64,000 bases of DNA from Bifidobacteriaceae bacterium (GTDB lineage: Bacteria > Actinomycetota > Actinomycetes > Actinomycetales > Bifidobacteriaceae): positions 62,001 through 126,000 of the forward strand of contig JALCQC010000002.1 in the NCBI GenBank assembly GCA_022650895.1, read 5' to 3'. The first letter of the stretch is position 1. Every line of letters starts with the position of its first letter. Both the position numbers and the translations under genes were made by a program. The notes beneath the pieces are model-generated. The model was not told the DNA's origin and made no database searches. It saw only the letters and a program-made list of their open reading frames with translations. Shown here one piece after another: positions 1 to 64,000 of the stretch.

Positions 1-1
1 C

Positions 2-838
2 CGCTATGCGGACGAGCCGTATCTCATGGGCTACGACCTGCTCAACGAGCCGTATCTCATGCCCTCGAAGCCGGGCGCTCTGCAGCACTTCTACGACAGG
101 GTCACGCAGGCGATCCGCACGGTCGACACCAACCATGTCATCCTCCTCGAAGGCGATTTCTTCGCGATGGACTTCTCGGCGATCACACACATCGACGACG
201 CCAACACGGCCATCACCTTCCACTACTACCCAACGGTGTGGCACCCGGAAATGGCGTCCGCACAGTACCCGCGGGACCAGTGGAAGCAGCAGTGCGAAGA
301 CGGTTTCCTGAAGGTCATGGACTCCATGCGTTCCTTCGGCCGTCCCCTCCTCTGCGGAGAAGCGGGGTACGAGATCAGCGGCGACGACATGGACCACGTC
401 CTCGCCATGACCGAGGACACCCTTGAGATTTTCGAAAAGCATCACGTGTCCTGGACGCTGTGGTCGTACAAGGATGCCCAGTTCATGGGGCTGGCTTTCC
501 CAGAGTCGGGAACCCCGTGGATGCGATTCGTTGACGAGGTCCACCACGAATGGAATCACCATCGCGAGATGGATCAAGGAAAAGACGTGGTGGCGATGGT
601 CGCGGACATGTTTCCGGGCCAGGCCGCCGACCAGACGAAGTACGAACTGCAGTTCCGCCAACGCGCACTGATGTTCGTCCTTCAAAAAGAGCAGATCCTG
701 GAGCCCCTGCTGAGGCAGTGGGGATGGGATCGCATTAAAGAGCTTCCGGCCTCTTTCGAATTCTCTCGGTGCAGCGTGCATCGACGGTATGCGGAATTGG
801 TTTCGACTTTCACCCACCGAAAGATGAGCGGCAGTTGA
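2..838 (+). CDS. GH5-family endo-beta-glycanase, 5' end missing
   Basis: This is the C-terminal 278 residues of a glycoside hydrolase family 5 (cellulase-type) enzyme; the reading frame is open to the left edge. GH5 enzymes are retaining endo-glycanases that cut beta-1,4 glucans, mannans or xyloglucan. The acid/base glutamate is in LLNEP (E16 of the fragment), followed by HYYP and by the nucleophile glutamate in LLCGEAGYE (E120 of the fragment). A TLWSYKD stretch follows near the end of the barrel. A polar tail of about 100 residues follows with no recognisable carbohydrate-binding module. A signal peptide cannot be judged because the N-terminus is outside the window. It lies 151 bp upstream of a sugar-importer operon on the same strand, so it probably supplies or trims the oligosaccharides that are imported. 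The GH5 subfamily, and hence the substrate, cannot be fixed from this fragment. Confidence 0.85.
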   Translation, partial: RYADEPYLMGYDLLNEPYLMPSKPGALQHFYDRVTQAIRTVDTNHVILLEGDFFAMDFSAITHIDDANTAITFHYYPTVWHPEMASAQYPRDQWKQQCEDGFLKVMDSMRSFGRPLLCGEAGYEISGDDMDHVLAMTEDTLEIFEKHHVSWTLWSYKDAQFMGLAFPESGTPWMRFVDEVHHEWNHHREMDQGKDVVAMVADMFPGQAADQTKYELQFRQRALMFVLQKEQILEPLLRQWGWDRIKELPASFEFSRCSVHRRYAELVSTFTHRKMSGS

Positions 839-989
839 GTCGTAGAGGTGCAGTACCGGAGGGGCGCGGCCCTGGGCCACGTCGAGTTGTAAAAAATCAG
901 TTTCAGGATTTGAAGTTTTGAGTCCAGCCGTACAGGAATTTCCAATGGATGGAAGTTGCCTGGCGGCAATTGTTCAAGGAGGAATGAAA

Positions 990-2393
990 TTGGACACGAG
1001 AGGTTCAATCAGGAAAAAGGCCGTTCGCCGCGTCGTAACATCTGTCGCAGCGCTTTCGGCAGCCGTTTTCGCACTGGCAGGATGTGGTAACAGCTCGTCG
1101 GCGAGCGCCAGCAGTGCGGATTCCGTCAGTATGTCGGATGTGAACGCCGCGCTGAAGTCCGACAAGAAGACCACGCTCACCATGTGGGCATGGTCCGAGG
1201 CACAGTACAAGCCGGTCATCGAGAAGTTCGAGAAGGCATACCCGAACATCAAGATCAAGTTCACCGTCAGCCCGGTGAGCACCGATGAGTACACGAAGTT
1301 CCAGAACGCAGTGTCGTCGGGGAAGAACATCCCCAACATCATTCAGATGGAATATGATTCCATGCCGCAGTTCGCAGTGAAGGGGTCTTTGGCGAACTTC
1401 AGCTCGTCGTCCATCGAGAAGGAAATGGGCGCGCTCTATAACGATTCCGCATGGAAGTCGGCGCACGTTGCCGATGGTCTGTACGGCATCCCCACCGATC
1501 AGGGTCCGACGGTTCTCTATTACCGCAGCGACATTCTCAAGGAACACAACCTCAAGGCTCCGACCACCTGGAAGGAGTTCGAGGAAGAGGGCATCAAGCT
1601 TCACAAGGCCGATTCCAGCAAGTACATGGGATTTGTCGACCTCGCCGATACCCGTAACCTCACGAACTTCCTGAGCTACGCCGATTCCAACCCATGGACG
1701 GTGAAGGATGTTCAGAACCTCTCCTTCGACATGCAGAACAGCAAGGTCAAGGAAGTCGCCACTTACATTCAGCGCTGCATCAAGGAAGGCGTTCTCAAGC
1801 CGATCTCCTCTGCGAGCACCGAATTCAACCAGGCAATGAACAACTCCAACTATGCGACCTATCTCGATGGCGCATGGCGTGGCGCACTGCTGAAGTCCAT
1901 GTACCCGAAGCTTTCGGGCAAGTGGCAGGTTGAGACCGTTCCGACGTGGGGCACCGCTACCAAGTCCGTGTCCTCCACCTCCGGCGGCTCCATGCTGGCC
2001 CTTTCCGAGGCAACTCCAAAGGCCGACCGTGCAGCTGCAATCGCCTTCATGAACTACATCAACTCCAACAAGGACTGCGTCAACACCCTCGTTACCGAGG
2101 GTGGCATCTTCAGCGCCACGAAGTCCTATCAGAACGACTCCACGTGGGAGACGAAGACCGATAAGTACTTCGGCGGACAGGCCGTGAACAAGGTCTACTT
2201 CCAGGCGGCAAAGGACGTGAACACCAACTGGTCCACGCTCCCGTTCAACCAGGAGGCCGTCAACGAGTACAACGACATCGTGGTTCCTACCTACACCTCC
2301 GGAGACAGCATCTTCGACGCCATCGGACAATGGCAGACGAAGCTTGTGAAGTACGCGAAGGATCAAGGTTTCACGGTTACCGAATCCAAGTGA
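990..2393 (+). CDS. ABC sugar-importer substrate-binding lipoprotein (importer A)
   Basis: This is an extracytoplasmic solute-binding protein of the MalE-like family 1 that would capture an oligosaccharide at the outer face of the membrane. A basic N-terminus and a hydrophobic segment end in the lipobox LAGC, with the lipidated cysteine at residue 32, then a Ser/Ala-rich linker and the mature domain (467 residues in total). I chose the TTG at 990 because AAGGAGG lies seven bases upstream; the in-frame ATG at 984 sits almost on top of that site, and the ATG at 918 has no site. Two permease genes follow after an intrinsic terminator, which would leave the lipoprotein in excess over the permeases. 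There is no ATPase gene nearby. The substrate is unknown; the neighbours suggest a plant-glycan oligosaccharide. Confidence 0.9.
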   Translation: MDTRGSIRKKAVRRVVTSVAALSAAVFALAGCGNSSSASASSADSVSMSDVNAALKSDKKTTLTMWAWSEAQYKPVIEKFEKAYPNIKIKFTVSPVSTDEYTKFQNAVSSGKNIPNIIQMEYDSMPQFAVKGSLANFSSSSIEKEMGALYNDSAWKSAHVADGLYGIPTDQGPTVLYYRSDILKEHNLKAPTTWKEFEEEGIKLHKADSSKYMGFVDLADTRNLTNFLSYADSNPWTVKDVQNLSFDMQNSKVKEVATYIQRCIKEGVLKPISSASTEFNQAMNNSNYATYLDGAWRGALLKSMYPKLSGKWQVETVPTWGTATKSVSSTSGGSMLALSEATPKADRAAAIAFMNYINSNKDCVNTLVTEGGIFSATKSYQNDSTWETKTDKYFGGQAVNKVYFQAAKDVNTNWSTLPFNQEAVNEYNDIVVPTYTSGDSIFDAIGQWQTKLVKYAKDQGFTVTESK

Positions 2394-2409
2394 CCGTTTG
2401 ACAGCAAAC

Positions 2410-2468
2410 GACGTCGGCTGCTCTGCGGTCCGCAAGGATCCGAGGTAGCCGGCGTCCCATAATTTTTT
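2410..2468 (+). terminator. Intrinsic terminator between lipoprotein and permease genes
   Basis: The arms GACGTCGGCT (2410-2419) and AGCCGGCGTC (2447-2456) form a long stem and are followed by TTTTTT at 2463-2468. The position directly after the binding-protein gene suggests partial termination, giving more lipoprotein than permease. It also argues against the TTG at 2467 as the permease start, since that codon lies in the T-run. Confidence 0.75.
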
Positions 2469-2493
2469 GAAATTTGATGAATTGAGGCATGTC

Positions 2494-3444
2494 GTGGCAC
2501 ACAGTGCGGCAGTAGACGGCGGAAAGGTGCATACGACACAGCGCACCTCGAACCGCAGAAAGAACAAGGTGAGGAGGGAACGCTGGGAATGGAGCGGCCT
2601 GGCGTTCAGCGCACCTTATGTGATCGTTTTTATTCTTGGTACCATTTTGCCGCTCCTCTACGCCCTGTACCTGGGCTTCTTCCGGACACAGATGATCGGA
2701 GGAGACAGCTTCGTCGGCTTCTCCAACTATATCGAGGCCTTCACGGATCCGGTGTTCTGGTCGGGCTTCGGCAGGGTCAGCATCTATGCGGTCATCCAGG
2801 TGCCGATCATCGTCATCCTGGCGCTCGTTTCGGCAATGATCTTGGACTCGGGACGCATTAAGCACATTGCGGTTCCCCGTATCCTGGTGTTCCTTCCCTA
2901 CGCGGTGCCGAGCGTGGTCGCCGCACTGATGTGGAGCTACATCTACGGTCAGGATTACGGCCTCGTCGGCCAGTTCTTCAAGCTGTTCGGCGGTCAGGCC
3001 CCGAATCTCCTCTCCAGCAAGCTCATCATGTTCGCCATCATGAACATCGTCATCTGGGGCTTCATGGGATACAACATGCTTATTTACTATTCATCGTTGC
3101 GCACCATCCCCGAGGAGATCTACGAAGCCGCACGTCTGGATGGCGCGAGTGAGTTCCGCATCGCGTGGTCCATCAAGATTCCCGCCATCAAGGGCTCGAT
3201 CGTGATGACGGTGGTCTTCTGCCTCATCGGCGCCTTCCAGCTGTTCAACGAACCGAACCTGTTGCAGGCCATCGCGCCGGATGCCATCGGATCGTCGTAC
3301 ACGCCGAACATGTACAGCTACACCTTGGCGTTCAAGGGCCAGAACATGAATTACGCCGCCGCTGTCTCACTGGTGGCCGGTATCGTCACCATGGTCGTGA
3401 TCGGAATCATCAAGTGGCTCGGAGACAAATGGAGTGAAAGATGA
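2494..3444 (+). CDS. ABC sugar-importer permease, MalF type (importer A)
   Basis: This is an integral-membrane subunit of a carbohydrate ABC importer. It has a cytoplasmic basic N-terminus, about six hydrophobic segments and the EAA loop near YEAARLDGAS that docks the ATPase. I placed the start at GTG 2494, preceded by a TGAGG ribosome-binding-like sequence. The frame is open further up to TTG 2467, but that lies in the terminator T-run. The stop overlaps the start of the next permease gene by four bases (ATGA), which indicates translational coupling. Its partner is the MalG-type permease downstream, and the substrate is delivered by the lipoprotein upstream. The family call is firm; the exact start is uncertain. 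Confidence 0.9.
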   Translation: MAHSAAVDGGKVHTTQRTSNRRKNKVRRERWEWSGLAFSAPYVIVFILGTILPLLYALYLGFFRTQMIGGDSFVGFSNYIEAFTDPVFWSGFGRVSIYAVIQVPIIVILALVSAMILDSGRIKHIAVPRILVFLPYAVPSVVAALMWSYIYGQDYGLVGQFFKLFGGQAPNLLSSKLIMFAIMNIVIWGFMGYNMLIYYSSLRTIPEEIYEAARLDGASEFRIAWSIKIPAIKGSIVMTVVFCLIGAFQLFNEPNLLQAIAPDAIGSSYTPNMYSYTLAFKGQNMNYAAAVSLVAGIVTMVVIGIIKWLGDKWSER

Positions 3445-4433
3445 CGCAAGCTAACAGTATTTCGCCGGTCACCGGCAAGAAGCTCACGCACCGCGAAAAG
3501 CGCAATGCCAAGGCATCGCAGCGCTACTACCGCGAGCGCATGGCCAAGAAGAACGCGCCAAAGCTCACTAAGGGCCAGCGTGCGTCGTCGTGGCTGCTGC
3601 ACATCATCATGTTCTTCATGGCTGCCTACTGCATCGTGCCGCTGCTGTGGCTCGTGTTCTCCGCCACCAAGTCCAACGGGGGCCTCTACGATTCCTTCGG
3701 TCTGTGGTTCGCCGGCTCTCAGGACGGCGGAATCCAGCTGTGGCAGAACTTGGCGGGAACCTTTAACTACAACGGTGCGATCTATGGCCGTTGGCTCATC
3801 AACACCGTGGTCTACGCGGTGGTTGTGGGCTTCGGCTCGACCATCATCGCCGCCTTCGCGGGCTACGCGGTCGCCGTCATGAAGTTCCCTGGCAGGAAGC
3901 TGCTGCTGGCCGTGACTCTGGCCTTCATGTCCATTCCGACCACCATCATCACCATTCCTCTCTTCCTGCTGTATTCGAAGATCGGTCTGGTCAACACGAT
4001 GTGGTCGGTCATCATTCCGCAGCTGTCCTTCCCCTTCGGGCTCTACCTCATGATCATCTATGCCCAGCAGTCCGTGCCGGTGTCGTTGGTCGAGGCGGCG
4101 AAGCTGGATGGCGCGAGCCACTGGACCATCTTCTGGAAGATCGCTCTTCCGCTGCTGTCTCCGGGCTTCGTCACCGTTCTGCTGTTCTCCCTGGTGGGGG
4201 CGTGGAACAACTACTTCCTGCCGTTGATCATGCTGTCCGACCGCACGAAGTACCCGCTGACCGTCGGCCTGAACCTCTGGCTGAAGATGAGCGGCGATCC
4301 GTCGGTGGGTGGCGGCCTTCCGGATTCCTACATCATCACGGGTTCGCTGGTCGCGGTCATCCCGCTGATCATTTCGTTCATCTTCCTGCAGCGTTACTGG
4401 CAGTCGGGCCTGTCCGCAGGTTCCGTGAAGTAA
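3441..4433 (+). CDS. ABC sugar-importer permease, MalG type (importer A)
   Basis: This is the second permease subunit of importer A (330 residues). A long basic N-terminal tail precedes six hydrophobic segments, and the EAA loop is at VEAAKLDGAS. Its ATG overlaps the stop of the preceding permease (ATGA), so the two are almost certainly co-translated. The gene is closed by an intrinsic terminator, so importer A forms one unit from 990 to about 4510. The nucleotide-binding subunit is absent, as for every other importer in the window, so a shared ATPase encoded elsewhere (MsmK/MsiK type) is expected. Confidence 0.92.
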   Translation: MTQANSISPVTGKKLTHREKRNAKASQRYYRERMAKKNAPKLTKGQRASSWLLHIIMFFMAAYCIVPLLWLVFSATKSNGGLYDSFGLWFAGSQDGGIQLWQNLAGTFNYNGAIYGRWLINTVVYAVVVGFGSTIIAAFAGYAVAVMKFPGRKLLLAVTLAFMSIPTTIITIPLFLLYSKIGLVNTMWSVIIPQLSFPFGLYLMIIYAQQSVPVSLVEAAKLDGASHWTIFWKIALPLLSPGFVTVLLFSLVGAWNNYFLPLIMLSDRTKYPLTVGLNLWLKMSGDPSVGGGLPDSYIITGSLVAVIPLIISFIFLQRYWQSGLSAGSVK

Positions 4434-4474
4434 CGGACGCAGTGAAGGTGTAGTGCGACAATAAGAGTGACATT

Positions 4475-4509
4475 GGGTGGAGAGCGGCGTGCGCCACTCC
4501 CCACCTTTT
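4475..4509 (+). terminator. Intrinsic terminator closing importer A
   Basis: GGGTGGAG at 4475-4482 pairs imperfectly with CTCCCCACC at 4497-4505, with a GC-rich inner part, and TTTT follows at 4506-4509. It sits 41 bp after the second permease gene and before the repeats that precede the GH42 gene. Confidence 0.65.
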
Positions 4510-4576
4510 GTGTTAATAGTGGTGTTTTGTGTCAACAGTGATTTGTGTCAGTAACGATGTTTTGTGTCAACAGTGA
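4506..4576 (+). repeat. Four imperfect ~18-bp direct repeats upstream of GH42 gene
   Basis: Copies begin at 4506, 4525, 4542 and 4560. The second and fourth copies are identical (TTTTGTGTCAACAGTGA); the first reads TTTTGTGTTAATAGTGG and the third is more diverged. The array fills the gap between the terminator of importer A and the GH42 ribosome-binding site (AAGGAGAG). It could be a multi-site regulator-binding region or the product of replication slippage. Confidence 0.7.
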
Positions 4577-4593
4577 CGTTGAAGGAGAGAGAT

Positions 4594-6645
4594 ATGTCGA
4601 CAGCGCAGATGCCCACGGCGGGCCAGTCCATTCTTTTCGGCGGTGACTACAATCCCGAGCAATGGCCCAGGGAGACGTGGGACGAGGACATGCGGCTTCT
4701 CAAGCAGGCCCACGTGACCTCGGTGACGCTCAACGTCTTTTCGTGGGCGCTCCTTCAGCCCGACGACGAGACCTACGACTTCTCCATGCTCGACGACATC
4801 GTCGAGACGGTGACGAAGGCGGGGCTCACCATCGTGATGGCCACCTCCACCGGCGCCTTGCCCGCATGGATGAGCCTGAAGTACCCCGACGTCAATCGCG
4901 TGGACTTCCATGGCAGGCGGCACCGCCACGGCGGCCGCCACAACGCCTGCCCCTCCAGCCCCACCTATCTCAAATACGCTCCGAAGCTCGCCGGCCTCAT
5001 CGCCAAGAGGTACGCGTCCCTCAGCAACCTGGTGTGCTGGCACGTGTCCAACGAGTACGGCGGCTACTGCTACTGCGACAACTGCGCCGCGCGATTCCGC
5101 GAATGGCTCGCCGCGCGCTACGGGAGCGTGGAGAACCTCAACGAGGCGTGGACCACCAACTTCTGGGGTCACACCTACCACTCCTTCGAGGAGATCTTCC
5201 CTCCGAACGAGCTGGGCGACGCCGTGGACGAAAACCGTTCCCTGCTCCCCGCGCTCACGCTCGACTACCGCCGCTTCATGTCGGATTCAGTGCGGAACAT
5301 GTACCGCGTGGAGAAGGCCGCGATCCGCGAATACGACGCCGAGACCCCGGTCACGACCAACTTCATGCTCAATTTCAACGACTTCGACTACTTCAGCTGG
5401 GCAGACGACCTCGACGTGGTGTCATGGGACTGCTATCCCAGCTACGACACCGATCCCAGCGAGATCTCCATGTGGCACGACCTCATGCGCGGACTCAAAT
5501 CCAGTCCCTTCATGCTCATGGAGCAGACGCCGAGCCGCGCCAACTGGCAGCCTTTCAACTCGCTGAAGAAGCCCGGCCAGATGCGCGCGCAGAGCCTGCA
5601 GGCCATGGCGCACGGCGCCGATACCATTCAGTTCTTCCAGATGCGCAGGTCGCGTGCCGGCTGCGAGAAATTCCACGGAGCCATCATCGAGAACGACGGA
5701 GGCTCCGACACCCGCGTCTTCCGCGAGACCGAGGAGCTTGGCAGCCAGCTTCACCAGCTGGGAACGCAGCTCGTGGGCTCGCAGGTGCGGGCCAAGGTGG
5801 CCATCGTCTTCGACTGGGAATCATGGTGGGGAATGCTCGGCAGTGTGGGCCCCTCCGTGAGCCTCAACTACCTCACCGAGATCAACCGCTACTATGCGGA
5901 GCTCTACCGCCGCCACATCAGCGTCGACATGGTGAGGAAGACCGCCGACCTGAGCGGCTACTCCGCCGTCCTCGCGCCGTGCCTCTACATGGTCGATGAC
6001 CAGACGAGCGAGAACCTGCACCGCTACGTGCGCTCCGGAGGCCGCCTCCTGCTCACCACCATGAGCTCCATCGCCAACGAGAACGACCAATGCCACCTGG
6101 GTGGTGCGCCCGCCCCGCTGCGCGACATCGCAGGCGCGTGGGCAGAGGAGACGGATGCGCTCGCCCCCGAGGTCTCCGTTCCGCTCCTCTTCACCGACGC
6201 GGACTCTGCCATTCCTCAGGTACGGCCCGCTGCGGGCTCGCTGCTCTGCGACGTGCTGAGAACCGACACCGCTCACACGGTGGCGACCTATGGCGGAGAC
6301 GACTACTATGCCGGTGCACCCGCCGTCACCGAGAACAGCTTCGGTGAGGGCCGCGCCTTCTACGTGGCCACGATGCCTGACAAGATCGCGTTGAGTGCCA
6401 TCATGGACCGTTTCCTCGCCGGCAGTGGCGTGGAGACGTGCGCGCCGGATGTCGAGGCTGCACCAGGCATCGAGGTCAGCACCCGCTTCGGAGCCGACGG
6501 CACCCGTTACACGTTCGCCATTGACCTGGCCGGCAAGGGCGGTGATGTCACGCTGAGCACACCGATGAGCGATCTCATCACGGGCAAGCGCTATGAGACG
6601 CGGATCGCGCTCGGTCGTTTCGGCGTGGTAATCCTCAAGGCGTAA
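4594..6645 (+). CDS. GH42 beta-galactosidase
   Basis: This is a retaining beta-galactosidase that removes terminal beta-galactose from oligosaccharides. It has 683 residues, normal for the family, and no signal peptide, so it is cytoplasmic. The acid/base glutamate is E154 in HVSNEYGG and the nucleophile is E310 in LMEQTPS. Cysteines C118, C159, C161 and C164 form the zinc cluster typical of GH42. The C-terminal half carries the trimerisation and beta domains. I chose ATG 4594 because AAGGAGAG is correctly spaced before it; the TTG at 4564 in the same frame lies inside the upstream repeats. In this locus it would take off the galactose of xyloglucan side chains, or galactose from other imported oligosaccharides. 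Confidence 0.93.
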   Translation: MSTAQMPTAGQSILFGGDYNPEQWPRETWDEDMRLLKQAHVTSVTLNVFSWALLQPDDETYDFSMLDDIVETVTKAGLTIVMATSTGALPAWMSLKYPDVNRVDFHGRRHRHGGRHNACPSSPTYLKYAPKLAGLIAKRYASLSNLVCWHVSNEYGGYCYCDNCAARFREWLAARYGSVENLNEAWTTNFWGHTYHSFEEIFPPNELGDAVDENRSLLPALTLDYRRFMSDSVRNMYRVEKAAIREYDAETPVTTNFMLNFNDFDYFSWADDLDVVSWDCYPSYDTDPSEISMWHDLMRGLKSSPFMLMEQTPSRANWQPFNSLKKPGQMRAQSLQAMAHGADTIQFFQMRRSRAGCEKFHGAIIENDGGSDTRVFRETEELGSQLHQLGTQLVGSQVRAKVAIVFDWESWWGMLGSVGPSVSLNYLTEINRYYAELYRRHISVDMVRKTADLSGYSAVLAPCLYMVDDQTSENLHRYVRSGGRLLLTTMSSIANENDQCHLGGAPAPLRDIAGAWAEETDALAPEVSVPLLFTDADSAIPQVRPAAGSLLCDVLRTDTAHTVATYGGDDYYAGAPAVTENSFGEGRAFYVATMPDKIALSAIMDRFLAGSGVETCAPDVEAAPGIEVSTRFGADGTRYTFAIDLAGKGGDVTLSTPMSDLITGKRYETRIALGRFGVVILKA

Positions 6646-6712
6646 GAGAAAGCCTGCGGGTCCGGGAGGGCGGCGCAGGCAGGAAATGATTCTCTGAGTC
6701 TCGGAGGCTCTC

Positions 6713-8002
6713 ATGGCAAGGCAAGTGCAGGACGTTCTGCAGACAGTGCTCGATCGTGCGGTGGAAAACGGGGAGGTGGCGGGAGCCAGTCTGCTCGTGG
6801 AGCAGCAGGGTAGCCCGCGGTGGTACGCGCAGTCGGGCTACCGTGACACTGACAAGGCACTGCCCATGGGCCGCGATACCATCTGCAGACTCTATTCCCA
6901 GACGAAGCCCCTGACTGCGACGGCGGTGATGATGCTGGTGGAACGAGGCCTGCTCGACCTCGATGAGCCGATTTCCGCGCTGCTCCCTGGCTTCAAGGGC
7001 CAGCAGGTGGAGCGTTCCCAAGCCAGTGTCATCACCAACGATCTGCCGACCGAGCAGGCGGAACACGTGGTGGCACAGTCGGGAGGAGCGGAGGCGCAGA
7101 AGCCTCATGAGTCGCAGACGGAGCCCGTGGAGCGCGACGTCACGGTCAAGGATCTGCTGACCATGACATCGGGTCTGTCGTATCCGGACGGCACCACCCT
7201 TGCGGGCAAGGAATCCGCAAAGGTGTATGCCCGCATCGGGGAGGGTCTCGGTACCCCGAAGGCTCTTGGAACCGTTGAAATCGCTAATCAATTTGGCCGC
7301 ATGCCCCTGCACTTCCAACCGGGGCGGCATTGGATGTACGGTACGTCGGCGGATGTGGCCGGCGCGATCGTCGAAGTCGTGAGTGGTCAGCGCTTCGGTG
7401 ACTTCCTGAGGACCCAGCTGTTCGAACCCTTGGGAATGAAAGACACGGCGTTCTTCGTGCCCGAGGATAAGCAATCGCGTCTTGCCACGGTCTATGACAA
7501 TCCCACGAATCCCATGAAACCCGCCAACGAAGGTACGCTCCATGAGGTGGTGACGAATCATCTGGGCATCGGGTATGCGCCACGCACGGATCCGGCCTTT
7601 CAGTCGGGAGGCGCGGGCCTCTTCTCCACCCTTGATGACTACACGCGTTTCGCGCAGATGCTCCTCCACGGCGGTCAGGCGAATGGCGAGCGCTTCCTGA
7701 GCCCCGCCACGCTCGGGTTCATGACTCATAGCTCGTTGTCGCTTTCCCAGCTGAGGGATTTCGAAACATGGCAGACGGGGTACGGCTACAACTGCTTCAT
7801 GAGGACGTTGGAGCGTCCGAGCTACGCCAACCTCGTGGGAAGCGTGGGTGAATACGGCTGGGACGGCTGGCTCGGCACCTACTTCAGCAACCTCCCGCAG
7901 TTCGGGGCGAGCTTCCTTGTGATGCTTCAGCTCACCAACGCCGGTACCTTACCGGTGACACGCAGACTCCACAATGTGGTGTGCGGGGCGCTGTCGGAGT
8001 GA
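6713..8002 (+). CDS. Serine hydrolase of the beta-lactamase / family VIII esterase type
   Basis: This is a class-C-beta-lactamase-fold serine hydrolase (429 residues) without a signal peptide, so it is more likely an intracellular esterase than a lactamase or cell-wall peptidase. The SxxK motif is SQTK (S62, K65) and the second catalytic tyrosine is probably Y209 in WMYGTS. A hydrophilic insertion of about 40 residues (roughly residues 97-140, rich in Q, E, S and A) separates the first helical part from the conserved VKDLLTMTSGL. CGGAGG precedes the ATG. The gene is 67 bp after the GH42 gene on the same strand, so co-transcription is likely. Deacetylation of imported oligosaccharides is a reasonable but unproven role. 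Confidence 0.82.
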   Translation: MARQVQDVLQTVLDRAVENGEVAGASLLVEQQGSPRWYAQSGYRDTDKALPMGRDTICRLYSQTKPLTATAVMMLVERGLLDLDEPISALLPGFKGQQVERSQASVITNDLPTEQAEHVVAQSGGAEAQKPHESQTEPVERDVTVKDLLTMTSGLSYPDGTTLAGKESAKVYARIGEGLGTPKALGTVEIANQFGRMPLHFQPGRHWMYGTSADVAGAIVEVVSGQRFGDFLRTQLFEPLGMKDTAFFVPEDKQSRLATVYDNPTNPMKPANEGTLHEVVTNHLGIGYAPRTDPAFQSGGAGLFSTLDDYTRFAQMLLHGGQANGERFLSPATLGFMTHSSLSLSQLRDFETWQTGYGYNCFMRTLERPSYANLVGSVGEYGWDGWLGTYFSNLPQFGASFLVMLQLTNAGTLPVTRRLHNVVCGALSE

Positions 8003-8067
8003 TTAGCGGTGCCGTTCCGGGTTCGAGGGGCGCATAGCTTGTGAACGCGGCCTCACGTCTGCCGCAG

Positions 8068-8090
8068 AATCAGCGCCGTGTCGGCTGATT
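8068..8090 (+). terminator. Hairpin between serine hydrolase and LacI genes
   Basis: AATCAG and TGATT flank an inner GCCG/CGGC stem with a TGT loop, followed by TCCGTTT. It may be a weak terminator for the GH42-esterase unit. The T-run is short, so confidence is limited. Confidence 0.4.
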
Positions 8091-8115
8091 TCCGTTTAAG
8101 ATGGCGACTTGGACC

Positions 8116-8136
8116 GGAACGGCATCCTAACGTTCC
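8116..8136. promoter_or_regulatory. Inverted repeat GGAACG-N9-CGTTCC upstream of lacI-type gene
   Basis: Six-base perfect arms with a nine-base spacer lie 30 bp upstream of the LacI-family start. The position would suit autoregulation. The spacer is longer than in usual LacI operators, so this is tentative. Confidence 0.3.
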
Positions 8137-8165
8137 ACAGTCACGACGACAAGCGAGGAAGTGAC

Positions 8166-9185
8166 ATGACGAGCATCAAGGATGTTGCGAAGAAGGCAGG
8201 TGTCTCAGCAAGCACCGTTTCATATGCCATCTCGGGCAAACGGGCGGTGAGCAAGGACGCCAAGAGACGCGTGATGAAGGCTGCGCGGGAACTCAACTAC
8301 TCGCCCAACGCCGGCGCCCAGATCCTTCGAGGGAACAAGACGCATATCCTTGCTCTGAGTTCCCCGATGTACAGTTCCACCGACTACGGCAGCTACATGG
8401 ATTTCTTTCTCAAGGTCGTGCAGCGTGCCCGCTTCCACGGCTACGATGTACTGCTGCTGGCGGGGGACAACGAGGATGAGGAACTTCTGCGCATCGTGAA
8501 GTCCGGCCTCGCCGACGGCGTGGTCCTCCTCGACGTCGACATCAACGATTCTCGGCTCAAGGTGGCCGAAGCGACTTCGATTCCCTTCATCTCCATCGGC
8601 GATCCCGGCGACATCAGTTCGGTCAACGCCGTCGACATCGATTTCACACGCATGGGGGTGACGGCGGTGAACGAGCTCGCCGACTACGGGCATCGGAAGG
8701 TCCTGTTCATCGGTGGGCAGGCAGAGGACTATGCGCGGGGATCGAACTTCCTGGTGCGCTTGCGCGACGCGATCTACGACCAGGCGCGCAGACGGGGAGT
8801 CGACATCGAGATGGTGAATCTCTCCGAGACGAAGATGCCGGAGATTCAGGCGCTCGTCGATGCGGAATTTTCGCAGCACCCCGACATCACCGCCGTGCTT
8901 GCGCAGACCGATCTTGTCCAGATGGGAAATATCGTCGCGGCCCTCGAACGCAGTGGCCGTTCTATTCCCTCCGACGTCTCGGTGATGTCGCTGGGCATGG
9001 GCGGCGACGCCTCTACGTTGAGCACTCCGATCGACGGCATGCCGCTTCTCCCCGACATCACGTGCACGCGGGGCATTGACATCCTCATGGACATGATCGC
9101 TGGGAAGATGGCACGGTCGGGCAACATGGAACTGGCGGCCCCCCGCTATGACAAATGCGGTTCGGTGGGCCCGGCGAAGAACTGA
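8166..9185 (+). CDS. LacI-family transcriptional regulator
   Basis: This is a DNA-binding repressor/activator of sugar genes (339 residues). The N-terminal helix-turn-helix (IKDVAKKAGVSASTVSYAIS, residues 4-23) is followed by the hinge helix region and a periplasmic-binding-protein-like effector domain (about 60-335). I chose ATG 8166, preceded by GAGGAAG; the TTG at 8109 in frame would add residues ahead of the canonical start. Its gene stands alone, convergent with the DUF624 gene. It is the only LacI-type regulator inside the first locus, so it is the best candidate to bind the CGAA-rich palindromes found at 15661 and 25781, though nothing in the sequence proves the pairing. Confidence 0.93.
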   Translation: MTSIKDVAKKAGVSASTVSYAISGKRAVSKDAKRRVMKAARELNYSPNAGAQILRGNKTHILALSSPMYSSTDYGSYMDFFLKVVQRARFHGYDVLLLAGDNEDEELLRIVKSGLADGVVLLDVDINDSRLKVAEATSIPFISIGDPGDISSVNAVDIDFTRMGVTAVNELADYGHRKVLFIGGQAEDYARGSNFLVRLRDAIYDQARRRGVDIEMVNLSETKMPEIQALVDAEFSQHPDITAVLAQTDLVQMGNIVAALERSGRSIPSDVSVMSLGMGGDASTLSTPIDGMPLLPDITCTRGIDILMDMIAGKMARSGNMELAAPRYDKCGSVGPAKN

Positions 9186-9242
9186 AGCCTCGCCTTGGAT
9201 ATGCACTGCCTCAGGCCGTGTTTGCCTCAGGCTGGCTTTACC

Positions 9243-9899
9243 TCAGACCAGGCTCGCCTGTGGATTAAGGGGACCCTCGTCCTTGTTCCCCTCGGGATGG
9301 GAGATCTTTGCAAAGGCGCGCGTGAACACAAGGGATTTCGCATAGGCAACCCACGCGAGGCCGAAAACGACCATGAGCACACGAATAATGGCACTGAAGT
9401 GGCCCAGACTCAGAGCGGCGATGTCAATGGCAATCAATGCACAGGACATGCCTAGGACCTTCCATGGAACCATGAGGGACAGCGCCCAGAGTCTGCGTGA
9501 ACTGTTCGCGAAACGGGCCTGCAACGGGTACATGTACTCGAGGGAAAGCAGATACACCACGGCGGCGATGATGAGGATCGGATAAATCACGTAGGTGACG
9601 TTTGAACTGACCTGCAGCCAGAAGACGGCTCCGAAAAGGAGTGCCGCGCCGATGATCAGATATACCAACCAGGACAGTATCCCCTGCTTGAACTCATGCG
9701 TGAATCGTTTCAGGTATTCCCTGGTGAGCGAGATGTCGTCATGGTCGATGTAGGCGAAGAGGGTGCTGTAGAGCGCTCCCAAAGCCGGACCGATGGTGAC
9801 GATCGGCACCATCGTCACCAGAAAAACGAGGTTGAGCGCGGTGAACGCGGCCAACGTTCTCATGAAACCCCACACTGGGTTATTGAGATTGAAGTGCAT
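9243..9899 (-). CDS. DUF624 / YesL-like membrane protein
   Basis: This is a small polytopic membrane protein (218 residues, about five hydrophobic segments) of the DUF624 family, named after B. subtilis YesL. The family's biochemical role is unknown; members are commonly found beside LplABC/YtcP-type sugar importers and AraC or LacI regulators. The conserved N-terminal pattern is a tryptophan, a hydrophobic stretch, then P-x-V-T-I-G-P-A-L-G-A-L-Y. I chose the ATG at 9899 because the family begins just before this segment; the frame runs upstream to 10064 but those residues look non-coding. It is divergent from importer B, and the 278-bp gap between them holds two palindromes. A second family member at 53378 sits beside another importer. 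Confidence 0.8.
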   Translation of the reverse strand: MHFNLNNPVWGFMRTLAAFTALNLVFLVTMVPIVTIGPALGALYSTLFAYIDHDDISLTREYLKRFTHEFKQGILSWLVYLIIGAALLFGAVFWLQVSSNVTYVIYPILIIAAVVYLLSLEYMYPLQARFANSSRRLWALSLMVPWKVLGMSCALIAIDIAALSLGHFSAIIRVLMVVFGLAWVAYAKSLVFTRAFAKISHPEGNKDEGPLNPQASLV

Positions 9900-9945
9900 A
9901 ATTCCAACTCTAGGCCGTTGTCTCACTTTGTGCGAAACTTTGCTG

Positions 9946-9953
9946 AATCGATT
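9946..9953. promoter_or_regulatory. Palindrome AATCGATT near the DUF624 start
   Basis: A perfect 8-bp palindrome lies about 47 bp upstream of the DUF624 gene in the divergent intergenic region. It shares AATCG/CGATT half-sites with the larger inverted repeat at 10089, so both may be bound by one regulator. Confidence 0.35.
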
Positions 9954-10088
9954 TACATTATCTCTTCGTATTACGGAGATATCAACAGAAATTAATGAAG
10001 TGTTTGCGCTGGTGAATAGTGCCTTATTCGTTGGAATGGCGGGCATTTCATGGAATATTGTCACGCTTGTCAGATGGTGCTATTCTTT

Positions 10089-10101
10089 AATCGAAACGAT
10101 T
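10089..10101. promoter_or_regulatory. Inverted repeat AATCG-AAA-CGATT, putative operator for importer B
   Basis: Perfect five-base arms with a three-base centre lie 77 bp before the first permease gene of importer B. The core CGAAACG is shared with the half-site of the palindrome at 15661. A LacI-type operator is the simplest reading. Confidence 0.5.
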
Positions 10102-10177
10102 GACAAAGTGGTAATCGGAGATCAACGAAGATTATTAATTTCGAACGCCGACGTCACGTTGCATCAAAGGAGAGGCT

Positions 10178-11167
10178 ATGACAGCTGCTACGGATAGTGA
10201 GGTGAGCGCCGCCAGAAGCAAGGGCGAATCTCGGGCGCCCAAGCGTAAGCGCAAAGTTGTGGATGAACGAAAACGTCAGGGCAAGAAGATGTTCCTGCTC
10301 CTGGTCCCCTTCATCGCATTAATTGGACTTTTCTCGTATTTCCCGCTCTACGGGTGGATTTATGCATTCTTTGACTACCAGCCGCCGCTTTCCCTGGCGG
10401 ATTCGGATTTCGTGGGCCTGCAATGGTTCAAGATGTTGGTCTCGAACCCCGAGCAGATGCGTCAGATCGGACAGGTGTTGCTCAACACCTTCGCGATGAG
10501 TGGCTTGGGAATCGCTACGTCTTTTCTTCCGGTCATCTTCGCCATCTGTCTCAATGAGATCGCCAACCATCACTTCCGTTCGATTGTGCAGACGCTGACC
10601 ACGCTGCCGAACTTCATCAGCTGGGTCTTGGTCTACGCTCTCGCTTTCGCCATGTTCTCGACCACCGGCATGGTCAACACCGTCCTCCAGAACCTGCACA
10701 TCATCACCCAGCCGATATCCTTCCTCGACTCGGATTCGCACACTTGGCTCGCGATGCTGCTGTGGAGTCTGTGGAAGACCCTGGGCTGGAGCGCCATCAT
10801 GTATCTGGCGGGCATCGCCGGCGTCGATCCGGAACTGTACGAGGCCGCGCAGGTTGATGGGGCGAACCGCTTCCAACAGATCATCCATGTGACGATCCCG
10901 CAGATTCTGCCGACCTATTTCGTGATGCTGATGCTGCAGATATCGAACTTCCTCAACAACGGCATGGACCAGTACTACGTCTTCGCGAACGCCTTTAACT
11001 CCACGCACATACAGGTGCTTGACCTGTACGTGTACACGGTCGGTATGACGAACAACAGTCTGTCGTTGGCAACGGCCATCAGCATGCTCAAGAGCCTGGT
11101 GAGTGTGGTTCTCCTCTTCGGAGTCAACCACCTGTCCAAGCGTGTTCGCGGCGTTTCGATCATCTGA
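10178..11167 (+). CDS. ABC sugar-importer permease, LplB/YteP type (importer B)
   Basis: This is the first permease of an LplABC-type carbohydrate importer (329 residues). A basic cytoplasmic N-terminus of about 35 residues precedes six hydrophobic segments, with the EAA loop at YEAAQVDGAN. AAAGGAGAGG gives a clear ribosome-binding site. The order permease, permease, lipoprotein differs from importers A and C, where the lipoprotein comes first; this order is typical of the Lpl/Ytc group, which handles larger oligosaccharides. The gene starts an operon with the next two genes, and a regulator-like palindrome lies upstream. Confidence 0.92.
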   Translation: MTAATDSEVSAARSKGESRAPKRKRKVVDERKRQGKKMFLLLVPFIALIGLFSYFPLYGWIYAFFDYQPPLSLADSDFVGLQWFKMLVSNPEQMRQIGQVLLNTFAMSGLGIATSFLPVIFAICLNEIANHHFRSIVQTLTTLPNFISWVLVYALAFAMFSTTGMVNTVLQNLHIITQPISFLDSDSHTWLAMLLWSLWKTLGWSAIMYLAGIAGVDPELYEAAQVDGANRFQQIIHVTIPQILPTYFVMLMLQISNFLNNGMDQYYVFANAFNSTHIQVLDLYVYTVGMTNNSLSLATAISMLKSLVSVVLLFGVNHLSKRVRGVSII

Positions 11168-11181
11168 AAGGGGGCAGGATC

Positions 11182-12162
11182 ATGACACAAGCACAAGTAC
11201 AAGTACAGGCACAGGCCGTGAACGCAGACCAGGGCCAGAAGCCCAAGCGCAGGCGGGCGCATCTGGTACGCAGGAGCAAGGGCGAAAAGATCTTCGCCGT
11301 CTTCAACATTGCCTTCTTCATCATCTTCACCATCATCTGCGTCTACCCGTTCTATTACCTCATCATCAATTCGATTTCGTCGAACACAATGAGTGCGGCT
11401 GGGGAAATCAACCTGATTCCTCAGGAGATTCATTGGGAGAACTACAAAGCTGTCCTCGGCCTTGAAGGCCTGAGCACAGCGGCCCTTGTCTCACTCGGAC
11501 GTACCGTTCTGGGCACCGCGCTGACGGTGTTCGCCTCGGCGTTCCTGGGGTTCATGTTCACCCAGCCAAATCTGTGGAGGCGCAACTTCTGGTACCGCGT
11601 CTTCGTGGTGACGATGTATTTCAACGCGGGCATCATCCCGATGTTCATCACCATGAAGCTGTTGGGACTGACGAACACCTTCTGGGTGTACGTCCTTCCC
11701 GCCATCGTCCAGCCCTTCAACATCATCCTGGTCAAGACCTACATCGAATCCATTCCGCGCTCCCTGCAGGAGGCGGCGGAGATGGATGGCGCGGGGATCG
11801 TGCGCATCTTCTACAAGATCATCATGCCGATGTGTACGCCGATTCTGGCGACGGTCGCCATCTTCTCGGCAGTGGGACAGTGGAACTCCTTCCAGGACAC
11901 CCTGATGTACATCACCGATTCGCGGCTCTACTCGTTGCAGTACCTGCTGTACCAGTACATCAATCAGGCGAGTTCGCTGGCGGCTTCGGTGAGAAACAGC
12001 ACCGGTGGCGCACTCAACATGGCGGCGCTCGCCTCTCAGCAGACACCGACATCGATCCGCATGACCGTATCGGTCGTGGTGGTCCTGCCGATTCTGTTTG
12101 TCTATCCGTTCTTCCAGCGCTACTTCGTCAAGGGAATTTTCCTCGGCGCGGTCAAGGGATGA
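11182..12162 (+). CDS. ABC sugar-importer permease, LplC/YtcP type (importer B)
   Basis: This is the second permease subunit of importer B (326 residues), 14 bp downstream of the first and preceded by AAAGGGGG. A basic N-terminus is followed by six hydrophobic segments, with the EAA loop at LQEAAEMDGAG. It ends in the FFQRYFVKGIFLGAVKG type tail usual for YtcP proteins. It would form the membrane channel with the LplB-type partner and be fed by the large lipoprotein that follows. Confidence 0.92.
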   Translation: MTQAQVQVQAQAVNADQGQKPKRRRAHLVRRSKGEKIFAVFNIAFFIIFTIICVYPFYYLIINSISSNTMSAAGEINLIPQEIHWENYKAVLGLEGLSTAALVSLGRTVLGTALTVFASAFLGFMFTQPNLWRRNFWYRVFVVTMYFNAGIIPMFITMKLLGLTNTFWVYVLPAIVQPFNIILVKTYIESIPRSLQEAAEMDGAGIVRIFYKIIMPMCTPILATVAIFSAVGQWNSFQDTLMYITDSRLYSLQYLLYQYINQASSLAASVRNSTGGALNMAALASQQTPTSIRMTVSVVVVLPILFVYPFFQRYFVKGIFLGAVKG

Positions 12163-12211
12163 GAAGAAGAAACATAACTGAATATAGAAATCACAACGAA
12201 GGGAAACAAAG

Positions 12212-13981
12212 ATGTTTCAGATAAAGAAGCACCGCAGGGGACTGGCTATCACGGCTGCTGCGGTCGCGGCGGCGACGATGTTCGCAGGTTGCGGCTCCTC
12301 GAACGCCAGTGCATCGGTGGATACCAGCGATGACGGAAAGCTGATGACTGTCGACGTCTACGACGATCTCGCCAACTTCCAGGGCGTTCAGTCCGGTTGG
12401 TACGCCAAGATCATCAAAGACAAGTTCAACATGAAGCTCAATATCATCGCTCCGAACGTTTCGGGTGGATCCACCACCTTCGATACTCGTTCGGCCGCCG
12501 GTAATCTGGGCGACATCGTCATCACCTCGACGCAGTCCGGCAGACCCGCCAAGCTCATCAAGTCGAAGCTCATCGCTGACATGACTCCGTACATGTCCGC
12601 CATCAAGGGGACCAACTACATCAAGAAGTATCAGTCCGCAGTCGATTCCTACAACTCGAATGCAAAGCAGAAGTCCGGGTACTGGGGAATCCCTTACACT
12701 GTCTCCTCCAACTCCCCGACTGAATCCTCCGAGGCGAACGAGCCGACCTTCGGCCCCTACCTCATGTGGAACTACTACAAGGAGCTCGGATACCCCAAGA
12801 TCAGCACCCTTGAGGATCTCCTTCCCGTTCTGCAGAAGATGCAGAATCTGGCCCGCAAGGAAACCGGCAGTAAAAAGGTCTACGCCCTCTCCCTCTTCAA
12901 GGACTGGGATGGCAACATGATGAACAACGCCAAGCAGCCGACTTGCTACTACGGTTATGACGAGCTCGGATTTGTGCTCGCCCAGGCCGATGGCTCCGAC
13001 TATCAGTCCGTCACCAAGGAAGGTGGTATCTATGAGCGTGTGATCAAGTTCTTCGAGAAGGCCAATTCCATGGGCCTGGTCGACCCTGAGTCCTCCACCC
13101 AGAACTACGACACCATGTATGCCAAGTACCAGAAGGGCAACGTTCTCTTCTCCTTCTGGCCATGGCTTGGTCAGGCTGCCTACAACACCACGGACAACAA
13201 AAAGGCCGGCAAGGGCTTCATGCTCGCTCCTCTTCAGGATCAGAAGATCTTCTCCTACGGTGCAACCACCAACGGAGGAACCACTGCTATCTCCATTGGT
13301 TCCCAGGCCAAGAACAAGTCTCGTCTGGTCAAGTTCATCAACTGGCTCTACAGCCCCGAAGGTACCTATGACTCCGGTGCACAGACCAACGGCACCGCAG
13401 GTCCGAAGGGACTGAACTGGGAGATCAAGGACGGCAAGCCCGTCCTCACCGAATTTGGTGAGAAGGCCCTCAACGGCGGTGGCGCAAATGTCCCCGCTTC
13501 GTGGGGTGGCGGTTCCTACACCGACGGTGTCTCTGCGCTCAACTTCCCGGCCGTCCTCGCTCAGGATACGGATCCGGATACCGGTTATACCTACAACGCC
13601 TCGCAGTGGCCGTCGCAGATTGCCAAGAACAACACGGCGCTGGACAAGGATTGGCAGCAGAAGATGGGTGCCAAGACAACCATGGATTATCTGAAGAAGA
13701 ACAAGATGATCACCGTGGCGCCGGGAGCCTCCTATTCGGCACCTGAGGATTCGTCCGAAATCGCAACGCTCCGTGGCCAGATCAAGACGCAGATCATCAA
13801 CTATTCGTGGAAGGCGGCGATGTCGAAGTCCGATTCGGAGGTCGATTCGCTGTTCAAGCAGATGCGGAGCACGGTTGACGGTCTGGGCTTTGAGAAGGTT
13901 CTGAAGATCGATATGGCCAATGCCAAGGCGCAGAACAAGATGCGCGTCCAGATCAAGACGGAATGGAAGGACAAGAAGTAG
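12212..13981 (+). CDS. Large ABC substrate-binding lipoprotein, LplA type (importer B)
   Basis: This is a 589-residue extracellular binding lipoprotein of the LplA-like class, clearly larger than the roughly 440-residue MalE-like proteins of importers A and C. A KKHRRG basic stretch and hydrophobic segment end in the lipobox FAGC, with the cysteine at residue 27 and a Ser/Asn/Ala linker. AAGGGAAA precedes the ATG. It is the last gene of the importer B operon. Members of this class in Firmicutes bind longer or branched oligosaccharides, so this protein is a good candidate receptor for the bulkiest substrate of the locus. Short tandem repeats and an intrinsic terminator follow the stop. Confidence 0.92.
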   Translation: MFQIKKHRRGLAITAAAVAAATMFAGCGSSNASASVDTSDDGKLMTVDVYDDLANFQGVQSGWYAKIIKDKFNMKLNIIAPNVSGGSTTFDTRSAAGNLGDIVITSTQSGRPAKLIKSKLIADMTPYMSAIKGTNYIKKYQSAVDSYNSNAKQKSGYWGIPYTVSSNSPTESSEANEPTFGPYLMWNYYKELGYPKISTLEDLLPVLQKMQNLARKETGSKKVYALSLFKDWDGNMMNNAKQPTCYYGYDELGFVLAQADGSDYQSVTKEGGIYERVIKFFEKANSMGLVDPESSTQNYDTMYAKYQKGNVLFSFWPWLGQAAYNTTDNKKAGKGFMLAPLQDQKIFSYGATTNGGTTAISIGSQAKNKSRLVKFINWLYSPEGTYDSGAQTNGTAGPKGLNWEIKDGKPVLTEFGEKALNGGGANVPASWGGGSYTDGVSALNFPAVLAQDTDPDTGYTYNASQWPSQIAKNNTALDKDWQQKMGAKTTMDYLKKNKMITVAPGASYSAPEDSSEIATLRGQIKTQIINYSWKAAMSKSDSEVDSLFKQMRSTVDGLGFEKVLKIDMANAKAQNKMRVQIKTEWKDKK

Positions 13982-13990
13982 GGCGATGAA

Positions 13991-14033
13991 GAAGTAAAGC
14001 AGTAAAGAAGTAAAGCAGTAAAGAAGTAAAGCG
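13991..14033 (+). repeat. 16-bp tandem repeat after importer B lipoprotein gene
   Basis: The unit GAAGTAAAGCAGTAAA is present about 2.6 times without mismatches, beginning ten bases after the stop codon. It looks like recent replication slippage in the 3' untranslated region. Confidence 0.75.
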
Positions 14034-14062
14034 AAGTGGAGAGTCCTCCACTGAAAGAAAGT

Positions 14063-14104
14063 GAACGCTGGGTCGAGGCATTGTTGCTCGGCTCAGCGTT
14101 TATA
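14063..14104 (+). terminator. Intrinsic terminator closing importer B
   Basis: AACGCTG (about 14064-14070) pairs with CAGCGTT (14094-14100), with an inner CGAG/CTCG pairing, and is followed by TATAAAAA. It separates importer B from the fucosidase gene. Confidence 0.7.
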
Positions 14105-14199
14105 AAAACGAGTGGCGTGTGGCCGGGCTGGACGTTTTTGACCCGAGCCGTTCCATGGCTGTGAGCAGTAGGTTTCGAAGGGGAGAGGAAGAGTTTTCA

Positions 14200-15660
14200 G
14201 TGATATCACTTCAACACATCGACGAGGTCATTGCCGCCGGGCCCTATTCGGACGACTGGTCGTCTCTCGCAGGCATGCAGATTCCTGACTGGTTCAGGGA
14301 CGCGAAATTCGGGATCTTCACCCACTGGGGGCTCTATACGGTTCCCGAATACTCCAACGAGTGGTATTCGCGCAACATGTACATCAAGGGCTATCCCGCC
14401 TACGAACACCACATCAAGACGTATGGCAAGCAGAAGGACTTTGGTTACAAGGACTTCATCAAGCTTTTCACAGCTCCGCACTTCGATCCCGACGAGTGGC
14501 TTGACCGCTTTGTCGATGCCGGCGCCAAATACTATTTCCCCGTAGCGGAGCATCACGATGGATTCCAGATGTACTCCAGCGAGCTGTCACGCTTCAACGC
14601 CGTTCAGATGGGGCCGAAGCGCGACATCATCGGAGAGCTAAGGAAGGCGACGCTGCAGCGAGGACTCCATTTCGCCGCATCGAATCACCGGGCCGAACAC
14701 TGGTGGTTCATGGGGCACGGCCGAGAATTCGACAGCGACATCACCGGCGATCTCAAGCGTGGGGACTTCTACTGGCCCGCCATGCCCGAGCCTGACAATC
14801 AGGACATTTATTCCACCCCTGCACCCACCCAGGAATTCCTGGAGGACTGGATGCTGAGAGTGTGTGAGTTCATCGACAACTACCGCCCCGAGCTACTCTA
14901 CTTTGACTGGTGGGTTCAGCACGTCTCCTTCAAGCCCTACATCCGTAAGGTTGCCGCCTACTACTACAACCGCGGCGTGGAGTGGGGGATGAAAACCGCC
15001 ATCTGTTACAAGGAGGACGGCATGGCCTGGGGAACCGGGCTGTTTGACGTGGAGCGTGGCAGTGCCGCGAACCCGAAGTGGTATCCCTGGCAGACCGATT
15101 CCTCGGTGGCGAGGAATTCGTGGTGTTACACCGATTCGCTCGATTACAAGCCGGTGTCGGAGATCCTGGTGGGCCTTATCGACGCGGTGAGTAAGAACGG
15201 AAACATGTTGCTCAATGTGGGCCCGCGCGCCGATGGTTCCATCGCACCGCATGACGCCGAGATCCTTGCGGTCATCGGTCGCTGGATGCGCCGCTACGGT
15301 GAGGGAATCTACGGTACGAGACCGTGGAAGGCGGCAGGTGAGGGGCCCACGGCATCGGTCGAGGGAGGCTTCGCCGACCTCGACGCATCGGTATGGACCT
15401 CGCATGACTTCCGTTTTACGGCGAAGAATGGTGACGTCTACGCCTTCCAACTGGCCCCCAAAGCGGGCGAGGAAGTGGTGATCAAGGGCTTCGCGGAATT
15501 CGAGGAAAAGGACAGGCCTTTGTTCCACGGGCAGGTGAAGCGCGTCGAGTTGCTGGGACAGGGTGGAGTGCCTTTCACCATTGACCAGGCCGGAATGCAT
15601 CTTCCGCCCGCCGACCCTGTTGACGACCTTCCCGTTGGGTATAAGATTGTCATAGAGTAA
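14200..15660 (+). CDS. GH29 alpha-L-fucosidase
   Basis: This is a retaining alpha-L-fucosidase (486 residues) that would release terminal fucose, for example from fucosylated galactose of xyloglucan side chains or from milk and mucin glycans. The conserved KFGIFTHWG and EHHDGF motifs are present, and the nucleophile aspartate is D236 in YFDWW. There is no signal peptide, so it is cytoplasmic. I chose GTG 14200 because GGGAGAGGAAGAG lies immediately upstream; the frame is open to 14119 but those residues do not resemble the family. The palindrome at 15661, directly after the stop, probably begins the next operon. Confidence 0.9.
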   Translation: MISLQHIDEVIAAGPYSDDWSSLAGMQIPDWFRDAKFGIFTHWGLYTVPEYSNEWYSRNMYIKGYPAYEHHIKTYGKQKDFGYKDFIKLFTAPHFDPDEWLDRFVDAGAKYYFPVAEHHDGFQMYSSELSRFNAVQMGPKRDIIGELRKATLQRGLHFAASNHRAEHWWFMGHGREFDSDITGDLKRGDFYWPAMPEPDNQDIYSTPAPTQEFLEDWMLRVCEFIDNYRPELLYFDWWVQHVSFKPYIRKVAAYYYNRGVEWGMKTAICYKEDGMAWGTGLFDVERGSAANPKWYPWQTDSSVARNSWCYTDSLDYKPVSEILVGLIDAVSKNGNMLLNVGPRADGSIAPHDAEILAVIGRWMRRYGEGIYGTRPWKAAGEGPTASVEGGFADLDASVWTSHDFRFTAKNGDVYAFQLAPKAGEEVVIKGFAEFEEKDRPLFHGQVKRVELLGQGGVPFTIDQAGMHLPPADPVDDLPVGYKIVIE

Positions 15661-15672
15661 CGAAACGTTTCG
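15661..15672. promoter_or_regulatory. Perfect palindrome CGAAACGTTTCG, LacI-type operator
   Basis: This 12-bp perfect palindrome with a central CG lies 30 bp upstream of the esterase start that begins a four-gene operon. This is the classical architecture of a LacI-family operator. A near-identical element (TCGAACCGTTTCGA) precedes importer C at 25781, which suggests one regulon. Confidence 0.7.
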
Positions 15673-15702
15673 ACAATATTTAGTCAAGGAGCGAAGCAAC
15701 CC

Positions 15703-16527
15703 ATGCAGGTTTTTGACAAAGTGGTCACGGGGGCCGAGGGAACTCAGGCGCGTCTCACCGGTTATGTAATCGACAACTTCGAGGAGATGGGGCTCGAGCG
15801 CACAAGGCCTACCATTGTTATTCTTCCCGGTGGTGGCTATGAGTATCTGTCGGACAGGGAGGCGGAGCCAGTGGCCCTCAAGATGGTGGGGTACGGCTTC
15901 AACGCCTTTGTGCTGCGCTATTCGGTTGCGCCCGTGCGTTACCCGGCAGCACTCACCGAAGTCGGAGAAACGATTCACATCATCCGAGAGCATGCGCGCG
16001 AATGGAACGTCAACCCCGACGCCATCATCGTCGCAGGGTTCTCCGCAGGAGGTCATCTCGCCGCCGATCTCGCCACGATGTGGAACCGTCCGGTTCTCGC
16101 CGATCATTTCGACGCCGCACAGATCAAGCCAAACGGTCTTCTTCTGGGATATCCGGTCATCACCTCCGGCACCTTCGCCCACCGCGGTTCTTTTGACGCC
16201 CTGCTCGGCGAGCGGAAAGCCGACCCCGAGGTGCTCGAAGAGGTCAGCTTGGAGAAGCAGGTGAGTGCCGACAATCCGCCCACCTTCCTGTGGCACACGG
16301 TGACTGATGACATCGTTCCCATCGAGAATTCGACGCTTTTCACCCTCGCCCTCAAGGAGCATGGAGTCAGCGTGGAGGCGCACCTGTATCCCAAGGGTGG
16401 TCATGGCCTCAGCCTGGGCACCGCCGAAACGGCCATTCCGAACGGTTACGGCGTGGAGCCCGGCATTCAGAGCTGGCCCGACCTCTTCCGTGACTGGGTT
16501 CTGCGCCAGTTCCCGGCGTTCGCCTGA
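15703..16527 (+). CDS. Alpha/beta-hydrolase esterase (BD-FAE / acetyl-xylan-esterase-like)
   Basis: This is a 274-residue alpha/beta-hydrolase that would cleave ester bonds, most plausibly acetyl groups on plant oligosaccharides. The oxyanion-hole motif is PGGGYEYLS, the nucleophile is S114 in GFSAGGH, the acid is D202 or D203 in VTDDIVP, and the histidine is H234 in KGGHGLS. There is no signal peptide, so it acts in the cytoplasm. AAGGAG lies eleven bases before the ATG, a slightly long spacing. It is the first gene of an operon with a ROK kinase, GH1 and GH31 genes, all joined by short gaps or overlaps, under the palindrome at 15661. Confidence 0.85.
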   Translation: MQVFDKVVTGAEGTQARLTGYVIDNFEEMGLERTRPTIVILPGGGYEYLSDREAEPVALKMVGYGFNAFVLRYSVAPVRYPAALTEVGETIHIIREHAREWNVNPDAIIVAGFSAGGHLAADLATMWNRPVLADHFDAAQIKPNGLLLGYPVITSGTFAHRGSFDALLGERKADPEVLEEVSLEKQVSADNPPTFLWHTVTDDIVPIENSTLFTLALKEHGVSVEAHLYPKGGHGLSLGTAETAIPNGYGVEPGIQSWPDLFRDWVLRQFPAFA

Positions 16528-16539
16528 GGAGATGGAATC

Positions 16540-17505
16540 ATGGTGATGGCTCCTCAACGACGCGGGGACAGACACGCGGTTCTTGCCTTTGATCTTGGCG
16601 GTACTTTCATCAAGTACGGCCTTTTTATCGACGGTGCTCTCACGGAGTCGAGCCAGGTTCCCACGCCTCTCGGCTCCGCGGAGTCCATTTATTCCATATT
16701 GAGTTCGGTCGCAGCCCGGTACGATGCCAAGACTCCGCTTGCGGGTATTGGTGTGTCGCTTCCGGGATTCATCGATACCGCCGCCCAGCGTGCGGTGTTG
16801 GCAGGAGCGCTCACTCCGTTGTACGGGCGCAAGGTCGGAGAAGACCTGCAGGCCCATCTCGCCCGACCGATTCCAATCTGGATTGAAAACGATGCCAACT
16901 GCGCCGCAATGGCCGAAAGGCTGAGCGGCGCCGCCACCGACGTGGAGGATTTCGTGCTGTTGACATTGGGAACCGGTGTGGGAGGGGCGTTCTTCATCAA
17001 TGGCCGCATTCACCGCGGGAAGGATTTTCGCGCCGGCGAGTTTGGAATGATGTTCACCAATCTCGATGCCGGACACCAGACACTCCATGACCTGGCGTCT
17101 ACGTCCGCATTGACGCGGGCAGTGGAGCAGGCGAGCGGCAAATGCTTGGAAGGGAATCGAACCAAGGAGATTCTGGGTATGGCCGATGACCCACTCGTCG
17201 GCCCGGTGATCAAACGGTGGACGGGCTATGTTGCGGCTGCGATCTTCAATGTCTGCGCCACGCTGGATCCCCAGCGCGTTCTCATCGGCGGAGGCATCAG
17301 CAGGGATCCACGGCTTCTGCCTCTCATTGCGACGGCATTGAAGGCCAATCGATTCTGGGTGGATTTCAGTGCTCAGATCCGCAGCTGCAAGTACTACAAC
17401 GAGGCGGGACTCTATGGCGCCTACTATGCCGTCACCACGGAACTCATCGCCCCCGACCGCGGCACTGCGAAACCCGGCATCACACACATTCAGGGAGGCA
17501 AGTAA
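16540..17505 (+). CDS. ROK-family sugar kinase (glucokinase-like)
   Basis: This is a 321-residue ROK kinase that would phosphorylate glucose or a beta-glucoside with ATP. The ATP-binding motif FDLGGTFIK is at residues 17-25 and the catalytic aspartate is D118 in IENDANCAA. The zinc-binding CxCGxxGCxE signature of many ROK proteins is absent: the matching region reads GHQTLHDLAST, as in zinc-less ROK kinases. The gene begins 12 bp after the esterase gene, and its stop overlaps the GH1 start by one base. In this operon the likely job is to capture the glucose freed by GH1 and GH94. A beta-glucoside kinase is the main alternative. Confidence 0.88.
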   Translation: MVMAPQRRGDRHAVLAFDLGGTFIKYGLFIDGALTESSQVPTPLGSAESIYSILSSVAARYDAKTPLAGIGVSLPGFIDTAAQRAVLAGALTPLYGRKVGEDLQAHLARPIPIWIENDANCAAMAERLSGAATDVEDFVLLTLGTGVGGAFFINGRIHRGKDFRAGEFGMMFTNLDAGHQTLHDLASTSALTRAVEQASGKCLEGNRTKEILGMADDPLVGPVIKRWTGYVAAAIFNVCATLDPQRVLIGGGISRDPRLLPLIATALKANRFWVDFSAQIRSCKYYNEAGLYGAYYAVTTELIAPDRGTAKPGITHIQGGK

Positions 17506-19067
17506 TGCATTACGAAAAGCTTGATGACTATCCGGAGGGATTCCTGTGGGGAGCCTCCTCGGCGGCCTATCAGATCGAAGGTGCCGCGGCCGAAGACGGC
17601 AAGGGGTCCTCTATCTGGGACGTCTACGCCCATGAGCCAGGCAATACGTATAAAGGCACCACCGGTGACGTGGCGGTGGACCATTATCATCGTCTTGTCG
17701 AAGATCTTGACCTCATGAAGCGTATGGGCCTGAAGGCCTACCGCTTCTCCGTGGCCTGGTCGCGTGTCATTCCAACCGGAGATGGCGCGGTCAACCCCGC
17801 AGGACTCAACTTCTACGCGCGACTCATCGACGGCCTGCTGGAGCGCGGAATCCAACCCGTTCCCACGCTGTACCACTGGGATCTGCCCGAAGCCCTTCAG
17901 GAGAAATACGAGGGCTGGGAGTCGCGCCAGTGCATTGACGCCTTCGAAAAGTATTGCCGCATCATGTTCACCACCTTCGGCGACCGCGTGAAATACTGGA
18001 TCACCATCAACGAGCAGAACGTGTTCACCTCGATGGGCTACCGCTGGCAACTGCATCCACCGAAGAAGAATGACGTGAAGACCATGTTTGTGGTCAATCA
18101 CCACGTCAACCTCGCCAACGCCCGTGCCATCACCCTCTTCCACAAGCTCGTCCCCGGCGGCTTGATCGGCCCGAGTTTCGGCTACGGCCCGGTGTACCCG
18201 CTGAACAGCGATCCGGCCAACGTACTCGCCTCGGTCAACGCCGACGACTTCAACAACAATTGGTGGCTGGACGTTTACTGCCGCGGCGAATACCCCTACT
18301 TCACCCTGAAGGCGCTGCAGCGCATGGGGATCGCACCGGAGGTCAGTGCCGCCGATGACGCCCTCCTGCGTTCCGCCAAGCCTGACTTCCTCGGCGTCAA
18401 CTACTACCACGGTGGCACCGTGGCGGAGAACCGACTCGACCGGCCTACGGATTCCGCCAGCGACAAGGCATCCGAGGCGGACCAAGCAGACAAGACGGAT
18501 GCAACAGCTAAGACGGGCACGACAGGTGAAAAGAGCGAGAAGGGCGAAAAGAAGGAATTCTCGGGAATCGACCCTTATCTCATGCAGCCGAAGGAGGGGC
18601 AGGCACAGACTCCAGAGGTGCCGATGTTCCAGTCCATGGCCAACCCGTATGTCAAGAAGTCTGCCTGGGGATGGGAGATCGATCCGGTCGGCTTCCGCAT
18701 CGCATTGCGTCAGCTCTTCGAGAAGTACGGGCTCCCGCTTTTCGTGACGGAAAACGGGCTGGGTGCCGCTGACAAGGTGGAAAACGGTGAGATTCACGAT
18801 TCTTACCGCATCAAGTACCTGGAGGATCATCTTCTCGCCATGAAGGAGGCGGTCACCGACGGCGTGCCCGTGATCGGCTACTGCGCATGGTCGTTCACCG
18901 ATCTCCTCAGCTGGCTCAACGGGTATCGCAAGCGCTATGGGTTCGTTTACGTGGACTGCAATGACGAGCAGAGCGGTACGCTCGATCGCACTCCCAAAGA
19001 CAGTTTTTTCTGGTATCGAGACATTATCAAGACCAATGGCGGTCTTCTTGGAAAGGAACGAGCATGA
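17505..19067 (+). CDS. GH1 beta-glucosidase with a charged insertion
   Basis: This is a retaining beta-glucosidase (520 residues), cytoplasmic. The acid/base glutamate is E170 in TINEQN (NEQ in place of the common NEP) and the nucleophile is E416 in VTENGLG. Residues about 313-372 form a low-complexity insertion rich in D, K, E, T and G, placed after NYYHGGTVAENR and before the substrate-binding segment; the family lacks it. GGGAGG precedes the ATG at 17505, which overlaps the ROK stop; the upstream open frame to 17217 is inside the kinase gene. It would remove glucose from cello-oligosaccharides after xylose has been stripped. The stop overlaps the GH31 start by four bases. Confidence 0.93.
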   Translation: MHYEKLDDYPEGFLWGASSAAYQIEGAAAEDGKGSSIWDVYAHEPGNTYKGTTGDVAVDHYHRLVEDLDLMKRMGLKAYRFSVAWSRVIPTGDGAVNPAGLNFYARLIDGLLERGIQPVPTLYHWDLPEALQEKYEGWESRQCIDAFEKYCRIMFTTFGDRVKYWITINEQNVFTSMGYRWQLHPPKKNDVKTMFVVNHHVNLANARAITLFHKLVPGGLIGPSFGYGPVYPLNSDPANVLASVNADDFNNNWWLDVYCRGEYPYFTLKALQRMGIAPEVSAADDALLRSAKPDFLGVNYYHGGTVAENRLDRPTDSASDKASEADQADKTDATAKTGTTGEKSEKGEKKEFSGIDPYLMQPKEGQAQTPEVPMFQSMANPYVKKSAWGWEIDPVGFRIALRQLFEKYGLPLFVTENGLGAADKVENGEIHDSYRIKYLEDHLLAMKEAVTDGVPVIGYCAWSFTDLLSWLNGYRKRYGFVYVDCNDEQSGTLDRTPKDSFFWYRDIIKTNGGLLGKERA

Positions 19068-21310
19068 AGTATTTCAACGGTGGCTGGCTGATACGCAAGG
19101 GGTACACGGCTAAATTTGCCGCCAATATCTACACCGCCAAGATTGAGGAACGGAAGCTGACGCTCTATGCGCCCTTCACTGTCATCAGAAACCCCGGAAT
19201 GACCCTTGATGGCGGGCTGCTCACCATCGAGGTCACGAGCCCCCGTCCGGACATCATCACGGTGAGGCTGGTCAACTTTAAGAAGAGCACGGAACATGAT
19301 CCCAAGTTTGAGCTGGCGGAGACGAATCCGCCGGTGAGCATCACGGAGGACGAGGAGGGCTACACCTTCACTTCGGGGCGCACGTCGCTTCGTGTGGCCA
19401 AGGGCGATGCGCTCGACTTCACCTATACCTATGACGGCACTTTCCTCACCCGCTCCGCTTTCCGCAGCAAGGCGGTGGTGACCGATCCGGAGGGCACCCT
19501 TCACGTGGGCGACCAGTTCGAACTCGGTGTGGGCGAGAAGATCTATGGGCTGGGGGAGCGTTTCACCAACTTCGTGAAGAACGGCCAGAGCGTCGACATC
19601 ACCAATCAGGATGGCGGCACCGGGACGGAACAGGCCTACAAGAACGTCCCCTTCTACGTCAGTTCCAGGGGCTATGGCCTCTTCGTGAATTCCTCCGACA
19701 TGGTCAGCTTCGAAATCGGCTCCGAAAAGGTGTCTCGCGTCGAAGTGTCGGTTCCCGGCCAGGAGCTCACCTACTCGGTCATCGGCGGCGGCACTCCCAA
19801 GGAAGTGCTGAAGCGTTACACGGACCTCACCGGCAAACCCCCGATCCCGCCGGCATGGAGCTTCGGGCTGTGGCTGTCCACCAGCTTCACCACCGACTAC
19901 GACGAGGACACCGTCAACAGCTTCGTGGACGGAATGGCGGAGCGTGACATCCCGCTTTCCGTCTTCCACTTTGACTCCCGGTGGATGCGTGAACTCGAGT
20001 GGTGCAATTTCGAATGGGACCCCGAGAAGTTCCCCCATCCCGAACAGATGCTCAAGGGCCTGCACGAGCGTGGACTCAAAGTCTGCGTCTGGATCAACCC
20101 GTATGTGGGACAGAAGTCGCCGCTCTTTGACGAGGGTGCCAAGAAGGGCTACTTCATCAAGGAACTCGACGGCGACCCTTGGCAGTGGGACATGTGGCAG
20201 GCGGGCATGGCGATCATCGACTTCACCAACCCCGAGGCTACGGAATGGTACAAATCCAAACTGGCCGCGCTGATGGACCAAGGCGTGGACTGCTTCAAGA
20301 CCGATTTCGGCGAACGCATCCCCACCAAGGGCGTGCGCTATTTCGATGGTTCCGACCCCGCGAAGATGCACAACTACTACACCCTGCTGTACAACCGCGC
20401 GGTCTATGAGGTGATGGCGGCGAAGCGCGGCAAGGATGAGGCGCTCGTCTTTGCTCGTTCGGCCACGGTGGGCAGCCAGAAGTATCCGGTCCATTGGGGT
20501 GGTGACTCCTCGTCGGACTACCCCTCCATGGCGGAGAGCTTGCGCGCAGGACTGTCGTTTGGCATGAGCGGCTTCGGGTTCTGGAGTCATGACATCTCCG
20601 GATTCGAGGATCAGGCCAGTCCCGATATCTACAAGCGCTGGACGCAGTTCGGGCTTTTGAGTTCCCATTCCCGCTATCACGGTTCCAGCCAGTACAAGGT
20701 TCCGTGGCTGTATGGGCAGGAAGCGGTGGAGGTTTCACGCACCTTCACCAAGCTGAAGATGCGGCTCATGCCGTATCTCTTTGATCAGGCGCGGGTGACG
20801 CACGAGACCGGCCTTCCCATGATGCGTGCTATGGAGCTTGAGTTCCCCGAGGACCCCACCTGCGAGGTACTGGATACGCAGTACATGTTGGGATCTGACC
20901 TGCTGGTGGCCCCCATCTTCTCCGAGACGGGCAAGGTTCGCTTCTACGTGCCCGCAACCGGTGGAACGGCGCCTTGGATCAACGTCCTCACCGGTGAACA
21001 GTACGCGCCGGGACGGTGGTACACCCAGACCTACGATTACCTCACCCTTCCGCTGCTGGCTCGGCCCGGTGCCGCCATCCTGGTCGGAGGCCATGATGAT
21101 TCCCCCGAATACGACTATGCCGACGGTGCCGTGGTCCATCTGTTCGCTCCCTCCGATGGCGACTACTCGGTGAACGTGCCACGCGCCGATGCCCCTGGAG
21201 AGCACGAGACGATCTCCGTTCATGTCACGGACGGCGTTGCGACCACATCGAAGCCGGGAATCGCAGCCGTGGTACACAAGGCAGGCGATACCACCAGCTT
21301 CAGCATCTGA
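19064..21310 (+). CDS. GH31 alpha-xylosidase, YicI type (copy 1)
   Basis: This is a 748-residue GH31 enzyme resembling E. coli YicI, a retaining alpha-xylosidase that removes alpha-1,6-xylose from the non-reducing end of xyloglucan oligosaccharides. The nucleophile is D414 in KTDFGER and the acid/base is D481 in HWGGDSSSDY. The signature KTDFGERIP is typical of YicI and absent from ordinary alpha-glucosidases. There is no signal peptide. The ATG overlaps the GH1 stop (ATGA), so translation is coupled. A paralogue lies at 29188, with the acid/base region reading GGDCESTF instead. The pairing with GH1 supports stepwise removal of xylose and then glucose. Confidence 0.92.
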   Translation: MKYFNGGWLIRKGYTAKFAANIYTAKIEERKLTLYAPFTVIRNPGMTLDGGLLTIEVTSPRPDIITVRLVNFKKSTEHDPKFELAETNPPVSITEDEEGYTFTSGRTSLRVAKGDALDFTYTYDGTFLTRSAFRSKAVVTDPEGTLHVGDQFELGVGEKIYGLGERFTNFVKNGQSVDITNQDGGTGTEQAYKNVPFYVSSRGYGLFVNSSDMVSFEIGSEKVSRVEVSVPGQELTYSVIGGGTPKEVLKRYTDLTGKPPIPPAWSFGLWLSTSFTTDYDEDTVNSFVDGMAERDIPLSVFHFDSRWMRELEWCNFEWDPEKFPHPEQMLKGLHERGLKVCVWINPYVGQKSPLFDEGAKKGYFIKELDGDPWQWDMWQAGMAIIDFTNPEATEWYKSKLAALMDQGVDCFKTDFGERIPTKGVRYFDGSDPAKMHNYYTLLYNRAVYEVMAAKRGKDEALVFARSATVGSQKYPVHWGGDSSSDYPSMAESLRAGLSFGMSGFGFWSHDISGFEDQASPDIYKRWTQFGLLSSHSRYHGSSQYKVPWLYGQEAVEVSRTFTKLKMRLMPYLFDQARVTHETGLPMMRAMELEFPEDPTCEVLDTQYMLGSDLLVAPIFSETGKVRFYVPATGGTAPWINVLTGEQYAPGRWYTQTYDYLTLPLLARPGAAILVGGHDDSPEYDYADGAVVHLFAPSDGDYSVNVPRADAPGEHETISVHVTDGVATTSKPGIAAVVHKAGDTTSFSI

Positions 21311-21313
21311 AGG

Positions 21314-21332
21314 CTGTCTGTTCCTCAGACAG
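21314..21332 (+). terminator. Short hairpin after the esterase-ROK-GH1-GH31 operon
   Basis: CTGTCTG (21314-21320) and CAGACAG (21326-21332) form a perfect seven-base stem with a five-base loop just after the stop. There is no T-run, so it may only stabilise the 3' end or act as a weak terminator. Confidence 0.35.
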
Positions 21333-21417
21333 TCACGTAGACAATCCGTGTTCAAAAAAGTGACACGGGCGTGTGTTTCATTTGTATTCGCGCCCATGCC
21401 GAGAAGAGGTTTCGACA

Positions 21418-22968
21418 ATGACGATGTTCAACCTGAAGAAGGCCACGCTGCTGGCACCGGGCTTCCACCCCGACCCCAGCATCTGCCGTGACGACACTGG
21501 CACCTACTATATGGTTCACTCCAGCTTCGAGTATTTCCCGGGCATCCCCCTTCTGCGCAGCACGGATTGCCTTCACTGGGAACAGGTGGGCCACGTGCTC
21601 ACCCGTCCAACTCAGCTGCCCGGCAACCCCGGTTCGAGCCAGGGAATCTACGCACCCACCCTGCGTTTCCACGATGGCATGTTCTACCTCGTCACCACCA
21701 ACGTGAACGTGGGCAACTTCCTCGTCACCGCCACCGACCCGGCAGGACAGTGGTCTGACCCGCAGTGGCTGAAGGAATGGCCTGGCATCGATCCAAGCCT
21801 CTTCTTTGATGATGACGGCAGCGTCTACATTCAAGGCTCTGACACCGCCGCGGCCACCGGCGAACAGCCGGGAATCTACCAAGCGAAGATCGAGGTGAGT
21901 ACCGGGAAGCTGCTGTCCGAGCGTTCACTCATCTGCCCGGGAATCACCGGAACAAATCCCGAGGGGCCGCATGTGTTCAAGCGGAAGGGACTCTACTACC
22001 TCACCTGGGCCGAGGGCGGCACTGAAGCCGGGCACATGCAGAACCTCGCCGTCGCGGATTCGCCCATGGGCCCTTACGAAATGTTTCCGGGCAACCCGAT
22101 GCTCACCAACCGCAGCACCCACCTGCCCCTGCAGGCGATCGGACACTGCGACGTTGCGGAACTCGATGACCCCGACTCCGTCTTCCTCGTTTTCCACGGC
22201 ACCCGCATGGAGGACCACTACCCTGCACACACTTGGATCGGACGCGAACCCTTCGGCGTCGTCCTCCCTTGGAAGGGGCGCTGGCCCGAGATCTCGGATC
22301 AGTCCTACACCTTCGACGCAGCGGAGGCGGAGGCGCTCGCGAAAGCGGTTGGTGCGGCAGGGGCTGACGGTGCCGGCTCCGGTGCCGACGGCGCCTCTGC
22401 CAGTTCCTCGTCTATCGGCCGAGCGCTCGCCGAAGACTGGGTCACGCCTGGCCTCAACCCCGGTATTGAGGCCAGCGGGAACCATGTGGTTTTCGGTGCC
22501 GGTGTCAGCGGTCTTGTGGGACTGCGGCAGACCTCCTTCACCTCCTCGCTCGAAGCCGACGTGACGGCGGTTTCGGAGACTGGATCGGGCAGCGGCGCGG
22601 TGGAGCCCGAGCCGAGTGGGGGCCTCATCGCGTATCAGAATGCGGACCACTATATCCGGCTCGTTCTCACGGGAACCGACGACGAAGGCCTTGTTCGCTT
22701 CGAGGCGCGTAACTCCTCGCTGGTCTCGGTCATCGCCACGCTGCCATATAGCGGTGCACGGCCCCGCCTCGCGCTGCGTGGCACCGAACACGGTTATGTG
22801 GCCGGCATCGCTGATGCGCAGGGATCGCGAGAACTGGGGTTCGCTCCCGCCACCATCCTTGACCTGACGAATGCGGGCGGTTTCACGGGGGCCTTGCTGG
22901 GGCTCTTCGTAACGGCTAGCGTGGCCTCACAAGAGGTGCATTTTGACGGCATCAATTTCAGAGGATGA
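21418..22968 (+). CDS. GH43 beta-xylosidase / alpha-L-arabinofuranosidase
   Basis: This is an inverting GH43 enzyme (516 residues) with a five-bladed propeller and a C-terminal beta-sandwich. The general base is D19 in HPDPS, the second aspartate is D125 in GIDPSLFF and the acid glutamate is E182 in PEGPHVF. Between the two domains (about residues 315-345) is an Ala/Gly/Ser/Asp-rich linker longer than usual. There is no signal peptide. I chose ATG 21418, preceded by GAGAAGAGG; ATG 21424 is possible. Sequence alone does not separate xylosidase from arabinofuranosidase; in a xyloglucan locus removal of arabinofuranose would fit, while cleavage of xylobiose-type ends is also possible. Confidence 0.88.
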   Translation: MTMFNLKKATLLAPGFHPDPSICRDDTGTYYMVHSSFEYFPGIPLLRSTDCLHWEQVGHVLTRPTQLPGNPGSSQGIYAPTLRFHDGMFYLVTTNVNVGNFLVTATDPAGQWSDPQWLKEWPGIDPSLFFDDDGSVYIQGSDTAAATGEQPGIYQAKIEVSTGKLLSERSLICPGITGTNPEGPHVFKRKGLYYLTWAEGGTEAGHMQNLAVADSPMGPYEMFPGNPMLTNRSTHLPLQAIGHCDVAELDDPDSVFLVFHGTRMEDHYPAHTWIGREPFGVVLPWKGRWPEISDQSYTFDAAEAEALAKAVGAAGADGAGSGADGASASSSSIGRALAEDWVTPGLNPGIEASGNHVVFGAGVSGLVGLRQTSFTSSLEADVTAVSETGSGSGAVEPEPSGGLIAYQNADHYIRLVLTGTDDEGLVRFEARNSSLVSVIATLPYSGARPRLALRGTEHGYVAGIADAQGSRELGFAPATILDLTNAGGFTGALLGLFVTASVASQEVHFDGINFRG

Positions 22969-22980
22969 ATACTTGTCAGA

Positions 22981-23030
22981 TTCCCGCATCATTGCCGCCG
23001 TCTGAGAGGTGGCGGACGGGTGCGGGGAAC
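22981..23030 (+). terminator. Nested hairpin after the GH43 gene
   Basis: The outer arms TTCCCGCA (22981-22988) and TGCGGGGAA (from 23021) enclose a second stem, CCGCC (22995-22999) with GGCGG (23011-23015). There is no T-run, so termination would be weak or factor-assisted. Confidence 0.45.
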
Positions 23031-23060
23031 TGTCCAGAATAAGTGAAGGTCGTTGAGCGT

Positions 23061-23079
23061 ACCGGTCATTTTGACCGGT
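23061..23079. promoter_or_regulatory. Perfect inverted repeat ACCGGTCA-TTT-TGACCGGT before GH94
   Basis: Eight-base perfect arms with a three-base centre lie 50 bp upstream of the cellobiose phosphorylase start. The sequence differs from the CGAAACGTTTCG elements, which suggests a separate regulator. It could instead be a small hairpin, but the A+T-rich downstream sequence lacks a T-run. Confidence 0.6.
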
Positions 23080-23128
23080 CTAACGAGTAAAAAGATAGCA
23101 GTGCAGCAAATAAGAAAGGTCTCTGACA

Positions 23129-25627
23129 GTGAAATACGGTCACTTTGACGATTCGGCACGGGAGTATGTCATTGACACCCCGGCCACTCCGCTTCCCTGG
23201 ATCAACTACTTGGGGAACGAGGATTTCTTCGGGTTGATTTCGAACACGGGCGGGGGCTATGACTTCTACCGCGATGCCAAACTGCGCCGCATCACGCGCT
23301 ACCGGTACAACGGGGTGCCTGCGGACAATGGATCGCGCTCCTACTACCTCTCCGTGATCGGAAAGGACGGGAGACCGGCCGTGACGTGGTCGCCCACCTT
23401 CCTGCCGGCGCGCACCGAGCTGGATTCCTACAGGTGCCGGCATGGGATCGGCTACACGGTTTTCGAGGCCTCCAAGAACGGCATTTCCTCCACGCTGACC
23501 GCCTTCGTGCCGCTGCACACCCACGCCGAGGTCAACCGCCTCGAGCTGAGCAACGATTCCGATGCCCCCGTCACTCTCGATGTGACCGGAGCCGTGGAAT
23601 GGTGCCTGTGGAACGCGGCCGACGACGCTGAGAACTTCCAGCGCAACTTCTCCACCGGCGAAGTCGAGATCGAGCGCACCCCGGACGCCTCCGTCCTCTA
23701 CCACAAGACGGAGTTCAAGGAGCGCCGCAACCACTACGCCTTCTTCGCGGTCAACCACGAAACGCAAGGCTTCGACACCGATCGCGCCACCTTCCTCGGC
23801 CAGTTCAACGGCTGGTCCACCCCCGAGGTCATCGCCGAGGGTACCTCGAAGAATTCGGTGGCCCACGGCTGGTCGCCCATCGCCGCCAACCACATACGCC
23901 TCCAGCTCGCGGCGGGTCAGAAGGCCTCGCTCATCTTCACGCTGGGCTACATCGAGGTCGATCCCAAGGACAAGTGGGAGGATCCCGACGACCCCGCCAA
24001 GGTCGGCATCATCAACAAGAAGCCGGCGCACGAGCTGCTCTCCGGACTGTCCACCGACGCCCAGGTCGAGGCGAAGCTCGCCGAGCTCAAGGACTACTGG
24101 GCCGACCTGCTCTCGCGTTTCTCGGTGAAGTCGGGCGACTCCAAGCTGGACCGCATGGTCAACGTCTGGAATCAGTACCAGTGCATGGTCACCTTCAACC
24201 TGTCCCGCTCCGCCTCCTACTTCGAGTCGGGCGTGGGACGCGGCATGGGCTTCCGCGACTCCAACCAGGATCTGCTCGGCTTCGTGCACCTCATCCCCGA
24301 CCGCGCACGCCAGCGCATCCTTGACATCGCCTCCACGCAGCTGCCGGACGGTTCCGCCTGGCATCAGTATCAGCCGCTTACCAAGAAGGGCAACGCCGAC
24401 ATCGGCGGCGGCTTCAACGACGACCCGCTCTGGCTCGTCGCCGCCGTCCACGCCTACCTCGCAGAGACCGGCGACTCCACCATCCTCTCGGAGGACGTTC
24501 CCTTCGATTCCACCGAAGGCACGGAGGTCTCCCTGCTCGAACACCTGCGCCGCTCGGTCAATTACACGATGACGCATCTGGGCCCCCACGGCCTGCCGCT
24601 CATCGGCCGCGCCGACTGGAACGATTGCCTCAACCTCAACGCCTTCACGAACACGCCGGGGGAGAGCTTCCAGACGGTGAAGTCCAACAAGGCCGAGAAC
24701 GTGGCCGAGTCCGTCTTCATCGCCGGCATGTTCGTGCTGTATGGCGAGCAGTACGTCGAGATTCTTGAGAAGTTTGGCCCCTTGCTCGGCATCGACCGTT
24801 CCCGCGTGGTGGCTCAGGCCACCGGAGTGCGCGAGGCCGTCGAGAAGGTGCGCATCGCCACCGAAACCGCCGGATGGGACGGCGAGTGGTTCCGCCGCGC
24901 CTACGACGCGTACTCACGCCCGGTCGGCTCCTCCAGCAACGACGAGGGCAAGATCTACATCGAGCCGCAGGGAATGTGCGTCATGGCCGGCATCGGCGTC
25001 AACGATGGCAAGGCCGCAACCGCCCTCCGTTCGGTGAAGGACAAGCTCACCACGGAGTGGGGCACGGCGATTCTCGCCCCCGCCTACTCGACCTACAAGA
25101 TCGAGCTGGGCGAGATCTCCACATATCCCCGCGGTTATAAGGAGAATGGTGGCATCTTCTGCCACAACAATCCGTGGATCTCCATCGCCAACGCCATCGT
25201 GGGCAACGACGACGAGGCGTTCAACGTGTACAGACGCACCGCGCCCGCCTACGTGGAGGACAGGTCCGACGTCCGCAAGACCGAACCCTACGTGTACTGC
25301 CAGATGGTGTCCGGCCCCGAGGCCGCCGTCACCGGCGAGGGAAAGAACTCCTGGCTCACCGGCACCGCCGCATGGACGTTCGTGGATGTGTCCCAGTATC
25401 TGCTGGGAATTCGCCCCACCTTCGACGGTCTGCAGGTTGATCCGCACCTTCCGAAGAGCTTCACCGATCTTCAGATCACGCGTCTGTACCGCGGAAAGTG
25501 GTATGACATCTCACTGAAGCGCACCGGTGAAAAATCCATGGAAGTGGAGGGCGAAAAAGTGAACGGTAACATCATTCCGCAAAACGTTTCGTCACAAGAT
25601 CGTGTGACAGTTTCTGTGACTTTCTGA
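23129..25627 (+). CDS. GH94 cellobiose phosphorylase
   Basis: This is an inverting phosphorylase (832 residues, normal for cellobiose phosphorylase) that splits cellobiose with phosphate into alpha-glucose-1-phosphate and glucose, so one glucose needs no ATP for activation. The N-terminal GHFDD...REYVI and PWINYLG segments are typical. GFRDSNQDLLG (D377) forms the glucose-binding subsite, and the catalytic acid lies in DWND (residues 496-499). It is cytoplasmic. Translation starts at GTG 23129, with AAGAAAGG nine bases upstream. The gene has its own palindromic upstream element and its own terminator, so it is probably a single-gene unit. It handles the cellobiose left after debranching, in parallel with GH1. 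Confidence 0.93.
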   Translation: MKYGHFDDSAREYVIDTPATPLPWINYLGNEDFFGLISNTGGGYDFYRDAKLRRITRYRYNGVPADNGSRSYYLSVIGKDGRPAVTWSPTFLPARTELDSYRCRHGIGYTVFEASKNGISSTLTAFVPLHTHAEVNRLELSNDSDAPVTLDVTGAVEWCLWNAADDAENFQRNFSTGEVEIERTPDASVLYHKTEFKERRNHYAFFAVNHETQGFDTDRATFLGQFNGWSTPEVIAEGTSKNSVAHGWSPIAANHIRLQLAAGQKASLIFTLGYIEVDPKDKWEDPDDPAKVGIINKKPAHELLSGLSTDAQVEAKLAELKDYWADLLSRFSVKSGDSKLDRMVNVWNQYQCMVTFNLSRSASYFESGVGRGMGFRDSNQDLLGFVHLIPDRARQRILDIASTQLPDGSAWHQYQPLTKKGNADIGGGFNDDPLWLVAAVHAYLAETGDSTILSEDVPFDSTEGTEVSLLEHLRRSVNYTMTHLGPHGLPLIGRADWNDCLNLNAFTNTPGESFQTVKSNKAENVAESVFIAGMFVLYGEQYVEILEKFGPLLGIDRSRVVAQATGVREAVEKVRIATETAGWDGEWFRRAYDAYSRPVGSSSNDEGKIYIEPQGMCVMAGIGVNDGKAATALRSVKDKLTTEWGTAILAPAYSTYKIELGEISTYPRGYKENGGIFCHNNPWISIANAIVGNDDEAFNVYRRTAPAYVEDRSDVRKTEPYVYCQMVSGPEAAVTGEGKNSWLTGTAAWTFVDVSQYLLGIRPTFDGLQVDPHLPKSFTDLQITRLYRGKWYDISLKRTGEKSMEVEGEKVNGNIIPQNVSSQDRVTVSVTF

Positions 25628-25664
25628 TAAGTTCCATGGAGTCCTAGATCCCTGTTTTTGCAAT

Positions 25665-25704
25665 GGGAGCCGCTCAATATTGGCAATTGAGCGGCTCCCT
25701 TTTT
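25665..25704 (+). terminator. Strong intrinsic terminator after GH94
   Basis: GGGAGCCGCTCAAT (25665-25678) and ATTGAGCGGCTCCC (25686-25699) form a perfect 14-base stem with a seven-base loop, followed by TTTTT. Confidence 0.93.
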
Positions 25705-25780
25705 GTTCGTTCGTTTAACTTCCTGTTCTCTTGTCGCCTTGACCAACGCGGCGGAAGGTCCTATCATCGGCTATAGAACT

Positions 25781-25794
25781 TCGAACCGTTTCGA
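25781..25794. promoter_or_regulatory. LacI-type operator TCGAA-CCGT-TTCGA before importer C
   Basis: Five-base perfect arms surround a CCGT centre, 45 bp upstream of the importer C lipoprotein gene. Ten of the twelve positions obey the same symmetry as CGAAACGTTTCG at 15661, differing by one base within the core. The bases that follow (CGACA) are also shared with the 15661 element. Confidence 0.6.
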
Positions 25795-25839
25795 CAGTTC
25801 TAAGGAAGCAAAGATGCTTGCTGGACAAAGGGGATAATA

Positions 25840-27153
25840 ATGAAGTTATCGCGAAAACTTGTGGTTTCGAGTATTGCGGCTATCAGCACTCTGGCCACTC
25901 TTGGCCTTGCCGGCTGCGGTTCTTCCGAGACTGCGCAGGAGGAGAAGCCAAGCTCCATCAAGGTCTGGTATTACGAGGAAGATACCAGCGCAATGGGCAT
26001 CGCATGGAAGAAGGCGATTTCGGACTTCGAGAAGAAGACCGGCATCGACGTCAAATTCGAGAAGAAATCCTTCGAACAGATCCGTCAGAATGCAAGCCAG
26101 ATCCTTAACTCCGACGACGCTCCCGACGTGATGGAATACAACAAGGGCAACGCCACCGCCGGCCTGTTGGCAAGCCAGGGCCTGCTCAGCAACCTCAACG
26201 ACTACGTCTCCAAGTACGGCTGGGACAAGATCATCACCGGTTCTCTCGCCGCCACGGGAAAGTATGACGAAAAGGGCGTCATGGGTTCCGGCGACTGGTA
26301 CGGCATCACCAACTACGGTGAGGACGTCATCAATTACTACAACACCGACATGTTCAAGAAGTACAACATCAAGGTTCCGACCACGATGGCCGAGTTCGAG
26401 GACGCGCTGGCAAAGTTCAAGGCGGCGGGAATCACTCCGCTGGCCGAGGGCGTTCAGGAATACCCGCTGCAGCACCTGTGGTACCAGCTCTTCCTGTCTA
26501 AGGCAACGGATCAGGAAATCGAAAATTACCAGATGTACAAGGGTGATGTCGACTGGAATTCCGAAGCCATGACCTATGCAACTCAGACCATCAAGGACTG
26601 GGTCGACAAGGGCTACATCTCCAAGAACTCCACCGGTATGAAGGCCGAGGAGACCGGTCAGGCGTTCATGAACGGAACCAACCCGATCTTCTTCTCCGGC
26701 ACCTGGTGGTTCGGTCGCTTCCAGAACGAGATGAAGGACGTCAACTGGGAAGAGGCCAAGTGGCCTGATACCGATAAGGTCGTCGGATCCTCCGGCAACA
26801 TCTGGGTCATCCCAGAGAAGTCCACCAAGAAGGACGCTGCCGCACAGTTCATCGACATCACCATGGGCAAGGACATCCAGACCCTGCTGGGCAACTCCGG
26901 CGGCGTCCCGATCAATGCCGATACCTCCAAGATCACCGATGAGAAGAACGCAAAGCTTCTCAAGGAGTTCAAGGAGATCCTTGATAACGATGGCCTCGGA
27001 TTCTACCCCGATTGGCCAACCTCCACCTTCTATGACGACCTCAACGCATCGCTGCAGGAGCTCGTCAACGGCACCACCGATGTAAAGGGCACGCTGGCAA
27101 GCCTGAAGAGCAAATACGACCAAGGCGTCGCAGATGCAGGAGTAAAGGAATAA
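25840..27153 (+). CDS. ABC sugar-importer substrate-binding lipoprotein (importer C)
   Basis: This is a MalE-like binding lipoprotein of 437 residues. The basic N-terminus MKLSRK and a hydrophobic segment end in the lipobox LAGC, with the cysteine at residue 26, followed by a short Ser/Glu linker. AAAGGGG precedes the ATG. It opens the importer C operon, with two permeases and a GH31 alpha-xylosidase downstream. The tight coupling to a YicI-type xylosidase suggests its ligand carries alpha-xylosyl groups, such as isoprimeverose or a xyloglucan oligosaccharide. This is an inference from position. Hairpins after the gene would keep the permease level lower than the lipoprotein level. Confidence 0.92.
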   Translation: MKLSRKLVVSSIAAISTLATLGLAGCGSSETAQEEKPSSIKVWYYEEDTSAMGIAWKKAISDFEKKTGIDVKFEKKSFEQIRQNASQILNSDDAPDVMEYNKGNATAGLLASQGLLSNLNDYVSKYGWDKIITGSLAATGKYDEKGVMGSGDWYGITNYGEDVINYYNTDMFKKYNIKVPTTMAEFEDALAKFKAAGITPLAEGVQEYPLQHLWYQLFLSKATDQEIENYQMYKGDVDWNSEAMTYATQTIKDWVDKGYISKNSTGMKAEETGQAFMNGTNPIFFSGTWWFGRFQNEMKDVNWEEAKWPDTDKVVGSSGNIWVIPEKSTKKDAAAQFIDITMGKDIQTLLGNSGGVPINADTSKITDEKNAKLLKEFKEILDNDGLGFYPDWPTSTFYDDLNASLQELVNGTTDVKGTLASLKSKYDQGVADAGVKE

Positions 27154-27177
27154 CGGGAATAATCATTTCTCAATGAC

Positions 27178-27251
27178 AGAATTCCTCTCAGGAATTCTCT
27201 GCGGTGAACAACCGCATCACAGCACCGGGGCGCTGCCGTCAGTGGCGCCCC
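27178..27251 (+). terminator. Three consecutive hairpins between lipoprotein and permease genes
   Basis: AGAATTCCT-CTC-AGGAATTCT (27178-27198) is a perfect stem. GCGGT and ACCGC (27201-27215) form a second, and GGGGCGC with GCGCCCC (27227-27251) a third. Only a weak T-rich stretch follows, so partial termination or mRNA end protection is likely rather than full stop. Confidence 0.6.
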
Positions 27252-27292
27252 GTCTGCATCTTTCATAGCTTTTAACGATTGGATTGATCTCA

Positions 27293-28303
27293 ATGACTTC
27301 GCAAAGCACTATCACAGAGTCGGCGGGGCATGCGTCTTCACGGAAGGCAGCAAAGGGGACAAAGCTCTCGAAGGCTGCTCGGCGGGAAAAGGGAATGTCC
27401 CGCATTCCAGGGAATCCGTCACGCAAGTTCTGGGTTTATTTGATTCCGGGCGTCATCATGCTCGCATGGATCATTCTCGTGCCCACCGTTTGGAATTTCT
27501 ATCTCAGCTTCACCCACTACCGTGGCATCAAACCGCCGACATGGGCGGGTGGCTACAACTGGAACAAACTTGTCCATGACGCGACGTTCTGGATTTCGTT
27601 CCGTAACTCCATCTGGATGATTATCGCCATGGTGGTCATCCCCATTGTCTTGGGTCTGCTGGTTTCGTCTCTTCTCTTTGACGTCGTGCAGAAGAAGTTC
27701 GGCGCCAAGACTGCTTCAACGCTGCGAGCCGTCTACTATCTGCCGCAGCTGCTTCCTATCGCCGTCGCCGCATTGGCCATGGGCTGGATCCTACGCCCCG
27801 ACAAGGGAGCGTTGAACTCGCTTCTTCAGGCCATCGGGCTGGGCAATCTTCAGCACAACTGGCTGGGAAGTCCGGACACCGCGCTGATCTTCCTCATGAT
27901 CATCATGATCTGGATTCAGCTCGGCTACCCTGTCGTCATCTTCATGTCGGGACTGCAGCGCGTCGATCCGGAACTGTATGAGGCAGCCGATCTCGACGGC
28001 GCCAACTGGTTCCAGCGCTTCCGTGCGATCACCCTGCCATCCATCAAGCCGGAGATCTTCGTGGTGGCGCTGACCTGCACCATCGCAGCGCTGAAGGTGT
28101 TCGCACCTGTGTACATGCTGACCAAGGGTGGTCCAGGCACTTCCACGATGGTGCCGTCGTACTACTCCTACAGCCAGTTCTTCCAGACGCAGCAGGTCGG
28201 CTACGGCGCCGCCATTTCAACGGCTCTGACTGTCGTCATCGTCATCGTGTCCATCGTGTTCACCAACGTTCAGCAGAAGGCTGAGCGCGAGGATGAGGAG
28301 TAA
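27293..28303 (+). CDS. ABC sugar-importer permease, MalF type (importer C)
   Basis: This is the first permease subunit of importer C (336 residues). A cytoplasmic tail of about 45 residues rich in Lys, Arg and Ser precedes six hydrophobic segments, and the EAA loop is YEAADLDGAN. I chose the ATG at 27293; no strong ribosome-binding site is visible, and an in-frame TTG lies three codons upstream. The gene is separated from the lipoprotein by a hairpin-rich gap and from the second permease by only five bases, so the two permeases are co-translated. Confidence 0.9.
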   Translation: MTSQSTITESAGHASSRKAAKGTKLSKAARREKGMSRIPGNPSRKFWVYLIPGVIMLAWIILVPTVWNFYLSFTHYRGIKPPTWAGGYNWNKLVHDATFWISFRNSIWMIIAMVVIPIVLGLLVSSLLFDVVQKKFGAKTASTLRAVYYLPQLLPIAVAALAMGWILRPDKGALNSLLQAIGLGNLQHNWLGSPDTALIFLMIIMIWIQLGYPVVIFMSGLQRVDPELYEAADLDGANWFQRFRAITLPSIKPEIFVVALTCTIAALKVFAPVYMLTKGGPGTSTMVPSYYSYSQFFQTQQVGYGAAISTALTVVIVIVSIVFTNVQQKAEREDEE

Positions 28304-28308
28304 TCGCC

Positions 28309-29187
28309 ATGACTACCGCAACTGCACATTCGCAAGACTATAAGAAGCTCGCAAAGGTCAAGAAGAATCGCTCGGCCGGTGACTGGACGGCTCTCGTCAT
28401 CCTTATCGTCGGCGGCTTGGTGATGCTCTTCCCGCTCATCGTGATTCTGCTGAACGCCTTCAAGACGTCGGGGGATTACAACACTGCAGGCCCGCTTTCA
28501 TGGCCGAAGGAATTTAGCCTGACGGGAGTTGTCAAATTCTGGAATGCCTCCAACTTCCCCGAGAAGGTGTGGAATTCGGTCTGGACGTCCGGCTTGGTGG
28601 CGATTCTCGCCGTGCTGCTCTCCATCCTGAATTCCTTCGCTCTGGGTATTGGCCGTGTGAAGGGACGCCGCTGGATCGTTCTGCTCATCATGCTTGCCAA
28701 CATGATGCCACAGGAGGCGCTGCTTTACCCGCTGTACATCATGTTCAAGGCGATTGGGCTGTATAACTCGCAATGGACCATCGTCATCATCTTCACGGTC
28801 ATCCAGTCGGCGTTCGGAACGTACCTACTGTCGTCGGTGTACGGGACCTTCCCCCGTGCAATCCTGGAAGCTGCCACGCTCGACGGTGCGAGCCGCTGGA
28901 AGATCCTCAAGGACATCGTGTTCCCCATTTCGCGGCCGACACTGAGCGTGATGCTGGTGTTCTTCTTCATCTGGACGTGGAACGAGTACATGATCCCCAT
29001 GGCTTTCCTGGTGGACAATTCCACCCAGACGGTGCCGATCGCGGTTTCCGCGCTCTCCGGCGACAAGTTGATGGATGTCACGACTACTGCTGCGGCATCG
29101 CTGCTGAGCATCATCCCGACACTCATCTTCTTCCTGCTGTTCCAACGCACGCTGTCACGCGGCATCACTTCGGGAGCTGTGAAATAA
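28309..29187 (+). CDS. ABC sugar-importer permease, MalG type (importer C)
   Basis: This is the second permease subunit of importer C (292 residues) with six hydrophobic segments and the EAA loop at LEAATLDGAS. GAGGAG precedes the ATG. The stop codon is immediately followed by the ATG of the GH31 gene with no spacer, so transporter and xylosidase are expressed together. No ATPase gene is present in the operon. Confidence 0.92.
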   Translation: MTTATAHSQDYKKLAKVKKNRSAGDWTALVILIVGGLVMLFPLIVILLNAFKTSGDYNTAGPLSWPKEFSLTGVVKFWNASNFPEKVWNSVWTSGLVAILAVLLSILNSFALGIGRVKGRRWIVLLIMLANMMPQEALLYPLYIMFKAIGLYNSQWTIVIIFTVIQSAFGTYLLSSVYGTFPRAILEAATLDGASRWKILKDIVFPISRPTLSVMLVFFFIWTWNEYMIPMAFLVDNSTQTVPIAVSALSGDKLMDVTTTAAASLLSIIPTLIFFLLFQRTLSRGITSGAVK

Positions 29188-31563
29188 ATGAAATTTACAA
29201 ATGGATACTGGCTGAGCAAGCCCAATGTGGACGCTATCTTCGCCCGTGAGACCTATGAGGTCGAAACGGCGGAGGAGGATTCCGCTCTCACTGTGCTTGC
29301 AACCTCCAAATTCATCGGCGACCGTGCCGACACCTTGAACTTGCCGACCTTTGATTTCCGTATCACCTCACCGGGTGAGGGAATCATTCGCGTGCAGGCG
29401 AGGCATTGGGACGGCGCCGAAGAAGACCCGGGGTTCCCCTTCCCCGGTGAAAGCGAGAAACCGGCTGGCAAGGCCGCCGTGTCCCCGGATGGGGTCGGCA
29501 GTCTTACCAGCGGCCCGCTCACCGCGACGGTGTCGGACAAGGAACCATGGAATCTAGTGTTCAGCGCCGGTGGAAAGGTGTTGACGGAACTGGGCAACAA
29601 ATCGATATCCCGGTACAAGCTCAACGAGTTGTCTCCGGTGACATCGGAACCTTCCGGCCAGTTCGCGCCGACGGAATCGGGGCGCGCCTACGACGAGTCC
29701 CAGGTGTTCACCTCGGCCCAGCTTGGTCTGAGCGTGGGCGAATACGTCTATGGATTCGGAGAGCGTTTCGGGACGTTCGTGAAAAACGGCCAGAGCATCG
29801 ACACCTGGAACATGGATGGCGGCACCTCGTCGGAGCAGGGGTACAAGGACATCCCCTTCTACATGACGACGGGCGGCTACGGCGTGCTGGTGAACAACCG
29901 CGGGCACGTCTCGTTCGAGGTGGGCTCTGAAAACGTGGAGACCGTCCAGTTTGCCGTTCCCGGAGAATACCTTGATTTTCTGGTGTTCTACGGGCCGACT
30001 CCGAAGGACGTGCTGCGTCGTTACACCGGCCTGGTGGGGCGTCCTGCACAGGTTCCCGCGTGGTCATACGGCCTGTGGCTCACCACCAGCTTCACCACGA
30101 AGTACGACGAGAAGACCATCGCCTCCATGGTGGATGGAATGAGCGAACGGGGCATCCCGCTGAGCGCCTTCCATTATGATTCCTTCTGGATGCGCGAGTT
30201 CCGTTGGACGGACTTCGAGTGGGACTCACGGCACTTCACCGACCCCACGTCAACGCTCAAGAAACTGCATGATGAGAAGGGGCTGCACCTGTGCGCGTGG
30301 ATCAACCCGTACATTGCACAACGCGGTTCCATGTTCGCTGAGGCGAAGGAACACGGTTACCTTGTCCGCAAGCCAACCGGTGAAATTTGGCAGACCGATC
30401 TGTGGCAGGCGGGCATGGGGTTGGTGGACTTTACCAACCCGGAGGCGACCGCGTGGTACCAGGGCAAGATTCGCCATTTGCTGGAGCAGGGAATCGACTG
30501 CATCAAGACCGATTTCGGTGAGCGCATTCCCACCGACGTGGTCTGGTATGACGGCTCGAATCCTCAGGCCATGCACAACTGGTACACGCAGCTGTACAAC
30601 TCTGCGGTTTTCCACGTCCTCGAGGAAGTGAAGGGCAAAGGGCAGGCGGTGCTCTATGCGCGTTCGGCGACGGTGGGCGGTCAGCAACAACCCATTCACT
30701 GGGGCGGCGACTGCGAGTCGACGTTCAACGGCATGGCGCAGACGCTGCGCGGTGGCCTGTCTCTGGCGTCGTCGGGCTTCGGCTTCTGGAGCCACGACAT
30801 CGGTGGCTTCGAGGGGAAGTATCCCGATCCGGCGCTGTACAAGCGGTGGACGGCGTTCGGCCTGCTCGGTTCCCACTCCCGTTATCACGGCTCCACGGTG
30901 TACCGCGTTCCGTGGCTGTTCGATGAGGAGGACGCCAAGAACGGAGTGACCAATCCTCCGGGGCAGTCTGCCGTTGAGGTGGCGCGTAAGTTCACGCACC
31001 TCAAGCTCGATCTCATGCCGTACCTCTATCAAGTCGGTCTGGAGCCGCACGAGTGCGGGACTCCGGTCATGCGGTCCATGGTCATGGAGTTCCCTGATGA
31101 CCCGGCCACCTACACGCTGGACCGCCAATACATGTTCGGTCCCTCCCTGCTCGTGGCACCGGTGTTTACCCGTTCCGGCGAGGTGCAGTATTACCTGCCG
31201 GCAGGAACGTGGGTGAATTACTTCACCGGCGAGAAAGTCCGGGGTGGTGCTTGGCGTACCGAGACGCACGCCTATGATTCCGTGCCGCTGTGGGTGCGCG
31301 ACAATACCGTGCTCGTTACGAATCCCGGACACGACACGCCTGAATACACCTATGCGGATTCCGCTGTTGTCTCCGTCTTCCTGGATGAGGGTGAGTCGGC
31401 GGAAGCCGTCGTGACTGAGGCCGACGGATCCTCCACCGTATTCCGTGCGGAGAAGACCGCTGACGGCATCAAGGTCACCAGTTCCACGGGAGTTGATTTC
31501 ACGGCTCGCCTCGGCGTCGGTGACGGTGTGAAGTCCACGGAGGGCGTGGCGTATGTGCGCTAG
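29188..31563 (+). CDS. GH31 alpha-xylosidase, YicI type (copy 2)
   Basis: This is a 791-residue YicI-like alpha-xylosidase, cytoplasmic. The nucleophile is D442 in KTDFGERIPTD and the acid/base is D508 in HWGGDCESTF. It is clearly related to copy 1 at 19064 but carries about 40 more residues and differs around the acid/base loop, so the two may prefer different chain lengths or decorations. The ATG directly abuts the stop of the importer C permease, so it belongs to that operon. Co-expression with an importer implies that xylose removal is the first intracellular step for the sugar taken up by importer C. Confidence 0.92.
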   Translation: MKFTNGYWLSKPNVDAIFARETYEVETAEEDSALTVLATSKFIGDRADTLNLPTFDFRITSPGEGIIRVQARHWDGAEEDPGFPFPGESEKPAGKAAVSPDGVGSLTSGPLTATVSDKEPWNLVFSAGGKVLTELGNKSISRYKLNELSPVTSEPSGQFAPTESGRAYDESQVFTSAQLGLSVGEYVYGFGERFGTFVKNGQSIDTWNMDGGTSSEQGYKDIPFYMTTGGYGVLVNNRGHVSFEVGSENVETVQFAVPGEYLDFLVFYGPTPKDVLRRYTGLVGRPAQVPAWSYGLWLTTSFTTKYDEKTIASMVDGMSERGIPLSAFHYDSFWMREFRWTDFEWDSRHFTDPTSTLKKLHDEKGLHLCAWINPYIAQRGSMFAEAKEHGYLVRKPTGEIWQTDLWQAGMGLVDFTNPEATAWYQGKIRHLLEQGIDCIKTDFGERIPTDVVWYDGSNPQAMHNWYTQLYNSAVFHVLEEVKGKGQAVLYARSATVGGQQQPIHWGGDCESTFNGMAQTLRGGLSLASSGFGFWSHDIGGFEGKYPDPALYKRWTAFGLLGSHSRYHGSTVYRVPWLFDEEDAKNGVTNPPGQSAVEVARKFTHLKLDLMPYLYQVGLEPHECGTPVMRSMVMEFPDDPATYTLDRQYMFGPSLLVAPVFTRSGEVQYYLPAGTWVNYFTGEKVRGGAWRTETHAYDSVPLWVRDNTVLVTNPGHDTPEYTYADSAVVSVFLDEGESAEAVVTEADGSSTVFRAEKTADGIKVTSSTGVDFTARLGVGDGVKSTEGVAYVR

Positions 31564-31588
31564 CCTGCGCGACGCGTAATCGTAGTGT

Positions 31589-31627
31589 GACCGCAGCTTC
31601 CGAGTGGGGCGGCGGTCTCTCTTTCTT
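31589..31627 (+). terminator. Intrinsic terminator closing the importer C / GH31 operon
   Basis: GACCGC (31589-31594) pairs with GCGGTC (31612-31617), and TCTCTTTCTT follows. This marks the right end of the first glycan locus. Confidence 0.65.
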
Positions 31628-31837
31628 GGGTGTCGGCCCCCTTTGCCGATATCCATGCGATGATCCAATCGGCACAAGGGGCATTGCTAACCGCGGGGTT
31701 TGCAGTGCCCCTTCGTGTACGCGGAAGTTTTCTGTGCTGACAGAAGTGTGTGGTGATGAGGAAAGTGCGTGGGCGCAGGTTCGGAGGGATGGAATCGGCT
31801 CCGCGGGATTTTCGCCACCACGGGAGATACTGGACAC

Positions 31838-32818
31838 ATGACGAATCATGATGAGCTGACGCAGGATTCCCCGGAACCGGAAACTGTTCCCCAGACTCAG
31901 AAGGGCCATTTCGAGCTTTTGCCGGGACGCACACGCGATGAGGGATTCGTGGCGCTCGCCGCCACACCCATCGGCAACGTGGGCGATGCTTCCGCGCGCT
32001 TGGTCGGTCTGCTGGAGACCGCCGACATTGTCGCTGCCGAAGACACCCGTCGTCTCTATGATTTGGCGAATCGCCTTGAGGTACGCGTGGGTGGACGTGT
32101 GGTCGCCTATCATGACCATAACGAACGTGCCAAAGCGGATGGCTTGCTGGATGAGGTGGAACGTGGGGCAGTGGTCCTCGTCGTCTCGGATGCGGGCATG
32201 CCCACCATCAATGATCCGGGTCTTGCGATTGTCCGCAGAGCCATTGAACGTGGTCTGCCGGTCACTTGTGCTCCCGGCCCTTCCGCAGTTCTGGACGCTC
32301 TCGCTCTCTCTGGATTGCCGACAGACCGCTTCTGCTACGAGGGCTTCGTGCCGCGCAAGCACTCTGAGAGGATGCAGCGGTTCCGGGCTCTCCTTTCCGA
32401 ACCGCGCACGGTCGTTTTGTATGAGACCCCGCACCGCATCGAGGAGACCATGGAAGATCTCGCCTCCGTCTTTCCGCCTGATAGACCCATGGCGCTTGCC
32501 CGCGAACTGACCAAGGACTATGAGGAAGTGCGGCGGGGGACGGTCGGGAGTCTGCATGATTCCGTGGTCGAGGATCCTCCGCGCGGGGAGCTGGTACTCG
32601 TTCTTCAGGGGGCGTCCGAAGAAGAACTGATGAGTTCTCCCGCCGGCGTAGGTGTTCTTGACGTGCAGGCACTGGCGTCGCTGGCCCTTGAGCGTTCGGA
32701 GCAGGAAAAGATACGCATCAAGGACGCGATTGCCGAAGTGGTGGTAGAGCATCCGCTTCCCGATGGTTCGCTCATAAACAAGAAAGAGGTCTACAACGCG
32801 GTTCTCGCGCTGAAATAG
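31838..32818 (+). CDS. rsmI: 16S rRNA (cytidine-1402-2'-O)-methyltransferase RsmI
   Basis: RsmI methylates the ribose of C1402 of 16S rRNA with S-adenosylmethionine and fine-tunes the decoding centre. This 326-residue protein shows the tetrapyrrole-methylase fold motifs: LAATPIGNVGDAS near residue 37, AEDTRRLY, the loop VSDAGMPTINDPG and PGPSAVLDALALSGLP. An N-terminal extension of about 30 acidic and polar residues precedes the core. I chose ATG 31838; only a weak GGGAGA site precedes it, and the open frame upstream to 31769 lacks homology. It is a housekeeping gene convergent with the LRV-like gene and lies outside the glycan locus. Confidence 0.93.
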   Translation: MTNHDELTQDSPEPETVPQTQKGHFELLPGRTRDEGFVALAATPIGNVGDASARLVGLLETADIVAAEDTRRLYDLANRLEVRVGGRVVAYHDHNERAKADGLLDEVERGAVVLVVSDAGMPTINDPGLAIVRRAIERGLPVTCAPGPSAVLDALALSGLPTDRFCYEGFVPRKHSERMQRFRALLSEPRTVVLYETPHRIEETMEDLASVFPPDRPMALARELTKDYEEVRRGTVGSLHDSVVEDPPRGELVLVLQGASEEELMSSPAGVGVLDVQALASLALERSEQEKIRIKDAIAEVVVEHPLPDGSLINKKEVYNAVLALK

Positions 32819-32906
32819 CGCTGTGGACTCGGGTGGAACCTCGGCTTTCGTTTTCGTCGCTCTCACTGTTTTTCACTTCTTCCTGTTGTCTTCAAAATCT
32901 TTGTTC

Positions 32907-33398
32907 TCAAGCATCCCTGTTGCCATCCTTGCCATCCTCGAAGAGGACATGAAAACCCTCCTTCACACCGGGCCCGCCTCTCTGTGACACGTATTCCAGC
33001 AGCTCCGGTGACGCCGCGGGATTGGCGATGAGCCAGTGCCGAAGCTCGGGACACTGCCGTGCAATCTTCCACAAGATTCCGGCCGGAGCGAGGGGATCGA
33101 GCGCGCTTTCCACATTCAGCGGAAGGGGTGGTCGTGGCGGTGTCAGCAGCCGCGGCGATGACGGTGACTTCTGCGGTGTCCGGTTGAGGGCGTGGTCGAG
33201 GTGGACGTGGTGTTCCCGTCGCTTCTCATGTCTTTCGTGTCGTGTCGTGAGCGCTCGGCGTCTCCTTCGCGCTCGCTGCCACCAGGGCCAGTGCAGCCGC
33301 CAGCAACGCCGTCGCCAGTGCGTCTGCACCTCTTGCGGACGCCGTTTCTGTCCCTGCCCTCGCCGAGGGGGAGAATAATGCCGGTGGGGAAGGGTCAT
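32907..33398 (-). CDS. LRV-like hypothetical protein, possibly frameshifted
   Basis: The C-terminal 75 residues resemble one or two variant leucine-rich repeats: an aspartate-proline start, ILWKIARQCPELRHWLIANP, then SPELLEYVSQRG. Such repeats are common in bifidobacterial hypothetical proteins. GGAGG lies seven bases before the ATG at 33398, and that ATG overlaps the stop of the upstream AbiEi-like gene (ATGA), so the start is convincing. The first 90 residues, however, are rich in R, H and W and look like a shadow frame. In another frame of the same strand (about 33260-33340) an Ala/Leu-rich hydrophobic segment of about 16 residues appears, resembling a membrane anchor. Either two compensating frameshifts or a decayed gene are possible. 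Function unknown. Confidence 0.55.
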   Translation of the reverse strand: MTLPHRHYSPPRRGQGQKRRPQEVQTHWRRRCWRLHWPWWQRARRRRRALTTRHERHEKRREHHVHLDHALNRTPQKSPSSPRLLTPPRPPLPLNVESALDPLAPAGILWKIARQCPELRHWLIANPAASPELLEYVSQRGGPGVKEGFHVLFEDGKDGNRDA

Positions 33399-34315
33399 TC
33401 GAATTTCCTCCTTTCGGTTTCGAGATCCCTGAACACCGTCATGGCGTTCGAGAAGCCGGGCCAACGCGGGTTGGCCTTGAGAATGTGGCGGCAGGTTTCC
33501 ACCGGAATTTCGTAGTATTCGAGAAACAGGGCAAGATTTCCGAGTCCAATGGCGTTATCGAAGACCGTACGTGGAAGGCAGGCGACATCGACCGCCGTTC
33601 TCTCGGGCGAGGTGACGTACACGCCATTGAGACGTCGTTTTTGTCGAGGATCGATGGCGCGGTTGAGAACGGTGATATGTCGCCCGTAGCGCTCCGCCCG
33701 AAAATGTGAGGTACTCACAACGGCTATTTCGTGCGGCAGGGTCCCTCCCCTCCATATCCAATAGGCGATGAGCTCCGCAGCACAGGCTTTCGAGGGAACG
33801 AGCAGTCCGGCCACCTGCGCTCTTCCGTAAAGGCTCTCGGCCGCCGGTGTCAGGTATGCCGAAGAAGCGTCAAGGGCCACCGCAAGATGATGCCGTTCCA
33901 GGTGCGCAAGACACAGCGGACCGGGGAAAGCCTCGACGCTGAGAAACGGCGCCGTTTCGGAAGGAAGTGCTGTCGTCTGTGCTGCCGTCGGCACCGCCGC
34001 TGACACCGCCGTTGGCACTATCGTCGACGTTGCCGTTGCCGACGTCGATAGTGGCTTCATCGACCGCAGACGCTGTGGTCTGCGTGGATCAGTGCGGCTG
34101 GGTGGACGGCGAGAAGTGGCTCTGTCGTGGGAAGCAGCGGATCTCGTGGCTGAGGTGGGCGCTTGCCGCAGTGCCTGTGAAGGTGCTCGTTGTGCTGTCT
34201 GCTGAGTTATCTGTTGAGGCCCCTGTGAAGGTGCTTGTGGAAATGCGTGTGGAGATGCATCTGTCGGTATCGGCGGAGGTGAATCTGCCACCCGAAGTTT
34301 CTCTTCTCTCTTCAT
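33395..34315 (-). CDS. AbiEi-antitoxin-like hypothetical protein with a disordered N-terminus
   Basis: This is a 306-residue protein. Residues about 135-300 resemble the C-terminal region of AbiEi-type (type IV) antitoxins and related regulators: a WRGGTLPHEIAVVS stretch and the hallmark VTSPERTAVDVACLPR. The first 130 residues are Pro/Ala/Ser/Thr/Gln-rich and appear disordered, and the expected winged helix is not seen. No AbiEii-type nucleotidyltransferase toxin gene is adjacent. The stop overlaps the start of the LRV-like gene. The start at 34315 lacks a ribosome-binding site, so a leaderless message or a later start (for example Met at 34060) is possible. It is divergent from metG. Function unknown. 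Confidence 0.6.
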   Translation of the reverse strand: MKREEKLRVADSPPPIPTDASPHAFPQAPSQGPQQITQQTAQRAPSQALRQAPTSATRSAASHDRATSRRPPSRTDPRRPQRLRSMKPLSTSATATSTIVPTAVSAAVPTAAQTTALPSETAPFLSVEAFPGPLCLAHLERHHLAVALDASSAYLTPAAESLYGRAQVAGLLVPSKACAAELIAYWIWRGGTLPHEIAVVSTSHFRAERYGRHITVLNRAIDPRQKRRLNGVYVTSPERTAVDVACLPRTVFDNAIGLGNLALFLEYYEIPVETCRHILKANPRWPGFSNAMTVFRDLETERRKFE

Positions 34316-34475
34316 AGGTGGAAATTAACAAGACGGGGAGGTGTCCGCTGAGAAGGTGGAAGAGAGGGTGGATATGTGATCAAAAAATCCTGATCGGTAA
34401 TGCTGTGGAAAAACCCTGTGAATAACCATGTTTTTACGCTCCCTCATGTCCCCGCCGCCACAGATAATCAGCATC

Positions 34476-36344
34476 ATGACCAATATCCTTGTTTCCGTTG
34501 CTTGGCCGTATGCGAACGGCCCACGCCACATCGGCCACGTCGCTGGTTTTGGCGTGCCCTCTGACGTCTATGCTCGCTACGAACGTATGAAGGGCAATAA
34601 CGTCCTCATGGTGAGTGGCACCGATGAACACGGAACCCCCATCTTGGTGCAGGCGGAGAAGGAAGGTGTCAGCGCCCAGGAGCTCGCCAATCGCTACAAT
34701 CGTGTCATCGCCACGGATCTCGCCAATCTGGGGCTCAGCTATGACCTGTTCACTCGCACCACCACCGGCAACCACGAACACGTGGTCCAGGAGATGTTCA
34801 AACAGTGCCTGGCCAACGGCTACATCTACAAGGGCAAGCAGATGGTCGCCATTTCACCGTCGACCGGCCGCACTCTGCCGGACCGCTACATCGAGGGCAT
34901 CTGCCCCATCTGCGGCTATGACGGCGCGCGTGGAGACCAGTGCGACAACTGTGGCAACGAGCTCGACCCTATCGACCTCAAAAATCCGCGGTCGAAAATC
35001 AATGGCGAGACTCCGCTTTTCAAGGAGACCGAGCACTTCTTCCTCGATCTGCCAGCGCTCGCTGAGGCGAATCTTGCATGGCTCAACACCCGTGAAGGCT
35101 GGCGCACCAACGTCATCAACTTCTCGAAGGGCCTTTTCAAAGAGGTGAAGCCCCGTGCCATCACGCGCGACATCGACTGGGGAATCCCCGTGCCGGTGGA
35201 GGGCTGGATCGACAACCCCAACAAGAAGCTATATGTGTGGTTCGATGCCGTCATCGGCTACCTGTCAGCTTCCGTGGAATGGGCTCGTCGTAAAGGAACC
35301 CCGGATGCATGGAAGAAATGGTGGACGGACCCCGACGCTCCCGGCTATTACTTCATGGGCAAGGACAACATCACCTTCCACTCCCAGATCTGGCCTTCGG
35401 AGCTACTCGCCTACAACGGCGAGGGTTCGAAGGGCGGCAAGGTGGGCGCGCTGGGTCACCTCAACCTGCCTACTCAGGTGGTCGCCTCCGAATTCCTTTC
35501 CATGGAAGGCAAGAAATTCAGCAGTTCCCGCGGCATCGTCATCTATGTGAAGGACATCTTGGCCCGCTACCAAGTGGATGCGGTGCGCTATTACATCTCG
35601 GTCGCCGGTCCCGAAAACCAGGATTCCGACTTCACTTGGAAGGAATTCGTCCGGCACAACAACGAGGAGCTCGTCTCCGGGTGGGGCAATCTGGTCAACC
35701 GCGTCGCCACTCTGCTGTTCAAGAACTTTGGAGAGATTCCGGCCGTTGAGGACGGTTCACTGCGCCAGATCGACACCGACCTCCTCGCGGAAACGGAGAA
35801 GGGTTTCACTACGGTCGGTGATCTCATCGAGCAGCATCACCAGAAGGCGGCGCTCAACGAGGCGATGCGCATCGTCGGAGAGATCAACAAGTACATCTCC
35901 GCAACGGAGCCATGGAAGCTCAAGGAGGATCGTGTGCGTCTCGCGGCAGTCCTCAACACTGCGGCACAGGCGGTGTACGACGCCGACCTGTTGCTCGCGC
36001 CCTTCCTCCCTCATTCGGCTCAGAAGGTCTACGAGACGATGGGTGGCAAGGGCATCATTTCGCCGCTGCCACAGCTGAAGGACGTCGAGGACCTCGATAA
36101 GCCGGGCTTCACCTATCCCATCATCACCGGCGACTATGTTCTCGGCGAGAACATAGCGCCTTGGAAGCGCATGCCCGTCGTACCCGGCACCCCAATCTCC
36201 AAGCCGTCCCCCTTGTTCGTGAAGATTCCTCCCGAGGCCGTCGCCGAGGAGACCGAACGCATGGAGGCCGAGATCGCCGCACGTCAAGCCAAGGAACAGG
36301 AGCGTTTGGAGGAGGAGAAGGCAAAGCTCTCCAAAGAGAGCTGA
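34476..36344 (+). CDS. metG: Methionyl-tRNA synthetase
   Basis: This enzyme charges tRNA-Met with methionine in the cytoplasm. The class I HIGH motif is at residues 18-21 and the KMSKS-equivalent is KFSSS at 347-351. The zinc knuckle has C143, C146, C156 and C159. Length is 622 residues with a C-terminal Glu/Lys-rich helix and no tRNA-binding EMAP domain. The ATG at 34476 begins the canonical [15 protein letters not shown]; no ribosome-binding site is visible and the longer frame from 34428 does not match the family. It is divergent from the AbiEi-like gene and followed by a 270-bp gap with a possible small RNA. Confidence 0.97.
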
Positions 36345-36410
36345 AAGAAGAAAAAAGATAACTGAAAGAAGTCGGTACAGAATCTCCATTTCTGTTTATA
36401 TACTCAGGTT

Positions 36411-36557
36411 TTTTTCAGATAAACGCATTAGTTCGTTCAGAAAGCCGCCTGATACTGCAACTATCAGATGGTAATTCTGACGGAGACGCGCAAACGACTT
36501 CATAACTGAACCCTTCTTATCTCTCTCTAGCCCGGTAGCCCCTCTACCGGGCTTTTT
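36411..36557 (+). ncRNA. Candidate small structured RNA between metG and tatD
   Basis: A good -10 box, TATACT (36399-36404, within TATATACT), is followed about 125 bp later by a strong terminator. Between them CTGATA and TATCAG form a perfect hairpin with a seven-base loop, enclosed by CAGAA and TTCTG, then a single-stranded pyrimidine-rich stretch. No open frame occupies the space. The -35 region is weak. It could also be just the 3' end of the metG message; no known RNA family was recognised. Confidence 0.35.
36529..36557 (+). terminator. Intrinsic terminator between metG and tatD
   Basis: AGCCCGGTAG (36529-36538) and CTACCGGGCT (36544-36553) form a perfect ten-base stem with a five-base loop, followed by TTTTTCTTTT. 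Confidence 0.92.
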
Positions 36558-36615
36558 CTTTTGGCTTCTTCCGCCGTGAGAACAGGGCGTAGTGGTGAAT
36601 TGATAGAACTGAAAT

Positions 36616-37566
36616 ATGACAAAACATCATCGCAACCGCAGCTGGGCCCCCGCTCCGGAACCGCTCGCGACCCCAACTATTGACAATCACACCCACGTGG
36701 CCTCAGTGGTTCCCTTTGCCGCCGAGATGAATCGGCAGGCGCTGGAACGCGAACAGCCCGCCGTCCCTGTGTATTCGGTTGACGAGATCCTCAACCAGGC
36801 GGCGGCAGTGGGGATAGAGGGAATCGTTGACGTGGGATGCGAATACCCGAATCTGCAGGCGGCAGTGGATATGGCGAAGGAGTACCCGGGCCGCGTGCAT
36901 GCCGGTCTGGCGATTCATCCCAACGAGGCGGTTCTTCATGGCCATCATGGAGCGCAGGGGCCGGATGGCCTTGAGCTTTCCTACAAGCCGTGGCACGACG
37001 TGAGCTTCGAGGAGGCATTGGCGAAGGTCGCTGAACTGGCCAAGCAGAATCCTGACGAAGTGGTGGCCATCGGGGAGACGGGCATGGATTTGTTCCGGAC
37101 GGGCGAGCAGGCGATGGAGTTGCAGCGTCAGGCCTTCCGCGCGCACATCGCGTTGGCGAAAGAGCTGAATCTGCCGATGCAGATCCATGATCGTGACGCG
37201 CACAAGCCGGTGATCGAGACGCTTCTGGCGGACGGTTCGCCGGACCGTACAGTCTTCCACTCGTTTTCGGGAGGTCCCGACATGGCGAAGCTCGCCAACG
37301 AAAACGGCTGGTACCTGAGCTTCTCGGGAACGGTGTCGTACAAGGGGAATGATGACATTCGCCGCGCGCTGTCCCTCGTTGACAACGACCATATACTGGT
37401 GGAAACGGATGCTCCGTATCTCTCTCCGATGCCCTACCGCGGGCGTACCAACGCTCCCTATCTCATTCCCTACACACTGAAAGCCATGGCCGATGTTCTC
37501 GGTATGGATGTCCGAGAAGTCTCGGCACTCACGCGAAAGAATACGCACGATGTGTATGGGATCTGA
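36616..37566 (+). CDS. tatD: TatD-family metal-dependent hydrolase/DNase
   Basis: TatD enzymes are cytoplasmic metal-dependent TIM-barrel nucleases. This 316-residue protein has the metal-binding DNHTH (H25, H27), the conserved AIGETGMD, a QIHDRDAH segment (H of strand 5), VFHSFSGG and the C-terminal VETDAPYLSP. An N-terminal extension of about 20 residues precedes the barrel. It is on the same strand as metG, a usual neighbour in actinobacteria, but a terminator lies between them. The start at 36616 is the first ATG after the terminator; no strong ribosome-binding site is visible. Confidence 0.93.
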   Translation: MTKHHRNRSWAPAPEPLATPTIDNHTHVASVVPFAAEMNRQALEREQPAVPVYSVDEILNQAAAVGIEGIVDVGCEYPNLQAAVDMAKEYPGRVHAGLAIHPNEAVLHGHHGAQGPDGLELSYKPWHDVSFEEALAKVAELAKQNPDEVVAIGETGMDLFRTGEQAMELQRQAFRAHIALAKELNLPMQIHDRDAHKPVIETLLADGSPDRTVFHSFSGGPDMAKLANENGWYLSFSGTVSYKGNDDIRRALSLVDNDHILVETDAPYLSPMPYRGRTNAPYLIPYTLKAMADVLGMDVREVSALTRKNTHDVYGI

Positions 37567-37701
37567 CGGATTGAAGAGGTAGGGAAAGACCCGGAAAGGC
37601 TTGTGGCGGTGGTGATTCCGTGGTGTGTGGGAGTCGCGCGTGGAAGGGGATGTAGACGGCATCGCACAAAGTCACAATTTTCACAGGATTATCATTATCG
37701 C

Positions 37702-37732
37702 TGCAAACAGGATAGACTTCTGACCGTTTGCA
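37702..37732 (+). terminator. Hairpin TGCAAAC...GTTTGCA between tatD and kup
   Basis: Seven-base perfect arms with a 17-base loop are followed by CAATTTTC. It may terminate tatD or act in the kup leader. The loop is large and the T-run short. Confidence 0.4.
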
Positions 37733-37787
37733 CAATTTTCGTCGTATGAGTGTGATGCCTGAGATTCAGGCGCAAATGGAGGTTCCG

Positions 37788-40700
37788 ATGGCACAGCATA
37801 ACGGACGCTCGCGCAAGCGTGCGAAGGTGGATGCTCGAGTCTCTGAGGAGTCTGACAAGTCCTCACAGGACGCAGACCGAAGTTTGAAGCGTGCAGTCGA
37901 TGCCGAAGAAACCATGAGGATCGAAAGCATCGAAGACACGGGCAACATCGTTCCCAAGGGCACCATCACCAACGCCCCGAAGATCGACAAGCGAGCGATC
38001 TCACAGGAGGAGCGCCAAGCAGCCGAAGAGGCCAAGCGCAAGGCACGGAGGGCCGCGGAGTTGCAGAGCAAGCCCGCGCGCACCCGTCTAGGCCGCTGGT
38101 GGAGGAAGCTTCAGCAGTCACCTGACAAGATTTCGCTAGGCATGTCCATCGTCGCGCTGGGCGTGGTGTACGGCGATATCGGTACCTCGCCCCTTTACAC
38201 GGCTCAGACCTTCATCGCCGGCCAGGGAGGAATTCAGAACGCAGACCGTCCTGCGGTGCTCGGCATGTTGTCGCTGCTGTTCTGGTCCATCACCCTTATC
38301 ACCACGGTGAAATACGTCTTTATCGCCATGCGCATCGACAACAAGGGCGAGGGCGGCATTTTCGCGCTCTATACGCTGGTTCGCCGCTACGGCAGATGGC
38401 TCGCCATTCCGGCAATGATCGGCGGTGCCGCCTTCTTGGCGGATTCGGTACTGACACCGGCGGTCTCCATATCGTCCGCAGTCGAGGGCCTCAAGTCAAT
38501 TCCCGCCTTCGGCAGCGTCTTTAGTGAGAATGCGAATCTCACGCTGATCATCACTGCCGTCATCATTGTGGTTCTTTTCTCGGTTCAATCGCGAGGAACG
38601 GAACGCATCGGCAAGGTCTTCGGCTCCGTCGTCATGGTCTGGTTCGCCTTCCTCGCCATTGCCGGCGCCGTGAACCTATCCTCTGACTGGAGTGTCCTCG
38701 AGGCACTTAACCCCGTCTACGGATTGCAATTCTTGGTAAGTCCCGGTAATAAGGCCGGCTTGGCGATCATGGGAACGGTGTTCCTGGCGACCACCGGTGC
38801 CGAGGCCCTCTACTCCGATATGGGGCATGTGGGACGCGGAAACATCTACGTCACCTGGCCCTTCATCAAGATCGCGCTGGTGTTCTGTTACTTCGGACAA
38901 GGCGCGTGGATTCTTCAGAATAAGGACAATCCCGACGTTCAGGGCATTGAGAACCTGAATCCGTTCTTCCAGATGATCGATCCCAACATTCGTACGGTGG
39001 CGGTGGTGCTGTCGGTGGCTGCGGGCGTCATCGCCTCCCAGGCGTTGATCACCGGTGCGTTCACCATGGTCTCCGAGGCAACCGGCCTCAACTGGATGCC
39101 GCATCTGCAGGTGCGCTATCCCGCTCGTACGCGCGGGCAGCTCTACATTCCCGCCATCAACTTGGTGCTCTGTGTGGCGACCCTTGCGGTGCTGGCCCTG
39201 TTCAGGGACTCTCAGCATATTTCGGCGGCCTACGGACTCGCACTGACGATCACCATGATCACCACCACCATCCTGTTGGCGGCGCATATTTGGTGGAGCC
39301 AAAAGAAGCGGATCTTCGCCGTCGTCTTTCTGGTGGTGTTCCTCACCATTCAGGTCCTGTTCCTGGTGGCCTCTCTCGCGAAGTTCTTCCATGGTGGTTG
39401 GTTCACCATGGCATTGACGCTGGCAATTCTGGGTGTCATGTACTGCTGGGATGTGGGCACGAAGGTTGAACGCTCGCAGCGGCGGCATCTTTCGCCGGAG
39501 GAGTTCCTGCCCGCTCTCGACATGCTTCATCGCGACGAGCGCATCGACTACTGTGCCGCGAACGTGGTGTATCTCACCTCGGATACGGAGCTGCGGCGTC
39601 TGGATACCGATATCTTCTACTCCATCTTTGCCGAGCATCCCAAGCGGGCGCGTGCATGGTGGGCCGTATCGGTCCAGGTGACGGATGATCCGTTCACCCG
39701 CGAGTATTCGGTGGAAAACTTCGGCACGGACTTCCTGTTCCGCGTGCGTATTCGCATCGGCTTCAAGGTGAATCAAAACGTAGTGACCTATCTGCATCAA
39801 ATCATGCACGATCTCATTGAATCCGGCGAGTTGCCGGAGCAGTCCACCATCTACCCGAAGCTCGATGAGGATCAGCAGATCGGCACCATCAAGTACGTGC
39901 TCATCCACAAGAACCTCATCCCCGAATCAAAGATCACCACGCGCGGTGCCATGGCCCTCCGCGTGAAGTACGCCATCCGCCACGTTGCCGGCTCTCCGGT
40001 CAAGTGGTTCGGTCTGTCTGCCTACAACCCGTTGGTGGAGGTACTGCCCCTCTTCGTGAGCACTGTTGCAGTGGCTCCGCTGAAGCGGACGGCCTTGCGC
40101 AAGGTCAAGAGGCCGATCACGCTGCAGGCGATTCTCGCGGAGGCTGCCGAGGAGCAGGCTCAGGAGGAGGCCGACAAGGCCGAGAAAGCGGAAGAGGCGC
40201 AGAAGACTGCCGACTCTGCTGAATCTACCGACTCTGATGGCGCAGGCGTGGAGGACTCTGAGAAAGCTCGCGACAACAAGAGTTCGGCGGCAGTGAAGAC
40301 TGCTGGCACGAAAGCCACCGATACGAAATCCAGTGACAAGAAGGCTGCTGGCACACAATCAGCCGACGGGAAAATCGCCGATGGGAAAGCCGGTCCTTCT
40401 TCTTCGGACACTGACGGAGCTTCCTCCACACCTGGCAATGGTGTGGAAACGGCCTTGAAGAAGAAGTCTCCACGGGCAGGTCTACGCAAGGCAAAGCCGA
40501 AGGCGAAACCGGCATCACGGCTCAAGCACGGTGAGACTGGAAGCGACAAGGTGGAGACGGAGCGGAAGTCGTCGACCCGTGCCGGCGCTGGAAAGACGGC
40601 GATCGCCGTGAAGCGTGTACGTCGCAGAGCGACATCTGCCTCCGCTCGTTCCACCGCAAAACGCACCGTCTCAAAGGCGGCGAAGCGTTCCGCGGCGAAA

Positions 40701-40862
40701 CCGGCAATCAAGAAGGCTGTCACCAGAAAGGCCGTCGTCAAGAAGACGAAGCCTGTGTCATCGTCGATCTCTGCGAAGAGCGCCTCCGCGAAGGTCACGT
40801 CTGCGAAAGGACCATCCACGAAGGGTGCTTCGGCCAAGGACGAAGGCAAGGGCAAAGAGTAG
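37788..40862 (+). CDS. kup: Kup-family potassium transporter with long hydrophilic ends
   Basis: This is a proton-coupled K+ uptake protein with about 12 membrane segments. The first segment carries YGDIGTSPLY (residues 128-137), with the KYV...DNKGEGG loop downstream, both typical of Kup. A hydrophilic N-terminus of about 115 residues precedes it, much longer than usual. After the soluble C-terminal domain, residues about 788-1024 form a Ser/Ala/Lys-rich tail with repeats of the KxAGT or KSA kind, strongly basic near the end and reminiscent of histone H1 tails. ATG 37788 is chosen because GGAGG lies just upstream; the frame continues up to 37728 without one. A perfect terminator follows. Confidence 0.93.
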   Translation: MAQHNGRSRKRAKVDARVSEESDKSSQDADRSLKRAVDAEETMRIESIEDTGNIVPKGTITNAPKIDKRAISQEERQAAEEAKRKARRAAELQSKPARTRLGRWWRKLQQSPDKISLGMSIVALGVVYGDIGTSPLYTAQTFIAGQGGIQNADRPAVLGMLSLLFWSITLITTVKYVFIAMRIDNKGEGGIFALYTLVRRYGRWLAIPAMIGGAAFLADSVLTPAVSISSAVEGLKSIPAFGSVFSENANLTLIITAVIIVVLFSVQSRGTERIGKVFGSVVMVWFAFLAIAGAVNLSSDWSVLEALNPVYGLQFLVSPGNKAGLAIMGTVFLATTGAEALYSDMGHVGRGNIYVTWPFIKIALVFCYFGQGAWILQNKDNPDVQGIENLNPFFQMIDPNIRTVAVVLSVAAGVIASQALITGAFTMVSEATGLNWMPHLQVRYPARTRGQLYIPAINLVLCVATLAVLALFRDSQHISAAYGLALTITMITTTILLAAHIWWSQKKRIFAVVFLVVFLTIQVLFLVASLAKFFHGGWFTMALTLAILGVMYCWDVGTKVERSQRRHLSPEEFLPALDMLHRDERIDYCAANVVYLTSDTELRRLDTDIFYSIFAEHPKRARAWWAVSVQVTDDPFTREYSVENFGTDFLFRVRIRIGFKVNQNVVTYLHQIMHDLIESGELPEQSTIYPKLDEDQQIGTIKYVLIHKNLIPESKITTRGAMALRVKYAIRHVAGSPVKWFGLSAYNPLVEVLPLFVSTVAVAPLKRTALRKVKRPITLQAILAEAAEEQAQEEADKAEKAEEAQKTADSAESTDSDGAGVEDSEKARDNKSSAAVKTAGTKATDTKSSDKKAAGTQSADGKIADGKAGPSSSDTDGASSTPGNGVETALKKKSPRAGLRKAKPKAKPASRLKHGETGSDKVETERKSSTRAGAGKTAIAVKRVRRRATSASARSTAKRTVSKAAKRSAAKPAIKKAVTRKAVVKKTKPVSSSISAKSASAKVTSAKGPSTKGASAKDEGKGKE

Positions 40863-40877
40863 TGAGAATGAAATGAA

Positions 40878-40910
40878 GGGGAGTCGGCCTGCGGACCGGC
40901 TCCCTTTTTT
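40878..40910 (+). terminator. Intrinsic terminator after kup
   Basis: GGGGAGTCGG (40878-40887) pairs with CCGGCTCCC (40896-40904) with one mismatch, and TTTTTT follows. Confidence 0.9.
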
Positions 40911-41020
40911 CTGACCTTTTCTGGGAACAAGATGTGAGCAAGCAAAGAGTATTCCGCTAAAAATAGGCATAATGATGATTTTTGTGGAATTTCAGCAGGT
41001 GACTCCGCTAGGCTCGATAC

Positions 41021-42292
41021 ATGGACAACGGACGCTTGCATTACGCACACATGGGCGCGACGGTGAATGAACACCATCTCGAATCGCTCATGCGCTTCAT
41101 TTCACAGGGCCAAAAGCCCCACGAGGAGTATGCGTATGGAATCGAAATCGAGCATTTGCCGGTCAGCAATACGAGCGATCATGCCGTGGACCTCTATTCC
41201 ACACCGGGGGTGGAGGACTTCCTTCGAGAGATCGCACCCTATTTTGACCCTCATCGCGAGACGTGGGAGCGAGGTCATCTGCTCGGCGTCAACCGCGAGG
41301 GTTTGGATGTGTCGCTTGAACCGGGTGGTCAGATAGAGACCGCCATCGGGCCTGCAAAGGACACCGAGGAGATCGACCGTATCTACAAGCAGTTCCGTGA
41401 GCTGGCGGATCCGGTGATGAGTCGGCTGGGATTCCGGCTGGTGAACTACGGCTACCAACCCCACACCACCTGCGACGTCGTCAAGATACTGCCGACCGGC
41501 AGATACACGAGTCTCAACGAGTACTTCGGCAGAATCGGCAGCTATGGCATCCCCATGATGCGCTGCTCGGCGTCAACGCAGGTGAGCATCGATTTTTCCA
41601 GTGAACGCGACTGCATCACGAAGATGCGTCTCGGCTGTGCGGTGGGGCCTTTACTGGCGTGGTTCTTCCGCAACTCTCCCTACTTCGAAGGCAGGGAGAA
41701 CCCTCTTCCGCTACTGCGTCAGGAAATGTGGGATAACCTCGATCCACAGCGCACGGGACTCGTGCCCGGGCTCTATGAGGACGGTTTCGGTTGGGAGGAT
41801 TACGCGGCGGATATCCTTTCGACCCCGCTCTTGGTGGCGGATCTTCAGTCGACTCCGGAGTACGAGGGGAGCCACCAGGTCTTCACCGCATGGCGTCAGA
41901 ATGCGGGCGAGATCTACCCCGATCGCATGCTGAACGACGCCGAGGTGAGCCATATCCTCTCCACCCATTTCAACGACGTCCGTCTGAAGAACTTTCTGGA
42001 GTTCAGGCACTGGGATTCACTGCCGATGGAGCGTGCGCTCAAACTCGTGGAGATCGTAGGACGCCTGTTCTACGACGATGCGGAGATTGATCGCCTTTCG
42101 CATTTCTTCAGCGGCCTTGCGGCAACGGACGTCATCGCGGCAAAGGCGATGCTGCAGTCGGATTCCGCACAGGCACGCCCCTACGGGCGGAGCATGGAGG
42201 AGTGGAGAGATTTCCTCGGACTGACCGAGGACGATCTTGCGCACGACGTTCCGGGCGATACGCAGCGCCCCGGAGTGTTTCAGACCGTGTGA
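41021..42292 (+). CDS. Glutamate-cysteine ligase family 2 protein (GshA/EgtA-like)
   Basis: This is a 423-residue member of the GCS2 family, ATP-dependent ligases that join the gamma-carboxyl of glutamate to cysteine or another amine. Visible landmarks are YGIEIEHLPVS near residue 40, SLEPGGQIETAIGP near 100 (ATP/Mg and glutamate site), a QPHT segment near 147 and the RCSASTQVSIDF strand, all characteristic of the EgtA and plant-type GshA branch. The ATG at 41021 has no ribosome-binding site and follows a TAGGCT box by ten bases, so the transcript may be leaderless. It precedes a class II amidotransferase gene by 192 bp, an arrangement that recalls the egtA-egtC pair. The real product (gamma-glutamylcysteine or another gamma-glutamyl compound) is not known. 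Confidence 0.85.
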   Translation: MDNGRLHYAHMGATVNEHHLESLMRFISQGQKPHEEYAYGIEIEHLPVSNTSDHAVDLYSTPGVEDFLREIAPYFDPHRETWERGHLLGVNREGLDVSLEPGGQIETAIGPAKDTEEIDRIYKQFRELADPVMSRLGFRLVNYGYQPHTTCDVVKILPTGRYTSLNEYFGRIGSYGIPMMRCSASTQVSIDFSSERDCITKMRLGCAVGPLLAWFFRNSPYFEGRENPLPLLRQEMWDNLDPQRTGLVPGLYEDGFGWEDYAADILSTPLLVADLQSTPEYEGSHQVFTAWRQNAGEIYPDRMLNDAEVSHILSTHFNDVRLKNFLEFRHWDSLPMERALKLVEIVGRLFYDDAEIDRLSHFFSGLAATDVIAAKAMLQSDSAQARPYGRSMEEWRDFLGLTEDDLAHDVPGDTQRPGVFQTV

Positions 42293-42297
42293 CGTCG

Positions 42298-42376
42298 CGG
42301 TGTGCCGGTGTGCTGGTGTGCTGGTGTGACATTGATGTTGATGTTCCGGTGTCTTGACGTTGACGTTCTGTGACGG
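42298..42376 (+). repeat. Low-complexity short tandem repeats
   Basis: The gap after the ligase gene contains GGTGTGCT repeated, then TGATGT twice, then TGACGT twice. It looks like slippage-prone sequence; no gene or hairpin of note was seen. Confidence 0.6.
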
Positions 42377-42484
42377 CTGGCAGCCCTCGGTGAGGCTTTA
42401 GCTGCAAGCACACGGAGGGGAAGGTACTCTGGGAGGGAGTTGTTTTATAGCTGTGGGACCGGACTGAAGGGACGGAGTCAACCA

Positions 42485-43348
42485 GTGTGCAGACTGCTTG
42501 CTTACGCGGCGACGAAGGAGAATAAGAGTCTCAAGGAGATTCTGACGCCGACGCAGGTCGAAGGCTATCTGTGGATGTCAACCATCCACAACGATGGCTG
42601 GGGAGCGGCACACATGGTCGATGCCTCCGATTCCGCCCATATCGAGGACGGTGGCGCGCCCAGCCGTGACACCACCACCAGCATTTACAAATCCACGGAA
42701 TCCGCGTTCCTCGATCCCATGGTGGAAGCCGTCACCGACCAACAGGCGCGTTCGGCCATCTTCCATCTCCGTCTGGCAACTCCCGGAATCCCTCTTGAAA
42801 TCGACAATCAGCAGCCTTTCTCGTGTGACGGTATCACCTTCAGCCACAACGGCTCCATTGAGGATGACAAGGGAAGCATCCTTGATCTGCCGGTGGAGGA
42901 GTGGCCGGTGACATATGAGGAATTCGAACGCACGGGTGGTCGCTCCGACTCTGCCCTGCTGTTCGCCCTCATCATCAGGAAATATGGGGAAGACGGCAAT
43001 CTGGTGAAGGCAATGATCGATGCCATCGCATGGTTCCGCACCAAGTACCCAGAGGCAACGTTCAACTGCGCGCTCCAGACCGAGGACGCCCTGATCTTCA
43101 CCCACGCTGCCAGTGAGGGGCCGCTGAGCGAGGAGCTCGGCAAGATCTACACCGAAAAGGGCTTCGCCAACCACATCGCCGACTATCGCGACATCAAGTA
43201 CCGCGAGCTCCCGGGCGAGGGCATCGTCATCGCCTCCACGGGTTTCTCGCAGCGCGAAAAGGACGGGTGGAAGGAACTCCCCAACAACGCCCTCATTGCA
43301 GTGGATACACACACTGGCAAATACGAAACGGTCGCCATTCCTCACTGA
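42485..43348 (+). CDS. Class II glutamine amidotransferase (YafJ/EgtC-like)
   Basis: This is an Ntn-hydrolase that removes the gamma-glutamyl or amide group from a glutamine-like substrate. The GTG at 42485 places cysteine at position 2 (MCRLLAYA), which becomes the N-terminal nucleophile after methionine removal; the longer frame from 42440 would destroy this. Further motifs are LATPGIP near residue 100, FSHNGSIED and GRSDSALLF. GGACGGAG lies upstream. Length is 287 residues, as usual for YafJ/EgtC proteins. Its neighbour is a glutamate-cysteine ligase homologue, which suggests a joint gamma-glutamyl pathway. The physiological substrate is unknown. Confidence 0.9.
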   Translation: MCRLLAYAATKENKSLKEILTPTQVEGYLWMSTIHNDGWGAAHMVDASDSAHIEDGGAPSRDTTTSIYKSTESAFLDPMVEAVTDQQARSAIFHLRLATPGIPLEIDNQQPFSCDGITFSHNGSIEDDKGSILDLPVEEWPVTYEEFERTGGRSDSALLFALIIRKYGEDGNLVKAMIDAIAWFRTKYPEATFNCALQTEDALIFTHAASEGPLSEELGKIYTEKGFANHIADYRDIKYRELPGEGIVIASTGFSQREKDGWKELPNNALIAVDTHTGKYETVAIPH

Positions 43349-43383
43349 GATGTCCCCGCATGCTGCCTAAGGTGATTCACCAA

Positions 43384-43445
43384 TAACGAGCCGACCCTTG
43401 GCTTTGGCATGTCGTGATGTGCCTTGGCGTGCTCCGAGCTCGTTA
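43384..43445. other. Long inverted repeat TAACGAGC...GCTCGTTA
   Basis: Perfect eight-base arms are 46 bases apart, and the enclosed sequence can form a second stem (GGCA...TGCC). It lies in the 204-bp gap before the first MHS transporter. It might be a structured leader or a regulator site. No known riboswitch class was recognised. Confidence 0.35.
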
Positions 43446-43552
43446 CGTGCAAGGCCACATAAAACACTGTGCGAGAGGTGAATTTTGCTCTCGGATACGG
43501 TGCGTGGCGACGGCGATAACCCTAGGCTTCACGGCCGTTGGGCAAGGAGATT

Positions 43553-45124
43553 ATGAATTCGGCGCAGCCCACAAACACATACGTAAAACATTCTTTTCGG
43601 TCTGGTTTCCTCAAACGAGCACGCGCGAAAAGCGCGAAGAGGCGGCTTCGCAAGCCGTTGGAAGTCGATGACATCACGGTCGTCAAGCGCTCGGTACTCA
43701 GACAGGCGGTGATCGGAACCGTCGTCGGAAATCTCATGGAGTGGTATGACGTGGGTGTGTACGGCTATCTGGCCGTGACCATCGGTCAGGTTTTTCTTTC
43801 GGACGCCCCCGCAACGGTTCAGCGTCTCTTCTCGCTGTCGGTGTTTGCGATTACTTTCATCGCGCGTCCTCTCGGAGGTCTTTTCCTCGGTTCCTTGGGC
43901 GACCGCCTGGGACGGCAAAAGGTCCTCTCCTTCACGCTCCTCGCCATGTCTGGCGCAACCTTCCTCATTGGTGTTCTCCCTGATTTTTCCCATGTGGGAA
44001 TCTGGGCTCCGCTGGCGCTTATCCTCCTCAAACTGGTCCAAGGTTTTTCGACCGGTGGCGAGTATGCGGGTGCCACTACTTTGATCACGGAGTATTCGCC
44101 GGATAGACATCGCGGCTTCTATTCCTCGCTGTTGGACGTGGGCTCGTATCTGGGCTTCGCGCTCGGTGCGACTATGGTCTCGCTCATGGAAGCCGGCACG
44201 TCGGAATCCGCCATGCTGAGCTGGGGTTGGCGTCTGCCCTTCATTGCAGCGCTTCCCCTGGCGCTCGTCGCCATCTACTTCCGCAACCGTGTGGACGACA
44301 CTCCTGCCTTCCAGCAGGCCCAAGCCAAGGCTGCCGAGCAGGAGCGAACCGGAACCGCGGATTCACATGATGGAAAGCACTCCAACAGCATCGTCATTCT
44401 GCTGCGTCGCTATGGCAAGGAACTGCTGGTCGGCTTCGCGCTCGTCGCCGCCGGCAATACGCTCGGCTACACCCTGACGACATACATGCCCACCTATCTC
44501 ACCACCACGCTGCATTACGATGCCGCGCACGGCAATCTCATCACCATTCCAGTGCTCGTCGTTTTGGCGGCGCTCATCCCTGTCGCGGGTGCCCTCTCCG
44601 ATCGCTTCGGGCGCCGCCGGATGCTGGCAATTGGCTCGGGAAGTGCCGCGATCCTCGTGATTCCCGCCTTCCTGCTGATGGCAAGCGGCTCTTTGGTGGA
44701 GACCTTCTTCGGACTGTTCCTGCTCGCGTTGCCCACCGCCTGCATGATCTCCAACATCGCGGCCACACTGCCCGCACTCTTCCCCACTTCGCTGCGGTAC
44801 TCGGGCATGGGAATCTCCTACAACTTCGCCGCGGCACTGCTGGCCGGCACCGCACCGCTCATCATGGAGGCGCTGGTGACGGCGACGGGGAACTCACTCG
44901 CCCCCGCTTTCTGGATTGTGGCGACTTCGCTGTGCGGAGTCGTCGCTGTCATCTTCCTGCGAGAGACCGCACGCAAACCCATGCCGGGTGCCATGCCAAC
45001 GGTGGCGAGCCATGCCGAGGCGCGAAAGCTGGTGGAGAATCAGGACACCGATCCGGACATCAACGTCGTTGCCATTCGCAAGCTGGTTCAGGAGGACAAG
45101 CGCATTCGTGAGCTCGCGCAGTAA
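43553..45124 (+). CDS. MFS transporter, metabolite:H+ symporter (MHS) type, copy 1
   Basis: This is a 12-segment major-facilitator transporter of the MHS branch (relatives carry osmolytes, shikimate, citrate or oxoglutarate), 523 residues. A basic N-terminal tail of about 50 residues precedes GNLMEWYDVGVYGYLA, a hallmark of the family, and the loop 2-3 signature GDRLGRQK. The central loop after segment 6 is extended and hydrophilic (about residues 250-280), and a soluble tail of about 40 residues follows the last segment. ATG 43553 is used, with AAGGAG just upstream. A close paralogue follows at 45294. The substrate cannot be inferred. Confidence 0.9.
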   Translation: MNSAQPTNTYVKHSFRSGFLKRARAKSAKRRLRKPLEVDDITVVKRSVLRQAVIGTVVGNLMEWYDVGVYGYLAVTIGQVFLSDAPATVQRLFSLSVFAITFIARPLGGLFLGSLGDRLGRQKVLSFTLLAMSGATFLIGVLPDFSHVGIWAPLALILLKLVQGFSTGGEYAGATTLITEYSPDRHRGFYSSLLDVGSYLGFALGATMVSLMEAGTSESAMLSWGWRLPFIAALPLALVAIYFRNRVDDTPAFQQAQAKAAEQERTGTADSHDGKHSNSIVILLRRYGKELLVGFALVAAGNTLGYTLTTYMPTYLTTTLHYDAAHGNLITIPVLVVLAALIPVAGALSDRFGRRRMLAIGSGSAAILVIPAFLLMASGSLVETFFGLFLLALPTACMISNIAATLPALFPTSLRYSGMGISYNFAAALLAGTAPLIMEALVTATGNSLAPAFWIVATSLCGVVAVIFLRETARKPMPGAMPTVASHAEARKLVENQDTDPDINVVAIRKLVQEDKRIRELAQ

Positions 45125-45293
45125 ACCGTCGAAAAGACATAGGCCGAAGGCGATGGCTTCGCGCAGTGAGCCGTCAGTTGGGCCGATTCGTGGTACTGCA
45201 GAGGGACTGGGTAAAATGGCCCCTGTTGCGTCGTTCGGCTGAGGGGCCGCGGGTCCCGTCTGCGTGGGCGCTCGCAGAAATGTGAAGGAGCCC

Positions 45294-46871
45294 ATGAATA
45301 CCGATATCAAGCGCCACGGCAGCAGAAAACTTGAGGTCAACGACGTCATCGTCGTGGAAAAGCCGGTGCTGTGGCGAGCCATAGCAGGAACCGTCGTTGG
45401 CAATCTCATGGAGTGGTATGACGTGGGTGTGTATGGCTACTTGGCCGTCACCATCGGCCAGGTCTTCCTCTCCACGGCTCCGGACACGGTTCAGCGGCTG
45501 TTCTCACTCGGCGTCTTCGCCATCACCTATCTGGCTCGCCCCATCGGCGGCGTTCTGCTGGGATCGTTAGGGGATCGGTTGGGACGTCAACGAGTGCTCG
45601 CCTTCACTCTGCTGGCCATGTCCACCGCAACGTTCCTCATCGGTGTGCTCCCCGATTACGCGCAGGTGGGGGCATGGGCGCCTTTCGCGCTCGCCCTTCT
45701 CAAGCTTCTTCAGGGTTTTTCGACCGGTGGCGAGTATGCGGGTGCCACTACTTTGATTACGGAGTATTCGCCGGATAGGCATCGTGGTTTCTATTCCTCA
45801 CTGTTGGACGTGGGCTCGTACTTGGGCTTCGCGTTGGGTGCCGCGGTGGTGTCCCTCATGCAGATGAACGTTGCGGAGAATATCATGCGGGATTGGGGAT
45901 GGCGCGTTCCCTTCATCCTTGCGCTGCCTTTGGCCGCGGTGGCAATCTACTTCCGTAATCGCGTGGACGATACGCCTATTTACCGTCGCGTGCAGGAAAT
46001 TCAGAAGAGCAGCGTCAGTGCCTCCGCCGTGGAAAACGGTGTCTCTGTTATGGAAAACAGTGCCTCCGCTACGGCAGAGGGTGCGACGGAGCAGTCATCG
46101 TCACAGCGTGACGGGTCCGCAAGCCGGGGGAGTGGACTAAAGATTCTGTTCCGCAGCTACTGGCGCGAGCTGCTGACCGGTTTCACTCTGGTGGCGGCCG
46201 GCAACACCATTGGCTACACCCTGACGTCCTACATGCCCACCTATCTCACCGCCACGCTGCATTACGACATGGCACGCGGCAACCTCGTCACCATACCCAT
46301 CCTGGTGATGGTGGCAGTCTTCATCCCGATCGCGGGTGCGTTGTCCGACCGCTTTGGCCGCAAGGTTCTGCTGGGCATAGGAGCCTTGGGCGGTGCTCTC
46401 ATGGTGATTCCCGCCTTCCTCCTCATGGGAACCGGATCCTTGATGGAGACCTTCTTTGGCCTGTTGCTGTTGGCGATCCCGATGGCGTGCATGGTGGCGA
46501 ACATCGCCTCGACGCTGCCGGCCCTGTTCCCAACGTCCGTACGGTATTCGGGCATGGGCATCTCCTACAATTTTGCGGCCACGCTGTTTGCGGGAACCGC
46601 GCCGCTCATCATGGAGTCGCTGGTTACGGTGACGGGGAATTCCTTGGCGCCCGCGTTCTGGATTGTGTTTACGTCGCTGTGCGGTGTGGTCGCCGCCGTG
46701 CATCTGAAGGAATCTGCGCGCAAGCCCATGCCGGGTGCCATGCCGTCGGTGTCAAGTGATGCAGAGGCCAAGGAATTGGTGGCAACGCAGGACGACAATC
46801 CGGACCTTGACGTACCCGCCATGATGAAAAGCGTTTCGAGAGACCACAAGATCTTCGCTCAGACCCGCTGA
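45294..46871 (+). CDS. MFS transporter, metabolite:H+ symporter (MHS) type, copy 2
   Basis: This paralogue of the previous gene (525 residues) has the same GNLMEWYDVGVYGYLA start of segment 1 and the same order of motifs. The tail after segment 12 also aligns (RKPMPGAMP then a polar stretch). The central cytoplasmic loop contains a distinctive Ser/Ala/Glu-rich insertion (about residues 240-280) with the near-repeat ENGVSVMENSAS. GAAGGAG precedes the ATG. A stretch of 44 bases is identical to copy 1 (45714-45757 against 44042-44085), and the similarity extends well beyond it. A TAAAAT box at 45212 and a GGCCCC/GGGGCC hairpin (45218-45248) suggest its own promoter and leader. Confidence 0.9.
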   Translation: MNTDIKRHGSRKLEVNDVIVVEKPVLWRAIAGTVVGNLMEWYDVGVYGYLAVTIGQVFLSTAPDTVQRLFSLGVFAITYLARPIGGVLLGSLGDRLGRQRVLAFTLLAMSTATFLIGVLPDYAQVGAWAPFALALLKLLQGFSTGGEYAGATTLITEYSPDRHRGFYSSLLDVGSYLGFALGAAVVSLMQMNVAENIMRDWGWRVPFILALPLAAVAIYFRNRVDDTPIYRRVQEIQKSSVSASAVENGVSVMENSASATAEGATEQSSSQRDGSASRGSGLKILFRSYWRELLTGFTLVAAGNTIGYTLTSYMPTYLTATLHYDMARGNLVTIPILVMVAVFIPIAGALSDRFGRKVLLGIGALGGALMVIPAFLLMGTGSLMETFFGLLLLAIPMACMVANIASTLPALFPTSVRYSGMGISYNFAATLFAGTAPLIMESLVTVTGNSLAPAFWIVFTSLCGVVAAVHLKESARKPMPGAMPSVSSDAEAKELVATQDDNPDLDVPAMMKSVSRDHKIFAQTR

Positions 46872-46919
46872 AAATGGTTTGAGACTCGGAAGGGTCATGG
46901 TGTGCGAGGGACCTCCCAA

Positions 46920-46968
46920 CGACAATGGTGGTGTGCGCGGACAGTAGCCACGCACACCACCATTGTCG
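46920..46968. terminator. Bidirectional terminator, 18-bp perfect stem
   Basis: CGACAATGGTGGTGTGCG (46920-46937) and its exact complement (46951-46968) enclose a 13-base loop. It sits between convergent genes and is followed by ATTTTG on the plus strand. Confidence 0.8.
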
Positions 46969-47019
46969 ATTTTGTATCTGTAGTTGTCACCTCACTGGCG
47001 ACGTATTATTCTCTGCTTA

Positions 47020-48033
47020 TTACTTATTGGCAGAGGCAGTCGCAGCGGCGGCAACGGGTCCGGCAGGAGTTGCAGCGTCGAGACCATTGCCCGCAGCCTG
47101 TTGCTTCTCTAGCTTGGTGGCCCAGTACGAGGAGAGAATGGATCCCGAGATGTTGTGCCACACCGAGAAGATGGTGGAGGCAATGGCGGCCTGGGGGCTG
47201 AAGAACTTCAGGGCCAAAGTGGCGCCAAGCGCGGAATCCTGCATGCCCACCTCGAAGGTGATGGCCTTCTGCTGGCGGTAATCCAGCTTGATGATCTTTG
47301 CGAACAGGAAGCCGAGCGCATAACCGCACAGGTTGTGCAGAATCACGACCGGGATGATGAGCAGCGTCTCGGGTTCGAGGAATTGCGCAGCGTTGGCGGC
47401 GAAGACGGCCATGATGATCAGCAGAATGGCGACCTGAGAAACCAACGGGGTGACCTCACGGACCTTCTCAACTTTCTCCTTGAAGATTGTGTGGACCAGA
47501 ACGCCCAGAATGATAGGAATCAGAACGATTTTGGCGGTGTTGAGGAACATCTGCTCGGCAGGAACGTCCACATACTGACCTGCAAGCGTGGACACCAGCA
47601 ATGGCAGCATGACGGGGGCGAGCAGCGTGGAAAGGACGCCAATGGAGACATCGAGCGCTACGTCGCCTCCGGCAAGGAACGCCATCACGTTGGAAGAAGT
47701 TCCGGACGGGCAGCAGCCCACGAGGATCACGCCCGCAGCGGCGGCTCCATCGAGGTGGAAGATGTGGACGAGTGCGAAAGCGATGGCAGGCATGATGATG
47801 TAATGGGCGACGGTGCCCAGAATGACGGGAATGGGGTGCTTGCCGATGCGCTTGAAATCGTCAATGGTGAGGTTGAGGCCCATGCCGAAAATGACCACCA
47901 TCAGCAGGTACGACGTGTACGGCGAGATCGCGGTTCCGATTGACGGCACAAAATAGGAGAAGGCCGCAATGAGAATGACAAAGAGCGTGAAATACTTAGA
48001 CAGACCCGAGCTGAGGGACTTCACTATTTTCAT
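47020..48033 (-). CDS. Bile acid:sodium symporter (BASS) family transporter
   Basis: This is an integral membrane protein of 337 residues with about ten hydrophobic segments. Despite the family name, bacterial members carry various organic anions, including pantoate and pyruvate; the substrate here is unknown. Landmarks are the crossover motifs VGCCPSGTSSNVMAFLAGGDVALDV near residues 103-128 and TFEVGMQDSALGATLA near 255-270, which form the sodium and substrate sites in structures of this family. AAGGAT precedes the ATG. The tail is Ala-rich. It is convergent with the MHS pair and divergent from the CDF gene. Confidence 0.92.
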   Translation of the reverse strand: MKIVKSLSSGLSKYFTLFVILIAAFSYFVPSIGTAISPYTSYLLMVVIFGMGLNLTIDDFKRIGKHPIPVILGTVAHYIIMPAIAFALVHIFHLDGAAAAGVILVGCCPSGTSSNVMAFLAGGDVALDVSIGVLSTLLAPVMLPLLVSTLAGQYVDVPAEQMFLNTAKIVLIPIILGVLVHTIFKEKVEKVREVTPLVSQVAILLIIMAVFAANAAQFLEPETLLIIPVVILHNLCGYALGFLFAKIIKLDYRQQKAITFEVGMQDSALGATLALKFFSPQAAIASTIFSVWHNISGSILSSYWATKLEKQQAAGNGLDAATPAGPVAAAATASANK

Positions 48034-48181
48034 AAAAGATCCTTGTTAATTTATGTGGCGCCGAAGCGCAGTCTGTCCTACGGTTGATCTTTTGGATACG
48101 GTAAGCGCTAACTGCACGATTATAGGCGGTTTATCCGACACTGACGCGGTTGTGTCAGGGAGGAAGACGGGGAGGTATTCG

Positions 48182-49156
48182 ATGACAGAACAACAGTCGA
48201 GCGACTCCGACGTAAAAGACGACTCTGGTGTACCTAGCGCGCAAGGTGCGCCCGTTGACAAGGGAAGCTCACATGTCCGTCGTCTTGGAGTTACGCTGTC
48301 TTTGACGGCCACCGTTCTCGTTGCAGAGGTCGTTGGCGCGATTCTTACCGGCAGCCTTGCATTGCTGGTAGATGCCGGCCACATGCTGACGGATGTCGCC
48401 GTGCTGACGGCCTCCGTCACCGCCGCGGTCCTCATGCGCCGCAAACCCACGGCCACACGAACGTGGGGATGGGACCGTCTCGAGGTGGTGACCGCCGCCG
48501 GCAGTGCGGCAGCGTTACTGCTGGTGGGGCTCTATGCATTGGTGATGGCGGTGCGCAGGCTCTTCTTCGCCCCCGACGCCATTGAGGATCTGCCGTTGCT
48601 GCTCGGTTTCGGCATTCTGGGTTTGGCGACGAATGTGATCTCGATCGTATTGCTCGCCTCCGATCGTGGCGACAACCTCAACATGAGAGCCGCTTTCCTC
48701 GAAGTCCTCAATGACGCTCTGGGGTCCGTGGCCGTCATCGTGGGAGCGGTTGTCATGCTGATTACAGGGTGGTCGGGAGCGGACTCCGTAGCCGGAGCGC
48801 TCATCGCGTTACTGATGGTGCCCCGGGCCTTCAAACTGTTGCACCGCAGCGTGAAGGTCCTCCTGCTGGAGGTGCCAAGCGGACTGGATCTCGAAGAGGT
48901 GCGTGGCCACCTGCAGCGAGTGCCGGGAGTGGAATCGGTTCATGATCTGCATGCAAGTACGGTCCGCACGGGTCTGGTGACGCTCAGTGCCCACGTGGTG
49001 GTGGAAAAAGGGTTGACTCCGGAGCAGTCCGCAGGCGTGCTTGCGGCCATGCAAAAGTGTGTGCGCGAGCACTTCCCGGTCTCCGTTGATCACACCACCT
49101 TCCAGATTGAGCCGGAAGGGTACAACAGTTCTCATCGTGAAAATGTGCACGTATGA
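48182..49156 (+). CDS. Cation diffusion facilitator (CDF) metal exporter
   Basis: This protein exports divalent metals such as zinc in exchange for protons (324 residues, six membrane segments and a C-terminal ferredoxin-like domain). Segment 2 has the metal-site motif DAGHMLTD. In segment 5 the matching motif is EVLND rather than the HxxxD common in zinc transporters, which could change selectivity. A hydrophilic N-terminus of about 35 residues lacks a histidine-rich stretch. GGGGAGG precedes ATG 48182; the frame open to 48053 has no site. It is the last host-like gene before the A+T-rich block. Confidence 0.92.
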   Translation: MTEQQSSDSDVKDDSGVPSAQGAPVDKGSSHVRRLGVTLSLTATVLVAEVVGAILTGSLALLVDAGHMLTDVAVLTASVTAAVLMRRKPTATRTWGWDRLEVVTAAGSAAALLLVGLYALVMAVRRLFFAPDAIEDLPLLLGFGILGLATNVISIVLLASDRGDNLNMRAAFLEVLNDALGSVAVIVGAVVMLITGWSGADSVAGALIALLMVPRAFKLLHRSVKVLLLEVPSGLDLEEVRGHLQRVPGVESVHDLHASTVRTGLVTLSAHVVVEKGLTPEQSAGVLAAMQKCVREHFPVSVDHTTFQIEPEGYNSSHRENVHV

Positions 49157-49192
49157 GACTCTGTGAAAAATATCTGAGTATTTGCCGGAGAA

Positions 49193-50053
49193 TTATGAGA
49201 AATCTGTTTTATCCAGATAGTTCTGCTGCCGAAATGTCTTTGGTGAAACCCCAGTTTCTTCCTTGAATTTGTATGAGAAATAGTGTTCATCTGCAAAGTT
49301 CAGCTTATGAGAGATAGCTTTGACCGGCAACGCGGAATTGCGAAGAAGTTTCCTTGCGAGGTTGAAGCGGTTCGCTGTGTAATACTTGTAGGGCGTTGTC
49401 GAGTATTCGGCAAAGAAATATCGGGTGAGTTGTGAAACAGAGATCCCGATTGCGCTTGCGATGTCTTCTGTTTTCAGATTTGCTTGGATATTGACATCGA
49501 TAAATTCCTTTGCTTTTGTTGCGTATACCGAACTGATGCTGAGTTGTTTCTCGGGATTTTGGGCAAGGGAAGCAAAAAGCTCATGGATGATGAGTGGACC
49601 ATGGAATGCAACATATTTTGGATTCGAAGCATAATCCTTGCACAGCGTAAAGAATGATTTGAAGAGATTATAGAGCGCCCGCTCGGGGTAGTAGAAATGA
49701 TTTTTAAGTCCATATTGTTCATAGAGGGCGTCGCAGAGACTTCCGCCGACGTTCATCCATATTTTTTTATACGGATCTGAGGGGGAAGACCTATAGTCTT
49801 TTTGCATGTGGGGCGGAAGAATGTAAACGTCTCCGCCTTTTGGGAAGAATTGTTCCCCGCCGCAAATGACGTTTCCTTCTCCAGATATGACGTATTCGCA
49901 TACATAGCAGGGAGAATCATCGACATTCCAATGAACTTTATACGTTTTATCGGGGTAGGTGATCCCAACAAGATCGATGAAAAATCTATCTTCTGAGGGT
50001 AGCTGTGTATTTGAGAACGGTAAAATGTCCTCCAAAAATGATGCATTACTCAT
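49193..50053 (-). CDS. AraC-family transcriptional regulator
   Basis: This 286-residue regulator has an N-terminal cupin-like sugar-binding domain (about residues 30-140, with GGEQFFPKGGDVYILPP) and a C-terminal double helix-turn-helix (about 185-280: TEDIASAIGISVSQLTRYF and the second helix around AISHKLNFADEHYFSYKFK). This layout is typical of activators of sugar uptake genes in Firmicutes. It is divergent from the ABC binding-protein gene, with 142 bp between them that would hold its target. Base composition is A+T-rich like the rest of the block. It probably switches on genes 50196-58399 when the sugar is present. Confidence 0.93.
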   Translation of the reverse strand: MSNASFLEDILPFSNTQLPSEDRFFIDLVGITYPDKTYKVHWNVDDSPCYVCEYVISGEGNVICGGEQFFPKGGDVYILPPHMQKDYRSSPSDPYKKIWMNVGGSLCDALYEQYGLKNHFYYPERALYNLFKSFFTLCKDYASNPKYVAFHGPLIIHELFASLAQNPEKQLSISSVYATKAKEFIDVNIQANLKTEDIASAIGISVSQLTRYFFAEYSTTPYKYYTANRFNLARKLLRNSALPVKAISHKLNFADEHYFSYKFKEETGVSPKTFRQQNYLDKTDFS

Positions 50054-50123
50054 ATGACAGGAATCCTCACTTTTTTAGCAGAAAAGCTACCTATATTTAA
50101 ATATTATGTAACTAATCCTCAAA

Positions 50124-50158
50124 TATAATGTTTTTTGCACTTCAAAAAAAGTCGAAGT
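50124..50158 (+). promoter_or_regulatory. Promoter -10 box and inverted repeat before importer D
   Basis: A consensus TATAAT lies at 50124-50129. No good -35 box is seen, which is expected at an activator-dependent promoter. ACTTC (50139-50143) and GAAGT (50154-50158) flank an A-rich centre. Confidence 0.5.
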
Positions 50159-50195
50159 CCAACGAAGGATTTTCGACAGAACGAGGAGAAGGATT

Positions 50196-51533
50196 ATGAA
50201 GAAGAAACTACGCGCTGTTGTATGCGCTATTTCTACTCTCGCGTTAAGCACCGGCATATTGTCGGCATGTGGCAACAGTGCCAGTGGCTCGGAAGGAAGT
50301 GTCTACTATCTGAACCGTAAAGTTGAGGACTTGGATACATGGGTTGAGCTTGGAAAAATGTATCAAGATCAGACAGGTGTACAGGTCAAGGTGACCTCTG
50401 GCGGTACTGATTACGATGCGACTTTGCATTCAGAGCTTGCCAAGAAGAATGCACCGACGATCTATACGCTTGATGGTCCTGGTATGCAGACTACGTGGGA
50501 AAAATATGAGGCAGATCTTTCTGATACTGACGTATATAACCAGCTGACGGACAACTACAAAGGAAATGCTCTTCAAAATAAAGAGGGGAAGCCAGTAGGA
50601 ATCCCATTCGCAGTTGAAAGTTACGGAATTATCTATAATAAAGCGATTCTTCAGAAGTATTTTGATGCTTCATGGTCCAGCATCAAGTCAGTCGATGACA
50701 TCAATAGCTACACGTCGTTGCGGACTGTTGCGGATGAAATTCAAGCGCATAAAGCGGATCTCGGAGTCAAGGGAGCATTTAGTTCTGCAGGTCTTGATGC
50801 TTCTAGCGTATGGCGCTATTACTTCCATATGCCGGCTACTTCTCTCTCATATGAGATGACCGAACGTAATCTTCCCATGAGCAAGGTCGCACCTTCCATC
50901 AAGGGGACGTATATCAAGGAGAATCTCAAGAATCTCTTTGATATGTATCTAACGGATTCTACGGTTTCAGCGAAGACTGTTACTGGGAAAACTATTGATG
51001 ATTCTGTCGCCGAGTTTGCCACAGGGCAGGCGGCTTTCTTCCAGAACGGTGTATGGGCATATAGCCAGATCAAGGGACAGTCTGTAGCAGACAAGGATCT
51101 CGGAGTCCTACCAATTTATATTGGGGCAAAGGGAGAGGAGAACCAGGGGCTCAATCAGGTGATGAGCAATTACTGGGCCATCAATTCAAAGGCATCTTCG
51201 GCCAGTCAAAAAGCTTCAGAGAAATTCCTCAACTGGCTGGTGACAAACAAAGAAGCAAAGAAACTTATCGTGGACAAGATGGGTATGGATGCTCCTTTCA
51301 AGGGCTTTGACGGTGAGGATTACCAAGTTAACAATCCTCTTGCCAACGCAAACCGTGAATATCAGAAAGCGGGAAAGAAGAACGTGCAGACACCCTTCAC
51401 TCCCTCGCACAAGTTCGAAGAAGAATTGACTTCTGATTTAGTCAACTACGCCCAAGGAACTGGCGATTGGAATGCAGTGATCAACACGTATACGAACACT
51501 TGGGCGAAAGAGTACAAGGCGAATTATGAGTGA
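50196..51533 (+). CDS. ABC sugar-importer substrate-binding lipoprotein (importer D)
   Basis: This is a 445-residue MalE-like binding lipoprotein. MKKKLR and a hydrophobic segment end in the lipobox LSAC with the cysteine at residue 25, then a Ser/Gly linker. GGAGAAGGA precedes the ATG. Two permease genes, a YesL-like gene, GH2 and GH31 genes follow on the same strand. Codon use is A+T-rich. The ligand is unknown, though the downstream enzymes suggest an oligosaccharide with beta-linked galactose or glucuronate and an alpha-linked hexose or pentose. Confidence 0.92.
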   Translation: MKKKLRAVVCAISTLALSTGILSACGNSASGSEGSVYYLNRKVEDLDTWVELGKMYQDQTGVQVKVTSGGTDYDATLHSELAKKNAPTIYTLDGPGMQTTWEKYEADLSDTDVYNQLTDNYKGNALQNKEGKPVGIPFAVESYGIIYNKAILQKYFDASWSSIKSVDDINSYTSLRTVADEIQAHKADLGVKGAFSSAGLDASSVWRYYFHMPATSLSYEMTERNLPMSKVAPSIKGTYIKENLKNLFDMYLTDSTVSAKTVTGKTIDDSVAEFATGQAAFFQNGVWAYSQIKGQSVADKDLGVLPIYIGAKGEENQGLNQVMSNYWAINSKASSASQKASEKFLNWLVTNKEAKKLIVDKMGMDAPFKGFDGEDYQVNNPLANANREYQKAGKKNVQTPFTPSHKFEEELTSDLVNYAQGTGDWNAVINTYTNTWAKEYKANYE

Positions 51534-51600
51534 GGCCTAGAACCCTCATCGTCATCATCGATGGTGGCCGCCTGAATTTGCAATGTTGCGAAGACTTTGA

Positions 51601-51629
51601 CGGCCGCCTTCGATCGTTCGGCGAGGCCG
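51601..51629 (+). terminator. GC-rich hairpin between importer D lipoprotein and permease genes
   Basis: CGGCCGCC (51601-51608) pairs with GGC and GGCCG (51620-51629) across a two-base bulge. There is no T-run. As in importers A and C it may reduce read-through from the lipoprotein gene into the permeases. Its GC-richness stands out inside the A+T-rich block. Confidence 0.45.
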
Positions 51630-51672
51630 GACCGTGTAAGCAAATATTGAACGCACGAATAAAGGAAAACGT

Positions 51673-52533
51673 ATGCATGATGTATCTGTTGTAAGCCATG
51701 TTACAAGAAAGTGGTGGTCGCTCTTTACCCTGCCAATAGTTCTTGCCTTTGCCTTCGGTTTTATTGTCCCCTTTATCATCGGTATCTATCTCAGTTTTAC
51801 GACATTCACCACTATCACGGATTCTGAATGGGTGGGAATGGACAATTACATTGAGGTCTTCAAGGATCCAGTTTTCCTCCACGCCCTTTGGTTCACCGCT
51901 CTCTATGCAGTTGTTACTACGGTGATTATCAATGTGATTTCGTTCTTCCTTGCCTATATGCTGAATACTGCGATGCGGGGAGCGAAGTTCTTCAGATCCA
52001 TTTTCTTCCTCCCTAATCTCATTGGCGGTATTATTCTTGGCTACATTTGGCAGCTGTTGCTAAATGGGATTCTGTCACATTGGGATTTGAGCCTGACTTT
52101 ATCGGCAAAATATGGTTTCTGGGGAATTGTCATTGTCAGTTGCTGGCAGTCCATTGGATACGAGATGATCATTTATCTCGCCGGTCTCCAGAATGTTCCA
52201 CAGGAACTCATGGAAGCTGCGGCAGTCGATGGTGCCTCCTCCTCTCAGAGTGTCTTCCATGTTCTCTTGCCTCTCATGATGCCAAGCATCACTGTCTGTA
52301 CTTTTCTGACGCTGACGGGTGGTTTTAAGGTGTTTGACCAAAACCTGGCATTGACGGGCGGACAGCCATCAAATACATCGGCGATGCTGGCACTCGACAT
52401 TTACAAAACCTTCTATCAAGGCGTTGGAACAGAGGGTTTGGGGCAGGCGAAGGCAGTCATGTTCCTTATCATCGTGGCCTTGGTCGCGGTTCTTCAAAAT
52501 AAGCTCACTACGAGCAAGGAGGTGGAAGCATGA
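51673..52533 (+). CDS. ABC sugar-importer permease, MalF type (importer D)
   Basis: This is a permease subunit (286 residues) with six hydrophobic segments and the EAA loop at LMEAAAVDGAS. The N-terminus is short compared with the permeases of importers A to C. AAAGGA precedes the ATG. Its stop overlaps the start of the next permease by four bases. Confidence 0.92.
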   Translation: MHDVSVVSHVTRKWWSLFTLPIVLAFAFGFIVPFIIGIYLSFTTFTTITDSEWVGMDNYIEVFKDPVFLHALWFTALYAVVTTVIINVISFFLAYMLNTAMRGAKFFRSIFFLPNLIGGIILGYIWQLLLNGILSHWDLSLTLSAKYGFWGIVIVSCWQSIGYEMIIYLAGLQNVPQELMEAAAVDGASSSQSVFHVLLPLMMPSITVCTFLTLTGGFKVFDQNLALTGGQPSNTSAMLALDIYKTFYQGVGTEGLGQAKAVMFLIIVALVAVLQNKLTTSKEVEA

Positions 52534-53366
52534 ATATGAAGAGGAGAATTAGCGGTGTTTGGACGGTAATCTTTGCGATTATCTCGGTAATTTGGATGTT
52601 TCCCATCTTGATGGTCATCATGAATTCCTTCAAGAAGAAGACAGCAATATCGATTTCGCCCTTTGCGCCTCCAACAAAAGAAACTTTTGCTGGGCTGAGC
52701 AACTATGCGGAGGCGTTAGAGAAAACAGATTTCTTGTGGAGCTTTGTGTGGAGCTTATTCATCACGGTGGGATCTGTGCTTCTCATGCTCGTCTTTACGG
52801 TGATGTGTGCCTGGTGGATCGTACGCGCCAACAATGTTTATGCGAAGTTCATCTACCTTCTTTTCCTTATCAGTATGGTGGTTCCTTTCCAGATGGTGAT
52901 GTTCCCTCTGTCAAAGATGTCTGACATGGCGGGGCTCAATACTCCATGGGGGTTGTGGCTTCTCTATCTTGGATTCAGCCCGGGCTTGCCAGTGTTCATC
53001 TTCACCGGCGTAGTGAAGTCATTGCCGTCTGCCGTCGAAGAGGCTGCGATGATTGATGGTGCCAGTGTGCCGCGCATATTCTTCAATGTCGTGTTGCCGT
53101 TGATGCGCTCTTCCATCGTTTCGGTCGCCATTTTGCAGACAATGTGGGTATGGAATGACTTCTTGCTTCCATATGTCACGCTTGATTTGCAGCAATTCAA
53201 GACGATTCCTATTGCAGTGCAGGTATTTAAGGGTAGTTACGGAACAACTGATTGGGGAGCAATGATGGGGTGTCTTGTGCTCACCATCATTCCAATTTTG
53301 GTGTTCTACATGCTCTGTCAGAAACAGATTATCTCCGGTATCACTGCGGGTGCCGTTAAGGGTTAA
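52530..53366 (+). CDS. ABC sugar-importer permease, MalG type (importer D)
   Basis: This is the second permease of importer D (278 residues), starting at an ATGA overlap with the first and preceded by AAGGAGG. It has six hydrophobic segments and the EAA loop at VEEAAMIDGAS. The YesL-like gene follows after 11 bases. There is again no ATPase. Confidence 0.92.
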   Translation: MNMKRRISGVWTVIFAIISVIWMFPILMVIMNSFKKKTAISISPFAPPTKETFAGLSNYAEALEKTDFLWSFVWSLFITVGSVLLMLVFTVMCAWWIVRANNVYAKFIYLLFLISMVVPFQMVMFPLSKMSDMAGLNTPWGLWLLYLGFSPGLPVFIFTGVVKSLPSAVEEAAMIDGASVPRIFFNVVLPLMRSSIVSVAILQTMWVWNDFLLPYVTLDLQQFKTIPIAVQVFKGSYGTTDWGAMMGCLVLTIIPILVFYMLCQKQIISGITAGAVKG

Positions 53367-53377
53367 GGCTTACGAAT

Positions 53378-53995
53378 ATGACCTCATGGTTTTCACAGGA
53401 ATCATTTCTTGTCCGGGCTTTTAACCACTTTGCTGACATGGCTTTTCTCAATGTCCTCATTGTGGTTACAAGCCTGCCGATTGTCACAGTCGGCGCTTCT
53501 CTCAGTGCCGGCTATTCAACGGCACGTAAAGAAGCAGAAGGATATGGGAAGATGGCGCGGAACTATTTCCGTGCATTCAAACAGAACTTTATGAAGGCGA
53601 CAGTGCTATGGCTCGTCTACCTTGCGGCAGGGGCCGTGGTGATCTTTGCCTGGTTCTCCATCAATTCGACGGCTTTTCGCATCCCTCTTGTTCTTCTGGC
53701 GGTGGTGTGGGCAATTTCCTTCGTGTGGGTGTGGCCATTGCAGGCAAGATTCGAGAATAAAATTTCAGCGACCATATGGAATTCTGTATATCTGGGGATT
53801 TCAAAGATCGGGAGCACTGTAGGGGTAGCGGCTGTTGTCTTCGGTTTCTTCGCGATATTCGCTCTCGCGCTTACGTATGCTCCCCAGGCACTTTTCCTCT
53901 TAATGGTGATGGGTTTCGGCTTAATGATCTTTATGACCGTTGGAATTTTTGAAAGAGCTTTCACCCCGCTCGTTCGTGGCACGGCAACGGAATAA
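53378..53995 (+). CDS. DUF624 / YesL-like membrane protein
   Basis: This is a 205-residue membrane protein of the same family as the gene at 9243, with about five hydrophobic segments and the conserved N-terminal LPIVTVGASLSAGYST region. It is co-directional and nearly contiguous with the importer D permeases, as in the B. subtilis yes cluster, where YesL lies with an AraC-like regulator and an ABC importer. Its biochemical role is not known for any member to my knowledge; a function in transport or sensing is suggested by context only. Confidence 0.85.
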   Translation: MTSWFSQESFLVRAFNHFADMAFLNVLIVVTSLPIVTVGASLSAGYSTARKEAEGYGKMARNYFRAFKQNFMKATVLWLVYLAAGAVVIFAWFSINSTAFRIPLVLLAVVWAISFVWVWPLQARFENKISATIWNSVYLGISKIGSTVGVAAVVFGFFAIFALALTYAPQALFLLMVMGFGLMIFMTVGIFERAFTPLVRGTATE

Positions 53996-54058
53996 ACACA
54001 AGTCCTTTGAAAGATTGAAGAGTGGGCACAAGCATGCCCAAAAGAATGGAGTTTGGTA

Positions 54059-55891
54059 ATGGAAAAAGATAACCTCAATCAGTTCGCAACGATTCCACGT
54101 CCGGAATACCCACGTCCGCAACTATCGCGAGATGAGTGGTTGAATCTCAATGGAACGTGGGAATTTGAGTTCGATCCGGGTGATTCGGGTTTTGAACGGG
54201 GACTCGTGAACAAAAAGAAACTCGATAATTCAATTATTGTTCCCTTCGTTCCAGAATCCGAGCTATCGGGCATTGGGAACACCGACTTCCATGAGGCAGT
54301 TTGGTACCACCGCTCCGTTCAAGTGCCGGAAGCATGGTCTTCTCAAAGACTTATTCTCCACTTCGGTGCCGTAGATCACGATGCGACGGTTTGGGTTAAT
54401 GGTACTGAGGTAACGAGGCATAGAGGTGGCTTTACGTCATTTTCGGCGGATATTACTGACGCTGTCGCCGGGAAAGCGGAGTTTTCGCTTACTGTGCGCG
54501 CAAGGGATAGCAAAAAAGATTTTCAGGCGAGGGGTAAGCAGGCGACTGAGTATGAGAATTCCTCTGTTTTCTATACACGGAGTACTGGAATCTGGCAGAC
54601 CGTCTGGCTTGAACCTGTTGGTGAAGTGTACATTCAACAGCTCAAAGTTACTCCCGACGTGGGGAGGAACGCGTTTAATGTAGTTGCCCGTTTGACGGGG
54701 AATTCTTCTGCCTACCGTCTCTCTGCATCTTTGAAAAATACCGAAGGAATTGTGCTCTCCCAAGCCGATGCAGAGTTGGGCAAAGACTTGAATCCCTCTG
54801 TAACTCTTAAGGTCCCCGTAGATGAAGTACACCTTTGGGAGCCTGGGAATCCTTACCTTTACCCCATAGAATTCATCATTTCCGATAGAGAGGGGAAGGC
54901 AATAGACACTGTTAACAGCTATGCCGGTCTTCGTTCTATCTCGATTGAAGGAACTTCTGTCAAAGTCAATGGGAAGCCTCTTTTCCAGAGGCTTGTTCTT
55001 GACCAGGGTTATTGGCCTGAGTCTTTGATGACAGCCCCAAGTGACGAGGCACTTGTCAAAGACATTAAACTCTCTATGCAAGCTGGATTCAATGGTGCAC
55101 GTATGCACCAGAAGGTATTTGAAGAACGCTACATTTATCATGCAGACCGGCTTGGATACCTTGTATGGGGAGAGTTCGGTGATTGGGGAGTCTCTACGGG
55201 CGCGGGGCCGAAGGGCAACAACCAGCACCCGACCGCTTCGTTCATTACACAATGGATCGAGGCAGTTGAGAGAGACTATTCACACCCCGCCATTGTTGGT
55301 TGGTGTCCGTTGAATGAGACGTATCAAAAGCTGACAGATCAAATCACGCAGCTTGATGACATCACTCATGGCATGTTCGCCGCTACCAAGGCAATTGATG
55401 CGTCGCGGCCCGTTCTTGACGCGAGTGGATATTCGCACAGGGTCTCCGATTCGGATATTTATGATTCTCATCTCTATGAACAGAATCCCGAAAAATTTGA
55501 AGAGTTGGTAGGGAAAGATGCTGAGAAGATGTATGAGAATGATCTCGACGGCGATCAGATCTCGGTTCATTACAAGGGACAGCCATATTTCGTGAGTGAG
55601 TACGGCGGTATCTGGTGGAATGCCGAGAAGGCGGCAATTGCATCCGGGAAAGATCAGGAACATTCGTGGGGTTACGGAGAACGCGTCACGACGATCGAAG
55701 AATTCTACGAGCGGTTTGAGAAGCTGACGGAGGTCCTTGTCTCAAATCCGAAAATGTTCGGGTATTGCTATACGGAACTAACTGACGTCTTCCAAGAAGA
55801 GAATGGCATTTTTTCCTTTGATCGAACTCCTAAGTTCGATATAGATCGAATTCGTGAGATACAAGAAGGGCTTGTTAAGAAGTATCGATGA
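54059..55891 (+). CDS. GH2 glycosidase (beta-galactosidase/beta-glucuronidase type)
   Basis: This is a retaining GH2 enzyme of 610 residues with the three core domains: sugar-binding jelly roll, immunoglobulin-like and TIM barrel. It lacks the extra C-terminal domains of LacZ, so it is close in size to GusA and short galactosidases. The acid/base is E420 in PLNETYQ and the nucleophile is E514 in VSEYGG. There is no signal peptide. ATG 54059 follows TGGAG by eight bases; TTG 54053 is an in-frame alternative. It lies 63 bp after the YesL-like gene. Substrate choice between galactoside and glucuronide cannot be made by eye. Confidence 0.88.
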   Translation: MEKDNLNQFATIPRPEYPRPQLSRDEWLNLNGTWEFEFDPGDSGFERGLVNKKKLDNSIIVPFVPESELSGIGNTDFHEAVWYHRSVQVPEAWSSQRLILHFGAVDHDATVWVNGTEVTRHRGGFTSFSADITDAVAGKAEFSLTVRARDSKKDFQARGKQATEYENSSVFYTRSTGIWQTVWLEPVGEVYIQQLKVTPDVGRNAFNVVARLTGNSSAYRLSASLKNTEGIVLSQADAELGKDLNPSVTLKVPVDEVHLWEPGNPYLYPIEFIISDREGKAIDTVNSYAGLRSISIEGTSVKVNGKPLFQRLVLDQGYWPESLMTAPSDEALVKDIKLSMQAGFNGARMHQKVFEERYIYHADRLGYLVWGEFGDWGVSTGAGPKGNNQHPTASFITQWIEAVERDYSHPAIVGWCPLNETYQKLTDQITQLDDITHGMFAATKAIDASRPVLDASGYSHRVSDSDIYDSHLYEQNPEKFEELVGKDAEKMYENDLDGDQISVHYKGQPYFVSEYGGIWWNAEKAAIASGKDQEHSWGYGERVTTIEEFYERFEKLTEVLVSNPKMFGYCYTELTDVFQEENGIFSFDRTPKFDIDRIREIQEGLVKKYR

Positions 55892-55954
55892 ACGGAAACG
55901 CAATGTGTATGGGATCAATCGTGATTTTCAAGAAGTAAATGAGTGAGGGATGAC

Positions 55955-58399
55955 ATGGAAGATCTGAAAAGGTTCTCTTTGAAGAGCCTGGGCGCGCACC
56001 CCGCTATGTGCCCGGATGAGACGATTCAAGGCGATAGATGGCGTATCGGTATCTTAAGTGATTGTCTTGTCCGTTTTGAGTGGTCAGACGATGGAATCTT
56101 TGAAGATAGGGCATCGCAGTTTGCCCTCAACCGTAATTTTGCGCACCCAGATTTTTCTGTGTACGAGGAGTATGGCCGACTTGCCATTAAGACGGATAAG
56201 CTCGAGATCTTGTACGATCGAAGTCATTTCAGCCAGCGCGGACTATCAGTGAGACTGAAGGATTCCGGTCAGGTATGGCACTATGGTGATGTGCCAGAAG
56301 GAAACCTAGGTGGCACTGCCCGAACCCTCGATAAAGCGAATGGTGAGATTTCTGTTGGGGCTGGCGTGCTGTCCCGTGAAGGGTGGGCCACCATCGATGA
56401 CTCTGATACCGATGTTCTTGAAGAACTTTCTTCTGTTGATGGTGAGGACAATCCTTTTGGAACATGGGTTGTGCCACGGAGAGAACATACCCAGGATCTC
56501 TATCTCTTTGCCTATGGTCATGAATATAAGCAAGCTATTTCCGACTATTACAAACTCTCGGGTCCAACTCCCTTATTGCCTCGATTTGTCTTTGGAAATT
56601 GGTGGAGCCGTTACCATAAGTACTCAGAGAAAGAGTACCTCCAGCTGATGGATCGTTTTGAGAATGAGAAGATTCCTTTCTCCACTGCCGTCCTCGACAT
56701 CGACTGGCATAAGGTTGACATCGATAAAAAATATGGTTCTGGCTGGACGGGATATAGCTGGAATAGAGAGCTTTTCCCGGATCCACAGAGATTTCTGAAA
56801 GAACTACATCGTCGCGGTCTGAAGGTTACGCTGAACCTGCATCCGGCAGATGGCGTGCGTGCGTTTGAAGATGATTATGATGCTATTGCTCAGGAAATGG
56901 GGATCGATCCGGCATTGGGCAAGACCATAGAATTCGATGCCGCATCCCCTAAATTCATGGAAGCCTACCTTCGTTTTCATCACAGGATGGAAGAGCAGGG
57001 GGTCGATTTCTGGTGGGTGGATTGGCAGCAAGGAAACACTTCGAGGCATGGGAATATCGATCCCCTATGGATGCTGAATCACATGCACTACATCGATTCC
57101 GGGCGGAAAGGTCAGCGTCCGCTCACGTTTTCAAGGTATGCGGGTCCTGGTTCTCACCGGTACCCCATAGGTTTTTCTGGGGACACAGTTGTTTCGTGGC
57201 AGTCCTTACGGTTCCAGCCAAAGTTCACCTCTATGGCAAGCAATATCGGTTACGGATGGTGGAGTCATGATATTGGCGGTCATATGTATGGCTATAGAGA
57301 TGAGGAGTTGGAAGCTCGGTGGTACCAACTGGGTGTCTTCAGCCCTATCAACCGTCTTCACTCTGCGGTCTCTCCCTTTAACAGCAAGGAGCCGTGGAAT
57401 TTTTCAGGTGAAATACGGGAAACGATGACGGAAGCTCTGCGTCTTCGGCACAGCCTCATTCCCTATCTTTACTCGATGAATTGGCGTGCCGCTGATGAGG
57501 GGTTGCCATTGGTGGAGCCCCTGTACTGGTCGTACCCAGAGATATCTGAAGCGTATTCTTTCCAAAACGAGTATCTCTTCGGAACGGAGCTGCTGGTGAG
57601 CCCCATTACCGAAAAGACAAGTTCTGATACGAAGAAAGCACGTACGGCTGTTTGGTTTCCTCATGGCGCTTGGTTCGATCTTTTCACGGGGCGTCAGTAC
57701 GAGGCCCCAGATGTGGACGGAAAGCAGATGGAGGTATGGAGAGACATTAAACAAATTCCAGTTTTCGCCAAGGCTGGAGCCATCATCCCTCTTCAGTCGT
57801 GGGACAGCAATTCTGTTCGTAATCCAAGTGAACTGGAGCTAGTCGTTTTCCCGCAAGCGACAAATTCATTTGATCTCATCGAGGACGATGGTCATGCGTC
57901 AACCCTCGATGATGCGTCAATCACTCATATTGAAAATCAGCGAGACAAACATCATTTGAGCATCACTCATCGGGGACCGAATGAGAGCATTCCGTCAAAG
58001 CGTAAGTGGAAAGTTGTTTTCCGCGGTGTTTCTGATGGGGTTGTCCATGTATTCGTGGATTCCCAAGAAGTGCCTTTTTCTCAGGGATACGATGCAGAAA
58101 AACTGAGTCTTGCTGTTGAGATTCCAGATGTTCCTGCTTCTTCTGAACTTGTCGTGGAACTTTCGCCTGAGGTATATGTTGTAGAAGATAGACGAGTGCA
58201 AGATAGCTTTGATGTCCTCTTCGATTCTCAGATGTATTACGAGTTAAAGGAGAAAGCTTACAACGCTATCAAGAGTGAAGGAATCAAAGCACTGCCACAA
58301 CTGTATACGTATACAGATGACTCCGTGGAAATGAATCAACACATACCGGACAATGTCATTCATGCTTTAGTTGAAGTATTGACGCGAGGAGATAAATAA
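55955..58399 (+). CDS. GH31 alpha-glycosidase with C-terminal extension
   Basis: This is a GH31 enzyme of 814 residues, cytoplasmic. The nucleophile is D356 in WWVDWQQG, which differs from the KTDFGER of the two YicI-type xylosidases, so it belongs to another GH31 branch. The conserved RYAGPGSHRYPIGFSGD contains the acid/base aspartate. After the distal beta-domain (about residue 690) an extension of roughly 120 residues has no recognised domain. ATG 55955 follows GAGGGAT; GTG 55943 is an in-frame alternative. It is the last gene of the A+T-rich cassette. An alpha-glucosidase or alpha-xylosidase role is likely. Confidence 0.87.
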   Translation: MEDLKRFSLKSLGAHPAMCPDETIQGDRWRIGILSDCLVRFEWSDDGIFEDRASQFALNRNFAHPDFSVYEEYGRLAIKTDKLEILYDRSHFSQRGLSVRLKDSGQVWHYGDVPEGNLGGTARTLDKANGEISVGAGVLSREGWATIDDSDTDVLEELSSVDGEDNPFGTWVVPRREHTQDLYLFAYGHEYKQAISDYYKLSGPTPLLPRFVFGNWWSRYHKYSEKEYLQLMDRFENEKIPFSTAVLDIDWHKVDIDKKYGSGWTGYSWNRELFPDPQRFLKELHRRGLKVTLNLHPADGVRAFEDDYDAIAQEMGIDPALGKTIEFDAASPKFMEAYLRFHHRMEEQGVDFWWVDWQQGNTSRHGNIDPLWMLNHMHYIDSGRKGQRPLTFSRYAGPGSHRYPIGFSGDTVVSWQSLRFQPKFTSMASNIGYGWWSHDIGGHMYGYRDEELEARWYQLGVFSPINRLHSAVSPFNSKEPWNFSGEIRETMTEALRLRHSLIPYLYSMNWRAADEGLPLVEPLYWSYPEISEAYSFQNEYLFGTELLVSPITEKTSSDTKKARTAVWFPHGAWFDLFTGRQYEAPDVDGKQMEVWRDIKQIPVFAKAGAIIPLQSWDSNSVRNPSELELVVFPQATNSFDLIEDDGHASTLDDASITHIENQRDKHHLSITHRGPNESIPSKRKWKVVFRGVSDGVVHVFVDSQEVPFSQGYDAEKLSLAVEIPDVPASSELVVELSPEVYVVEDRRVQDSFDVLFDSQMYYELKEKAYNAIKSEGIKALPQLYTYTDDSVEMNQHIPDNVIHALVEVLTRGDK

Positions 58400-58626
58400 T
58401 CTTTAGTTTCTTCCTTTTGTCGGTAAAGAAGTTGACTTGAACTGGAGCGGTGGTCTTGGCATTGAGAAGTAACGGCCTCTACTCTAGCTGCTGACTTCTT
58501 AGCTTGCCGAAGATTCGTGGAGAACTCAAAGACAGGCTTCCTGCTGAGCGATAGACTGAATGCGGAATGATATGACGTTTGGCCACGGTCGTCGCCAGGT
58601 CGACGGCCTCACGCGAAAGGCAAGTT

Positions 58627-60069
58627 ATGAGCGAAAAAGCAAATATCGGTGTCGTCGGATTGGCGGTCATGGGCAGTAACTTGGCCCGTAACCTTGCACA
58701 CCATGGCAACACCGTGGCAGTTTTCAACCGTTCCTACGGTAGGACCGAAACTCTCATCACGGAACATGGCAGCGAAGGGAACTTCGTTCCGGCAAAGACC
58801 ATTGAGGAGTTCGTGGCGTCCCTGAGCGTTCCGCGCACCGCCATCATCATGGTGAAGGCGGGAGATCCCACCGAATCTATGATCAACGCATTGGCGGATG
58901 CCATGGAACCCGGCGACATCATCATTGACGGCGGCAACACTTACTTCAAGGACACCATGCGCCGCGAGAAGGAGATCCGCGCTCGCGGACTTCACTTCGT
59001 TGGCTGTGGCATCTCTGGTGGCGAAGAGGGCGCACTCAACGGTCCGTCTATGATGCCCGGCGGTTCCGAGGAATCATGGAAGACTCTCGGTCCCATCCTC
59101 AAGTCCATCGCCGCCGTCGCCGAGGGTGAGCCCTGCGTGACGCATATCGGCGAGAACGGTGCCGGCCACTTCGTCAAGATGGTGCACAACGGCATCGAGT
59201 ACGCCGACATGCAGCTGATTGCGGAAAGCTACGACCTGCTGCGCCGTGGTCTGGGACTATCTCCATCCGAAATCGGCGATATTTTCGAGGAGTGGAACAA
59301 GGGAGAACTCAACTCCTATCTCATCGAGATCACTGCCGAGGTTCTGCACCAGATGGATGCCAAGACGGGCAAGCCGTTCATTGACATCGTGGTGGACCAC
59401 GCCGGCATGAAGGGAACCGGAACCTGGACCGTGCAGACTGCTTTGAGCCTGGCTGTCCCCGTCACCGGCATCGCCGAGGCGGTGTTCGCCCGCGGACTCT
59501 CCAGCCGCACCGAGCAGCGTGCCGAGGCCGCCGAAAAGCACTTGGCTGGTCCTGAACCACGTATCGAGGTCAAGGACCGCGAGGCCTTCATCGAAGACAT
59601 TCGTCAGGCGCTGTATGCCTCCAAGATCATCGCCTATGCGCAGGGATTCGACGAGATCACCGAGGGTGCCAAGGAATATGACTGGAAGATCGACCTGGGT
59701 GCCGTCGCCCGCATCTGGCGCGGTGGCTGCATCATCCGCGCAAAGTTCCTCAACCGCATCTCCGAGGCCTACGACAAGGGTGAGATGACTTCCTCGCTCG
59801 TGTTTGATCCCTACTTCCGCACGTCGCTGGAGAAGGCTCAGGACTCGTGGCGTCGCGTCGTCTCAATGGCTGCGCTCAACGGAGTTCCCGCGCCGGCGTT
59901 CTCGAGCTCGCTGTCCTATTACGATGGCCTGCGCTCTGACCGTCTGCCCGCCGCCCTCATCCAAGGTCAGCGTGACTTCTTCGGTGCCCACACCTATGGA
60001 CGCGTGGACGAGCCGGGAGCTTTCCACACGCTGTGGGGCGAGGAAGGCCGTAAGGAAATCAACGCCTGA
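58627..60069 (+). CDS. gnd: 6-phosphogluconate dehydrogenase, decarboxylating
   Basis: This cytoplasmic enzyme oxidises 6-phosphogluconate to ribulose-5-phosphate and CO2, making NADPH. Of its 480 residues, the N-terminal dinucleotide-binding motif is GLAVMGSNLARNLA (about residues 10-23), with FNRS after strand 2. The substrate motif GISGGEEGALNGPSMMPGG spans about residues 127-145, and the catalytic lysine and histidine lie in KMVHNGIEYADMQ. It ends in the C-terminal helical tail. ATG 58627 follows GAAAGG; the frame open to 58579 is not family sequence. Host-like base composition resumes here, and a strong terminator follows. Confidence 0.97.
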   Translation: MSEKANIGVVGLAVMGSNLARNLAHHGNTVAVFNRSYGRTETLITEHGSEGNFVPAKTIEEFVASLSVPRTAIIMVKAGDPTESMINALADAMEPGDIIIDGGNTYFKDTMRREKEIRARGLHFVGCGISGGEEGALNGPSMMPGGSEESWKTLGPILKSIAAVAEGEPCVTHIGENGAGHFVKMVHNGIEYADMQLIAESYDLLRRGLGLSPSEIGDIFEEWNKGELNSYLIEITAEVLHQMDAKTGKPFIDIVVDHAGMKGTGTWTVQTALSLAVPVTGIAEAVFARGLSSRTEQRAEAAEKHLAGPEPRIEVKDREAFIEDIRQALYASKIIAYAQGFDEITEGAKEYDWKIDLGAVARIWRGGCIIRAKFLNRISEAYDKGEMTSSLVFDPYFRTSLEKAQDSWRRVVSMAALNGVPAPAFSSSLSYYDGLRSDRLPAALIQGQRDFFGAHTYGRVDEPGAFHTLWGEEGRKEINA

Positions 60070-60172
60070 GGAAATCTCAGCGCCTAGAAAATCTAGGAAT
60101 TAGGAGTACTGCGCGATTGCGTGGCCGCACGAACCGTATGGGTGCGTGACTGCGTGACCACATGATCGCATG

Positions 60173-60213
60173 AAGCTAGGTGGCAAGCCAGAGAGCCCGT
60201 CACCTAGCTTTTT
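60173..60213 (+). terminator. Intrinsic terminator after gnd
   Basis: AAGCTAGGTG (60173-60182) and CACCTAGCTT (60201-60210) form a perfect ten-base stem, and the T-run continues to 60213. Confidence 0.9.
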
Positions 60214-60266
60214 CCGCGAGTGGGGTCTCCGTGCAAGTAATTCCTTGTGATGCGGTACCTTAATCT

Positions 60267-60282
60267 CGGTACTGGGGTACCG
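60267..60282. promoter_or_regulatory. Inverted repeat CGGTAC-TGGG-GTACCG before GH27
   Basis: Six-base perfect arms with a four-base centre lie 23 bp upstream of the alpha-galactosidase start, with a further GCGGTACC half-site at 60252. This position would suit a repressor site. Confidence 0.5.
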
Positions 60283-60305
60283 GCGTCGCAAAGGAGAGTG
60301 CAGCA

Positions 60306-61697
60306 ATGAATGAGATGAACGGCATGAAGGCTTCAAGACCGCCGATGGGGTGGAACAGCTGGGATTCGTTTGGTACGACCGTCACCGAAGACGAGGTTCT
60401 CGCCAACGCCCGCATCATGAAAGACTCGTTGCTTGAGGCAGGGTGGGATACCGTCGTGGTTGACATCGCGTGGTATGACCCCACCGCGAGAGCCGGTGGT
60501 TACAATGCTGGCGCTCCACTGATACTTGATGATTATGGCCGTCAGCTTCCCGATCCTGCGCGCTTCCCCTCCGCCACGGGCGGCCAGGGCTTCGCTCTGC
60601 TGGCGCAGAAGATTCACGAGATGGGCCTTCAATTCGGCATCCACATGATGCGTGGCATCCCCAAACTCGCGGTGGAACGGAATTTGCCGATCATGGGAAC
60701 GCCGTGGCATGCGCGTGACGTTGCGGATATGCAGCACGTGTGCGCATGGAATCCCGACAACTATGGGCTGAACCAGTCCCATCCCGGTGCACAGGCGTGG
60801 TACGACGCCCAAGTCGATCAGTTTGCCGCGTGGGGAGTGGATTTCCTCAAGGTCGATGACATGCAGGCGCCGTTCTATTCCGATGAGATCACCGCCTACC
60901 ATCGTGCGATCGAAAAAGCGGAAAAGGCGCACGGCCATTCCATAGTGCTCTCGCTGTCTCCCGGCACCGGAGTTTCCACTGTGCACGTGGAGTATCTGCG
61001 CGGCGTCGCCCAGATGTGGCGTATTTCAGACGATTTCTGGGACAACTGGGCCGAGATTCAATCCCAGTTTGTGCGGTTGGCTCGGTGGGCACCTTTGCAA
61101 AGAGCCGGTCATTGGGCCGATGCGGATATGCTGCCGCTCGGTCATCTCAATGTCAACGCGGAAGGTGAGGAGAACCGTCAGAGCAGGCTTTCCCTCGATG
61201 AGCAGCGTACCCTGCTGACTCTGTGGGCAATGGGTCGCTCTCCGCTAATGGTGGGCGGCGACCTGCCGAGCAGCGATGCCTCTCTCCTCTCGCTGCTGCA
61301 GAATCCGGCACTGCGTGAGGTGACGGCTGGTTCCACGGGAAACTGCGAGATTTACCGAGAGCCGGTTTATGGTCAGTGGGGAGTTGTCTCTACCATTCGC
61401 GGTGAGGCCATCGTATGGAAGGCCGAGGCGGCGGAGTGGGCAGATGGGACACGGTCTGCGCATCCCCGGGGAGTCTATGTGGCGATGTTTTGGTTGGGGG
61501 AGAAGCCGGAGGACTTTTCGATCGCCCTTCAGAGCGCGACGGGTTTGGAAAGGCGCGAGCAGCGGTGGAAACTCACCGATCTGTGGGAGGACGGCCCGGT
61601 CACACGCATTGAGGGTGAGGGAGCAGACCGCGTTCTTCGTGCAACCCTTCCGGCACATGGAGTTGCGTGGTGCGTCCTTGACCCGATCGATGAATAG
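60306..61697 (+). CDS. GH27 alpha-galactosidase
   Basis: This is a retaining alpha-galactosidase (463 residues), cytoplasmic, removing alpha-1,6-galactose from galactomannan-type or raffinose-type oligosaccharides. PPMGWNSWDSFG is the family start, the nucleophile is D184 in LKVDDMQ and the acid/base is D242 in RISDDFWDNW. A C-terminal beta-sandwich follows. AAAGGAGAG precedes the ATG at 60306. It is a single gene between the gnd terminator and a convergent LacI regulator. GH27 also contains beta-L-arabinopyranosidases, so that activity is an alternative. Confidence 0.92.
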   Translation: MNEMNGMKASRPPMGWNSWDSFGTTVTEDEVLANARIMKDSLLEAGWDTVVVDIAWYDPTARAGGYNAGAPLILDDYGRQLPDPARFPSATGGQGFALLAQKIHEMGLQFGIHMMRGIPKLAVERNLPIMGTPWHARDVADMQHVCAWNPDNYGLNQSHPGAQAWYDAQVDQFAAWGVDFLKVDDMQAPFYSDEITAYHRAIEKAEKAHGHSIVLSLSPGTGVSTVHVEYLRGVAQMWRISDDFWDNWAEIQSQFVRLARWAPLQRAGHWADADMLPLGHLNVNAEGEENRQSRLSLDEQRTLLTLWAMGRSPLMVGGDLPSSDASLLSLLQNPALREVTAGSTGNCEIYREPVYGQWGVVSTIRGEAIVWKAEAAEWADGTRSAHPRGVYVAMFWLGEKPEDFSIALQSATGLERREQRWKLTDLWEDGPVTRIEGEGADRVLRATLPAHGVAWCVLDPIDE

Positions 61698-61733
61698 GTG
61701 AGCGGGCTAGGGCTTTTTTAGACTTTTATTCTT

Positions 61734-61766
61734 CCGATGAGGTTGTTATCTCTACAATCTCATCGG
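61734..61766. terminator. Hairpin between convergent GH27 and LacI genes
   Basis: CCGATGAG (61734-61741) and CTCATCGG (61759-61766) form a perfect eight-base stem that overlaps the LacI stop codon. ATCTTTG follows on the plus strand. A T-rich GGGCTTTTTTAG stretch at about 61711 may also serve the GH27 gene. Confidence 0.5.
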
Positions 61767-62788
61767 ATCTTTGTTGATTCTCTTTGAACAAGTCTGAAAT
61801 TGGCCGTGGCACTTACTGCGGTGTCTGGGGTAGTGGGATCGTCAATCCGTGCAGTGAGGAGTTGAATGGCTTTCTTGGCCAGATCCGCCATATCGACTTC
61901 GATGGTAGTGAGGGAAGGCACTGAGAATTCTCCTTCGTTGATGCCGTCGAAGCCAATTACCTGAACCTCATTCGGAACGCTGATTCCAAGATCCTTTAAA
62001 CCACGCAGGGCTCCCAGCCCCATGGAATCCGTCATACAGAAAAGTCCGTCAAAGTGTCTTCCCTGAGAAACAATGTCATGGATGGTACTTCGAGCAGCAA
62101 GAGTTGACCAGTCTGGTGTATCGATAATATTTGATTCTGGGAATTCCATAGCTTCTTCCGAAAAAGCCTTCTTGCATCCGGCGAGGCGTCGAGCGGAGAC
62201 GCTTCTGTACTTTGAGGCATCGGTTAATGCTAAGGGATTGGCCCCAATGATCAAGATGTCTTTACAACCGCACGCAAGAAGATGTTTTACTGCCGCGTAA
62301 GCGCCATCCTCGCAGGGGGTGAAGACGGTGTCGAAAGAGAGTTTGCGGGCTGTATCGTCGAGAAGAACAATGGGCTTTCCTCCACTAAGCTCTTGAATTT
62401 CTTCGCTTGTAACTTTTCCGGGGCTAAATATTGTTCCATCGCACAGTTGACTTGTCACTTTTTGCAGAATTGAGATTTCGCTCTCTTTTGAGTTTGCAGT
62501 TTGCTGGATAATAGCCTGGAAATCGTTGTGTGAGGCCTCCTTGGAAAGCGCAGCGGCCATCTCGGAGGGATAAGGCTTGTCGAGCTCGAAGATGGCAACT
62601 CCGATGATCCCGCTTTTCCCGGAGCGTAGGCTTTTTGCAGAGAGATTAGTGGTGTATTGAAGTTCTTTCGCAACTTTGAGAACGCGTTCCGCAGTTTTGG
62701 GAATGATGCGAGGGTCCCCGCGGAGCGCGTAGGATGCGGTTGCTCGCGATACTCCCGCAGCTTTTGCGACATCACTCATAGTGACCAT
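61760..62788 (-). CDS. LacI-family transcriptional regulator
   Basis: This is a LacI-type regulator of 342 residues. The helix-turn-helix begins MSDVAKAAGVSRATASYALRG, followed by the hinge and an effector-binding domain with the usual FCMTDSMGLGALRGL and VIGFDG landmarks. I chose the ATG at 62788 because GAGGAA lies upstream at good distance; the frame continues to 62833 but a start there would add residues before the canonical N-terminus. It is divergent from the binding-protein gene at 62986, and two matching operators lie between, so it probably represses both its own gene and that importer. Codon use is moderately A+T-rich. Confidence 0.93.
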   Translation of the reverse strand: MVTMSDVAKAAGVSRATASYALRGDPRIIPKTAERVLKVAKELQYTTNLSAKSLRSGKSGIIGVAIFELDKPYPSEMAAALSKEASHNDFQAIIQQTANSKESEISILQKVTSQLCDGTIFSPGKVTSEEIQELSGGKPIVLLDDTARKLSFDTVFTPCEDGAYAAVKHLLACGCKDILIIGANPLALTDASKYRSVSARRLAGCKKAFSEEAMEFPESNIIDTPDWSTLAARSTIHDIVSQGRHFDGLFCMTDSMGLGALRGLKDLGISVPNEVQVIGFDGINEGEFSVPSLTTIEVDMADLAKKAIQLLTARIDDPTTPDTAVSATANFRLVQRESTKIR

Positions 62789-62841
62789 TGGGGATTCCTC
62801 ACTTGCTCTGTTTTCGAATTTCATTACTATCATATTCCTGA

Positions 62842-62855
62842 ATTGACACGATTCA
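62842..62855. promoter_or_regulatory. Operator site 1, TTGA-N6-TCAA
   Basis: TTGA and TCAA flank CACGAT, 54 bp upstream of the LacI start. It shares the TTGA-N6-TCAA frame and a central CGA with site 2, which points to the same repressor. Confidence 0.65.
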
Positions 62856-62883
62856 AATCAGCGTGTATAAAGTTGTTTGTAAG

Positions 62884-62905
62884 CGAATTGAATCGAGTCA
62901 ATTCG
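62884..62905. promoter_or_regulatory. Operator site 2, CGAATTGA-N6-TCAATTCG
   Basis: Eight-base perfect arms flank ATCGAG. The site lies 81 bp before the importer E lipoprotein gene. The centres of sites 1 and 2 are 46 bp apart. Confidence 0.7.
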
Positions 62906-62985
62906 GTTTAAAAGCTTGCATTTGCGCCAGTGATGTCGCACAGACAACAAGTTCCGACGAAAGTGTCGAAACAGGGAGGAACACA

Positions 62986-64000
62986 ATGAGGATTGGTACT
63001 GCTGTAAAAGCCATCGTTGGGATTGTCGCAAGTGGTGCGATGGTCTTTTCGATGTCAGCTTGCGGAAACTCTGCCAGTGCTAGTGGTGGCAAGGTCACAC
63101 TTTCATATTTTGCGTGGGATAATGAGCAGACTTCGAAGCCATACGTCGAAGAATTCGAAAAGGAAAACCCTAATATTCATATTGACTTTGGATCTTCCAC
63201 TACCTATGTTCAAACATTGCAGACTCGGTTGGTCGGGAACCAAGCTCCCGATGTTTTTATAATTACTTCTGAAAACAAGGAAGATCTCATTTCGAACAAC
63301 TATGTCAAAGATTTGACAGATGAATCTTTCATGAAAAACATCTCGGATGCTAATAAAGAGTTTGTTTCCAAAGATGGTAAGGCATATGGGATGTCCACGA
63401 GTTCTTGGGCTTCTGGAATTGTCTATAACAAGGCTCTCCTCAAGAAGGTTGGTGTAAGTGAAGTCCCCTCAACTTGGGAGGGTTTCATCAAGCTGTGCAA
63501 GAAACTTAAAGCAGCTGGAATAACTCCGTATCTAGAAGCGAACGCGGACAGCACACGCCGTATACAAGATGCATTCTATGGCGGTCTTCTCGCGAAAAAG
63601 GGTACAGACGTCACTAAGCTTGCAGATTCAAAGGTTCAGACTCCAGGGGCCGACTCGAAGGAAGCTTATTCCGAATGGATGAAAATCTACGATGAAGGTG
63701 TTGTTTCTCGCGATACCGTTGGTATGAGTGGTGATGATCTCAAAACTCAGTTTACGAGTGGTCAAGTCGCTATGATCACCACAGGAGCTTGGGATTTCAG
63801 CACTTTCCAGGATTCTGATGTTGATTGGGGATTCGCGCAGATGCCTGCAATGAAGACAGGCATGGAACAGTATGCACAAGGTTCGCCGTCTCCGGCGCTC
63901 GCGATATATTCAAAGCTCACGGGCGATAAGTTGAAGGCTGCGGAGAAATTCTTAACCTTCATGCAGAGCAAGTGGGCCTTGAAGAAGGCAACCGATGATG
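62986..64000 (+). CDS. ABC sugar-importer substrate-binding lipoprotein (importer E), 3' end missing
   Basis: The first 338 residues of a MalE-like binding lipoprotein are present; the frame is open to the window end. A hydrophobic signal ends in the lipobox MSAC with the cysteine at residue 26 and a Ser/Ala/Gly linker. GGGAGGA precedes the ATG. Landmarks include YFAWDNEQ near residue 41 and FTSGQVAMITTG near 262, normal for the family. Permease genes are expected beyond the edge. Two TTGA-N6-TCAA operators upstream put it under the divergent LacI regulator. The ligand is unknown; the nearby GH27 gene makes an alpha-galactoside plausible. Confidence 0.9.
   Translation, partial: MRIGTAVKAIVGIVASGAMVFSMSACGNSASASGGKVTLSYFAWDNEQTSKPYVEEFEKENPNIHIDFGSSTTYVQTLQTRLVGNQAPDVFIITSENKEDLISNNYVKDLTDESFMKNISDANKEFVSKDGKAYGMSTSSWASGIVYNKALLKKVGVSEVPSTWEGFIKLCKKLKAAGITPYLEANADSTRRIQDAFYGGLLAKKGTDVTKLADSKVQTPGADSKEAYSEWMKIYDEGVVSRDTVGMSGDDLKTQFTSGQVAMITTGAWDFSTFQDSDVDWGFAQMPAMKTGMEQYAQGSPSPALAIYSKLTGDKLKAAEKFLTFMQSKWALKKATDD

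Follow-up and report, generated by a model that had tools for sequence, protein, structure and literature searches.

Where did a compact, A+T-rich set of sugar genes in a member of the Bifidobacteriaceae come from, and what might it be used for? The window analyzed here (64,000 nt; G000:C2:62001-126000) belongs to a host genome of 2.06 Mb in 32 contigs and was compared with the genomes of the genus (three, namely G000 and its congeners G001 and G002) and of the family (189). The original prediction had described a seven-gene cassette acquired from elsewhere, with a layout recalling the yes/ytc clusters of Firmicutes. All seven genes were recovered by gene calling where they had been placed, and searches of Pfam and NCBIfam, concordant with each other, returned the families that had been proposed. 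An AraC-family regulator on the minus strand is followed on the plus strand by genes for an SBP, two permeases, a DUF624 protein, a GH2 and a GH31 (49193-58399). Gaps of only -4 to 139 bases within the plus-strand run suit a single operon reaching from the SBP gene to the GH31 gene. The features of the locus and its edges are as follows.

46872-58541, no strand: genome-specific segment of ~11.7 kb, which neither congener has between MFS and gnd
46920-46968, no strand: palindrome with 21-bp arms (inverted repeat, 95% complementary) where the MFS and SBF genes converge; from its sequence, a probable two-way terminator
47020-48033, minus strand: SBF/BASS-type symporter (Pfam SBF, 147 bits), G+C normal
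48053-49156, plus strand: CDF-type cation efflux gene, so called from reading the sequence, G+C normal
49193-50053, minus strand: AraC-family regulator, cupin sensor plus HTH (Pfam AraC_binding, HTH_18)
50054-50195, no strand: divergent promoter region, of which 50061-50128 aligns ungapped to the AraC-GH2 promoter region of G094
50196-51533, plus strand: lipoprotein SBP of an ABC importer (SBP_bac_8, 87 bits; lipobox LSAC read in the sequence)
51673-52533, plus strand: ABC importer permease 1 (BPD_transp_1), 65-66% to G053, G069 and G144
52530-53366, plus strand: ABC importer permease 2 (BPD_transp_1), 64-65% to G053, G069 and G144, with a 4-base overlap with permease 1
53378-53995, plus strand: DUF624/YesL/MusI-like membrane protein (DUF624, 46 bits; below the cut-off of the MusI model)
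54053-55891, plus strand: GH2 of group III, GH2_19-like (best solved relative 7xyr, 466 bits)
55943-58399, plus strand: GH31 of the GH31_u1 group (best solved relative 7wj9, 694 bits)
58542-58575, plus strand: element upstream of gnd at the right edge of the segment, conserved in all three genus members

Comparison with strains lacking the block had been proposed as a check in the original prediction; here it was made with the two congeners. In G001 (contig C6) and G002 (contig C3), the MFS and gnd genes are adjacent on a single contig each with no gene between them, so the ~11.7 kb that separates MFS (45264-46871) from gnd (58579-60069) in the window is specific to this genome. The congener flanks around the site are 71-81% identical to the window, and the short MFS-gnd gap of the congeners carries GCGATAGACT...GATATGACGTTT, the window counterpart of which lies at 58542-58575. 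The empty site supports the claim that the cassette was acquired at this position, with the polarity of insertion versus loss resting on these two relatives. Conservation of the cassette by vertical descent in all relatives, which would have spoken against acquisition, was not observed, as neither congener carries it at the MFS-gnd site. The proposed extent of the block required revision: the A+T-rich stretch does run from 49193 to 58399, but the genome-specific segment begins at ~46872, right after the MFS stop codon, and ends at ~58541, and it therefore adds the G+C-normal SBF and CDF genes on the far side of the compositional edge at 49193. That no integrase, tRNA or flanking repeat is visible held up as well. 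The window contains no tRNA gene, and no recognized integrase, transposase or other mobile-element gene and no long flanking repeat were detected in 46872-58541; direct repeats were sought at both junctions and none was convincing. A plasmid search gave no DNA match and, at the protein level, distant GH31s only.

On the far side of gnd, the genes lying before pgl differ among the three genomes, comprising GH27 plus a LacI-ABC-GH43 block in the window, a GH2 remnant plus the LacI-ABC-GH43 block in G002, and a sulfatase-MFS-LacI-GH2 set in G001. The truncated GH2 that follows gnd in G002, a C-terminal remnant, was considered as a relic of the cassette and rejected, since its sequence resembles the intact GH2 of G001, which is a different gene. 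Of the two genes that precede the cassette in the segment, both are absent from G001 and G002 at E<=1e-60. The closest relative of the SBF gene is a copy in G096 (81% identity), all others reaching at most ~66%, and the CDF gene is present in 153 of the 189 family genomes, with its true start probably downstream of the called one because the alignments to most relatives begin only near residue 60. The two were not found adjacent in the other genomes compared, which makes the whole segment unlike an ancestral unit. The simplest reading is that the MFS-gnd site has gathered genes more than once.

The base composition of the cassette was the basis on which it had been singled out. G+C content is 0.469 in 49193-58399 and 0.582 in the remaining window, and codon usage, assessed as GC3 for the window genes only, is 0.47-0.61 in the seven cassette genes versus 0.68-0.75 in flanking genes. 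The base composition of the cassette differs from that of its surroundings, as anticipated. The contrast is real but not unique, as the DNA becomes A+T-rich again from ~61.7 kb. There, from 61.7 to 67.3 kb by window coordinates, the LacI-ABC-GH43 block matches the cassette in A+T-richness, mostly 0.44-0.51 G+C per kb. Its first 2.1 kb are ~71% identical at the DNA level to G002, where the block occupies the same site and is A+T-rich too (0.49-0.55). Because this neighboring block is common to a congener, low G+C is no proof of recent transfer here. A+T-richness neither dates nor sources the cassette and is, alone, weak evidence.

The GH31 protein is 52.5% identical over 491 residues to LlGH31_u1 (PDB 7WJ9), an α-1,3-glucosidase of Lactococcus lactis (PMC9061262). 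In the alignment with that enzyme, the nucleophile (D360) and the acid/base (D414) are kept; H300 and F411 are equivalent to His280 and Phe391, and the equivalents of Gln343 and His427 are also present. D360, D414, H300 and F411 are invariant in eight family sequences, and the window protein carries the catalytic Asp pair and the -1 subsite residues of GH31_u1. The plus-subsite contacts associated with nigerose specificity in LlGH31_u1 are the Tyr99 loop, Gln343, His427 and Ser455 (PMC9061262). At these positions the window protein retains the Gln and His, shows an alignment gap at the Tyr99 loop and carries Ala475 instead of Ser455, so the linkage specificity may differ from that of LlGH31_u1. 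No signal peptide was seen by eye. The protein is accordingly predicted from its sequence to be an intracellular GH31_u1-type enzyme, α-1,3-glucosidase-like. As in the GH31_u1 clusters described by others (PMC9061262), the gene adjoins an ABC importer; unlike them, the regulator here is AraC instead of LacI, and GH2 and DUF624 genes are present. GH31 matches were found in 132 of 161 good family genomes, the best at 55-58% identity, and in other Actinomycetes at 46-57% over shorter stretches (E<=1e-100 in 13 of 394 other genomes). In G001 and G002 this type of GH31 is absent anywhere, with distant matches only (E 1e-17 or weaker than 1e-18). Maximum-likelihood analysis placed the window protein with the Bifidobacteriaceae-type sequences at 100/98, and those of Agathobacter, Enterococcus and Lactococcus fell outside. 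Its exact position within the clade is unsure owing to a long branch (0.89) and an unusual residue make-up.

The closest solved relative of the GH2 protein, 7XYR, has been placed in GH2_19, and enzymes of GH2 group III act on furanosides, namely β-D-Galf and α-L-Araf (PMC12243196). N421-E422 (the NE motif), E516 and T574 are kept and invariant in the alignment; the nucleophile is retained and the Thr of group III replaces the -1 Trp. The NE pair and the Thr typical of group III would fit a GH2_19 assignment (PMC12243196), although 7XYR itself has TV where the window protein has NE. No secretion signal was seen by eye, as in most of GH2_19 (PMC12243196). We predict an intracellular, GH2_19-like exo-furanosidase. 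The protein is 57% identical to its counterpart in G052; with named relatives, which among the matches listed come mostly from Actinomycetota and Chloroflexota, it shares 50-61% identity. A scan of genome contigs with the GH2 alignment placed no Firmicute among the best 80 relatives listed, and in the GH2 tree the window protein sits on a long branch (0.78). A GH31_u1-like gene (46-50%) lies within 9 kb of the GH2 gene in four of the 80 named GH2 loci listed, all from Streptomyces, where the ABC permeases belong to a different importer and LacI replaces AraC. That the two enzyme types are independently paired beyond the family supports the view that GH2 and GH31 act on a common substrate.

The SBP of the importer is 54-61% identical to proteins of G053, G069, G144, G090, G108, G083 and G104 and, judged by sequence, the best relatives found for the SBP, AraC and DUF624 proteins are those of Bifidobacteriaceae. 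The DUF624 protein scored 90.4 bits on the MusI model (NCBIfam NF052431), the cut-off of which is 160, and for this reason we label it MusI-like and not MusI; it is probably an importer accessory. DUF624/MusI-like proteins are frequent beside importers in the family. A search for related loci starting from this protein gave no result, as the exact-peptide patterns were too strict. MusEFGK2I-type maltose importers (Corynebacterium; Gardnerella, PMC10101108) likewise have a single operon encoding an SBP, a pair of permeases and a DUF624/MusI-like protein; apart from the lower MusI score, the window importer differs from them in being joined to GH2 and GH31. No ATPase gene occurs within the operon. 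The same has been reported for importers of bifidobacteria (PMC4746261) and of Gardnerella, its MusEFGK2I-type operons included (PMC10101108), and a shared MsmK-like ATPase encoded elsewhere has been proposed for the bifidobacterial ones (PMC4746261).

The distribution of these genes in the family falls into two sets. The locus L066 of G069 consists of LacI followed by SBP-perm1-perm2-DUF624-GH31, which is the order of the cassette without GH2; L065 of G053 has the same genes with the GH31 first, on the other side, and L067, L068 and L069 are near versions of this LacI importer-GH31 unit. The AraC regulator occurs at E<=1e-25 in nine of the 189 family genomes, host included, and in neither G001 nor G002; its best identity is 45% when the family and the GH2 loci are searched. 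The GH2 is present in seven of the eight other family genomes that have this AraC (hypergeometric P ~5e-12, with genomes taken as independent although they are related). In six of them (G094, G095, G096, G111, G132 and G152) the two genes are divergent neighbors ~190-300 bp apart, and in G052 AraC heads an SBP-perm-perm-GH2-GH78 run with an unrelated importer (GH78 read by eye). The promoter region also bears on this pair. The 68 bp at 50061-50128 align ungapped to the AraC-GH2 region of G094 with a score of 18, a value that none of 200 shuffles equaled (maximum, 14). For G095 the similarity was less marked, with 12 of 200 shuffles scoring at least that high, and none was seen to G052, G132 or G152, making the match strong for one of the five regions compared. 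No operator conserved across all AraC-GH2 regions was found; G094 and, weakly, G095 resemble the window. None of the listed family genomes has this GH2 and this GH31 closer together than 15 kb, their pairing in one operon was unseen in the family members compared, and no intermediate form of the assembly occurred in any other genome compared. Judging from distribution, the cassette seems to have arisen by the addition of an AraC-promoter-GH2 set to an importer-GH31 unit. The combination of AraC, GH2 and GH31 is unseen in the family members examined; the system itself is ordinary. Like the local carbohydrate regulons of Bifidobacterium, which are mosaic across species (PMC4746261, PMC5928203), it combines a local regulator, an ATPase-less ABC importer and glycosidases, the regulator here being AraC where LacI is usual.

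We also considered a recent transfer of the entire block from a Firmicute of low G+C. The yes/ytc clusters of Bacillus have AraC, an ABC importer and YesL/DUF624 near glycosidases and serve rhamnogalacturonan breakdown. Kinship with them was not borne out. The likeness is limited to those generic parts, the AraC here is of a small cupin type, the relatives of the cassette are in Actinomycetota, and a domain search of the seven genes revealed no rhamnogalacturonan lyase or unsaturated galacturonyl hydrolase (PL11, GH105). The gene-by-gene search for a donor did identify relatives for the genes of the cassette; they point to Bifidobacteriaceae and Actinomycetota, not to Firmicutes. The A+T-rich composition and GC3, the absence of the cassette from both congeners, and a broadly similar Agathobacter unit (LacI, then SBP-perm-perm-GH31) would all fit a Firmicute donor. 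That unit is, however, devoid of DUF624, GH2 and AraC, and the GH31 is 47% identical to its Agathobacter and 45% to its Enterococcus counterpart versus 55-58% to the best family copies, with which it groups. Given in addition the lack of Firmicutes among the best GH2 relatives listed and of any plasmid DNA match, we regard such a transfer as very unlikely. A chimeric join or a contaminant in the draft assembly appears still more improbable; an abrupt change of composition in an assembly of 32 contigs with an estimated completeness of 88% might suggest one, but a single 185-kb contig carries both flanks, the estimated contamination is 0.27% and the relatives of the genes lie within Bifidobacteriaceae.

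A further alternative is that the operon is old in the family, was already carried by the genus ancestor, and was retained in this genome but lost at this site from G001 and G002, with A+T-richness as a lasting trait of sugar loci; it deserves more weight, although we consider it unlikely. It would agree with the basal position of the window GH31 in the Bifidobacteriaceae-type set, as expected of an old resident, with the sharing of the A+T-rich LacI-ABC-GH43 block with G002, and with the CDF gene, which is common across the family and missing in both congeners. The complete absence of this GH31 type and of the AraC from both congeners argues against it, as does the failure to find SBF and CDF as neighbors elsewhere. 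We therefore favor, with reasonable though not strong confidence, a mosaic AraC-controlled oligosaccharide operon of bifidobacterial type, built into the MFS-gnd gap from a source within the family. An unsampled low-G+C member of the Bifidobacteriaceae is the most likely source and a Firmicute is disfavored; the long branches of the window GH31 and GH2 would also allow an unsampled donor from elsewhere.

Under the mosaic reading, an SBP-perm-perm-DUF624-GH31 unit, LacI-controlled elsewhere, would have gained AraC and GH2 from a separate pair. The SBP would capture an oligosaccharide, to be imported by the permeases and the DUF624 protein with a shared ATPase encoded elsewhere. In the cytoplasm, the GH2 would strip off Galf or Araf as a furanosyl unit and the GH31 an α-1,3-linked glucose, and sugar-bound AraC would activate the divergent promoter. 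Intracellular cleavage is predicted since neither glycosidase has a visible signal peptide and the SBP has a lipobox. Our guess at the substrate is an oligosaccharide with α-1,3-glucosyl and furanosyl units. A dedicated pathway for an oligosaccharide with both α-1,3-glucosyl and galactofuranosyl or arabinofuranosyl units, for example a piece of a microbial exopolysaccharide or of a fungal wall glycan, arising when a GH31 importer unit of LacI type had an AraC-GH2 module swapped in, is a speculative proposal that we hold to be rather doubtful.

If true, it would give the Bifidobacteriaceae a substrate class so far unassigned to them in the literature examined. The cassette also cautions that low G+C alone is a poor indicator of recent transfer in these genomes. 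Taken together, it illustrates the modular assembly of a bifidobacterial sugar operon, from an importer with GH31 on one side and AraC with its promoter and GH2 on the other, and it offers a testable guess at the substrate for two glycosidase groups that are little studied in gut actinobacteria.

The gap between gnd, the right neighbour of the A+T-rich sugar cassette, and pgl is variable among the source genome and its two congeners, G001 and G002. Features outside the cassette include:

Window 1-31563: large glycan locus
G000:C28:3000-7200 (source genome): second, paralogous SBP-permease-permease-DUF624 unit
L082:11784-12167 (G002): C-terminal GH2 remnant, 127 aa, after gnd
L081:8931-10847 (G001): intact GH2, 638 aa, near gnd/pgl
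Window 61760-64000, continuing to 9273 in L077 past the window's right end: A+T-rich LacI-SBP-permease-permease-GH43 block

The G002 remnant resembles the intact G001 GH2 in sequence, and this likeness indicates sugar-gene decay at the same variable site. GH27 and pgl-opcA-zwf flank the GH43 block, whose first 2.1 kb occupy the same place in G002 at ~71% DNA identity, so the block is not recent in the source genome. The second importer unit shares 39–66% identity with the cassette's own and has a counterpart in G002 (L064).

The glycan locus encodes GH5, GH42, α-L-fucosidase, a BD-FAE esterase, GH43, GH94 and two YicI-like GH31 enzymes (YicI being their best solved relatives, at 783–855 bits), together with a beta-lactamase-fold protein, LacI, DUF624, ROK, ABC genes, ABC permeases and one more ABC importer. 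It looks like a locus for xyloglucan-oligosaccharide use.

The SBF symporter left of the cassette (47020-48033, minus strand) is 81% identical to its copy in G096, of the same family, well above every other family copy. G096 also carries an AraC-GH2 pair ~20 kb from its SBF gene on the same contig. Recent exchange between the two lineages is possible.
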